DNA of 42,593 nt, from positions 1 through 42,593 of IMG/VR virus record IMGVR_UViG_3300021959_000097, one strand, 5' to 3'. The number at the start of each line of letters is the position of its first letter. The stretch's first letter is position 1. Under the pieces are notes generated by a model that was not told the origin of the DNA, ran no database searches, and saw only the letters and a list, made by a program, of their open reading frames with translations. Below are positions 1 through 42,593 of the stretch, piece by piece. Source of the DNA: a virus. A program made the position numbers and the translations under genes.

Positions 1-8
1 TGTAGTGT

Positions 9-16
9 TATTTATT
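9..16 (-). promoter_or_regulatory. T4-type late promoter motif (AATAAATA), leftward
   Basis: On the minus strand the sequence reads AATAAATA, close to the T4 late consensus TATAAATA and like the copies upstream of gp48 and the fibre genes. It points out of the window to the left, so it would serve a minus-strand gene beyond position 1. It lies inside a short inverted repeat (TAGTGT/ACACTA). The call rests on a motif match only. Confidence 0.35.
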
Positions 17-46
17 CCTTTACACTATTAGTAAGATCTAAAGATC

Positions 47-199
47 TTATGCGTTTTCGCTTGCGCTCAACGCATTTTTCTTCTTTCTTACTTTATATAT
101 ATATGAACACAACAACTGCGAAGCAGTTTTGTTAGCATCATGTAGATAGTAGAGCCACAATTCGCCCGTTGCCGGGCGAATTGGTTTGTTGAGCTTCAT
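47..199 (-). CDS. possible small protein, 50 aa, unknown
   Basis: The minus-strand ATG at 199-197 opens a 50-codon frame ending in TAA at 49-47. The protein begins MKLNKPIRPATGELWLYYLH and ends in a basic stretch (VRKKK) followed by NALSASENA. The composition is plausible for a soluble phage protein: aromatic core residues, a Lys/Arg cluster and no membrane segment. There is no strong Shine-Dalgarno; a GGTG lies about 13 nt upstream. Codons 5-13 coincide with a perfect 11-bp inverted repeat (158-183), so the region could instead be, or also be, a structured RNA. It lies downstream of the gp46/47 operon in the same orientation. I do not recognise a family. Confidence 0.38.
   Translation of the reverse strand: MKLNKPIRPATGELWLYYLHDANKTASQLLCSYIYKVRKKKNALSASENA
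158..183. repeat. perfect 11-bp inverted repeat (strong hairpin)
   Basis: CAATTCGCCCG and its exact reverse complement CGGGCGAATTG are separated by a 4-nt loop. There is no T-run on either side, so it is not a classical intrinsic terminator in either direction. It sits inside the possible 50-aa ORF. It may be an RNA element, a transcription-attenuating or processing hairpin, or chance. Confidence 0.6.
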
Positions 200-299
200 G
201 TGAGTTAGCGTCACCAAACTGTTAAAGAAGATTATAATTTGTAAATCTTACAATTTTTTCTCAGTTTTCTAAGGAAAAATTGTATAACATACAAATTGC

Positions 300-536
300 A
301 CGGAGGCGGCGTACCGTCAACCCCCTACTTCAGCATTCGCATAATACGCGGAAGGCAGTTGATCCCCAACAGTCGAAATCACTTGCCTTGTGGTTGTATC
401 TTTTTCACAGAGCCACATCTTTCATGCCTTAAGTTAGCATTGTCCTTGCAACGCACCAGTATCTGAACGCACACTGCCCGCACGGCAGGCGTCCTCAAGA
501 TGGGTCGAGCAGCCCCGACCAAACCATGTTGCTATG
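300..536. other. GC-rich island, possible structured RNA or small-ORF region
   Basis: By count, 301-540 is about 53% G+C in an otherwise AT-rich window. Read on the minus strand it contains many short helices. These are GGTCG/CGACC, CTGCC/GGCAG, GCGTTG/CAATGC (one G-U), TGTGG/CCACA, and a three-way arrangement in which AAGGCA/TGCCTT encloses AGT/ACT and GTTG/CAAC. Two minus-strand frames also stay open for over 100 nt (317-418, and a frame without ATG at about 369-530). I see no tRNA, tmRNA, RNase P or group I intron core. The origin may be foreign, given the base composition. Function unknown. Confidence 0.45.
317..418 (-). CDS. possible small protein, 33 aa, unknown
   Basis: The minus-strand ATG at 418-416 is preceded by AAGG at about 8 nt, a usable ribosome-binding site. 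The frame runs 33 codons to a TGA at 319-317. The peptide starts MWLCEKDTTTRQVIS and ends SAYYANAEVGG. It lies wholly in the GC-rich island, and its codon use (CTG, TCC, GCG) differs from that of the surrounding phage genes. It could be a true small gene, a remnant, or an accidental frame in a structured RNA. Confidence 0.33.
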   Translation of the reverse strand: MWLCEKDTTTRQVISTVGDQLPSAYYANAEVGG

Positions 537-986
537 TTAAGCCTTGTTTTTGATATGTCTTTCTAGAAGTGCCTTGCGCAATTTGTCTGAACCGCCTACT
601 CTAACATTGATTATGCCATTGTAATATTCGTCTGATTCCAAAACCCTACGATCAAACTGCTCTCTTGCTTCAAGATAGGACATTTCTCCCCTACCGTGGC
701 ACATGTAAAGTATTTCTCTCGTAAAGTTTTCTGGGCCTAGTGCTTCCACATCAGCCTGTAGCCTATCGGATGAACCCCAATAGTCCTGCCAGTCCGATTC
801 CTTGTGTCCGCGGCGCTTGTTTTTCTTGCCTTTGAGTGGTGGTTTGGTAGTTTTGAATTTGGCTAGTTTCTTGCCTATGTATTTCTTGTTGTTGGTAGTA
901 TTGGTAATGAGATAAACGAAGCCTTCATATTCTTCTGGAATACTGTCAATGATATTGCCTTCAAATGTCCAACTCGGATTCGCCAT
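537..986 (-). CDS. GIY-YIG superfamily nuclease-like protein
   Basis: The 149-aa protein shows the GIY-YIG hallmarks: VYL at residues 24-26, KYIG at 35-38, a Lys/Arg-rich stretch (about 39-62), a candidate catalytic Glu in SYLEAREQF (E106 or E109), and Asn123 in YYNGIINV. GIY-YIG enzymes are single-domain metal-dependent endonucleases. In T4-like phages they occur as free-standing homing-type (Seg-like) or repair nucleases. No extra DNA-binding domain is visible, which suggests a minimal enzyme. It is the last long gene of the minus-strand operon and overlaps the end of the preceding gene by 26 nt. The ATG at 986 keeps the whole nuclease core. Whether it is a homing enzyme or does housekeeping DNA processing cannot be told here. 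Confidence 0.72.
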   Translation of the reverse strand: MANPSWTFEGNIIDSIPEEYEGFVYLITNTTNNKKYIGKKLAKFKTTKPPLKGKKNKRRGHKESDWQDYWGSSDRLQADVEALGPENFTREILYMCHGRGEMSYLEAREQFDRRVLESDEYYNGIINVRVGGSDKLRKALLERHIKNKA

Positions 987-1218
987 CAGTCTTACTTACT
1001 TTCGACGGACGACCAACCATGCCTTTTCTGGCTTCCTTTCGATCCTGCCTCTTATTTTGGATTTCTAGCCTTCTTACACTTGCAAACTTACGTATCTCCG
1101 ATAGCCAAAAGCGACTCTTAATTCCGGCTTCGTCTGAATTATGATATTCAAATCTATCCTGCCACTTAAAGTAGTTTTGGAATGCTTCAATCATTTTGTC
1201 GTGGTTGTCAGTGCTCAT
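961..1218 (-). CDS. hypothetical small charged protein
   Basis: I take the ATG at 1218-1216 as the start, giving 85 aa, because its ATGA overlaps the TGA stop of the upstream oxygenase gene (1217-1215), a typical coupled junction. A TTG two codons upstream is the only alternative. The protein is hydrophilic, with an N-terminal half containing aromatic residues (FQNYFKWQDRFEYH) and a basic middle (RRLEIQNKRQDRKEARKG). The middle could bind nucleic acid, but I do not recognise a family. Its C-terminus overlaps the GIY-YIG gene by 26 nt, so it is almost certainly co-translated with its neighbours. Confidence 0.6.
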   Translation of the reverse strand: MSTDNHDKMIEAFQNYFKWQDRFEYHNSDEAGIKSRFWLSEIRKFASVRRLEIQNKRQDRKEARKGMVGRPSKVSKTDGESELDI

Positions 1219-1763
1219 AACCAATTTGGTCCAGTAACGAAATACGTTAGAGTAACTCTTTCTCCTTCTATGACAGGATTTACCTTGTGAGGAATGAAAC
1301 TAGGGAATATTATGATTGAACCTTGTTTTTCAAAGCCTTTCGGAGTAAGAGGTCCATTTATAAAAAATTCTAATTCTCCACCTCCGTATGATTCTGGACT
1401 TAGATTCATTATAGTGGTTAGTTTTATATCATACATCTCACCACCAACTGCATCAGTATGCCAATCATACTCTGCCTTGACATCGGATTTATAGGTTGCT
1501 AAATTTACAAAATCAAAATCGCTTGCTGAGAATAGGTTGAAACCAAAAAAATTCTTGTTTATGTCATGCACAATGTTTCGTGCTTTATTCATTTGTTTAA
1601 TAACAGTCCCATAATCACAAAGTTTTACTTCAGAAGTTTTGGTTACATTTTGTGCGCCAACGGGTTTGGCCTGCGAATTTGCATTTTCTACCACTGCATC
1701 ATATAGATCTTGGCATTCACTAGCAGTGTATGCTTGTTCTATACAATAATAGTGTGATTTCAC
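1215..1763 (-). CDS. 2-oxoglutarate/Fe(II)-dependent oxygenase (PKHD/P4H-like)
   Basis: The 182-aa protein has the full double-stranded beta-helix metal triad: H102 and D104 in YDWHTD, and H159 in FIPHKVNP. R169 in GERVTLTYF would bind the 2-oxoglutarate carboxylate. GGGELEFF and GSIIIFPS are typical strand motifs. Such enzymes hydroxylate protein residues, nucleobases or small molecules, and marine T4-like phages often carry one or more; the substrate here is unknown. The start is GTG at 1763, whose GTGA overlaps the gp46 stop, and a GGAG lies about 8 nt upstream. Being sandwiched in the gp46/47 operon suggests early expression and perhaps a nucleic-acid or host-protein target, but that is inference. 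Confidence 0.85.
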   Translation of the reverse strand: MKSHYYCIEQAYTASECQDLYDAVVENANSQAKPVGAQNVTKTSEVKLCDYGTVIKQMNKARNIVHDINKNFFGFNLFSASDFDFVNLATYKSDVKAEYDWHTDAVGGEMYDIKLTTIMNLSPESYGGGELEFFINGPLTPKGFEKQGSIIIFPSFIPHKVNPVIEGERVTLTYFVTGPNWL

Positions 1764-3538
1764 TGTACAATCTCCACATCATTAGAATACGAAGTAAATC
1801 CATTTTCCTTGATAACTTTTAATACGTGATTAACACGCCCTGCCAAATCGTCTCTGTGCGAAATTAGGAACACGTTCTTGTTTCTTTCACGTGTCATCTT
1901 CTTGAGAACCGCAATGGAACTCTCAACACCCGCACTGTCCATACCACTATCAACAAGTTCATCAATGAATAACAAATTAATGCCGTGATATAAACTTTCC
2001 CATACATCACGGAATGCCCAACTCAAGGATAAGATAAGCCTATTTCGTTCTCCTCTGCTGAGGTTGTCGAAGTCTAGGTCCTGCCCCAGTTGTGTAATTG
2101 TGACGGTTAAATCGTTTTGGAATTCCACAATGTGCGGTAATCCTACCTTAGCCAAATAGTATGTTAGACGCTGATTTAGATATGCCAAATTCTGTTCAAT
2201 GATCTTCTTACGCACAAATGAATCCTTGTTTGTAAGCAGTTTGTATAGGAAGTCCTGATGATCCTTGACCTTTGAAAGTTCGTTCAGAGTATCAAAACTA
2301 ACTTCCTGTAGTGCAGTTTCCTTCAAGTCTTCAATCTGTTCCGCATAAGGATTTGTTTCCTCGCTCTTTTTGGCAAGTTCTTTTTGCAAACTCTCGACTG
2401 TATTCCTGTGGTTGTATGCTTCTTCCACACTGTCATACTGCGTCACGGGGCAGTTTTCAAGTTCTCCAATGTCTTTTACAACTTTTGCGTGTTCCTCGTG
2501 CTGCGCCTCGTTGGTAAGGATCTGCTGTGCAGCCTCCTGCAACATTTCTTCCTTCTGCTTCTTAATTTCTTCCTGCTTGTTATCGTGGATTTCCTGACCA
2601 CAGGCATAACACTCGTGTTTGTCAATGGATTCCAATTCTTTTTTCAGTTTGGCAATTATTTTTTCTTGCTTTTCGTTATCAGCAGTTATGCTCGCCATCC
2701 AACGCTGTGCCTCTTCCAACTTTCTTTTCTTGTCATTAAAAGTTTCCCAACACTTGTGTGCCTCAATTTCTGCTTCGATATTAATCTTTTCTAGGACAGC
2801 AATGCTCTGTTTCAGTTCTGCAATAGACTGTTGTTTGCTGTCTTCCCACATTCGCTGTTTGCGCTCAAGGCTTTCTATGTTCTGCTGAATTCTTTCATTA
2901 GATGCCTTGACAGTTTCTATCCTTGTATTCTCAGTTGTAATTGCATCTCTATTGAGTCGCATTTTTTCTTTCAATGCTTCTGCTTTTTCTGAAAGCAAGG
3001 TAATTCCTAATAACTGTTCAATGATCATTCTCTGATCATTTGGCTTGGAAGCAAGGAATGGTTCTGTGTATGTGTTCAGTGCAAGGATGTGCTTGAACAT
3101 GTCATGGCTCATGCCAAACAGTGTTTCAATTTCTTTCTGCGTTTCTCGGCTATCGCCCTGTGCTTCATCCTGATCAGTTGGTTCCTGCTCAGTTCCATTG
3201 ACTGTAAATTTTAATACGTTCGGCTTTCTGCCTCTGTGGATGGAATAATCAATGCCATCCTTTTCAAAATCTATAGTGACCAACATGCCCTTGCCGTTGA
3301 TCTTGTTGATGAGATTATCTCGCTTGATGTTTGTTAGGGCATTTCCATAGATTGCGTAACTGAGTGCATTGACGATAGTGGTTTTACCAGTGCCGTTTCT
3401 GGAACCACTATCATCACCACCCAAGTCAAGGTTTTCTCCTAACACGAGTGTTAGTTCTCCCTTGTCAAAGTCAATGGCCTGGGTCTGATTACCCACGCTC
3501 ATAAAATTCTTAACCGTAATATTTTTAATTTTTATCAT
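1760..3538 (-). CDS. 46: gp46-like recombination endonuclease subunit (Rad50/SMC ATPase)
   Basis: The 592-aa protein matches T4 gp46 (about 560 aa). It has a Walker A P-loop with GSRNGTGKTT at residues 45-54, and long coiled-coil arms on either side of a zinc hook CYAC (C310, C313). Near residue 490 it has the ABC signature LSRGERNRL, then Walker B (LLFIDEL, about 518) and the switch His in LISHRDD. With gp47 it forms the Mre11/Rad50-type complex that resects DNA ends for recombination-dependent replication and host DNA breakdown. Its ATG overlaps the gp47 stop as ATGA (3535-3538), so the two subunits are translationally coupled. No key motif is missing. Confidence 0.96.
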   Translation of the reverse strand: MIKIKNITVKNFMSVGNQTQAIDFDKGELTLVLGENLDLGGDDSGSRNGTGKTTIVNALSYAIYGNALTNIKRDNLINKINGKGMLVTIDFEKDGIDYSIHRGRKPNVLKFTVNGTEQEPTDQDEAQGDSRETQKEIETLFGMSHDMFKHILALNTYTEPFLASKPNDQRMIIEQLLGITLLSEKAEALKEKMRLNRDAITTENTRIETVKASNERIQQNIESLERKQRMWEDSKQQSIAELKQSIAVLEKINIEAEIEAHKCWETFNDKKRKLEEAQRWMASITADNEKQEKIIAKLKKELESIDKHECYACGQEIHDNKQEEIKKQKEEMLQEAAQQILTNEAQHEEHAKVVKDIGELENCPVTQYDSVEEAYNHRNTVESLQKELAKKSEETNPYAEQIEDLKETALQEVSFDTLNELSKVKDHQDFLYKLLTNKDSFVRKKIIEQNLAYLNQRLTYYLAKVGLPHIVEFQNDLTVTITQLGQDLDFDNLSRGERNRLILSLSWAFRDVWESLYHGINLLFIDELVDSGMDSAGVESSIAVLKKMTRERNKNVFLISHRDDLAGRVNHVLKVIKENGFTSYSNDVEIVQ

Positions 3539-4545
3539 AGGTCTCGATAAATCTCCGTAAGCATACGCTTGTCGTATGTCTCGCTGTCTAACTGTTCTAT
3601 TTGATTCAACACAATGGTATCAACGCTTTCAAATGAAACATCAATGGGATCAATGTTGCTCTCTATTTCCACCTTTTCAGGAATCAGCATTAATTCACGC
3701 AATTTAAACTGCGGAATGAACTGTTCCTTGATGAAGTTTGCTTCTTCAAATGTAATCTGCACGTCAATCGTTACTCGGGCATGCATCTTTTCTCTAAGAT
3801 GATCCTCGGGTTTTTCCAGCAGTTGGCTCAGTTTAAACGTTCTATACACAGGTTGATCGGGCCAAGTCTTGTATTCAGGCTTGCCACCCCACTCCAGGAA
3901 CATCATTCCCCTGTCATCATCACCAGCATCCGCGTAGTTGTGCGGAAACGCATTACCAATGTAGGTAACGTTTCCTTTTGTTTGCCTTTGATGGAAGTGT
4001 CCTGAGAACACATATTCTTGATTTACAAAATGATTGGCCTGTAGTTCTCCGTGGTCCGGCATTTCTACCATGGCATTCATCTTGAAGTATGGCAGTTCAA
4101 AGTGTCCAAACACGTATCTTGATTTAATGTCCCTAACTTTTTTCCACTCTTCACCTACCAACCAAGGCAACAGTGTAACATCACCTTCTGTTAGTTGTTC
4201 AGTAATAGGAACGATATTAGGAAACAGTCTCATGAACTCAATACTGTTAATTTCACGCTTATCCTTGTAGAACAAGTCATGGTTACCAACCATGAAATAT
4301 GTTTTTTCAAATGTTTCGTTTAGTCTTTCTAGATTAGAAACTGTATAGTTCATTGTGCTGACATCTGTGGTCGCACGGTTATGGTGCCAGTCTCCTAAAA
4401 ATATACAGGTCTCAGCACCAGCGGCTTTTGCTTCCTCGCAAAACCATTTAACAAAATCTTCACAATCTATGTTGTGTGTCCTGCTACCACTCTTCATACC
4501 AAAATGAATGTCTGTGAAGCAGGCTGCTTTCTTAAATAACGGCAT
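3535..4545 (-). CDS. 47: gp47-like recombination endonuclease subunit (Mre11 nuclease)
   Basis: The 336-aa protein has nearly the length of T4 gp47 (339 aa) and carries all five metallophosphoesterase motifs. These are FTDIH (D12, H14), FLGDWHH (D52, H54/H55), VGNHD (N88, H89, D90), FGHFELP (H148) and SGHFHQR (H183, H185). They bind the two Mn ions of the exonuclease/endonuclease site. It partners with gp46 to process double-strand ends. An AAGGAG Shine-Dalgarno lies just upstream of the ATG at 4545, and a sigma70-type promoter (4563-4591) lies about 20 nt further upstream. This gene can therefore be transcribed independently of gp55. Confidence 0.96.
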   Translation of the reverse strand: MPLFKKAACFTDIHFGMKSGSRTHNIDCEDFVKWFCEEAKAAGAETCIFLGDWHHNRATTDVSTMNYTVSNLERLNETFEKTYFMVGNHDLFYKDKREINSIEFMRLFPNIVPITEQLTEGDVTLLPWLVGEEWKKVRDIKSRYVFGHFELPYFKMNAMVEMPDHGELQANHFVNQEYVFSGHFHQRQTKGNVTYIGNAFPHNYADAGDDDRGMMFLEWGGKPEYKTWPDQPVYRTFKLSQLLEKPEDHLREKMHARVTIDVQITFEEANFIKEQFIPQFKLRELMLIPEKVEIESNIDPIDVSFESVDTIVLNQIEQLDSETYDKRMLTEIYRDL

Positions 4546-4562
4546 TCTTTACTCCTTACTAT

Positions 4563-4591
4563 ATTGTAACGGATTTAATGATAAAAGTCAA
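4563..4591 (-). promoter_or_regulatory. sigma70-type promoter for gp47-gp46 operon
   Basis: On the minus strand, TTGACT (4591-4586) and TACAAT (4568-4563) are separated by exactly 17 nt. Each box differs from the consensus at one position. The -35 box overlaps the gp55 stop codon. The expected start point near 4556 would leave a leader of about 10 nt that still includes the gp47 AAGGAG. The match to the host vegetative consensus suggests early transcription by unmodified host polymerase. Confidence 0.65.
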
Positions 4592-5418
4592 GATTTTTTC
4601 TTTTCACCGCGAGGTGCAGTATCTCCATTGTCCCTATCAGCATTTTGGCGTGTCCAACTTGGATTCATTCCATTCATTTCCAATATATCATCTCGGATGT
4701 TTTGGTTGCGCTTTTCGATATTGATAATTCTAACGAATGAATTGGTTACTGCTGCGGTGTAATATGCGAATGGATTCTGTGATTTGGATTCATCAAACTG
4801 CAATCCAATCTGCGCCAACTGTAGAATGGCCTGTCCCTTCATCTCATCGTTATAGGTATAGCCTCTCACGTTACCACGTGTTGCGTATCTATCACATAAC
4901 TTCATCCACATCAGTGCAAGTTTGTTAGTTGCCTTGCCTACCTTTGGATTAAAGCATCCGTTTTCCATACCACCTTCCCAATGGCTCTTGCCCACGCAGA
5001 TTAGGTTGTCCTTCTCATCAAACTTCCAATGCTGGAAAGGTGGAAAGTTTACCTTGACGTGGCTATCAGCAGTATTCTTTTTGGTTTTCTTCCTTGTAAG
5101 ATCCTCCGGAATGTGTTCAAATGTCATAATACGAAAGACTAGATCCTCTTTCTGCATTTTTCGATAGTCTATTTCAAATTGCTTTGCGGGAATTTTCTTG
5201 CCAGCAGCCTCAACTGCTGCTTCGTGTGCTTGTTTAGATAACCTTGAAGCACGGTTCCTTTTTGCTTCTGCAATGGTTCTTATGTTAATTTTTTCAAGAC
5301 TTGGCAGGATAACATCGTATTGATGATATTCAGGGTCAACATAGGAGCAAAATGTGTTTTTACTGCGGTGTATCTCTGCCAATAGGTCCTTGTTTGTTAG
5401 ATATTTGATTTTTTGCAT
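4588..5418 (-). CDS. 55: gp55-like late-transcription sigma factor, extended form
   Basis: The 276-aa protein has two blocks that align with T4 gp55 (185 aa). The N-terminal YLTNKDLLAEI corresponds to T4 YVNNKELLQAI. The sigma region-2-like block at about 162-245 includes GYTYNDEMKGQAI and LQFDESKSQNPFAYYTAAV, against T4 FDETKYKNPHAYITQA. gp55 replaces host sigma70 and recognises the TATAAATA late box. About 135 extra residues (roughly 25-160) separate the two blocks. The C-terminus (TAPRGEKKKS) lacks the hydrophobic SLDFLYE-type clamp-binding tail that T4 gp55 uses for activation by the gp45 sliding clamp. An AGGAG sits about 14 nt before the ATG. It is divergent from the late genes it should activate. 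Confidence 0.85.
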   Translation of the reverse strand: MQKIKYLTNKDLLAEIHRSKNTFCSYVDPEYHQYDVILPSLEKINIRTIAEAKRNRASRLSKQAHEAAVEAAGKKIPAKQFEIDYRKMQKEDLVFRIMTFEHIPEDLTRKKTKKNTADSHVKVNFPPFQHWKFDEKDNLICVGKSHWEGGMENGCFNPKVGKATNKLALMWMKLCDRYATRGNVRGYTYNDEMKGQAILQLAQIGLQFDESKSQNPFAYYTAAVTNSFVRIINIEKRNQNIRDDILEMNGMNPSWTRQNADRDNGDTAPRGEKKKS

Positions 5419-5438
5419 AATTGTGAATGTTCTCCTAA

Positions 5439-5449
5439 TATTTATTATA
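5439..5449 (-). promoter_or_regulatory. promoter region for gp55 (TATAAT and TAATAAATA overlapping)
   Basis: Minus strand: a perfect TATAAT (5449-5444) overlaps a late-type TAATAAATA (5447-5439). This lies just upstream of the AGGAG ribosome-binding site (5436-5432) and the gp55 ATG at 5418. No convincing -35 box is seen, so either host-type -10 recognition with an activator or late-sigma autoregulation is possible. Confidence 0.4.
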
Positions 5450-5467
5450 ATAGCACATAATGAAAGA

Positions 5468-5475
5468 AATAAATA
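5468..5475 (+). promoter_or_regulatory. late promoter upstream of gp48 (AATAAATA)
   Basis: AATAAATA lies 28 nt before the gp48 ATG in the divergent intergenic region, matching the T4-type late box TATAAATA at 7 of 8 positions. It would drive the co-oriented gp48-gp53-hub-gp5-gp25 run, which has almost no intergenic space. Confidence 0.55.
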
Positions 5476-5502
5476 GAGTAAAGATTAGGAAATATTACCA
5501 AA

Positions 5503-6618
5503 ATGACTTTAAACATTAATCCGATCGCAAAATTAGTTACTAGCGTAAGTGACCAATTACAGACAGCAGCAGCCGAGGTACAGGCAGCAGGCCCTAAGAT
5601 AGCCTCTGATTTGAGAAAAGCAGATCTTGATGCAAAGATAGGACAACTGTCCGGCGACTTGGGCAGTGCTTTAAATGGAGCAACTGCTTCAGGAGTCCTA
5701 AGTGATGTTACCACGGGAATGGGGCAGATAGCAGATACACTTACCACTTCTGTTGGAGGCAATAGCATTACTTCACTATCACAGTCTGTAGGAGCAACCA
5801 GCCTGGGAGGAAATTTAAATCCAAACAATCTTGGTGCCGACATCAAAGCCAGCATTAGTGATAAGATAGGTGGAAATCTAGCAACTGGAATTAAATCCTT
5901 TGCAGGCAAGATAGCAAGTGCCGCAGGCAATTTGAATGACATACTAAGTTTGAAAAGAGGAAATAATATACCAGCCGGTGGAGAACTTTTTACAACCACG
6001 GGAGAATCTATCAAAGTTAATGCTTCATCCAAGGATGACTGGCGTGTAAAGATAAGTTGCCAGTGGAATATTTTTAATAGCAACATGTTTAAGGTTCTTG
6101 AGGAAACCGGTGGCGCAGTATTTCCCATACAACCTAGCGTAACACTATCTACTAAAGCAAACTACACAAACATAGAACCTACTCATAACAATTATCCATT
6201 CATGGCTTACAAAAATAGTCAGGTTGATGAAATTCAAATCAACGGTAAGTTTGTTGCTGAAACTGAAACCGACGCAGCATACTGGATAGCAGCCACTACA
6301 TTCTTTAGAACAACAACCAAGATGTTTTACGGTCAAGGAGAGAATGCAGGTAATCCTCCGGTCGTATGTCAGTTAAGTGGTTATGGTTCAAATGTTTTTG
6401 AGAATATTCCTGTTGTGGTGAAATCTTTTTCAGTTACGTTTCCAGAAGATGTCAATTATATTAGATGCTCCAAATGGGGAAGTCCTACATGGGTTCCAAT
6501 TTTAAGTACACTTAACGTGGTTGTACAACCTATATACAACAGATCAGATTTAAGAAAATTCGACTTGAAAAAATATGCAGCAGGCAAGATGGTAAACGGC
6601 GGACAAGGATACCTATAA
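5503..6618 (+). CDS. 48: gp48-like baseplate tail-tube cap
   Basis: The 371-aa protein is close to T4 gp48 (364 aa). The N-terminal 150 residues are Ala/Gly/Ser-rich and probably helical or flexible. The conserved core follows: SVTLSTKANYTNIEPTHNNY, then a tube-like beta domain (DEIQINGKFVAET, AYWIAATTFFRTTTKMFYG, GYGSNVFENIPVVVKSFSV). The C-terminus is YAAGKMVNGGQGYL. gp48 caps the central hub and, with gp54, primes polymerisation of the tail tube. No separate gp54 is seen in this window. It opens the late plus-strand operon and is followed by gp53 after one nucleotide. Confidence 0.85.
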   Translation: MTLNINPIAKLVTSVSDQLQTAAAEVQAAGPKIASDLRKADLDAKIGQLSGDLGSALNGATASGVLSDVTTGMGQIADTLTTSVGGNSITSLSQSVGATSLGGNLNPNNLGADIKASISDKIGGNLATGIKSFAGKIASAAGNLNDILSLKRGNNIPAGGELFTTTGESIKVNASSKDDWRVKISCQWNIFNSNMFKVLEETGGAVFPIQPSVTLSTKANYTNIEPTHNNYPFMAYKNSQVDEIQINGKFVAETETDAAYWIAATTFFRTTTKMFYGQGENAGNPPVVCQLSGYGSNVFENIPVVVKSFSVTFPEDVNYIRCSKWGSPTWVPILSTLNVVVQPIYNRSDLRKFDLKKYAAGKMVNGGQGYL

Positions 6619-6619
6619 T

Positions 6620-6919
6620 ATGGCAACATACAGTTTATCATCGCCCTACTCAACTACAACACAGAATAATCTTTATCTGGAACTTCTTAACATAAGACCA
6701 GTTCCATCAGAAGATGATGATTACCTATATTCAATTGAAGGACAGTATAGGCATAGACCAGATTTATTAGCATATGACCTTTACGGTGATCCGAAACTTT
6801 GGTGGGTTTTTGTTCAAAGAAATATGGAGGTACTCAAAGATCCTATTTTTGATTTTGAAACAGGAACAAAAATCTACATACCCAAGGACTCCAATTTAAG
6901 AAAATTCCTAGGAGTCTAA
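6620..6919 (+). CDS. 53: gp53-like baseplate wedge protein
   Basis: At 99 aa it is about half the length of T4 gp53 (196 aa), but it keeps the diagnostic core YRHRPDLLAYDLYGDPKLWW, followed by VFVQRN, DPIFDFETG and IYIPK. gp53 clamps the wedge around the hub through a LysM-like fold, and the C-terminal part here fits that fold. The ATG follows the gp48 TAA by one nucleotide, and the same one-nucleotide gap follows this gene. This suggests coupled translation of the inner baseplate proteins. Confidence 0.88.
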   Translation: MATYSLSSPYSTTTQNNLYLELLNIRPVPSEDDDYLYSIEGQYRHRPDLLAYDLYGDPKLWWVFVQRNMEVLKDPIFDFETGTKIYIPKDSNLRKFLGV

Positions 6920-6920
6920 C

Positions 6921-9365
6921 ATGGCTGCAGAATTCATTGAAAGAAGAATACAAAGCAATGGTAACACCACTAATGTTAATATCAATAGAGATCAACCCTA
7001 TATTGACACAATAATTAATGGTAAGAAGGCACGTGTTTATGGAAGCCAAGAACAATTAGATGAATACCAAAACAAAAAACCAGACGGAACTAAAATTGCG
7101 CAGACAAACAAGGTACCAGCCAACGCCAGTAAGGGAATGGCTCGTTTCGCAGAAGCCTACAATAAAGCAGTTAATAAAATAAAAGACGGAAAGTCATCTG
7201 TCACAACACCACCGGAAACAACTTCTGGGTCACAGGGACAGAATCTACAAAACCTTGTTCCTAATCCACTTTTAGATTTTGCAAGTTATACACCTTTATG
7301 GACACTGGCAGTTCTTACTCCTCAACAGTTTAACAACCCTACATCTTATAGAACAGATGATTTATCATTTGCAAAACAAACATTTGACATTCAGAATCAA
7401 GTAGATAGCGGCTCGGGAGATGGACTCATAACACAAACAGCAACGCTTGAATCGGGAATTGTATTTTCTTCAGGGGGAAGAGATTCACCAGGATCCACAT
7501 CAAGAGTCAATACTGCATACGGAAGGCCAGAGTTTTATGTTGATAATTTCAGAATGAAAGCGGTAGTTTCTGCAACAGAGGCAACTGGCAATTCAAATGC
7601 TACTGGTTTTGAATTTGAAATTTATGAACCTTACAGCATGGGGTTACTGCTTCAGAGCATGCAGACCGCGGCAATAAAAGCAGGATATGCAAACTATCTA
7701 AACAATGCTGCATTTTTATTAAGATTAGATTTCAAAGGTTTTAAACAAGACGGCACTGTTTTTAAAAGTGTAAAGCCTAAGTTTTTTCCAATGAAATTGA
7801 CCGAAGTAAAATTTGAGGTTGATGAAGGCGGAAGCAAATACAATGTCAAGGCAATCCCGTATAATCACGGTGCATTGAGTGATAATGTTGATCTTACTTT
7901 TAAAGATATTAAAATCGCAGCGCCTAATGAAAACACAGTTGAAGAGATGTTAGTGACTGGGGATCGGAGTCTAGTAAGCATCCTTAAGAAGGCAGAAGAA
8001 GAAAACGTAAAAAATAAAATGTATTCTGTCGAAGACATATACGAAGTACAGTTTCCTAAGAGTTGGGATGAATTTATTGCACACAGATCAGGAACCACTG
8101 AAGACAAGGGAGCAACAAACAAATCAAAAAAACCAACCAAGTCAGTAGGAAAAAGCCAACCAGTAACCAAGAATGAGTTTGGAGAAAACGGCATTGGAAA
8201 AGCAACCTTTGCTTACAGTGCAGAAACCGGCGGCAACTTCGATTTTTCCAAAGAGGGTGATGTATATAATGAAGAAACTGGTCTTGTTGAAAGAGACAAG
8301 ATGACCATTAATCCTAAAACTAGAGTTTTCAGTTTTACACAAGAACAGAAACTAACTGACATAATCGTGCAAGTCATACTAAGTTCTACCTATGCAAAAC
8401 AGGCATTGGATCCTGCCAATCTAGTTGATGGATTTATTAAATGGTTTAGACTAGACGTACAGATAGAGTTTTTAGATTATGATATATTAGTTGCAGATTT
8501 TGCAAAAAAATATACATTTAGGGTGGTACCTTTCTTTGTTCATCACAGCATCTTTAATTCTCCAACTTCTGCTAACCTTGGGTATTCTGAATTGGAAAAG
8601 AAAATTGTAAAAAGGTACGATTACATATACACCGGACAGAACCAAGACATTATTAGATTTGACATTGCAATTAATAATTTGTTTTATACTGGAGGCGCTT
8701 CCAATGCTGAAAAAAATACCTCCACAAATCAAACCAATGATCAACAAGGTACTGCTTCTGGTACTAAAACAAAAACAGAAACAACGACGGGTTCAGCCGC
8801 AGCAGCACAAACCGCTAATCTAGGTAAGTCTAAAAAGAAAAGTGATCCTGCCCTATTTAAAAACAGAAAAGGTGGTTCGGGACAAAATGACGTTGAGAAA
8901 CAGGTTGCGGAAACATTTCATGAAGCATTCCTTAATGGTAGCAGTGCTGACTTGGTAACTGTTGATCTAGAAATACTAGGTGATACATATTGGATGGTTG
9001 ATAGTGGCATGGGAAATTATTTTGCTAAACCTTCTAGCCAATCCGACCTTATTACCAATGACGGAACGGCTAATTACGAAGGACAGGATTGTTACATTTA
9101 CATAAGTTTTAGAACACCAGCAGACGTTGATACTAAAGCAGGATTGTATCAATTTAATAGAAAAGGAGTTGAAAGTCCGTTTAGTGGTATCTATCAAGTC
9201 ACCATGGTGGAAAATAAGTTTGAAAACGGAACTTTTACACAAAACCTAAAATGTCTTAGAAAACAAGGACAACCAATTGATTACGAAGGCAAACCAATTC
9301 CGCAAAACAAACAGGAAGCGGTTGCAACCAAGGTAGTAGTTGATGATAGTCTAGGATCAACATAA
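6921..9365 (+). CDS. large baseplate hub protein (gp27-like, inferred)
   Basis: The 814-aa protein sits directly before gp5, where a hub partner is expected. The region at about 200-310 resembles a tail-hub beta barrel: PEFYVDNFRMKAVVSA, FEFEIYEPYSMGLLLQSM, LLRLDFKGF, KLTEVKFEV. A second barrel-like segment follows at about 480-590 (FRLDVQIEFLDYDIL, YTFRVVPFFVHHS). Low-complexity linkers occur at about 85-110 and 595-655 (Thr/Ser/Gln/Lys-rich). It is about twice the length of T4 gp27 (391 aa). The role as the trimeric hub that seats gp5 and the tube is inferred from position and these motifs; I cannot confirm homology without a profile or structure search. Confidence 0.65.
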   Translation: MAAEFIERRIQSNGNTTNVNINRDQPYIDTIINGKKARVYGSQEQLDEYQNKKPDGTKIAQTNKVPANASKGMARFAEAYNKAVNKIKDGKSSVTTPPETTSGSQGQNLQNLVPNPLLDFASYTPLWTLAVLTPQQFNNPTSYRTDDLSFAKQTFDIQNQVDSGSGDGLITQTATLESGIVFSSGGRDSPGSTSRVNTAYGRPEFYVDNFRMKAVVSATEATGNSNATGFEFEIYEPYSMGLLLQSMQTAAIKAGYANYLNNAAFLLRLDFKGFKQDGTVFKSVKPKFFPMKLTEVKFEVDEGGSKYNVKAIPYNHGALSDNVDLTFKDIKIAAPNENTVEEMLVTGDRSLVSILKKAEEENVKNKMYSVEDIYEVQFPKSWDEFIAHRSGTTEDKGATNKSKKPTKSVGKSQPVTKNEFGENGIGKATFAYSAETGGNFDFSKEGDVYNEETGLVERDKMTINPKTRVFSFTQEQKLTDIIVQVILSSTYAKQALDPANLVDGFIKWFRLDVQIEFLDYDILVADFAKKYTFRVVPFFVHHSIFNSPTSANLGYSELEKKIVKRYDYIYTGQNQDIIRFDIAINNLFYTGGASNAEKNTSTNQTNDQQGTASGTKTKTETTTGSAAAAQTANLGKSKKKSDPALFKNRKGGSGQNDVEKQVAETFHEAFLNGSSADLVTVDLEILGDTYWMVDSGMGNYFAKPSSQSDLITNDGTANYEGQDCYIYISFRTPADVDTKAGLYQFNRKGVESPFSGIYQVTMVENKFENGTFTQNLKCLRKQGQPIDYEGKPIPQNKQEAVATKVVVDDSLGST

Positions 9366-9366
9366 T

Positions 9367-11061
9367 ATGGCAACAGAAAAAAGAACACCAAATAATTTTA
9401 CTAAAGCCAGCAGCATTGGTAATGGAATACATCTAGCCAAAGTTGTGAGCGTTCTTGACCCTACCTTCAATGGCAAACTTAAAGTTACCATACTGAGAAA
9501 TCAAGGTAATGATCCTAACACTGATTCACAAACCTATTTGGTTAGTCCTGCATTTCCTTTCTTTGGTTACACACCGTACGAAGCACTAGGAAATAATGCT
9601 AACGATTTTAATGACACTCAAAAATCATATGGTATGTGGTTTGTACCGCCCGACATCGGAGTGATAGTTATGGTCATGTTTGCAAACGGAGATCCAGCAC
9701 AGGGATTTTGGTTTGCCTGTGTTCCGCCTTCCTTTGCTAATCACATGGTTCCTGCTATCGGTGGAACCACCGAAGTGGCAATTTCAGATGCGGACAAGAA
9801 AAAATATGATACAAAACAACCCTTGCCTACCGGTGACATAAACAAGAGACACAACGCAACGGCACAGGAAATAAATCCTGAAAAAATTAAAAAACCTATA
9901 CATCCTATTGCTGACAGATTTTTAGAACAGGGAACACTAGAAGATGACGTTAGGGGAGTAGTAACATCCACTAGCAGACGCCAAACTCCTAATAGTGTAT
10001 TTGGTATAAGCACACCTGGACCTCTTGATAAGAGAACGGATGCTAAAAGAATGGTTATAGGTACTAACGAGTCTCAATCACCTACCTCAATCCCGGTTAG
10101 CAGATTAGGAGGAACACAGTTTGTAATAGATGATGGCGATGAGAGATACCTAAGAAAAACACCTGCCGGAACAGGACCAGTTGCATATGCAGATGTTGCA
10201 GCCGGAGAAAAAGGCAATGTAACAATTCCATACAACGAATACACAAGGATAAGAACTAGAACCGGACACCAATTATTATTACACAATTCTGAAGATTTAA
10301 TTTACATCGGTAATTCTAGAGGTACTGCTTGGGTCGAATTGACTTCAAATGGAAAGATAGATATCTATGCCGCTGACAGCATAAGCATACATTCCGAAAA
10401 TGATTTAAACATCAAGGCTGATAGAGACATCAACATCGAAGCAGGAAGAAATGTTAATATGAAAGCCACTGCCGAATATCAGTCTCCATCGACATTACAT
10501 CGTAAGGACGACGATGGAAATCCAGTTCCTAAGATAGAAGATTATGCTGGATTGGAAGCAGGTAGAATACAGATAGAAAGTGCTTTCAACACAAACATAC
10601 TAATAGGTGCAAATGGAAAGATTGAAACTAGAGCATACGAAAACAGTGCCGGTGTGATAGTACCAGGAGACTTAGACATTGATGTGATCGGCAATACTAG
10701 AATAGAACAGAAGATTAACTTGGATATCAAAACCGGATTACGAACAAGTTTAACAGCAGGTGCAAATACTGAAATACTAAGCACGGGTCAGCACATAGAA
10801 ACAGCAGCAGAAATACACATGAATGGTCCCCAAGCAAGAACAGCAGATGATGCTCAAAGCATTGCGGATTTGATCACGCATAAAAACATAGTAACAAACA
10901 CTGCTGTTGGATGGAATCAAAGCAAACGATACAATGAAGGAACAATTAGATCTATAATGAAACGAGTTCCAATGCACGAACCTTGGCCATTGCATGAAAA
11001 CTTTGCTCCTTCGGAACAGAATCAAACAGCAACTGATAGAGAAATAGGAGGGGAAGAATAG
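9367..11061 (+). CDS. 5: gp5-like baseplate hub/needle protein without visible lysozyme domain
   Basis: The 564 aa are close to T4 gp5 (575 aa) in length. The N-terminal OB-fold is visible (GIHLAKVVSVLDPTFNGKLK, SYGMWFVPPDIGVIVMVMFA, AQGFWFACVP). A VgrG-like linker follows with RLGGTQFVIDDGDERY (about 245-260) and YTRIRTRTGHQLLLH. Then comes a beta-helix needle with regularly spaced short repeats (GKIDIYAADSISIHSEND, INIEAGRNVNMKA). T4 gp5 has a lysozyme domain between the OB-fold and the needle. Here residues 140-240 are a Lys/Pro/Thr-rich linker with no recognisable muramidase core. The needle role is therefore well supported, but a lytic role is not. Confidence 0.88.
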   Translation: MATEKRTPNNFTKASSIGNGIHLAKVVSVLDPTFNGKLKVTILRNQGNDPNTDSQTYLVSPAFPFFGYTPYEALGNNANDFNDTQKSYGMWFVPPDIGVIVMVMFANGDPAQGFWFACVPPSFANHMVPAIGGTTEVAISDADKKKYDTKQPLPTGDINKRHNATAQEINPEKIKKPIHPIADRFLEQGTLEDDVRGVVTSTSRRQTPNSVFGISTPGPLDKRTDAKRMVIGTNESQSPTSIPVSRLGGTQFVIDDGDERYLRKTPAGTGPVAYADVAAGEKGNVTIPYNEYTRIRTRTGHQLLLHNSEDLIYIGNSRGTAWVELTSNGKIDIYAADSISIHSENDLNIKADRDINIEAGRNVNMKATAEYQSPSTLHRKDDDGNPVPKIEDYAGLEAGRIQIESAFNTNILIGANGKIETRAYENSAGVIVPGDLDIDVIGNTRIEQKINLDIKTGLRTSLTAGANTEILSTGQHIETAAEIHMNGPQARTADDAQSIADLITHKNIVTNTAVGWNQSKRYNEGTIRSIMKRVPMHEPWPLHENFAPSEQNQTATDREIGGEE

Positions 11062-11062
11062 T

Positions 11063-11497
11063 ATGGCAAAGTTATACAAAACTAAATCCGTAGCAACTCA
11101 GAGCGCAACAGTTCAATCTAATGTTCAGTCATTTAAGTATAAAGGATTTAACAGTGCAAATTCTGCTAACGGATTCAAACTTTATGATATTGATCTGGTA
11201 AAACAGGATTTAATCAATCATTTTTACATTAGAAAGGGTGAAAAATTAGAAAATCCTAGTTTTGGAACCATCATTTGGGACATGATCTTTGAACAATTTA
11301 CAGAAGAAGTTAAGGGATTAATAGCACAGGATGTGGAAGATATTATCAACTATGATCCTAGGATAGCGGTTAATGACGTATTGGTTGATAGCACAGAGCA
11401 GGGTATAAGAATAGAGGCAGATATAACTTATTTGCCCTTTAATGTTAATGAAAAAATGTCATTTAGTTTTGATAGAGAAAAGAAAATAATAAACTAA
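11063..11497 (+). CDS. 25: gp25-like baseplate wedge protein
   Basis: The 144-aa protein (T4 gp25 is 132 aa) has the GPW/gp25 core: LYDIDLVKQDLINHFYIRKG, KLENPSFGTIIWDMIFE, and a C-terminal strand pair (GIRIEADITYLPFNV, KMSFSFD). gp25 forms the inner wedge-core bundle with gp6 and links to the sheath. The N-terminal 30 residues are a polar extension. The gene follows gp5 with one intervening base and is followed by a 45-nt gap holding the gp6 late promoter. Confidence 0.93.
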   Translation: MAKLYKTKSVATQSATVQSNVQSFKYKGFNSANSANGFKLYDIDLVKQDLINHFYIRKGEKLENPSFGTIIWDMIFEQFTEEVKGLIAQDVEDIINYDPRIAVNDVLVDSTEQGIRIEADITYLPFNVNEKMSFSFDREKKIIN

Positions 11498-11514
11498 GCA
11501 CTTAATGATTAACG

Positions 11515-11521
11515 CTAAATA
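11515..11521 (+). promoter_or_regulatory. late promoter upstream of gp6 (CTAAATA)
   Basis: CTAAATA lies 22 nt before the gp6 ATG, in the only sizeable gap in the 5.5-28.2 kb run. It matches six of seven positions of the T4-type late box. It likely drives gp6 and the giant gene. Confidence 0.5.
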
Positions 11522-11542
11522 TTACATAGGAAACAATAGCAA

Positions 11543-14500
11543 ATGAGCAATACATCAAGACAGAATAACTTAATACTCAATGAGGACTGGAAGCGCATCT
11601 ACCAGACCTTCCGTAATGCTGATTTTAAGTCCTATGATTTTGAAAATTTAAGAAGGGTAATAATCACCTATATTAGGGAAAATTATCCAGAAGATTTCAA
11701 TGACTATATTGAAAGTTCAGAATACCTAGCACTCATTGATGCTGTGGCATTCCTAGGTCAGAGTTTATCGTTTAGAGTTGATCTTGCAAGTAGAGAAAAC
11801 TTTATTGAACTAGCAGAAAGAAAGGAAAGCATTCTTAGAATTGCTAGAATGCTATCATATAATGCCAAGCGAAATGTTGCCGCAAAAGGATTACTTAAAT
11901 TTGTATCCGTAAATACAACGGAATCAATTTTTGACAGCAATGGTAGAGATTTAAGCAGACAAACCATTAGATGGAATGATGCTACCAATTCCAATTGGGC
12001 AGAACAATTTATTTCAGTTCTAAACGCTGCTATGTCAGATAATACAGAATTCGGAAGAAGCCAAGGTAGTGCAACAATACAGAGTGTTCCTACGGAGCAA
12101 TATAGATTTAGAACAACTACCGTAGATGTGCCGATCTTTACATACACAAAGACCATTGCAGGAAGAGCAATGCCATTCGAACTTGTTAGCACATCTTTCA
12201 AGGACAGTGAAGAATTATACGAAGAAGCACCATATCCTGGAAACCAATTAGGTTTTGTATATAGACAGGATGGTCAAGGCCCAGCCAGTGCAAACACAGG
12301 ATTCTATATGATGTTCAAGCAAGGATCTCTAGAACTTGCAGACTTTAATATTGAAGTACCTACTACCAACGAAAAAATAAATGTTGTAAGTGAGAACATC
12401 AACAATGATGATGTATGGTTATTTGCACTTAACAGTCTAGGTGTTCAAACCGAGCAATGGACAAAGGTTAGCAATGTTGTAGGAAATAATATTGCCTACA
12501 ATAGTTTGGTCGGAGACATCAAAAATATCTATGCTATAGACACCAGAGAAAATGACAAGATAGATTTAGTGTTTGCAGATGGTGTTTATGGAAATCTACC
12601 TAAAGGATCTTTTAGAACATACTATAGAGTTAGTAACGGTTTAACCTATTCAATTAGTCCTAATGAAATGAAAGGAATCAATATTTCAGTTTCATATAGA
12701 AATAGAGCAGGTGACCAACACACTCTACAGATTGGATTAGAATTACAAACTTCAGTGACTAATGCTTCTGCTGCTGAGACAGCGGATGCTATTAGACAAA
12801 ATGCACCGGCAACATATTATACGCAGAATAGAATGATTACCGGTGAGGATTACAACCTAGCACCGCTAGGCAGTTCGCAAAATATTTTAAAAGTAAAAGC
12901 AATTAATAGAACTTCGAGTGGTATTAGTAGAAATTTTGATATTGTTGATGCAAGTGGAAAGTACAGTAGCATTAATGTATTTGGTGATGACGGATACATT
13001 TACAAAGAAGAATCTGAAAGAGCATTATCTTTTAAATTTACAAATAGAACAGATATTATAAATTTTATTAAAAGAAATGTCGAACCTGTATTTTCTGACA
13101 CAGATGTTTATAATTTTTACCTTACTAAGTTTGATAAGATATTGTTTTCAGAAGAAAACACAATATGGAATTCTGTAACCAATGAAACAAATAGAGGTAC
13201 AGGATATTTCTTTAACAATGTTGATTTAGGTCTGTTAAAAGTAGGATTGTATGCTACAAATAATTTAAAATATCTATACTCAGGATCAAATGTTAAATTT
13301 GTTGCTCCAACCGGACAGGCATTTAAAAATGGTGAATTGGTCACCCTAGATGAAAATGATATAGAACAAACTACCTATGTATGGACCAAGGTAGTTTCAG
13401 TTTCCGGTGACGGAACTAATGCAGGCAGAGGAGCACTTACAACAGGATTTGGCCCTATAGTGTTTAATGACAAAATTCCAACAGGAGCAATTGCTAAAAG
13501 AATTATTCCTAAATTTGTAACTGATTTATCAAATTCATTAGAATCAGAAATTGTGAATGAAATATTTAATGGTTTAAACTTTGGTCTAAGATTTGATGAC
13601 GTTACATCAAGTTGGAAAATTATTGAAAGACAAAATTTAAATTTAACAGGTCCATTTAGCCTTGGTAAGGCAGGAGACATTACTAGCAATAATATCGATT
13701 CTTCTTGGATAGTTGCATTTGTAAAGGATAATGATCAATATATTGTTAGAATTAGAAAACTAGATTATGTATTTGGTAGTGTTGAACAAAACAGATTTTA
13801 TTTTGATAAAAATGAAAAAGCATATAACAATGTTACAGGATTGTTGGCAAAGGATACTGTTAAGGTTCTTGGAATTAACACTCAAAGTTCTAGTCTAACA
13901 CCACTTAAAAATGATTTTCCTTTTGAAATAAGTGATACAATCACTTTTGATGACGGATACGAAAGTACTAAAGAAATTAAATTAGCATTCAAAGACAGTG
14001 ATGATGACGGTGTAATTGATAACCCTGAGTCCTTCACAAGCGTTGTTGGAGAAGACCTTGATTTAAATTATTTGTTCTTCCAAGAAAGAACGGACGAGTA
14101 TGGAAGCACTGTTTATGATTTGGTCAATACAACAACTACTCCATTTAAAATCGTTCAGAGAGAATCGTTGGTTAATATAAATGATGAAACTAATGGACAA
14201 TTAATTTATTTTTATGATTCTGCAGAGGATAGAGTAAAACGTGTTAATAAAACCACTAATACACTTGTTTTAGAAAGTTCATATAAAGCAGCAATTGGAC
14301 GAGACAAATTAAAATTCCAATACACTCATGCAGCCAGCGAGGATAGAAGAATTGATCCTAGCACAACAAATATAATTGATCTATTCATATTAACTAGATC
14401 TTATGATACTACATATAGAAATTGGTTGGCAGGCGCAACAACTACCCAGCCTGAAGAACCATCATCGGACGAATTAAGAATTAATTTTGGCGGAAACTTA

Positions 14501-14944
14501 GCCGCAATTAAATCAATAAGTGACGAAATCATTTATCATCCTGTAAAATACAAAGTATTGTTTGGTAGTTCAGCAGAAAATAAACTACAGGCACAATTCA
14601 AAGTAGTCAAAAATCCATCAAGGGTGATTAATGACAATGATTTAAAAGTTAGAATTGTTAATGCCATCAATGAATTTTTTGATATTAGTAATTGGGATTT
14701 CGGTGATAGATTTTATTTGAGCGAACTTACAACTTATGTTGTTAATTCTGTTTCACCGGATATTACAAATTTTGTTATAGTTCCAAGACAGGCAACCCAA
14801 GTGTTTGGTAGTCTTTTTGAAATACAAAGTAAACCCGACGAGATTTTTGTAAGTGGCGCAAAAGTTGATGATATAGAAATTGTATCAAGTATTACTGCTG
14901 CTGAGATAAAGGTCGGTACGAATTCAGTAGTGAGTAATACATAA
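11543..14944 (+). CDS. 6: gp6-like baseplate wedge protein
   Basis: The 1133-aa protein carries the T4 gp6/baseplate-J signature. At the N-terminus are LRRVIITYIRENYPEDFNDY, EYLALIDAVAFLGQSLSFRV and RENFIELAERKESILRIARM. A central conserved stretch includes ITGEDYNLAPLGSSQNILKV. The C-terminal dimerisation-type region has KYKVLFGSSAENKLQAQF and WDFGDRFYLSELTTYVVNSV. T4 gp6 is about 660 aa, so roughly 470 residues have been added, mostly beta-rich segments at about 450-950. gp6 forms the iris ring that opens on contraction. The stop TAA overlaps the giant gene's ATG by one base. Confidence 0.92.
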   Translation: MSNTSRQNNLILNEDWKRIYQTFRNADFKSYDFENLRRVIITYIRENYPEDFNDYIESSEYLALIDAVAFLGQSLSFRVDLASRENFIELAERKESILRIARMLSYNAKRNVAAKGLLKFVSVNTTESIFDSNGRDLSRQTIRWNDATNSNWAEQFISVLNAAMSDNTEFGRSQGSATIQSVPTEQYRFRTTTVDVPIFTYTKTIAGRAMPFELVSTSFKDSEELYEEAPYPGNQLGFVYRQDGQGPASANTGFYMMFKQGSLELADFNIEVPTTNEKINVVSENINNDDVWLFALNSLGVQTEQWTKVSNVVGNNIAYNSLVGDIKNIYAIDTRENDKIDLVFADGVYGNLPKGSFRTYYRVSNGLTYSISPNEMKGINISVSYRNRAGDQHTLQIGLELQTSVTNASAAETADAIRQNAPATYYTQNRMITGEDYNLAPLGSSQNILKVKAINRTSSGISRNFDIVDASGKYSSINVFGDDGYIYKEESERALSFKFTNRTDIINFIKRNVEPVFSDTDVYNFYLTKFDKILFSEENTIWNSVTNETNRGTGYFFNNVDLGLLKVGLYATNNLKYLYSGSNVKFVAPTGQAFKNGELVTLDENDIEQTTYVWTKVVSVSGDGTNAGRGALTTGFGPIVFNDKIPTGAIAKRIIPKFVTDLSNSLESEIVNEIFNGLNFGLRFDDVTSSWKIIERQNLNLTGPFSLGKAGDITSNNIDSSWIVAFVKDNDQYIVRIRKLDYVFGSVEQNRFYFDKNEKAYNNVTGLLAKDTVKVLGINTQSSSLTPLKNDFPFEISDTITFDDGYESTKEIKLAFKDSDDDGVIDNPESFTSVVGEDLDLNYLFFQERTDEYGSTVYDLVNTTTTPFKIVQRESLVNINDETNGQLIYFYDSAEDRVKRVNKTTNTLVLESSYKAAIGRDKLKFQYTHAASEDRRIDPSTTNIIDLFILTRSYDTTYRNWLAGATTTQPEEPSSDELRINFGGNLAAIKSISDEIIYHPVKYKVLFGSSAENKLQAQFKVVKNPSRVINDNDLKVRIVNAINEFFDISNWDFGDRFYLSELTTYVVNSVSPDITNFVIVPRQATQVFGSLFEIQSKPDEIFVSGAKVDDIEIVSSITAAEIKVGTNSVVSNT

Positions 14945-17900
14945 TGGCAGATAAGAAATTTCCAGTCAGTCAGTTACCGATTAGAAAAAGTGAAAATTTT
15001 TTACCACAAACTTTCCAAACGGAAAACAATAAAAAATTCCTTTCAGGAGTTGTAGATCCGTTAATCCAACCAGGCGTCGTTGAAAAGACTACAGGATATA
15101 TTGGAAAGCGTTACGGAAAAACCTTTTCAGGAAATGACATTTACCTCGATGACGATGAAACATTAAGAAGTAAGTATCAACTTGAGCCGGGTGTAGTTGT
15201 AGATAAAGATCAAAAAATAAAAAAGTTTTGGGATTATCTTGATTTAAAAAATATTTTAAATTACTTTGGCAACTACAATGAACGAGACGATAAGGTAACG
15301 GATCAAGAACACTACTCTTGGAATCCTCCAATTGACTGGGATAAGTTTGTAAATTATAGAGAATACTATTGGGCACCATCAGGACCTCCTTCGGTAGCAA
15401 TTCAAGGACAAGCATCAACTGTTGTTAGCACGTATAAAGTTAAAACAGGAATAGGATCAACCTGGGTATTAACACCAGACGGTTTTACAAACAATCCTAA
15501 TATTACTTTGTTCCGTGGTCAAACATACGTGTTTGACGTAAATTCTCCCAAGGAAGGATTTACTGTAAGAACAAACTATGACACTGGATCAATTTTATAC
15601 AATACAGAGAAAATTTATTTTCCTGGCGAACTAGCGGTATTTGATGGAAAACTTTGGAGAGCAAAAGTAGAAATTTCTCCAGCAGACGGAAGCACGATTG
15701 ATATAGATTCTCAGGATTGGGAGTTATTAGATAGTTCGGCATCTTTACAAAGTTTGTTGTACAATGATGGAATAGAAAATAATGGAGTTAAGGTAGGCAA
15801 ACTTACATTTACAGTCCCACAAAATGCTCCAGATATTTTGTACTATCAAAGTGATATAGATCCTAACAGATTAGGACAATTTATTATCGCTGACATTGAT
15901 TCGAACACATTTATAGATGTGCAAAAAGATATCATTGGTAAGAAAAATTACAAGTCTAGTAATAATATAGAATTTACAAATGGTATGACAGTTGAATTTA
16001 CAGGAACGGTAATACCAGAACAGTATGCAAGTGATAGATGGTTAGTTGAGGGAGTTGGCGATCAAATTAAATTAAAGAGATTTTCAGATCTTGTTCCGCC
16101 TAGTGTTACTGCAAATACCCCTGAAATTTTATTTGATAATGAAGGGTTTGATACACAGCCCTTTGATGATGCAACACAGTATCCAGGTTCTAAGGATTAT
16201 ATAACAATCAATAGGAGCAGCAGAGATTCAAATCCTTGGTCGAGATATAATAGATGGTTCCACAGATCTGTTTTAGAATATGCATATAAGTCGAGAGGTG
16301 AAGACTTCCCAGCAGAAGAAGCGCATCGAGCGAAAAGACCAATTATTGAATTTTCACCTGACATTAAACTTTTTAATCACGGAACTGTTGCAAAACAAAC
16401 TGTAGATTATATTGATGATTTTACAACAGATGTATTTTCCACAGTAGAAGGAAGTACGGGGTATAACATTGATGGAGAATTTTTATTCCAGGGTGCTAGA
16501 GTATTAGTTACTGCTGACAATGATTCGTTAGCAAATAATAAGATCTATGTTGTAAATTTTATTACACATAACGGCAGAAGACAAATTAATTTAAGAGAAT
16601 CTAATGATACACTATCTGTACTAGATGAGTGTGTCCTAATTAGACGTGGTGAAAAAAATGCTGGTAAGATGTTCCACTATAATGGAACCAACTGGGTTAG
16701 AAGTCAAGAAAAGTTATCAGTAAATCAAGAACCATTGTTCGATGGGTTTGATGAAAACGGAATTAGTTTTGATGACGGTGATACATATCCTGTAAGCACA
16801 TTTGCGGGAAATAAAATTTTTAGTTACAAGGTTGGCAACAGTATTAATGACACCGAATTAGGATTCAGTCTATCATATCTAAATATCGAAAATGTTGGAG
16901 ATATAGTTTTTAACTGGAATTGGGATATAGACAGTTTTAATTACACAATTAATCAACAGGAAAATACGGTACGTGTTAATTCTGGTTATTATAAAATTAA
17001 TAACGAGTATGCTAACGGTTGGATTAAAACAGATAACACATACATTCAACCGATCGTACAAACAGTAGTTGTTGAAAATGAAACTAGCGAAGTCGAATTT
17101 ACAGCAGTTTCTTGGTCATCAATTACTGAAACAGCAAAAATTATTTTTTATAGAAATGGTAAAAAACTAGCCAACACTTACACAAGAATAGCCGGAAGAT
17201 TTATATTTGATGATGTAATTTTTTCTAAGGGTGATGCCATCGTAATTAAAATTGTTGATGATGTAGTGCCAGATAGAGGATACTATGAAATCCCTGTAGG
17301 TCTTGAGAAAAACCCACTTAATAATAACCTTACTGAATTTACTCTAGGACAAGCATCTGATCATGTAGGTACGTCTCTTGAATTTAATGATGAATTTAAA
17401 GGATCGTTGCCTGGATCATCTAATCTGCGTGATCTAAAAGATTATGAAGTTCATGCTAAGAGATTTTTGAAACACAGTGGAATATCAGCAAAAGCAATTG
17501 CATTGTTATGTGACAAAGAAAATAATATCATTAAATCTTTACAATATGCTAAGAAACAATACAGCATATTCAAAGACAATTTTATTAAGAAAGCAACGGA
17601 GTTGCCATTTAATAATAATATTAACGATTTTGTTGATGAAATTATTGCGGACCTAACAAGAACAAAAAGCATTAACAGTCCTTTTGCGGACAGCGACATG
17701 ATTGGTTCTGGTGCTTTTACTCCATTAGATTATGTTGTAGAAGATACAGGAATTAAAACCTTTACGCTTTCTAGCAATTTTGATTTAGAAACACTAAGCA
17801 GAAAAGCAGTCTATGTTTATCTAAATGGAAGACAATTGTTAAATGGTGCCGAATATTACTTTGATAGTAACTTTGGTTTTGTGACACTGACCGCTGAGTT

Positions 17901-20900
17901 GGCAGAAGGAGATAGAATACAGATTAGAGAATACGTTTCGACTTCTTACAATCACATACCACCGACACCGTCATCTATGGGACTATACAAAAAATATACT
18001 CCTATGAAATTTTTAGATGACACCTACAAAGAATCGAGACAGGTAATACAAGGGCACGATGGAAGCATACAATTAGCATATGATGATTTTAGAGACGATT
18101 TATTACTAGAATTAGAATATAGAATTTACAATAATATTAAAAAACAGTACAGTGAAGAAGTTTTTGATATAGATGCAACTTTGGGTGGTTACTATGGTAA
18201 TGCCATCTTTACCAAAAAAGAATTTGATAATGTTGCGATACAAGAATTTTTAAAATGGGTGGCGAACACCAACCTTGCATATACCACTAACGATTATTTT
18301 GTAGAAAACGAAACATTTACCTACACTTACAGTAACATGACCGATCCAACAGGAACTCAAAACCTTCCTGGATGGTGGAGAGGTGTTTATAAATGGTTCT
18401 ATGATACCGATAGACCACACCGCTGTCCTTGGGAATGTTTAGGATTTTCTGAAAAGCCTACATGGTGGGAAGAGGAATATGGTCCAGCACCATACACTAG
18501 CGGTAACCTAATACTTTGGGAAGATATAAGAGATGGTATTATTAGACAGGGCGATAGAGCGGGTAGATACGACCGTTATGCTAGAACATCCATAATATCT
18601 CATATTCCAGTAAATGCTGACGGGGAATTATTAAGTCCGTTGGATTCGGGTTTAGCCGGAAACTTTGTTTTAATTAATAACAGAGGAAGTTTTCTTCTTG
18701 GAGACATTTCACCTGTTGAATATGCATGGCGTGCTAGTTCCGAAGGTCCATTTGGAGCAATTATTGCACTGTGTTTGTTAAGACCTTTTGAATTTATAAT
18801 TACAAATTTTAATAAAGATCAAGTTAAACGAAATAGAATAAATCAAATTGTTAATAAATCTACCAATGTATTTTTGTCATCATCGGATTTAGAATTGCCA
18901 ATTGCAGGCGAAAGCCAATCAGTTGGACTGTCATCATATATTTCTTCTTACATAAAATCACAGGGTAGAAGTATTAGTGATGCACAAGAAATGCTTACAA
19001 ATATAGATGTGAAATTGTCATCAAGACTAAGTGGTTTTGTAGATAAGGAACAGCAAAAATATTTGTTAGATAGCAAGAATCCGAATAGTTCTAGTTCAAG
19101 CATATTCATACCGTCAGAAAATTATGATATTGTCTTTAATGTAAGCACTCCTATTGCAAGTGTAACCTATAGCGGTGTTATATTTGAAAAGACAGATAGA
19201 GGTTGGATCGTTTCAGGATATGATGATATAAATCCATATTTTAATTACGTACCTGTAGTTCCTAACCAAAAAGATCCAGTAATAGAAGTGGGCGGAGTCA
19301 CTGAAAACTTTACACAATGGGAAGAAAATAAAACTTACAGCAATGGTGCCATTATTCAATACAGAAATGATTATTATAGAGCAAATAAATCACATACTGG
19401 AACAGATCAGTTTGACTCGAGTAACTGGTCTAAACTTGCTAAGTTACCTTCGATTGGTGCAGTAACGGCACAGAGAAGACGAAACTTTAATCAATTCTCA
19501 CAAAGGCAATTGAGCTATGGAACTACCTTAAACAGTGTGCAAGAGGTAGTAGATTTCTTGCTAGGATATCAAGAATATCTAAAAACACAAGGATTTGTTT
19601 TTGAAAATTATGATCCTCAAAATAGTGTTGTACAAGATTTCGTTACAGCAGCAAAAGAATTTATGTTCTGGACTAGAAATGCATGGGCTCCGGGTGCCTT
19701 ACTTACTGTAAGTCCAGGAGCAGATAAAATGGAGATCAATATACCTGTAGGGGTTGCTGATAATCTACTGGATAATTTCTATGATTACAATGTGCTTAGA
19801 AGTGATGGACAGCCGTTAAACAATGAAAATATAAGTGTAACTAGAGATTTTCAATCATTTAAAATTAGTACGACAAATACCAACCAAGGAATTTATTACC
19901 TTAAAGTAAATTATGTACTAAAAGAACATATCTCTATATTTGATGATAAAACTGTATTCAATGATATTTTATTTGATAAAACAACTGGTTACAGACAGGA
20001 AAGAATTAAAACACAAGGATTCCGCACAGTAGATTGGGATGGAGACTATACATCACCCGGATTCTTATTTGATAATGTTAATATAGAATTTTGGGTTCCA
20101 TTTACTGATTATAGGCTAGGAGATATTGTTTCTTACAAACAATATAATTATACCAGCGTTAGAAATCACGCAGGCACTGAAACCTTTCAGGAAGATAACT
20201 GGACAAGATTAGATTCAGAACCTTCAAAACAATTAATACCTAATTATGATTATAGAATTAATCAAATGGAAGACTACTTTGATGTGGCGTCTTCTGGACT
20301 AGGAAAAAGCCAAAGAGATCTTGCAAGACACACTGTTGGTTATCAACAGAGAGAATATTTACAGGCACTAGCAGAAGATCAGGTCACACAGTTTCAGTTA
20401 TACCAAGGATTTATTAGAGAGAAAGGTACCAATAATTCACTCACAAAACTTTTTAATAAAATAGGTAGAGCAGGTAATGCTAGTGTTGAATTATCAGAAG
20501 AATGGGCATTCAAAGTTGGGCAACTTGGAGGAGTAGATCAATCCAGTGCAATTGAATTAAAACTTAATACTGATAGTTTCAAGATAAATCCGCAGCCGAT
20601 TATTGCTGAACATGAAATCGGAGAAACTACTGACAGGTATTACAGAGTTACTCAGGATGATTTTCCTGTAGCACCAATACCATACACAACTAATATAATC
20701 CCAGTTGATAATAAAAACATACCAACAGCCACTGCTGGCTATGTTAAAATTGGACAAACTGAAATAACAGTTAGAAATAGATCAGACATTTTAGATCTAG
20801 ATATTTTCCAAGTAAATGAAAATGATCATATATGGATTACATTTGAAGGACCATCATGGACTGTTTTAAGAGCGAACACATATTACGAATTGCCGTTTGC

Positions 20901-23900
20901 GCAGATTACAGATGATCAAAACAATATTACAGTAACGTTTAATAAGAGACATAATTTAGCAGTTGGCGACCTGCTTGGAATAAAGGATATTGATCAACTT
21001 GATGGATTCCACGAAATAACTGAAGTGACTCCTTTAACAGTTAAGTTTGTCGTTGATGAAAATCTTACAAACTTCTCATTTGAAGGAAGTACAATTAGGT
21101 ATCCAATACTTTTAAGTCAGGCTAGATTTGACGAGTATAAAAATATTGACCCAACAACATTTGCTCTTCTATCAGAAGGTAGTAAATTATTTGTTGATAA
21201 AAATTCAGATGACAGATGGGAAGTAGTAGAAAAGAAAAAACAATATACGGTCAAGAAAATAACAGACTATGGTCTTTCAGCACCCATTGGAACAGGTTAT
21301 AAGGTAGCATACAGTGATACTTTAAAACAAGTATTTGCTTCAATTCCAACCAGTGGCGTTGTTGTTGTTTATATTGAAACTACAACAGGGCTGGGCGTCA
21401 AACAAATTCTACAACCAGAAACAGCATTACAAACTATTGCTGAAGGGTCCTTTGGTAAGGAAATTGCCATAAGTTCAGATAACAGATGGGCAATAGTTGG
21501 AACTCCAAATGCGGGCGGAGTGCTCAGCAGATATAAAGGAATCTATCAACCTACTAACAATTATATTTTAGGAGATATTGTTCTTTACGAAAGCCAATTA
21601 TGGAAAGCAAACAAAAACATACTCGGCGATGGTTCAACCATAAATGTTTATACAGAAGATTGGGATATTGCAACTAACATAGAAGCAGATTCGGAAGGTT
21701 CGAGTTTAGGGTATGCTAATCAAGGAATGATTACCATATATGAATACGGTGCCCAACAATGGAATCTCGTAAAAACATTTTTAAGTCCGAGACCAAACGA
21801 AAATCAATTGTTCGGAAGCAAGATTGCAATTAGCAAAAATGGTGATGATTATCGTTTAGCAGTATCTGCTCCTGGAGCAAACAACGAAACTGGTACTGTA
21901 TATTTGTTTAATTACAATTCTACAGATGGCTGGACACACGATGTCAATCAAAATTACAAAGGATTATTTGATGCCTCAGCATTTTATCCTAAGGGTAGCA
22001 TAGTTTGGTTTGGTGGCAACCTGTGGCAAGCACTAGCAGACAATAATGGCGATGGAAGTTCAATAACTGATTTGTCAAACGATTGGGTAAGATTAAATCC
22101 TGTAAGCACTAGATCATCATTACCTCAGAGTATTGCACTTGAAGATGATGGAAGTACCCTAGAAGCAAATCTAGTAGGTACAGAACAAATAAGCGAACTG
22201 GTACAGAACGGAGATAAGTTTGGTAGTTCAGTAGCAATGAATTATGACGGAAGTGTTCTTGTAATAGGAGCACCGTTCAGTGAAGGCCAATATTTTAGTA
22301 ATTACAGAGGGTTATGGAAGCCTGACGTAGAATACGTTGAAGGTGATGTCGTAAAATACCAGAATGGATATCATAGATTAGACGATAGAAGAATTAAGAA
22401 CTCGGTTGATTTTTCGGAAGGTTTCACATATACCATTAAGGAATTAGGAACGACTGACTGGAATGCAGTAGCAGGAACCATAGGACTAACATATGCTCCT
22501 GGCGATGTTGTAGTTGCAATAGGTAATGGATTTGCTGGAACCGGAATAGCGATTGAAACCACAGATTCAACAGCAAGAAGTTATAATGAAAAACCAGATG
22601 AAGGATTTCCTTGGAATAATGTTGGTGACAGCACAAGTCCTATAACAGGTAAGATCTTTGTTTATAGAAAGGATGCAAACAATTTATATAAACTTGATCA
22701 AACTATAACTGCTGAAACACTCAATGATATCAGCGATTTGGATCCAAGAGAAACAATAAGCACAGGAGATCAGTTCGGTCATGCAATTGCTATAGATTAT
22801 ACAGGTAACACTCTAATAGTAAGTAGTCCTAAGGCAGATGTAAATTACCAGAATCAAGGAAGTGTATATCTATTTGAACTTGACACAGACAGCTCAGTAG
22901 ATCAATTTAGACTAAGACAAAAACTTGAAAGTTATGACAGATATCCAAATGAATTCTTTGGACAGAGTGTGTTCATCACTCCAAACACTGAGAAGGTAAT
23001 TGTCGGAGCCAATAATAGTCCATTTACATCACCTACAATATTTGACAATAGTCAAACTACGTTTGATAACGGAAGATCCTCTTTCATAAGTTATGGCGGG
23101 TATGCTGGTAGTGTTTATGTATTTGAAAGAAAGCAGGATAGATATCTCCTTGCAGAAAAATTAGAGGATGATCTGTCTCCTAATGAATCATTTGGTTGGA
23201 GCGTGTCGTGTTCAGCAGATAAAGTTATTGTTGGTTCCCCAGACTATATTGCTCCAGCACTTCATGGTGTAGATCTTGCGTTCGAAGGTGATAAAATCGG
23301 TCAAGTTAGAATGTTTTCTAAAGCGTTAGGAATTAATTCACTAGAAGTTTTAGAATCTCAATCAGACAGTGTTGCAATAGACTTGGTAAAAAGAATTGCC
23401 TTGTATTCTAATGACACTGACAACAAGATTCAGGACATTGAAATTCTTGATCCTGCAAAACTAAAAATACTTGCAACGGCTGAAAAAGAAATAGAATATA
23501 AAACTCCATATGATCCTGCAATATATTCTGTGGGTACTGACGATGCAGTGGTAGATAGTTCAATATCATGGAAAGAAAAGAATGTTGGTAAATTATGGTG
23601 GAACATTTCAAACGCTAAATGGTTGGATTATGAACAAGGCTCAACATCATACAGACTTGCTAACTGGGGTAGATTAGCAACTGGTGCGACTATAGACATA
23701 TACGAATGGGTGGAATCCAAGTTATTACCAAGCGAATGGTCAGCAATTGCAGATACAAACGAAGGATTACCTCTGGGAATTTCTGGACAGCCTTTATATC
23801 CAGAAGATACGGTATATTCAATAAAAGAACTTTATAATAGTAATACTGGACAATTAACAGAAACACGTTATTACTACTGGGTTAAGAATAAAGTAAATGT

Positions 23901-26900
23901 TCCTAACAATTCTAGTAGAACAATAAGCGCATCATCGGTTGCATCATTGATTGAAAATCCTCAATCTCTAGGTAACACATTTATTGCATTAGCATCCAGT
24001 AATCAATTTTTCTTCTACAATTATAAGAGCATTGTTTCGGAAGATAATACTATATTGAATATTGAATTCTATAATGGCAGAGATCAATTAAATCCAATTC
24101 ATAATGAATATCAATTATTGACAGAAGGCAGTGCAGGAGATGTACCTGCTCTTAAATTAGAAAACAAAATGATTGACAGTTTGATTGGGTTTGATAAACA
24201 AGGAAACAGAGTACCAGATCCAGACTTACCTGAGAAACAACAGTACGGAGTATTGTATAGACCAAGACAGAGCATGTTTATTGAAAGGAAAAAAATACTT
24301 AAAACCGTTGTTACTAATATTAATAAAATATTAGAAAAAGAACCGTTCGCCAATAGTATTAATTTTCAAACTCTAAATCTTTTTGATGAACAACCTTCTG
24401 CTAATTTAAATTTATATGATGCTGAGGTAGATACATTTATTGATCTAGAAACTGTTGGTACCGTAAGAGTAAGAGTTGCAAAAGTATCAGCAAATATTAT
24501 CGACGGAGCAATTAATTCAATGGATATTATTGATCCAGGATTTGGGTATCGAGTAGCACCAACGATTGAGTTTGAAGGGAACGGTGTTGGTGCAGTTGCC
24601 ACGACTAGAATTGATAACCAAGGAAGAGTCATAGGAGTAACCATAGTTAATGAAGGTAAAAAATATACTTTTGTTCAATCAAAAGTTAGAAACTTTTCTG
24701 TGTTGGTTAAAACAGATTCAACTGCTCAAAATTATTGGTCAATATACGCCTGGGATGACGTAAGAAAAACTTTCTTTAGAAGTGCTTCACAATCATTTGA
24801 CACTAGAAGATACTGGAGTTATGCTAATTGGTGGTTAGAAGGCTATGGTGACACAACAATAATTAACAAAGAAATATTAAGCATCTACCAAGAACCAACT
24901 ATAGTAACAGATGTCGGAGACTTGATAAGAATTAGGGAATACGGTTCAGGAGGATGGGCCGTATTAGAAAAAATTATAGATACACCTGATTTTTCAACTG
25001 CATATAAATTAGTTGGAAGAGAAAACGGTACAATACAGTTATCGCAAGGATTATATGATACAGACATAAGTGGCATTGGTTATGACAATGTTAAATCATT
25101 TGATACTGGATTCTACGATAGAGAAGTTGCAATAGAATTAAGAAATATTCTAAAGGCAGTAAAAGAAGATATCTTCATTGGAGATTATACTGCTGAATGG
25201 AATAAATTATTCTTTACCTGTGTTAGATTTGTATTCAAGGAACAGACCTATGTTGATTGGGCATTCAAAACTAGTTTCTTAAATGCGGTTCATAACGTTG
25301 GGGAACTACAACAGCCTGTTAATTATAGAAATGATAGTCTTGAAAGTTATCTTGATTATATTAATGAGGTTAAACCTTATAGAACAACGGTTAGAGAATA
25401 TGTAAGCAAATACAATAAAATTGAAAATGCTAATAATGCAGTTTCTGATTTTGACTTACCACCAGTTTATAGTGATGTGGAAGGATCCATTATCACAGTA
25501 AATGAAAACAATGAAATTATAAGCACCTACCCATACAGATACTGGTTGGATAATAAGGGATATTCTATAGTTTCTATTAACGTTAGTAACGAAGGATCCG
25601 GATACACATCTCCACCTAAGGTAATAATTGAAGGCAACGCTTCTAAAACAGCAGTTGCAAAAGCATACATTTCAAATGGAAAAGTAAGTGCAGTAAGAAT
25701 TTTGGATAAAGGAAAGGGTTATATAACCTTACCCACAGTAACACTAGTTGGTGGTAATGGCAGTAACACAGACATTGCCAAGGCAAGTGCAGTTTTAGGT
25801 GACGGTTTAGCAAGAACATTTGATGTGGGTGTTAAATTCGATAGATTAAGCAAAGAAGGCTTGTATAATAACTTCAATTATACCCAAACATTTACTGCAA
25901 CCGGAGGAACTGCAACTTTTGAACTAGCATATGCACCTACAAATGACAAGAGTAAAATCAGCATAACAATAAATGAACAATTGGTATTGCCGGATGAATA
26001 TAAAACAAGTTTCTATACAACATCAACAGATGATTTTAAAATTCTTAAAGGAAAAATTATCTTTAATGATGCACCAATAGTTGGTGATATTATCAAGGTT
26101 ACCTATGATAAGAATGACGAATTATTAGATAGCGTTAATAGAATAGAAAAATATTATAATCCTTCGTCCGGAATGAAAGGCCGAGACTTAAATCAGTTAA
26201 TGACTGGTATAGATTTTGGTGGAGTTCAGGTACAAGGTACTACTTTTGATGTTACGGGAGGATGGGATGCCCTACCGTGGTTCACTGACAGTTGGGATAG
26301 CGTTGAAGCGGCAAGTGACTACTATGTGGTAGTTGATGGAAGTACAACTTTTATAACATTGCCATACATTCCTGCTGATGGACAAATTCTTAACATATAC
26401 CTAAAGCGTGCTGGTGAAGCAGTACTACCAACAATTGATAATCTACAATACAGCGAAAGCGTGAAGAATCCACCAGTAGTCAGAATTGACGATCCATATT
26501 TTGAATCAGGTTCGCCAGCAATACCAGCAGTACCAGGCGTACCAGCAGATGCAGAATACAACAATGGTGCATTAATTTCCGAGAACAATGGTACAGTGTT
26601 TGACAGAGCCCTAACTGTAAACGGATTGAAACTGGTTGTTGCAGGAGCAGTAGGCGGACAACTAGCAGTACCAGATGAATGGGCAAAGAAAACTGCAAGA
26701 ACATTTGAATTAATGACTGACCCTAACGGCGCTGGCATTAACACTACACATCAACGCAATTTTCTTAAAACACTAAAAGGTGACGCAGGAACATATCACG
26801 CAGGAATACCTACAGTACAAAGAGTTGGCTATGGCGGCGGAAGTACATACACACCTAACTGGTTAGAAGATGCTAACGTGGCAAGTTATGCAGGACTACA

Positions 26901-28221
26901 AGCATTCAATGACAGTGTTGCTCAAAAGGATATGGTATGGTATAAAAATATCAACGGAAACAATCCTCCAACACAGCGTAGAGATATCGAAGAAATATTC
27001 GAACACATATTCCACACCATACACGCATTTGGTATTCCGGGTGCAGTGCCTGGCAGTATAGACGCAGTGGAAATGAATCCAGATATTAGAATTGGTAATG
27101 AACCAAGTTTTGACTGGAAAAACACAGCATTACATCTTGCTATGAAAGAAGTCATTGACGCAGGATTATATGATCCAAGTGGTTATGCTACTGATTGGAA
27201 TACAGATCCAGAGAAAGCGGCAGTGGCATACACAGAATACACTTACTTGGTAAACTGGTCAATGTGGGATATGAGTCAATACTGGGACGGCGGCTCCCTT
27301 AGTCCTGAATGGGATGATAGTTTAAAGACACCAGCAGGTATGTTGGCAAATAACCCATTAGGTTATGCATTGTTCAATACATACTTTGCTCCAGTGTTAA
27401 GCAAACCAAATTTTGCCACAATAGAAAGTATCTTTGGCGAAAATGACACAGGCGTGTCAGGATATGTTGCTGATTCATTAGTGGGTGGATCACAAGGAGA
27501 TGTAGGATTTGGGGTCAGTGGAAACAGTTTACAATTTGTAGGATTATCCAACATTGAAATTCCTAAAGGTACAACTGCTCAAGATCCTGCTGAAGGAAAT
27601 GCCATTAGATATGATACATCTTTGAACGAATTTGAAATGTTCTCCACAGGCAAAATAGCACTGAATGGAATTAAAGATGGTGATAGAAATACTGCAATAG
27701 AATTAAACAATAATAAATTTACTTTTTACGCAGGATCGAATAATATAGGTGAAATAGACGGTTTGGGTAATTTAAGGGTTACTAGATTTTCCAGTCAAAA
27801 TCAGTTTGCACTGGATAACAACACTGTAACTGTGGGCAGTATAGGTGGGCAAGCCGCATTGATAGCCAACGGCGCAGGTAAAGTTGTGCTGGACACAGCA
27901 AACCTTGAAATAACTGGTGGTTTGATAGAAAACACAGTTGTTGATGCTGATATTACCATTACTGGAACAGGCTTAAAACAGAACAGAACCATACAATTTG
28001 ACACCACAAACGGTTACGTAGGACCATATGGAACTGAAGCACAACGAAACGCAACAGTACCAAGATTGGGAGCCTTGTGGTTCAACACAGACAATAGCGA
28101 GTTACAGGTGTATGCTGGCGCGGCAGATGGGTGGGTTCAATCCATTGGTGTACAAGAGGTCACAGTGACCAGAGAACTAGCCAACGATTTGAATACCATT
28201 TATAACCTGATATTAAACTAG
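14944..28221 (+). CDS. giant mosaic baseplate/adhesin protein (gp7 position), 4425 aa
   Basis: This single uninterrupted frame encodes about 490 kDa. Domains seen in order:
- A baseplate-like N-terminus (YIGKRYGKTF, ILNYFGNYNE, FVNYREYYWAP).
- A cupredoxin-like fold without copper ligands (about 181-320).
- A Trp-rich motif at about 1140-1190 (GWWRGVYKWFYDTDRPH, PTWWEEEYGPAPYTSG).
- CBM5/12-like modules near 1457 and 1717.
- A seven-bladed FG-GAP propeller at about 2110-2800, with CBM-like inserts.
- GxGYxxxP repeats at about 3200 and 3550.
- NPSSGMKGRDLNQLMTGIDF at about 3740.
- A His-rich domain at about 3880-4180.
- A fibre-like tail with IPKGTTAQDP.
T4 gp7 (1032 aa) follows gp6, so this is probably an expanded gp7 or gp7-gp8-type wedge protein. 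That assignment is by position only. No separate gp8 is seen. Its ATG overlaps the gp6 stop. Confidence 0.8.
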   Translation: MADKKFPVSQLPIRKSENFLPQTFQTENNKKFLSGVVDPLIQPGVVEKTTGYIGKRYGKTFSGNDIYLDDDETLRSKYQLEPGVVVDKDQKIKKFWDYLDLKNILNYFGNYNERDDKVTDQEHYSWNPPIDWDKFVNYREYYWAPSGPPSVAIQGQASTVVSTYKVKTGIGSTWVLTPDGFTNNPNITLFRGQTYVFDVNSPKEGFTVRTNYDTGSILYNTEKIYFPGELAVFDGKLWRAKVEISPADGSTIDIDSQDWELLDSSASLQSLLYNDGIENNGVKVGKLTFTVPQNAPDILYYQSDIDPNRLGQFIIADIDSNTFIDVQKDIIGKKNYKSSNNIEFTNGMTVEFTGTVIPEQYASDRWLVEGVGDQIKLKRFSDLVPPSVTANTPEILFDNEGFDTQPFDDATQYPGSKDYITINRSSRDSNPWSRYNRWFHRSVLEYAYKSRGEDFPAEEAHRAKRPIIEFSPDIKLFNHGTVAKQTVDYIDDFTTDVFSTVEGSTGYNIDGEFLFQGARVLVTADNDSLANNKIYVVNFITHNGRRQINLRESNDTLSVLDECVLIRRGEKNAGKMFHYNGTNWVRSQEKLSVNQEPLFDGFDENGISFDDGDTYPVSTFAGNKIFSYKVGNSINDTELGFSLSYLNIENVGDIVFNWNWDIDSFNYTINQQENTVRVNSGYYKINNEYANGWIKTDNTYIQPIVQTVVVENETSEVEFTAVSWSSITETAKIIFYRNGKKLANTYTRIAGRFIFDDVIFSKGDAIVIKIVDDVVPDRGYYEIPVGLEKNPLNNNLTEFTLGQASDHVGTSLEFNDEFKGSLPGSSNLRDLKDYEVHAKRFLKHSGISAKAIALLCDKENNIIKSLQYAKKQYSIFKDNFIKKATELPFNNNINDFVDEIIADLTRTKSINSPFADSDMIGSGAFTPLDYVVEDTGIKTFTLSSNFDLETLSRKAVYVYLNGRQLLNGAEYYFDSNFGFVTLTAELAEGDRIQIREYVSTSYNHIPPTPSSMGLYKKYTPMKFLDDTYKESRQVIQGHDGSIQLAYDDFRDDLLLELEYRIYNNIKKQYSEEVFDIDATLGGYYGNAIFTKKEFDNVAIQEFLKWVANTNLAYTTNDYFVENETFTYTYSNMTDPTGTQNLPGWWRGVYKWFYDTDRPHRCPWECLGFSEKPTWWEEEYGPAPYTSGNLILWEDIRDGIIRQGDRAGRYDRYARTSIISHIPVNADGELLSPLDSGLAGNFVLINNRGSFLLGDISPVEYAWRASSEGPFGAIIALCLLRPFEFIITNFNKDQVKRNRINQIVNKSTNVFLSSSDLELPIAGESQSVGLSSYISSYIKSQGRSISDAQEMLTNIDVKLSSRLSGFVDKEQQKYLLDSKNPNSSSSSIFIPSENYDIVFNVSTPIASVTYSGVIFEKTDRGWIVSGYDDINPYFNYVPVVPNQKDPVIEVGGVTENFTQWEENKTYSNGAIIQYRNDYYRANKSHTGTDQFDSSNWSKLAKLPSIGAVTAQRRRNFNQFSQRQLSYGTTLNSVQEVVDFLLGYQEYLKTQGFVFENYDPQNSVVQDFVTAAKEFMFWTRNAWAPGALLTVSPGADKMEINIPVGVADNLLDNFYDYNVLRSDGQPLNNENISVTRDFQSFKISTTNTNQGIYYLKVNYVLKEHISIFDDKTVFNDILFDKTTGYRQERIKTQGFRTVDWDGDYTSPGFLFDNVNIEFWVPFTDYRLGDIVSYKQYNYTSVRNHAGTETFQEDNWTRLDSEPSKQLIPNYDYRINQMEDYFDVASSGLGKSQRDLARHTVGYQQREYLQALAEDQVTQFQLYQGFIREKGTNNSLTKLFNKIGRAGNASVELSEEWAFKVGQLGGVDQSSAIELKLNTDSFKINPQPIIAEHEIGETTDRYYRVTQDDFPVAPIPYTTNIIPVDNKNIPTATAGYVKIGQTEITVRNRSDILDLDIFQVNENDHIWITFEGPSWTVLRANTYYELPFAQITDDQNNITVTFNKRHNLAVGDLLGIKDIDQLDGFHEITEVTPLTVKFVVDENLTNFSFEGSTIRYPILLSQARFDEYKNIDPTTFALLSEGSKLFVDKNSDDRWEVVEKKKQYTVKKITDYGLSAPIGTGYKVAYSDTLKQVFASIPTSGVVVVYIETTTGLGVKQILQPETALQTIAEGSFGKEIAISSDNRWAIVGTPNAGGVLSRYKGIYQPTNNYILGDIVLYESQLWKANKNILGDGSTINVYTEDWDIATNIEADSEGSSLGYANQGMITIYEYGAQQWNLVKTFLSPRPNENQLFGSKIAISKNGDDYRLAVSAPGANNETGTVYLFNYNSTDGWTHDVNQNYKGLFDASAFYPKGSIVWFGGNLWQALADNNGDGSSITDLSNDWVRLNPVSTRSSLPQSIALEDDGSTLEANLVGTEQISELVQNGDKFGSSVAMNYDGSVLVIGAPFSEGQYFSNYRGLWKPDVEYVEGDVVKYQNGYHRLDDRRIKNSVDFSEGFTYTIKELGTTDWNAVAGTIGLTYAPGDVVVAIGNGFAGTGIAIETTDSTARSYNEKPDEGFPWNNVGDSTSPITGKIFVYRKDANNLYKLDQTITAETLNDISDLDPRETISTGDQFGHAIAIDYTGNTLIVSSPKADVNYQNQGSVYLFELDTDSSVDQFRLRQKLESYDRYPNEFFGQSVFITPNTEKVIVGANNSPFTSPTIFDNSQTTFDNGRSSFISYGGYAGSVYVFERKQDRYLLAEKLEDDLSPNESFGWSVSCSADKVIVGSPDYIAPALHGVDLAFEGDKIGQVRMFSKALGINSLEVLESQSDSVAIDLVKRIALYSNDTDNKIQDIEILDPAKLKILATAEKEIEYKTPYDPAIYSVGTDDAVVDSSISWKEKNVGKLWWNISNAKWLDYEQGSTSYRLANWGRLATGATIDIYEWVESKLLPSEWSAIADTNEGLPLGISGQPLYPEDTVYSIKELYNSNTGQLTETRYYYWVKNKVNVPNNSSRTISASSVASLIENPQSLGNTFIALASSNQFFFYNYKSIVSEDNTILNIEFYNGRDQLNPIHNEYQLLTEGSAGDVPALKLENKMIDSLIGFDKQGNRVPDPDLPEKQQYGVLYRPRQSMFIERKKILKTVVTNINKILEKEPFANSINFQTLNLFDEQPSANLNLYDAEVDTFIDLETVGTVRVRVAKVSANIIDGAINSMDIIDPGFGYRVAPTIEFEGNGVGAVATTRIDNQGRVIGVTIVNEGKKYTFVQSKVRNFSVLVKTDSTAQNYWSIYAWDDVRKTFFRSASQSFDTRRYWSYANWWLEGYGDTTIINKEILSIYQEPTIVTDVGDLIRIREYGSGGWAVLEKIIDTPDFSTAYKLVGRENGTIQLSQGLYDTDISGIGYDNVKSFDTGFYDREVAIELRNILKAVKEDIFIGDYTAEWNKLFFTCVRFVFKEQTYVDWAFKTSFLNAVHNVGELQQPVNYRNDSLESYLDYINEVKPYRTTVREYVSKYNKIENANNAVSDFDLPPVYSDVEGSIITVNENNEIISTYPYRYWLDNKGYSIVSINVSNEGSGYTSPPKVIIEGNASKTAVAKAYISNGKVSAVRILDKGKGYITLPTVTLVGGNGSNTDIAKASAVLGDGLARTFDVGVKFDRLSKEGLYNNFNYTQTFTATGGTATFELAYAPTNDKSKISITINEQLVLPDEYKTSFYTTSTDDFKILKGKIIFNDAPIVGDIIKVTYDKNDELLDSVNRIEKYYNPSSGMKGRDLNQLMTGIDFGGVQVQGTTFDVTGGWDALPWFTDSWDSVEAASDYYVVVDGSTTFITLPYIPADGQILNIYLKRAGEAVLPTIDNLQYSESVKNPPVVRIDDPYFESGSPAIPAVPGVPADAEYNNGALISENNGTVFDRALTVNGLKLVVAGAVGGQLAVPDEWAKKTARTFELMTDPNGAGINTTHQRNFLKTLKGDAGTYHAGIPTVQRVGYGGGSTYTPNWLEDANVASYAGLQAFNDSVAQKDMVWYKNINGNNPPTQRRDIEEIFEHIFHTIHAFGIPGAVPGSIDAVEMNPDIRIGNEPSFDWKNTALHLAMKEVIDAGLYDPSGYATDWNTDPEKAAVAYTEYTYLVNWSMWDMSQYWDGGSLSPEWDDSLKTPAGMLANNPLGYALFNTYFAPVLSKPNFATIESIFGENDTGVSGYVADSLVGGSQGDVGFGVSGNSLQFVGLSNIEIPKGTTAQDPAEGNAIRYDTSLNEFEMFSTGKIALNGIKDGDRNTAIELNNNKFTFYAGSNNIGEIDGLGNLRVTRFSSQNQFALDNNTVTVGSIGGQAALIANGAGKVVLDTANLEITGGLIENTVVDADITITGTGLKQNRTIQFDTTNGYVGPYGTEAQRNATVPRLGALWFNTDNSELQVYAGAADGWVQSIGVQEVTVTRELANDLNTIYNLILN
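15484..15903 (+). other. cupredoxin-like domain without copper ligands, within giant protein
   Basis: Residues 181-320 of the giant protein parallel the C-terminal cupredoxin of the 531-aa fibre protein. ITLFRGQTYVFDV matches LYLSRGHTYIFEN, GKLTFTVPQNAPDILYYQS matches GNIVFEVPMDAPNTLYYQC, and both end in a GxxI strand. Here the Cys is Ser and the following His and Met are absent. Between the two halves sits an inserted carbohydrate-binding-like segment (FPGELAVFDGKLWRAKVE). It is therefore likely a structural relative and not a copper site. Confidence 0.55.
21270..23340 (+). other. seven-bladed FG-GAP beta-propeller with CBM-like inserts, within giant protein
   Basis: Seven successive blades can be read:
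1. GYKVAYSDTLKQVFASIP.
2. SFGKEIAISSDNRWAIVGTP.
3. LFGSKIAISKNGDDYRLAVS.
4. KFGSSVAMNYDGSVLVIGAP.
5. QFGHAIAIDYTGNTLIVSSP.
6. FFGQSVFITPNTEKVIVGAN.
7. SFGWSVSCSADKVIVGSP.
Most end in a GxVYxF-type strand. Blades 2, 3 and 4 each carry an inserted CBM5/12-like module (YQPTNNYILGDIVLY, FDASAFYPKGSIVWF, WKPDVEYVEGDVVKY). The insert in blade 4 is followed by LGTTDWNAVAGT. Such propellers in the integrin-alpha style usually bind proteins or glycans. Confidence 0.7.
26590..27470 (+). other. His-rich, possibly metal-binding domain within giant protein
   Basis: Residues about 3880-4180 form an alpha-rich block unlike the beta-rich surroundings. It contains TARTFELMTDPNGAGINTTH, GDAGTYHAGIPTVQRVGYGG, then EHIFHTIHAFG (E4020, H4021, H4024, H4027), WKNTALHLAMKEVIDAG and TPAGMLANNPLGYALFNTYF. 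The EHxxHxxH pattern on a predicted helix could ligate a metal, but it is not a canonical HExxH zinc-peptidase motif. The domain has the look of a discrete, acquired enzyme-like module. Its function is unknown. Confidence 0.5.
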
Positions 28222-28229
28222 TATAAATT
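28222..28229 (+). promoter_or_regulatory. possible late promoter (TATAAATT) after the giant gene
   Basis: TATAAATT immediately follows the giant gene's TAG and matches seven of eight bases of the T4 late box. It lies 37 nt upstream of the better placed GATAAATA, so it may be redundant or fortuitous. Confidence 0.3.
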
Positions 28230-28258
28230 AACCTTGTACAATATAATACCAAAACCTC

Positions 28259-28266
28259 GATAAATA
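28259..28266 (+). promoter_or_regulatory. late promoter upstream of the fibre block (GATAAATA)
   Basis: GATAAATA is the same 8-mer found at 34935 and 40115. It stands 131 nt before the next ATG, unlike the other copies, which lie 20-35 nt upstream of theirs. A transcript from here would have an unusually long leader (about 28275-28396). Confidence 0.6.
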
Positions 28267-28396
28267 ACATTAATGCTGTTATCCGACCAGATTCAGCAGG
28301 ACAAACCGTGGTACAACCGACGAAGAACTTGTGAACAACGCAAGGTGAAAATCAGGTTGGTGGGACAAGATCCCCGTGCTTAAAAAGGAGTAAACA
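28267..28396 (+). other. long 5' leader of the fibre operon, possible structured RNA
   Basis: This is 130 nt of non-coding sequence between the late promoter and the fibre ATG, richer in G+C than its flanks. Helices that can form include TGCTG/CAGCA (28273 with 28293), CAACC/GGTTG (about 28314 with 28355) and GGGA/TCCC around CAAGA (near 28363). It ends in an AAGGAG ribosome-binding site 8 nt before the ATG. A short frame (IRPDSAGQTVVQPTKNL) runs through the first half and stops at TGA. It may regulate fibre translation or be a remnant of a fibre gene. Confidence 0.4.
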
Positions 28397-31300
28397 ATGG
28401 CCGTTGGTCGAATTTCGGGTCAGCTCTTAAAGTCCAATCTTCTGCGTAATGGAGCAGACTTGGCTTTTGAGACTAACCTGTTATACATTGATGTTAATAA
28501 CAACAGGATCGGCATAAAAACCGCTACTCCGCAGTATCCATTAGACGTAAATGGAACAGCACGTACAGTAAATGCAGAAGTTACAGGACAATTAGATGTG
28601 GGCAATGTCAGAGTATCTGGCAACACAATCAGTACCACAGCACCACAATTAAATTTTTCAGCCGCTGATGGCATCATTTACAACAATAAGATATTTGTTA
28701 ATGATTTAATAATCGATGGAAATTCCATCACAGCAACAGATTCTAATCAAAATTTTGAAATAGTAACAAGCGGAACGGGTATCGTCGAAGTACACGGTAA
28801 CACCAGAGTAAACGGAAATATTCACGCAACTGGTAATATTAGAGCAGATGGTAACATTACCATTGGAGATTCAGACACAGATTCAATCACGATCAATGCT
28901 GATATCACATCTAATTTAACACCAGATCAATCAGACACTTATAATTTAGGTACACCTACAAAACGTTGGAACAATGCATATGCCAACAACTTAATTGTAG
29001 ATAATCTAACACTTTCTGGCAACATCACAGTACAAGGACTTGACTTAACAGCACGTCCTGGAAAGGTGATATATGTTGCAACCAACGGCGATGATGCTAA
29101 ATCAGGAACGCACCAAAACGATCCTTATGCTTCTATTGAACAAGCATTATCAGTGGCAGTGGCAGGAGATCACATTTACATATATCCAGGCACATACACA
29201 GAAGATTTTCCTTTGGTTGTTCCAACAGGAGTTTCAATCAGAGGTGACGGAATAAGAGCAGTAACAATTCAACCCAGTGCCTTAACAAACAGTCAAGATG
29301 CTTTCATTCTTAATGGTGAAGTGACGATCGAAGATTTAACAGTTACAGGATTTTATTACAACAGTGTTGCTAATACAGGACACGCATTTAGATTTAATTC
29401 AACAGGTGCAGATGATTCAACAGGCTTTCAGATCAGTTCAAGATCACCTTACATTAGAAACGTATCTGTAATCACACAAGGTTCAATAACCACAGCACAA
29501 GATCCAAGAGGATTTGGATCCGGAGATGCTGGTAAAGGTGCTCTATTAGATGGTGCAGTAGCAACTCCGGCTTCAAACGAAGCAAGTTGTTTGTTTCAAA
29601 ATGCAACATTTATAACACCAGGTGTGGATGCAATCACATTAACAAACGGTGTGCGTATTGAATGGTTAAACTCGTTCACTTATTTTGCGGCAAGAAGTAT
29701 CTACGCAGTAGATGGTGTATCTGGTTTAGCAGAAGATGGAAAAACACAATTAAGAGTTTCTGGATTTACAGGTACACCTATAGCACCTGGACACGTGATC
29801 ACATATTATGATGTGGATGGTGTTACTGTATTAGGTACCGGCACAGTTGAATCTGTGGACAATGGAAAAATTATTATAGATGGTAAGTCAACTGGTTTTG
29901 CTTTACCACCTGAAACCACTGGCAAACAAATAACTGCCAATGGTGATGCACAATTAGATACCAATGTTAAGAAGTTTGGACAGGCTAGTTTGCTGTTGGA
30001 TGGAATAGGAGATAGTGCTTCTATTTCAACCACAGCAGACTTTGGATTCGGCACTGGTAATTTCACTATTGAATTCTGGGCATACGCAACTCAATTACAA
30101 TCTACAACACTGTTTGATTTTAGAAACAATCAGTCGATTGAATATTCTTTGATGTTGTATCTCACAAACAACGCACCAAAATTATATGTAAATGGTGCTA
30201 ACGTTATTACAGGTACTCAAGGATTTAATTTAAACACTTGGACACATTGTTCAATTGTGAGAAATGGATCAACAGTTACAATGTACATTGCTGGACAAAA
30301 TGTTGGAAGTACAACTCTAGCAAATGATTTAGGTGCGGCAAAACCTCTTGTGATGGGTAACAACTATGACAACAACAATGGCTTTATTGGTAACATAGAC
30401 GACTTTGTAATTTACAAAGGTTCAGCAATTAGAACAGCAAACTTTACTCCTCCAACAACAGAGGCTATTGGAAATCCAGACACAGTTTTAGTTTCTAGAT
30501 TTAATGGACCAAATGGATCAACTGTTTTATTAGACACAAACATTGCTGTTCAAGATATTAGATTTTCAACAGGAGCAACAGCAACCAACTTCACATTGGT
30601 TGATTATACAGACTTTGGTGCAGAAGTAAGATCAATAGCATCAGCATCAATCTACGGAACATATGGAGCAGTAGGAGATGGTGTCGGTGTAAAAATGTAT
30701 TTGATATCTCACAATTTTGCCTATATTGGTAACGACTACGAAACAGATAATGATGAAGTTACAGTTATTCAAGCCAATGAAGTGGTTACATCTAACAATG
30801 CTAAAATTTATTATTCATCTGTTGACCATAAAGGTGACTTTAGAGTTGGTGATCAATTTCATGTAAATCAAAATACAGGACAAGTTAACTTTACATCAGC
30901 ATCATTAAACATAGATGTTGATCAAGCACTTACATTTACATCAGGTCCAAATGTTACTGTAATTTCAGGAAATTCAATTGAAACAGGAAATGTAAAATTA
31001 TCAGGCAATGAAATCACAACAACATCTGGAGATTTAGATATTGATTCATTTAATAATCAAATTAATTTTATAGACAATGTAAACATCACAGGAAACTTAG
31101 ATGTTACAGGAGATATCACAATAGGCGGTAATGTTACAATAGGTGACGAAACAACAGATTCAATTAATATCACAGCAGGTATAGGATCAGATATTATTCC
31201 AGCACAAGACAACACATACAACATTGGTTCTGCCACAAAAAGATGGAACACAGTGTTTGCCAATGAAGCACAAATAGATAGTGTTAACATCAGTGGCAAT

Positions 31301-32128
31301 TTGATTCAAACAAATGACACAAATGCTGATTTAGATTTAAGAGGATCAGGCACAGGTTCTGTAAAATTTGAAAACTTTACTGTGTCAGGTGACACAATAT
31401 CTAATAACACAGGCGATTTTATAGTAAATCCTGCATCAGGAGTTTTCAAAGTAACTGGTACAGGATCATTAAAAATTCCAACAGGAACAACTGCTGAAAG
31501 ACCAGGCTCTCCATCAGCAGGTATGATGAGATATAACACAGACGATTCTGTGTTTGAAGGATACAACGGAACAAACTGGATTGCATTAACGGGTGTTTAT
31601 GATTTAGATCGAGACACATACATCACAGCAGAATTGACACCAGGTGCTAATGATGACACAATTAGATTTTATGCTGGTGGAGTTTTGGTAGCAAATGTGA
31701 ATCCTACTAGATTTGATGTCACAAGTTTACTTGTAGACGACATTCAAATCACTGGAAATACACTGACAACCACTGGTGTTGACCAAGATTTGATCCTAAA
31801 TGCTCAAGGAAATGGTAGTATCAGGATTGAAGACTTCAAATTTGAAGGAAATGCGATAACTAATATTATATCTGCTCCGATTGTGTTTAAAACCATAGGA
31901 ACAGGATATATTGATGTGTCAGATTCTGGTGGATTTGTACTTCCGGTTGGAACAACAGCAAATAGACCAGTAACACCGATAACAGGTATGATACGTTACA
32001 ACACCGCAGATCAACGTGTTGAACTTTATGATGGTATCCAATGGGGATCTATCGCAGGTTCGTCGGGTGCTGTTAGTATTATTGATGCAACAGAAATTGC
32101 AGTGGAATATGCACTGGCATTAGGATAG
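28397..32128 (+). CDS. fibre/adhesin: beta-helix with LamG insert
   Basis: The 1243-aa protein begins with a fibre-type N-terminus (RISGQLLKSNLLRNGADLAF, LLYIDVNNNRIGIKTATPQY). A right-handed beta-helix starts near residue 224 (KVIYVATNGDDAKSGTHQND, HIYIYPGTYTEDFPL, SIRGDG), a pectate-lyase-like fold. A concanavalin/LamG domain lies at about 526-690 (GNFTIEFWAYA, LNTWTHCSIVRNGSTVTMYI, GFIGNIDDFVIYKG). YYSSVDHKGDFRVGDQFHV at about 803 also occurs in the 1717-aa protein. Two copies of a T/S-IGD...YN-G..TKRWN block occur (about 152-212 and 911-969), as do two PxGTTAxRP...G-M-RYNT blocks near the C-terminus. It probably forms a trimeric fibre that binds host glycans. The ATG is preceded by AAGGAG. 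Confidence 0.75.
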   Translation: MAVGRISGQLLKSNLLRNGADLAFETNLLYIDVNNNRIGIKTATPQYPLDVNGTARTVNAEVTGQLDVGNVRVSGNTISTTAPQLNFSAADGIIYNNKIFVNDLIIDGNSITATDSNQNFEIVTSGTGIVEVHGNTRVNGNIHATGNIRADGNITIGDSDTDSITINADITSNLTPDQSDTYNLGTPTKRWNNAYANNLIVDNLTLSGNITVQGLDLTARPGKVIYVATNGDDAKSGTHQNDPYASIEQALSVAVAGDHIYIYPGTYTEDFPLVVPTGVSIRGDGIRAVTIQPSALTNSQDAFILNGEVTIEDLTVTGFYYNSVANTGHAFRFNSTGADDSTGFQISSRSPYIRNVSVITQGSITTAQDPRGFGSGDAGKGALLDGAVATPASNEASCLFQNATFITPGVDAITLTNGVRIEWLNSFTYFAARSIYAVDGVSGLAEDGKTQLRVSGFTGTPIAPGHVITYYDVDGVTVLGTGTVESVDNGKIIIDGKSTGFALPPETTGKQITANGDAQLDTNVKKFGQASLLLDGIGDSASISTTADFGFGTGNFTIEFWAYATQLQSTTLFDFRNNQSIEYSLMLYLTNNAPKLYVNGANVITGTQGFNLNTWTHCSIVRNGSTVTMYIAGQNVGSTTLANDLGAAKPLVMGNNYDNNNGFIGNIDDFVIYKGSAIRTANFTPPTTEAIGNPDTVLVSRFNGPNGSTVLLDTNIAVQDIRFSTGATATNFTLVDYTDFGAEVRSIASASIYGTYGAVGDGVGVKMYLISHNFAYIGNDYETDNDEVTVIQANEVVTSNNAKIYYSSVDHKGDFRVGDQFHVNQNTGQVNFTSASLNIDVDQALTFTSGPNVTVISGNSIETGNVKLSGNEITTTSGDLDIDSFNNQINFIDNVNITGNLDVTGDITIGGNVTIGDETTDSINITAGIGSDIIPAQDNTYNIGSATKRWNTVFANEAQIDSVNISGNLIQTNDTNADLDLRGSGTGSVKFENFTVSGDTISNNTGDFIVNPASGVFKVTGTGSLKIPTGTTAERPGSPSAGMMRYNTDDSVFEGYNGTNWIALTGVYDLDRDTYITAELTPGANDDTIRFYAGGVLVANVNPTRFDVTSLLVDDIQITGNTLTTTGVDQDLILNAQGNGSIRIEDFKFEGNAITNIISAPIVFKTIGTGYIDVSDSGGFVLPVGTTANRPVTPITGMIRYNTADQRVELYDGIQWGSIAGSSGAVSIIDATEIAVEYALALG

Positions 32129-32135
32129 GAAAAAT

Positions 32136-32468
32136 ATGGCAACGAATTTTAGAAACTCTGTAACAAAAAATATAGGAACTATAACCACTCCTGTTTATGA
32201 AGCAGAGGTAGGATCTTACACAACTATCATCGGAATGGTTTTAGCAAACTTGACAGAATCAGTTGTACAAGCCAGTGTTACATTGACAGCAACTCCAGAT
32301 TCGGTTACAGGTTTTATTGTGAAAGATGTTTTGATTGCTCCTAATTCTTCTTTAAGGGTTTTAAACTCTGGAGAAAAATTAATTGTGGCAAGTCAAAACT
32401 CATTAAACGTTCAAGCAAACATCAACGACTCATTAGATTGTGTGTTGAGTTACGTGGAGATAACATAA
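32136..32468 (+). CDS. small virion-type beta protein, 110 aa
   Basis: The 110-aa protein is beta-rich and Thr/Val/Ser-rich, with a pattern of short strands (SYTTIIGMVLANL, VQASVTLTA, GFIVKDVLIAPNSSLRVL, EKLIVASQNSLNVQANI). It resembles a single jelly-roll or Ig-like decoration protein; similar small proteins lie among fibre genes of marine T4-like phages. There is no signal peptide or membrane segment. It lies 7 nt after the preceding fibre gene and 1 nt before the next gene. It probably caps or attaches a fibre. I cannot assign a T4 equivalent. Confidence 0.6.
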   Translation: MATNFRNSVTKNIGTITTPVYEAEVGSYTTIIGMVLANLTESVVQASVTLTATPDSVTGFIVKDVLIAPNSSLRVLNSGEKLIVASQNSLNVQANINDSLDCVLSYVEIT

Positions 32469-32469
32469 G

Positions 32470-32931
32470 ATGTCAAACGCAGTTGGACAGGATACTTCCG
32501 TATATCTTCAAAATGGTATCAAGGACAGATACTTTTACGGTTTGAGAAGAACCGACGAAGGAGATTTATACATTGGTAAAGTGGACCAACTATCAGCAAA
32601 CGATCCTGTATCAATAAACAATCCAGGAAACATTGATGATAACTTTAAAGATTTTGATCAAGGCTACGATTTTTTTGAAGGTAGAGATTTAAATCATGCT
32701 AAACCTTTTAAAAATTTAAGGTACGAACAATTTAGATGGGACGATGTAAATTTAAATTATTACATAAACAGCGACGGTGAATTAGTTGTAAGAATTAACA
32801 GTAACGTGGGTGATGGTGTAATAACTTATCCACAAACTGATGAAAACTTAATTAGAGAAGCAACAATATTCACATTAGATAAAACAAATTACTTAATGGA
32901 TAGTAATGAAATAACATTCGATAGAGGATAA
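32470..32931 (+). CDS. small fibre-associated protein, paralogue A (153 aa)
   Basis: The core at about 20-105 reads RYFYGLRRTDEGDLYIGKVD, INNPGNIDDNF, DFFEGRDLNHAKPFKNL, YEQFRWDDVNLNYYINSDGE. The same core occurs in the 124-aa product at 34556-34930, so the two are paralogues. This copy has about 40 extra C-terminal residues (TYPQTDENLIREATIFTL, LMDSNEITFDRG). The pair brackets the 531-aa cupredoxin fibre gene, which suggests that each serves as an adaptor for the adjacent long fibre protein. I do not recognise a T4 homologue. It starts one base after the previous stop. Confidence 0.65.
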   Translation: MSNAVGQDTSVYLQNGIKDRYFYGLRRTDEGDLYIGKVDQLSANDPVSINNPGNIDDNFKDFDQGYDFFEGRDLNHAKPFKNLRYEQFRWDDVNLNYYINSDGELVVRINSNVGDGVITYPQTDENLIREATIFTLDKTNYLMDSNEITFDRG

Positions 32932-32948
32932 AGTAGGAGGAAAAACGA

Positions 32949-34544
32949 ATGACACGACAACTGATAAACACTGGTATTATCCCAAATGACGGTCAAGGTG
33001 ACTCGTTAAGGGACGCCGGTGGAAAAATAAATGCCAACTTCGGTGAATTATACACTGCACTTGGTAACGGCACAGCACTGACCATTGTTAATAACAATTT
33101 GATCACAGCCACAGGTGCAAACAAAATTACATTTTTATACAACACTCTAGCAGAATTACCAGATGCGGCAACGTATCATGGAATGTTTGCTCATGTACAT
33201 GGTGAGAATGCCTCCTACTACGCTCACTCAGGTGCTTGGGTAAAACTTGCAGATGAGAATAAATCTATCGATATATTTGCTGACGTTGATACATCTTCAG
33301 CAACTCCTACAAACGGTCAAGCATTAATTTATGATGCTGGCGCTCAAAAATGGAAACCAGGAAACGTTGCGGCTCAAGGTGGCGGCGGCGATGGAGCCTC
33401 AACATTTACTGATCTTACAGATACTCCATCAGATTACGGTGGATTAGCAGGCGGTTTTTTAAGAGTAAATGGTACATCAGACGGTTTAACAATTGTTTCA
33501 GCATTTTCAATAGACGCACTATCAGATGTTGACACAACAACTTCGGCGCCGGTAGCAGGTAATGTTTTAAAATGGAACGGTACAAACTGGGTACCAGGCA
33601 CTGATGCAACTTCAGGTGCTGGTGGATCAGACGCAGACACATTAGATGGTTTAGACAGCACATACTATTTGAACTACAACAACTTAAACAATAAACCAAC
33701 TATCGCAACAACATTAACAGCACTAACTGACACACCTTCAAGTTACACAGGTGCGGCAAATAGATTTGTAAAAGTTAATTCAGCAGGAACAGGATTAGAA
33801 TTTTCAACTGCCACAACAGGTGCAACAATTCTAAATGAACTGTCTGACGTTGATTTAGCATTACAAAAATTCACTGTTACTGGTGCAACTTATTCAGGTG
33901 CAACAGGTGTGTTAACAATGACAATTGGTACGCACTCATTAATAGTTGGACAAAAAGTAATCATCAAAGGCGGAAGTATAGTGTTTACCTGTGCAACAGA
34001 TAATCATGCTACGGTTCACCCGTATCCAAGAGTAACTGATCCAGCGTACAACACGCCGATAGCGATTACATCAACAACATCAAATTCGATCACAGTGAAT
34101 GTTGGTATATCTCCAGACACATCTGCTCACCTTTTCTCAAGTGCGGCAAGCAACGGTGTTTCTGTAGCACCTTCACAAGGAAATGTTTTATATTTCAATG
34201 GAACACGTTGGGAACAAAAGAATGGTCCAGTATTAAATTGGAGATTAGGTGCTAATGGTTCAAGTGATTACACTTTCTCAGGACCAGGATTTCCTGTAAC
34301 TACTAACGATCCAGTACTGTATTTGTCAAGAGGACACACATACATATTTGAAAATTTATCTGGTGGTAGTCACCCATTCCAAATTAGAGTTTCTAATGGT
34401 GGAGCGGCGTACACATCAGGTGTAACAAACAATGGTGCGGCATCAGGTAATATTGTGTTTGAAGTTCCAATGGATGCTCCAAACACTTTATATTACCAAT
34501 GTACAGCACACGCATTAATGGGTAATACAATTAATATAACATAG
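32949..34544 (+). CDS. fibre protein with C-terminal cupredoxin domain (complete type-1 copper ligand set)
   Basis: The 531-aa protein has a phage-appendage N-terminus (GIIPNDGQGDSLRDAGGKIN, ANFGELYTALG) and a repeat region at about 108-310 (DVDTSSATPTNGQALIYD, LSDVDTTTSAPVAGNVLKWN, TLDGLDSTYYLNYNNLNNKP). A module at about 300-395 with FTCATDNHATVHPYPR follows. Residues about 428-531 form a cupredoxin fold: LYLSRGHTYIFEN, GGSHPFQI (H475), VPMDAPNTLYYQC (C518), H521, M524. The spacing C-x2-H-x2-M is that of amicyanin-like blue copper sites. This may be a stability fold, a ligand-binding tip, or a true copper site. A GGAGG ribosome-binding site precedes the ATG. Confidence 0.78.
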   Translation: MTRQLINTGIIPNDGQGDSLRDAGGKINANFGELYTALGNGTALTIVNNNLITATGANKITFLYNTLAELPDAATYHGMFAHVHGENASYYAHSGAWVKLADENKSIDIFADVDTSSATPTNGQALIYDAGAQKWKPGNVAAQGGGGDGASTFTDLTDTPSDYGGLAGGFLRVNGTSDGLTIVSAFSIDALSDVDTTTSAPVAGNVLKWNGTNWVPGTDATSGAGGSDADTLDGLDSTYYLNYNNLNNKPTIATTLTALTDTPSSYTGAANRFVKVNSAGTGLEFSTATTGATILNELSDVDLALQKFTVTGATYSGATGVLTMTIGTHSLIVGQKVIIKGGSIVFTCATDNHATVHPYPRVTDPAYNTPIAITSTTSNSITVNVGISPDTSAHLFSSAASNGVSVAPSQGNVLYFNGTRWEQKNGPVLNWRLGANGSSDYTFSGPGFPVTTNDPVLYLSRGHTYIFENLSGGSHPFQIRVSNGGAAYTSGVTNNGAASGNIVFEVPMDAPNTLYYQCTAHALMGNTINIT

Positions 34545-34555
34545 TGAGTTATTAA

Positions 34556-34930
34556 ATGGCACAAGTATTTGGCGTAGGCATAGACGAGTTACAAAAAACA
34601 CTAGCAAACAATAGATATTTCTACGGTTTGCGTAGAACTGATGCCGGCGAATTATACATGGTGAAAGCAGACTTACTAAAACTTGAAGATGGTGTTCAAT
34701 TGAATAGACCAGGAAATGTTGACGAAAATTACAACAACTGGAGCAGAGGTGAAGACTTTTTTGAAGGCAGAGATCAACAACATAGAAAAGTTTATCCAAA
34801 TCTTGTGTACGAACAGTACAAATGGGACGGTAGAAACCTATTTTATTATGTAAACAAAGAGGGAGAATTAGTATTAAAAGTGAACGAGGCTCATACATAT
34901 CCAGGATATGTAGAACCTTATGAAAGTTAG
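34556..34930 (+). CDS. small fibre-associated protein, paralogue B (124 aa)
   Basis: This is a paralogue of the 153-aa product at 32470. Shared blocks include RYFYGLRRTDAGELYMVKAD, RPGNVDENYNNW, DFFEGRDQQHRKVYPNL and YEQYKWDGRNLFYYVNKEGE. It has its own N-terminus (MAQVFGVGIDELQKTLAN) and lacks the longer C-terminal tail. It lies just before a GATAAATA late promoter and the first of the two long tandem adhesin genes, consistent with an adaptor or joint role. Function is not established. Confidence 0.65.
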   Translation: MAQVFGVGIDELQKTLANNRYFYGLRRTDAGELYMVKADLLKLEDGVQLNRPGNVDENYNNWSRGEDFFEGRDQQHRKVYPNLVYEQYKWDGRNLFYYVNKEGELVLKVNEAHTYPGYVEPYES

Positions 34931-34934
34931 GAGC

Positions 34935-34942
34935 GATAAATA
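34935..34942 (+). promoter_or_regulatory. late promoter upstream of the 1717-aa adhesin (GATAAATA)
   Basis: GATAAATA begins four bases after the preceding stop codon and 25 nt before the adhesin ATG. It is identical to the boxes at 28259 and 40115. Each long fibre gene of this block thus has its own copy. Confidence 0.6.
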
Positions 34943-34959
34943 CAGTTAGGAATTAATCA

Positions 34960-37900
34960 ATGGCAGATTTTCGTATAGATAGGATAAGATTTAGATGGAG
35001 AGGTGATTGGACAGCCAACACTCTTTATGTTAAAGATGATGTATTAAGATATGGTGCAAAAGTTTTTGTTTGTATCGAAGTACACACATCAGATTCAAAT
35101 TTTTATAATGATTTAAACAACTCAACTCCTCGTTGGTCACAAATGATGGACGGGCAAAGTTGGACAGGTGCTTGGCAACCTTCTACTTTTTACAAAGTAG
35201 GTGAACTAGTCAAAGTTGGTGGTTTAATTTACAAATGTATTGAAGGACATATTTCAAATGCATCTGCCAGCAATGGTGTATTAGGTGACGAATTGAAATG
35301 GGTATACTTTGCTCGTGGAGAAGATTGGGCAAGTGTATGGACTCCAAATACTCTTTATAACGTTGACCAAACAGTAATCTACGGTGGATCAATTTGGAAG
35401 TGTAACACAGCACACACTTCTGGTTCTGCTGACGATGGTTTACAATACAATGCGGCATATTGGGATCAATATTCAAGATCAGACAATTTCAGAGCAGATT
35501 GGATCAACAACACTTTATATTATCCAGATGATGTTGTGTACTATGGTGGTACAGTTTATAGATGTAAAACAGGACACAGATCAGCACTTTCAAATAAATT
35601 TGTTAATCCAACAGTAGCATCTACTACAACAGTTGCTGGTGCAGGATTTCAATTCTTTGTTTTCAAAGTTGGAGCAACTTATTATGTTAAGATCACAAAC
35701 GGTGGTTCTAACTATGCGGCACTAGAAACATTCACAATTTTAGGCACAAGCATTGGAGGAGCAACTCCTGACAATGATGCTGTGATCACAATTAACACAG
35801 TTACTGGTGGTGCAATAACAACAGTTTCTGTAAATGGTTTAGCAAACGTTTCCACTGACGGACTAGAAGCGAACAGCCAACAATGGGAAACAGTATTAAC
35901 AGGAATTAGATACAGAGGCGATTATGCTTTCGGTGAAAGATATGCTCCAGGTGAATTAGTAAGATGGTCACCGGGTATGTGGCAAGTAGCAACAGGACAT
36001 TGGGCTATTGACACAATCATGGATGAAACTAATTATAATCTGTGGATGCCAGGATTGGAATATGAAGATGTATGGAACCAATCAAAATATTATCAACAAG
36101 GAGATGTGGTACTTTACGGAGGTTACACATACGTTGCTTTAAAAAGTAACATAGGTGTTACTCCAGCAGTAACAGATGCCACAAGCACTTGGGAATTACA
36201 AATTGTAGGTTACACATTCAAAGGAGAATGGTCATCAACTTATATTGATCCTGATCTAGGCGAATTACCATTAGCGTACAAAACAGGTGACGTTGTAAGA
36301 GCAGGTGGTGATCTTTACATCGCTGTAAAAGACAATGAACAGGTTGATCCATCAACAAGAAGTGTGTATGATGAAGGAACCGATACACCTTTTCCTTGGC
36401 AATTACTTGTAGAAGGTTATGCTTTCAAAGGTCCGTGGGTTGAAGTAGGTATTGGTGGTGTTACAGGAGAAAATACTTATTTCCCTGGAGATGTTGTTAC
36501 AGTTGCTGGTACACTTTACAAATGTATTTTAAAACATGAAGCAAATTCATCAGATGCTAAACCACCATTAGATTTTGAATCAGAAAATGTTGGTCCTTAT
36601 TGGGTATTATTAGCAACAGGACACACACCAAACGTATTGGAATATCCTGGTGATATCAAAACACAAAATGATGATTCTACAAGATTAAGAATTGGTCTTG
36701 GAACGTCGGGTCAATTATTAAAAGTAGGTTCAAACAGTATTCCTTTCTGGGAAAACTTTGATGTAACTCCAAAAGTTTATTATGTTTCACCAGCAGGTGT
36801 TGATGCAGATGATAGAGGTACACAATTAGCATCTCCTTTTAAAACAGTTAAATTTGCTTGTGATTTTATTAATGCTGACTTGGGACAAAGATCACCAGCA
36901 ACAATATTCATTAAAACAGGAATGTACAACGAAATACTTCCGATCAAAGTACCAAGAGACACAGCATTGGTTGGAGATGAATTAAGAAGTACTGAAATCA
37001 GACCAGCAACAGGTTACGAAGGTCAAGATATGTTCCATGTAAACAATGGTTCAGGTATTAGAAATATGACTTTAAGTGGTTTGTCTGGCACATTGGGTCC
37101 AGTCAACGAGTATGGCACAAGAAGACCAACAGGTGGTTCTTTTGTTTCATTAAATCCGGGTACAGGTGCTTCAGATGCCTCGGCTTGGATCACAACACGT
37201 TCTTGTTATGTACAAAACGTATCAACATTTGGTAGAGGTTGTATTGGATTAAAAGTGGATGGAGATTTACACAATGGTGGATACAAATCAATTGTTGCCA
37301 ACGACTTTACACAGGTAATTGATCAAGGTATTGGTTTCTGGGTCAACGGAGAAGGTAGATCAGAACTTGTTTCTGTGTTTACATACTACTGTCACATAGG
37401 TTATCTAGCAACTGCTGGTGGAAAAGTTAGAGCAACCAACGGTAATAACTCTTATGGAGATTGGGGATCAGTTGCTGAAGGAGTAACTCCAACAGAAACA
37501 CCTATCACAGCAAAATTCAATAACCAAACACAAGAAGCACAGATAGATGCTGTGTACAACGATGAAAATGAAATATTTGCGTTTGCTTATGACCACGCAG
37601 GACAAGATTACACTCAAGCAGACATAACAATTACAGGATCAGGAGAAGGTGCGGCGGCATCAATCACATACGATAACACAAGAGATGGTGCTGTAAACAA
37701 AATAAGAATATTAGGTCCTGGAGATTCAACTCCGGCAGGTGGTGCTGGTTACACCAGTAAATCAGGACCTGCAATAACAGGTACAGCAACTTCAATTCAA
37801 TTGAATCAACAGTTCCAAGGCACATCAGCACAAACTGTGGGACAACGAATTTATATTTGGGAAGGTACTGGTAGAGGACAATATGCTATAATTGATTCTT

Positions 37901-40113
37901 TTGACGAAGTAACAAAAACTTGTACAGTTAAAAAAGAATTTGATAATACACCTGGATGGCAACATTTCTTAGGTGGATTTAAAATTGCAACTGAACTGGA
38001 TCCTTCAACAAAATATTTTATCGAACCAAGAATTCAATTCAGTGAACCACCGTATGCTAATTCAACTGCTTCAATACCATTAAGTGGAGAATACTTACTA
38101 GGTGCTTCAAGAAGAGTTTCTTCTACAAACGTTACTGTGTTATTAGGAAACGGTAGAGGTTTAAGAACAGTGGATTCAACAAACTGGACAGTAGCCAATG
38201 CTGTACCAACAGCAAACTGGAACGGCATCGTTGGTGGTGCAAACAATTTTATGGCTGTTAGTTCAACAGGAACTTTAGCAAGATCTCAAGATGGAGCAAA
38301 CTGGTCAGATATATCTGGCAACATAGGAGCAGACATATTCCGAGGCGTTGCTTGGGAAAATGTTTCTGGACAATGGGTTGTTGTGGCTGAAACAGGAGTT
38401 GTTTATACTTCTGGAGACGAAGGCAACAGTTGGCAATCAGTACAAGTTGAACCATACGACGGATCAACTCCAGTGTTTACTAAAATTGCGGCTGGCAATG
38501 GTTTAGTGATTATAGGAAATAATTTTGGACAAACTTGGGAATCTGTTGATGGTGGAACAACTTGGGAATTAGCGGCAGACATTGGTGGAAACAAATATCT
38601 ATTACAAGAATTAACTTTCGCTGGTGGTAAATTTATTGCTTCAGTTCAAGATTCACCATTTGATGATTCAACTTCAGTTAACAAATTTTTTGTTTCAAAT
38701 GCTAATGCGGCACAAAGTTCAACAAGTGCTATCACAGTATGGACAGAATCAGACACACCTCCACACACAGGACCTTATTCAGTAACTTACTCACAAGGTA
38801 CATATCTAGCAATCACAACAAATGGTGAAGTTGCTTATTCATATGATGCTGTGTCTTGGAAAGAATTAACAACTTTGTCTGGATCATACACAACAATCGT
38901 TGGTGGAAGAAGCAACGGTGGTTACTTTATTCCACTGCCACAAGGCTTAATGACAAACGCAACTGTGATTAAAAAAGGTGCACCACCTTTAGGAAGAGTT
39001 ATCACTAACGCAGGAAAAGTTTCAAAAATTCAATTGATTGATACAGGATCAGGTTACGCAACTGCACCAACAGTAACAATCACAGATAATGTTAACACAC
39101 TTGATGTGGCAGTACAAGCCAGAATAGCAAACGGTGTATTATCACAACCTACATTCTCAAACAGAGGAACAGGATTTATAAATGTTAGTGCTACTATTGT
39201 AGGTGATGGACTTGCTGATGAATATCAAATAGGTAAAGTTGTACAAATTAAAGAATTAACAAGAGAACCTGGACCAGGTGACTTGTTGTACATCACTGGT
39301 ATTGACGATCAAATTTATAGAGTAACACAGATCACTAATGTATCTGGTGTGGCTCCGAATCTCACAGCACAATTTAGAATTTCGCCAAGTTTAAAAGCAA
39401 ACGAATCACCAGATCACGAAACAGTAATCACTATCAGACAGCAATATTCTCAAGTTAGATTGACTGGACATGATTTCTTAGATATCGGTACTGGTGGATT
39501 AGGCACAACAAATTATCCAGAACTTTACACTAATGCAGGATTTACACCAGGCTTTGAAGCACAACCATTTAGAGAAACAGCAAACAATGGCGGTGGTAGA
39601 GTTTTCTATACATCAACTGACCAAGATGGTAACTTCCGTGTTGGAGAATTATTTGAAGTTGAACAGGCAACTGGTATTGTAACACTTAACGCAGATTTAT
39701 TCAATCTACAAGGATTATCAGAATTAGCATTAGGTGGAGTTGTATTGGGTGGAACAGAAGTTGTAATTAGAGAATTTTCAACAGATCCTACAATGGCGGC
39801 TAACTCCGATAACGTTGTACCAACACAGAAAGCGATTGTAACATACATAGGTTCAAGAGTTTCAGGCGGTGGTGCTAATTTGAACGTTTCTGGATTTAGA
39901 GCAGGACAAATTAAAGTAAGAAATAGAGAAATATTCAATGAAGCGTTCCCAGAAACAGGAACTGTGGTCATCGACAGAGTTGCTAAATTAAACGGCGGAA
40001 TAGACGGATATATGATGGCCTTAAACTTCTTTACAGGAGGAACAGCAAGTACAGAATTGAATGAGGGAGATCCGGTAAGTGCTATTGATAGTTCTAACGG
40101 ATATGGTTCATAA
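34960..40113 (+). CDS. long adhesin: eight CBM5/12-like modules, beta-helix, BNR propeller
   Basis: The 1717-aa protein starts MADFRIDRIRFRWRGDW. Domains in order:
- Eight W...Y..GD-V.Y.G..Y modules at about 8-560.
- A right-handed beta-helix from about 605 (KVYYVSPAGVDADDRGTQLA, PATIFIKTGMYNEILPI, ALVGDELRSTEIRP) to about 860.
- An Asp-box (BNR-like) propeller at about 1044-1324 (SQDGANW, SGDEGNSW, SVDGGTTW, SYDAVSW).
- A GSGYATAPTVTI repeat near 1360.
- A conserved tail with FYTSTDQDGNFRVGELFEVE (about 1549) and NVVPTQKAIVTYIGSRVSGG.
This is the build of a long receptor-binding fibre or spike with several glycan-interacting folds. The next gene is its tandem paralogue. The host receptor cannot be deduced. 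Confidence 0.78.
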   Translation: MADFRIDRIRFRWRGDWTANTLYVKDDVLRYGAKVFVCIEVHTSDSNFYNDLNNSTPRWSQMMDGQSWTGAWQPSTFYKVGELVKVGGLIYKCIEGHISNASASNGVLGDELKWVYFARGEDWASVWTPNTLYNVDQTVIYGGSIWKCNTAHTSGSADDGLQYNAAYWDQYSRSDNFRADWINNTLYYPDDVVYYGGTVYRCKTGHRSALSNKFVNPTVASTTTVAGAGFQFFVFKVGATYYVKITNGGSNYAALETFTILGTSIGGATPDNDAVITINTVTGGAITTVSVNGLANVSTDGLEANSQQWETVLTGIRYRGDYAFGERYAPGELVRWSPGMWQVATGHWAIDTIMDETNYNLWMPGLEYEDVWNQSKYYQQGDVVLYGGYTYVALKSNIGVTPAVTDATSTWELQIVGYTFKGEWSSTYIDPDLGELPLAYKTGDVVRAGGDLYIAVKDNEQVDPSTRSVYDEGTDTPFPWQLLVEGYAFKGPWVEVGIGGVTGENTYFPGDVVTVAGTLYKCILKHEANSSDAKPPLDFESENVGPYWVLLATGHTPNVLEYPGDIKTQNDDSTRLRIGLGTSGQLLKVGSNSIPFWENFDVTPKVYYVSPAGVDADDRGTQLASPFKTVKFACDFINADLGQRSPATIFIKTGMYNEILPIKVPRDTALVGDELRSTEIRPATGYEGQDMFHVNNGSGIRNMTLSGLSGTLGPVNEYGTRRPTGGSFVSLNPGTGASDASAWITTRSCYVQNVSTFGRGCIGLKVDGDLHNGGYKSIVANDFTQVIDQGIGFWVNGEGRSELVSVFTYYCHIGYLATAGGKVRATNGNNSYGDWGSVAEGVTPTETPITAKFNNQTQEAQIDAVYNDENEIFAFAYDHAGQDYTQADITITGSGEGAAASITYDNTRDGAVNKIRILGPGDSTPAGGAGYTSKSGPAITGTATSIQLNQQFQGTSAQTVGQRIYIWEGTGRGQYAIIDSFDEVTKTCTVKKEFDNTPGWQHFLGGFKIATELDPSTKYFIEPRIQFSEPPYANSTASIPLSGEYLLGASRRVSSTNVTVLLGNGRGLRTVDSTNWTVANAVPTANWNGIVGGANNFMAVSSTGTLARSQDGANWSDISGNIGADIFRGVAWENVSGQWVVVAETGVVYTSGDEGNSWQSVQVEPYDGSTPVFTKIAAGNGLVIIGNNFGQTWESVDGGTTWELAADIGGNKYLLQELTFAGGKFIASVQDSPFDDSTSVNKFFVSNANAAQSSTSAITVWTESDTPPHTGPYSVTYSQGTYLAITTNGEVAYSYDAVSWKELTTLSGSYTTIVGGRSNGGYFIPLPQGLMTNATVIKKGAPPLGRVITNAGKVSKIQLIDTGSGYATAPTVTITDNVNTLDVAVQARIANGVLSQPTFSNRGTGFINVSATIVGDGLADEYQIGKVVQIKELTREPGPGDLLYITGIDDQIYRVTQITNVSGVAPNLTAQFRISPSLKANESPDHETVITIRQQYSQVRLTGHDFLDIGTGGLGTTNYPELYTNAGFTPGFEAQPFRETANNGGGRVFYTSTDQDGNFRVGELFEVEQATGIVTLNADLFNLQGLSELALGGVVLGGTEVVIREFSTDPTMAANSDNVVPTQKAIVTYIGSRVSGGGANLNVSGFRAGQIKVRNREIFNEAFPETGTVVIDRVAKLNGGIDGYMMALNFFTGGTASTELNEGDPVSAIDSSNGYGS
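34984..36640 (+). repeat. array of eight CBM5/12-like modules (adhesin 1)
   Basis: There are eight diverged protein repeats of about 60-100 aa (longer where a 100-aa insert follows module 4), each with the pattern W-x(5-8)-Y-x(2)-GD/DD-V-x-Y-G-G-x-x-Y. Modules 1-4 also carry Cys-x3-His in CIEVHTS, CIEGHIS, CNTAHTS and CKTGHRS, and module 8 has CILKHEA. The Cys-His pair is not a standard feature of CBM5/12 and may be structural or metal-binding. Confidence 0.65.
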
Positions 40114-40114
40114 T

Positions 40115-40122
40115 GATAAATA
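40115..40122 (+). promoter_or_regulatory. late promoter upstream of adhesin 2 (GATAAATA)
   Basis: GATAAATA begins one base after the stop of the first adhesin and 34 nt before the ATG of the second, with AAGAGGA as the ribosome-binding site. It is the third identical copy in the fibre block. Confidence 0.6.
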
Positions 40123-40148
40123 ACTACAATAAGAGGATATATTAACCC

Positions 40149-42593
40149 ATGGCTGAGTTTAAATTAGGTAGAATACGTTTTGTTTGGAAAGGTGCTTGGT
40201 ACACAGGTGCCGTTTATTCAGTAGATGATGTCGTAAGATACGGTGGTAGAACATACATTTGTGTGGTAAACCATACTGCGGCGGCAGAATTCCAAGATGA
40301 CTTGACAGCGGCTAACTGGGCGTTGATGTCAGATGGTCAAGAATGGAAAGGTTCTTGGGGAGTAAACACAACTTATAAACCTAATGACGTTGTAAAATAT
40401 GGTGGTTACATTTATATCTGTAACACTGGACACACTTCTAACGCTGATGTAAACATTGGACTAGAAGGCGATCTAGCAAAATGGGATTTATTCATCGAAG
40501 GTTTTGATTACAAATCAGACTGGGCAATCAGCACAAGATACAAAATTAATGATTTAGTAAGATATGGTGCAACTGTTTATCTTTGTGTAACAGAACACAC
40601 ATCAGCGGCAACTCTTGCTGACGGTTTAGAATTAGATTTAGCAAAATGGGAAGTTTTTTCAAAAGGATTCAACTGGTTAAACACTTGGGCAACAGCAACA
40701 AGATACAAACCAAATGACACAGTAAGATATGGTGGACAACTTTATGTTTGTGTCACTGGTCACACATCGGCGGCAGATGCGGCAGATGGTTTAGAATTAG
40801 ATCAAGCAAAATGGCAATACCTACACAAAGGTATTGAATATTTAGGTGCATGGGTAACAGCAACAAGATACAAAGTGAATGATGTTGTTAAGTACGGTGC
40901 TAACTTATGGATTTGTATAAATCAACACACAGCAACAAGTTCGCTTGCGGCTGATGAAGCAGATTGGAATATTTTTATTCCAGGTTTAGAATTTGAAGAT
41001 TCATGGAGTGGAGCAACTCAATACCAACCAGGTGACATTGTTACTTACGGAGGTTACCAATATGTTGCACTTACAAACAATTTAAACAAAGTTCCATCAA
41101 CTGAAACTTCTGATTGGGATTTATTCGTAACAGGTTTCAGTTTAAAAGGTGATTACAGCAACGTAACTGCCTATAAAACAGGTGATGTTGTTAGAGTTGG
41201 CGGTATAACTTATATCGCAATCGCAGATACAACAGGTAACAGACCACCAAATGTTCTTTACTGGGATAAACTAAACGAAGGTTTATACTGGAAAGGCACT
41301 TGGGCAAACGCAACTTATTATGACAAAGGTGATATTGTAAGAGGTTCTGTAAACACAGACACTTCATACATTTGTATCACTTCACACACATCAAACAATG
41401 TTGGACCATCAACTATTAACCAACCAGATTATGCACCAGGGGCTGGTGTTGACACATCTGTTTGGCAGTTGTTATCAGGCGGTCCAGAAAATGATGTACT
41501 ATCTTCAGAAGGTGACATATTAATTTACGGTGCTTCGGGTCCAGCAAGATTACCAATTGGAGCGGCAGGACAGGCTCTTGTGGTTAACTCAGCAGGCACA
41601 TTACCTGAATGGGGTTATGTAGGACAAGTTGATCAAGTTTATTATGTAGGTCCAAATGGTGTTGACAATCCGGCTCCTAATGCTGGTGTTACACTAGACA
41701 GACCTTGGAAATCAGTAAGATATGCACTACATCAAATGGATCAAGGACCAAGAAATCCTCAAGGTGTTTATATGCTTACAAGAAATAAAGCATTTATTCA
41801 AGCAGAAACTATTGCGTGGATTGACAGACAAATCACAAACAACATACCACCTTTTACAAACGCATTCACGTACAATGCTACAAAATGTAAAAGAGATGTT
41901 GGAATTTTAATTGATGCTGTAACAAACGATTTAAGACACGGCGGAAATGCTCAATCAAGATTTGCGGCATTGAGTTACTTTACTCCAGCAGGTGCTTCAT
42001 ACATCACAGGTCAAACTGCCGAAACAGCGGCGGCAATCAACAGAGCGGCATACATTGCTCAGCAAGTGATTGGAAACTCTTTAAGTTACAGTGCAGAACA
42101 AGTCACAATTAATCAATATTCAAATGTTAACTACATTGCTGAAACATCAGTGAGTGCTGACATTGGCACATTGATGTCAATATCATCAGCGGCTATAACA
42201 GCAGGTAACACTAACAATGTTCCAGCAGAATTAAAACCTACAAAAACTTTAAATGTAAAAACTGGAACGTATTACGAAATACTTCCAATGAGTGTTCCAG
42301 AAAACTCAGCAGTAGTAGGTGACGAATTAAGATCAACAAATATCAGACCAGCAGGCAGTTTAGTTGCCGCAGGTGATGTTCCTTATTCTATACAAGGTGT
42401 ACAGCGTATGGAAGCAATCATTTCTGATATTATTCAAAATAATGTTATTACAAAAACACCATCAGGCGGTATTCTTTCAATTCCAACTGGTGCATCATTA
42501 GGATTCTTAGGAGTTAATGAGGGAACAGGCACTGGCGTTGCTTCAACAACAACAGGTGCAGGTACAAACGCAACATTTGATATCACAGCAAAT
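40149..42593 (+). CDS. long adhesin 2, paralogue of the preceding gene (3' end outside the window)
   Basis: The frame is open for 815 codons from the ATG to the window edge. It starts MAEFKLGRIRFVWKGAW, parallel to the previous gene's MADFRIDRIRFRWRGDW. Eight CBM5/12-like modules cover about residues 8-445. A Gly-rich joint follows (DILIYGASGPARLPIGAAGQ). A beta-helix entry at about 495 (VYYVGPNGVDNPAP, RPWKSVRYAL) is interrupted by a helical insert at about 542-694 (NKAFIQAETIAWIDRQI, CKRDVGILIDAVTNDLRHGG). The helix resumes with LNVKTGTYYEILPMSVP and VVGDELRSTNIRPAG, as in adhesin 1. The remainder lies beyond position 42593. It is likely an alternative or additional receptor-binding fibre. 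Confidence 0.78.
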   Translation, partial: MAEFKLGRIRFVWKGAWYTGAVYSVDDVVRYGGRTYICVVNHTAAAEFQDDLTAANWALMSDGQEWKGSWGVNTTYKPNDVVKYGGYIYICNTGHTSNADVNIGLEGDLAKWDLFIEGFDYKSDWAISTRYKINDLVRYGATVYLCVTEHTSAATLADGLELDLAKWEVFSKGFNWLNTWATATRYKPNDTVRYGGQLYVCVTGHTSAADAADGLELDQAKWQYLHKGIEYLGAWVTATRYKVNDVVKYGANLWICINQHTATSSLAADEADWNIFIPGLEFEDSWSGATQYQPGDIVTYGGYQYVALTNNLNKVPSTETSDWDLFVTGFSLKGDYSNVTAYKTGDVVRVGGITYIAIADTTGNRPPNVLYWDKLNEGLYWKGTWANATYYDKGDIVRGSVNTDTSYICITSHTSNNVGPSTINQPDYAPGAGVDTSVWQLLSGGPENDVLSSEGDILIYGASGPARLPIGAAGQALVVNSAGTLPEWGYVGQVDQVYYVGPNGVDNPAPNAGVTLDRPWKSVRYALHQMDQGPRNPQGVYMLTRNKAFIQAETIAWIDRQITNNIPPFTNAFTYNATKCKRDVGILIDAVTNDLRHGGNAQSRFAALSYFTPAGASYITGQTAETAAAINRAAYIAQQVIGNSLSYSAEQVTINQYSNVNYIAETSVSADIGTLMSISSAAITAGNTNNVPAELKPTKTLNVKTGTYYEILPMSVPENSAVVGDELRSTNIRPAGSLVAAGDVPYSIQGVQRMEAIISDIIQNNVITKTPSGGILSIPTGASLGFLGVNEGTGTGVASTTTGAGTNATFDITAN
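40164..41490 (+). repeat. array of eight CBM5/12-like modules (adhesin 2)
   Basis: The modules are more regular than in adhesin 1: TRYKxND-VRYG-x-x-Y-x-C-x3-H-T-S recurs. Cys-x3-His is present in modules 1-5 (CVVNHTA, CNTGHTS, CVTEHTS, CVTGHTS, CINQHTA) and module 8 (CITSHTS). Module 6 (FEDSWSGATQYQPGDIVTYG) aligns best with module 6 of adhesin 1, so the array was duplicated as a unit. Confidence 0.68.

Follow-up and report, generated by a model that had tools for sequence, protein, structure and literature searches.

A large structured noncoding RNA at the end of the gp47-gp46-nuclease operon of uncultured marine T4-like phages

The window, by which we mean the whole stretch of DNA analysed here, is the linear IMG/VR virus record IMGVR_UViG_3300021959_000097, 42,593 nt in length. 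It carries a minus-strand operon with a late sigma factor, a gp47-like gene and a gp46-like gene, closed by a segE-like gene. The RNA described here lies just past the segE stop codon. The features of the locus are as follows.

4588-5418, minus strand: late sigma factor (PHROGs match)
3535-4545, minus strand: gp47-like gene (PHROGs match)
1760-3538, minus strand: gp46-like gene (PHROGs match)
537-986, minus strand: gene for a segE-like GIY-YIG endonuclease, immediately upstream of the RNA (Pfam SegE_GIY-YIG, 5.1e-35)
32-536, minus strand: whole RNA gene of type A, about 505 nt (nhmmer and alignments, both ends placed by conservation)
300-536, minus strand: GC-rich island with the 5' domain and the pseudoknotted core

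The structural proteins encoded in the window include a T4 gp9/10-like protein and a baseplate-hub-like protein, which identifies the virus as a T4-like myovirus. A close cultured relative was sought and not found, the best gp46 match having 49.5% identity and the best SegE match 67.9%, and the lineage is an uncultured marine one. PHROG 447 and many deposited records label the GIY-YIG protein homologous to SegE as 'NAD synthetase', which is probably an annotation error. Elsewhere in the window, the plus strand has at 14944-28221 an open frame of 4,425 aa whose product carries FG-GAP repeats and a carbohydrate-binding module (CBM_5_12); a 1,243-aa lectin-like protein follows at 28397-32128. Both are probably very large tail or fibre proteins.

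A sequence-only reading of the window had singled out positions 300-536 as an island of about 53% G+C in an AT-rich background, which the counts bear out. The G+C content is 53.2% in the island against 37.2% for the whole window, and only 8 of the 42,357 windows of 237 nt reach 53.2%, all of them starting at 0-based positions 291-300, so that the island is the sole GC peak at this scale. Raised G+C can fit a stable structured RNA gene within an AT-rich genome. Short frames are open in several phases, as that reading had also remarked, yet none is conserved among relatives: the five window ORFs over the RNA are open in 11, 0, 19, 18 and 0 of 68 relatives, a conserved protein frame was sought across these 68 for all five and not found, and the indels among relatives do not preserve frame. 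The island itself is real, but its limits of 300 and 536 were too narrow, since the conserved RNA continues to about position 32. From the conservation, a noncoding RNA of about 505 nt is predicted on the minus strand from about 536 to 32, and the island makes up its 5' half. Single-sequence folding was ordinary on both strands (z of -0.66 for minus and -0.17 for plus), and the support for structure therefore comes from comparison and not from folding energy.

Relatives were gathered by a SegE search of IMG/VR, from which the 80 closest loci were kept. Using blastn, the island matched 8 of these 80; further copies were collected by pattern scans and then by profile HMMs of class A (window-like) and class B. 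With the two HMMs the RNA was present at 75 of the 80 closest segE loci, and the other five segE contigs stop 1 to 93 nt past the segE match. The SegE search and the pattern scans together gave at least 367 sequences, and among the matches listed 349 of 367 scored 50 bits or more; loci below 50 bits were excluded from the count of genomic context. L131 was dropped as a chance match and L081 because it is the window itself. Because several contigs are present under two locus ids, adjacency was counted on distinct RNA sequences, of which there were at least 246 among the matches listed. The gene upstream of these 246 was segE in 219 and a PDDEXK nuclease in 6, and 21 had too little upstream DNA. 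In the six copies without segE (L123, L168, L177, L183, L195 and L215) a PDDEXK_15 nuclease occupies the operon position of segE, which indicates that the RNA keeps the operon end while the nuclease changes. A covariance model of the 3' module (see below) found one copy and no more in each of 13 large records, 98-268 kb in size. The RNA is thus single-copy in the large records searched, sits in a fixed place and is present in almost all examined members of this widespread lineage of marine phages, and for these reasons it is probably important to these viruses.

In L059, L072, L079, L264, L272, L285, L298, L355 and L362 small genes are apparently inserted between segE and the RNA, and these differ between lineages. 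L215 also has, at 729-801 on the minus strand, a near-threshold match to the freshwater-2 RNA (47.8 bits, with a cut-off of 49.9).

The fold of the core was assessed on alignment A2, in which 138 type A copies were thinned by similarity to 69, with 66 distinct sequences counted. Its elements in the window are listed below with the support for each.

390-416, minus strand: hairpin GTGG/CCAC with the conserved loop CTCTGTGAAAAAG (helix 1; 4 of 5 pairs change on both sides)
353-388, minus strand: stem AGGCA/TGCCT plus TGAT/ATCA, with the 5' strand of pseudoknot K in its loop (helix 2; 93.9% paired)
219-372, minus strand: pseudoknot K, CTGTTG (372-367) with TAACAG (224-219) (helix 3; 94.2% paired, 5 of 6 pairs change on both sides)
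309-349, minus strand: pseudoknot M, GCGTA (349-345) with TACGC (313-309) (helix 4; 97.6% paired, 3 of 5 pairs change on both sides)
227-331, minus strand: long-range helix GAAG (331-328) with CTTC (230-227) (helix 5; 99.2% paired)
302-325, minus strand: hairpin stem GGGGG (325-321) with CCTCC (306-302), crossed by M (helix 6; 99.7% paired)
234-300, minus strand: variable AT-rich hairpin region, longer in the window than in most close relatives

Over the 66 distinct sequences, the 45 proposed pairs were formed in 93.4% of cells, as compared with 41.6-53.5% when the structure was slid along the alignment. The structure includes two pseudoknots, and 24 of the 45 pairs change on both sides. Cells with changes on both sides numbered 349 against 130 in shuffled alignments, and none of 500 shuffles reached 349; by the measure of further pair types, the core was equalled by 23 of 500 shuffles. 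An enumeration of helices over all column pairs, made independently of the proposed structure, placed the same helices near the top. The best-supported helices in these comparisons are CTGTTG/TAACAG, GAAG/CTTC, GCGTA/TACGC and the GTGG/CCAC hairpin. At one pair of the GAAG/CTTC helix the types GC, AU, CG and UA all occur, and the helix also has AGAG, CAAG, GGAA and TGAG versions. The TACGC strand of pseudoknot M sits inside the loop of the GGGGG/CCTCC hairpin, and the loop CTCTGnGAAAAAG of the GTGG/CCAC hairpin is nearly fixed among type A sequences. The complementary segments AAGGCA and TGCCTT that had been pointed out beforehand are present on the plus strand (354-359 with 390-395) and covary in relatives; on the minus strand they form the helix that closes the stem with the pseudoknotted loop. 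In the variable hairpin region, the inserts of L006, L105 and L159 are of different sequence and size.

The 5' domain precedes the core and was assessed on 37 distinct sequences.

448-532, minus strand: 5' domain, in which P1 (532-528/452-448) encloses P2 (520-514/509-503) and P3 (502-499/457-454)
424-440, minus strand: small hairpin ATGC/GCAT (440-437 with 427-424), 98% paired, with a change from GC to AU in 12 sequences

P1 and P2 are 100% paired and P3 is 97.9% paired, with changes on both sides in each. The variable hairpin of this domain (its helix 4) is 42.9% paired, its drawn position being wrong for most sequences. As a whole the domain gave mixed measures. Its number of pairs with changes on both sides was equalled by 36 of 500 shuffles and its further pair types by 499 of 500, and sliding the structure by +1 yielded more cells with changes on both sides than the proposed structure (57 vs 36). 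Compensatory changes beyond the controls are clear in the core, with the mixed measures just given for the 5' domain. Together with the homologues and the absence of a conserved frame, the covarying pairs uphold the suggestion of a phage noncoding RNA; the contrary pattern, a protein frame kept by synonymous changes with zero covariation, was tested for and did not appear. The locus almost certainly encodes a conserved structured noncoding RNA. A recently acquired fragment, the other suggestion, is not supported, because the same RNA lies at the same site across hundreds of loci of the virus group.

The rest of the RNA is a 3' module common to all classes (alignment A3), and there are at least three kinds of 5' module (types A, B and C). 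The type A HMM matches 141 of 181 type B loci, and does so in its 3' half. The elements of the module in the window are listed below.

194-205, minus strand: repeat loop 1, ACTC-ACATGAA-G
158-183, minus strand: GNRA-capped hairpin between the repeat loops (helix 7; 88.7% paired, one pair changes on both sides)
136-147, minus strand: repeat loop 2, ATCT-ACATGAT-G
114-128, minus strand: hairpin AACTGC/GCAGTT (covariation scan)
50-74, minus strand: hairpin TGCGTT-GA-GC-GCAA-GC-GAA-AACGCA with apposed GA steps, present in types A, B and C
32-49, minus strand: 3'-terminal hairpin TAAGATC-TTTA-GATCTTA with no T-run after it, the strongest covariation of the scan

The Rfam family Polynucleobacter-1 (RF01718) is matched by the first 141 nt of the RNA in L025 and L031, at 67.4 and 71.8 bits (cut-off 37). 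This part sits at the same position after segE, and the remainder of both RNAs aligns with the 3' half of the window RNA, that is, with the common 3' module. Model R1 finds the 3' module in the L025 record, with both L025 and L031 included in the alignment of R1. In the window, RF01718 had zero match at its gathering score and, in positions 1-1000, at E up to 10. No Rfam family matched the window 5' module or the one type B locus tested. Matches in the window at relaxed Rfam thresholds were low-scoring and mostly of AT-rich miRNA type, and were discounted. No description of this RNA was found in the literature covered, most subscription journals lying outside it. We regard it as a new class among the large structured RNAs of phages, linked to an orphan Rfam motif.

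Relatives outside the IMG/VR loci were sought in cellular and isolate genomes. The 3'-module pattern gave 0 stretches in cellular genome contigs. The core-hairpin pattern gave 10, of which 7 had no HMM match and 3 scored 16.5-19.4 bits; model R1 found nothing in them better than E 1.9, and given these weak scores all ten were treated as chance. Among cultured phages, blastn of INPHARED with the window RNA and with type A2, type B and type C copies gave only short weak matches; in 7 isolate records R1 had zero matches at E≤0.001, and its best score across ten isolate loci did not exceed 11.9 bits.

The gene order sigma, gp47, gp46 also occurs in jumbo phages, in which ORF-poor stretches lie slightly further on. 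In cultured jumbo phages, regions of about 0.8-1.5 kb with few or no ORFs lie near gp46 at L376:7017-8530, L379:6640-7442 and L373:6411-7424, and it is possible that they are large noncoding RNAs. The stretch of Pseudomonas phage PAC2, of the PA5oct group, holds ATGTTG-CTCTGGTAGAAAAAGAT-CAAC, which resembles the type A hairpin. A degenerate hairpin pattern, widened after the PAC2 sequence was seen, occurs once in 11 isolate genomes, at the PAC2 stretch and on the expected strand, and the HMM score of the PAC2 hairpin was 2.7 bits as compared with 0.0 for the best of 300 shuffles. The 3' module was not found in the PAC2 stretch. A distant homologue may exist in the cultured PA5oct group, but owing to the widening of the pattern after the fact and the missing 3' module this homology is only a lead. 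If true, it would move the question into a laboratory phage. We tentatively propose, with the odds somewhat against it, that T4-like and jumbo phages share an ancient core RNA gene that has been overlooked. Its lineages would be type A, type B, Polynucleobacter-1 (type C) and the ORF-poor gap that follows gp46 in the PA5oct group, its anchor would be the late sigma-gp47-gp46-nuclease locus, and in the marine lineages its 3' module would present two identical lineage-specific binding loops. In phage PA5oct this gap lies at 75,700-77,200 of record MK797984.

The two repeat loops of the 3' module carry the same seven letters in 115 of 122 distinct modules, while shuffling gave a mean of 39 and a maximum of 53. 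The letters vary by lineage, with ACATGAA, AGATGAT, GAATAAT, GGATGAG and others, and a complement of the loops within the same RNA is absent in 119 of the 122 modules. Loops that are equal within an RNA and change between lineages fit a partner that is recognised by sequence and has two sites or is dimeric. This makes the twin loops the strongest hint of function, namely two equal sites for one partner. In the mechanism we propose, the RNA, the single-copy last gene of the sigma-gp47-gp46-nuclease operon, would be transcribed with this early/middle operon and, in some relatives, from a promoter of its own, and would be a stable RNA ending at the 3' hairpins. The pseudoknotted core would set the spacing of the two identical loops, making a rigid scaffold that acts in trans, and two copies of the loop NNAUGAW would be displayed on either side of the GNRA-type hairpin. 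The partner may be a dimeric protein or one RNA bound in two copies, for instance a host RNA. The co-varying loop pair offers a direct experimental handle on the partner. That the RNA is such a two-site trans-acting scaffold is a little short of an even chance when judged by itself. We put the probability of the reading as a whole, a structured operon-end RNA whose twin loops point to a scaffold acting in trans, at roughly 0.7.

A cis-acting role is the first alternative to be weighed, in which the RNA is the structured 3'-UTR of the gp47-gp46-nuclease mRNA and protects the message, sets its end or tunes expression. In most loci the RNA begins within tens of nucleotides of the nuclease stop codon. 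It shares the strand of the operon and closes it, and in most loci an obvious promoter for the RNA itself is lacking. By a strict pattern, a promoter-like site is absent in 316 of the 325 loci tested, so many copies may be only part of the operon mRNA. The pattern occurs in nine of the 325. Three of these are a weaker type A site, and the six type B loci L062, L064, L071, L283, L294 and L359 have a TTGACA-N17-TATACT-type site between segE and the RNA. A promoter-like site directly before the RNA in six loci speaks against a 3'-UTR, as do the whole genes that in some loci apparently separate the RNA from segE (distances of 201-284 nt). Moreover, about 500 nt with two pseudoknots far exceed what a stability tail needs, and the two co-varying loops suggest a trans partner. 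A cis-acting tail is rather unlikely, though together with the RNA multimer considered next it is a main rival of the scaffold reading. Two covarying hairpins lie at the 3' end of the RNA, the last without a T-run, for which reason it may not be a terminator; the end may instead be a processed or protected one, judging from the sequence. In several loci the RNA is followed by the sequence TATAAATA/AATAAATA, which we take to be a late-promoter-like motif.

An RNA-only multimer or cage of the GOLLD or ROOL kind, suggested by analogy, appears improbable. Like those RNAs, the present one is phage-borne, about 0.5 kb long and has more than one pseudoknot, with a conserved 3' region and an exchangeable 5' region; according to a report on GOLLD, its 3' region is conserved and its 5' region less so (PMC12286853). 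The Rfam models of GOLLD and ROOL, however, gave zero match, and zero tRNA genes lie beside the RNA in the window or in the 11 related loci scanned. The repeat loops are not palindromes in every lineage, which makes symmetric kissing through them unlikely.

Much less probable still is a single mobile element made up of segE and the RNA, in which the RNA would serve the homing nuclease as its ribozyme or guide. segE is directly upstream in 219 of the 225 distinct listed copies with usable upstream DNA, but the other 6 have the unrelated PDDEXK_15 nuclease at the same operon place, so that the RNA follows the place and not SegE. Extra genes can also separate the two, and the examined isolate records with SegE homologues are without such an RNA. 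Finally, the view that the island is coding DNA or a recent acquisition whose complementarity is fortuitous, for which the high G+C, the short open frames and the ordinary folding energy might be cited, is contradicted by the covariation, the frame-breaking indels and the fixed site in hundreds of loci, and its probability is negligible.

Three known kinds of RNA were tried and rejected, namely tmRNA, tRNA and group I intron. ARAGORN found neither tmRNA nor tRNA in the window or in 11 related loci, and an Rfam tmRNA match at the RNA is absent. For a group I intron there was zero Rfam intron match at E up to 10, and the RNA lies past the segE stop codon, inside no gene.

Large RNAs seldom contain several pseudoknots, and for most of those that do no function has been assigned. 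GOLLD and ROOL resemble the RNA of the operon end in being large phage RNAs with pseudoknots to which no function has been assigned; the present RNA differs in lying at the end of a recombination-nuclease operon and not in a tRNA cluster, and it is shorter than GOLLD. The two-piece tmRNA of Melnitz-like marine phages (PMC9004378) is likewise a structured RNA in marine T4-like phages. Vibriophage ICP1 makes an abundant noncoding transcript of about 800 nt by the lysis cluster (PMC7567579); by that description it is, like the present RNA, large, ORF-less and phage-encoded, with its role unassigned. Polynucleobacter-1 was tabulated in 2010 as a probably cis-regulatory motif of Burkholderiales, fresh water and estuary (PMC2864571). 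While listed there as a Burkholderiales motif, in the marine phage contigs it opens a much longer RNA at the operon end, and this orphan Rfam motif thereby acquires an extended RNA, a genomic setting and relatives numbering in the hundreds.
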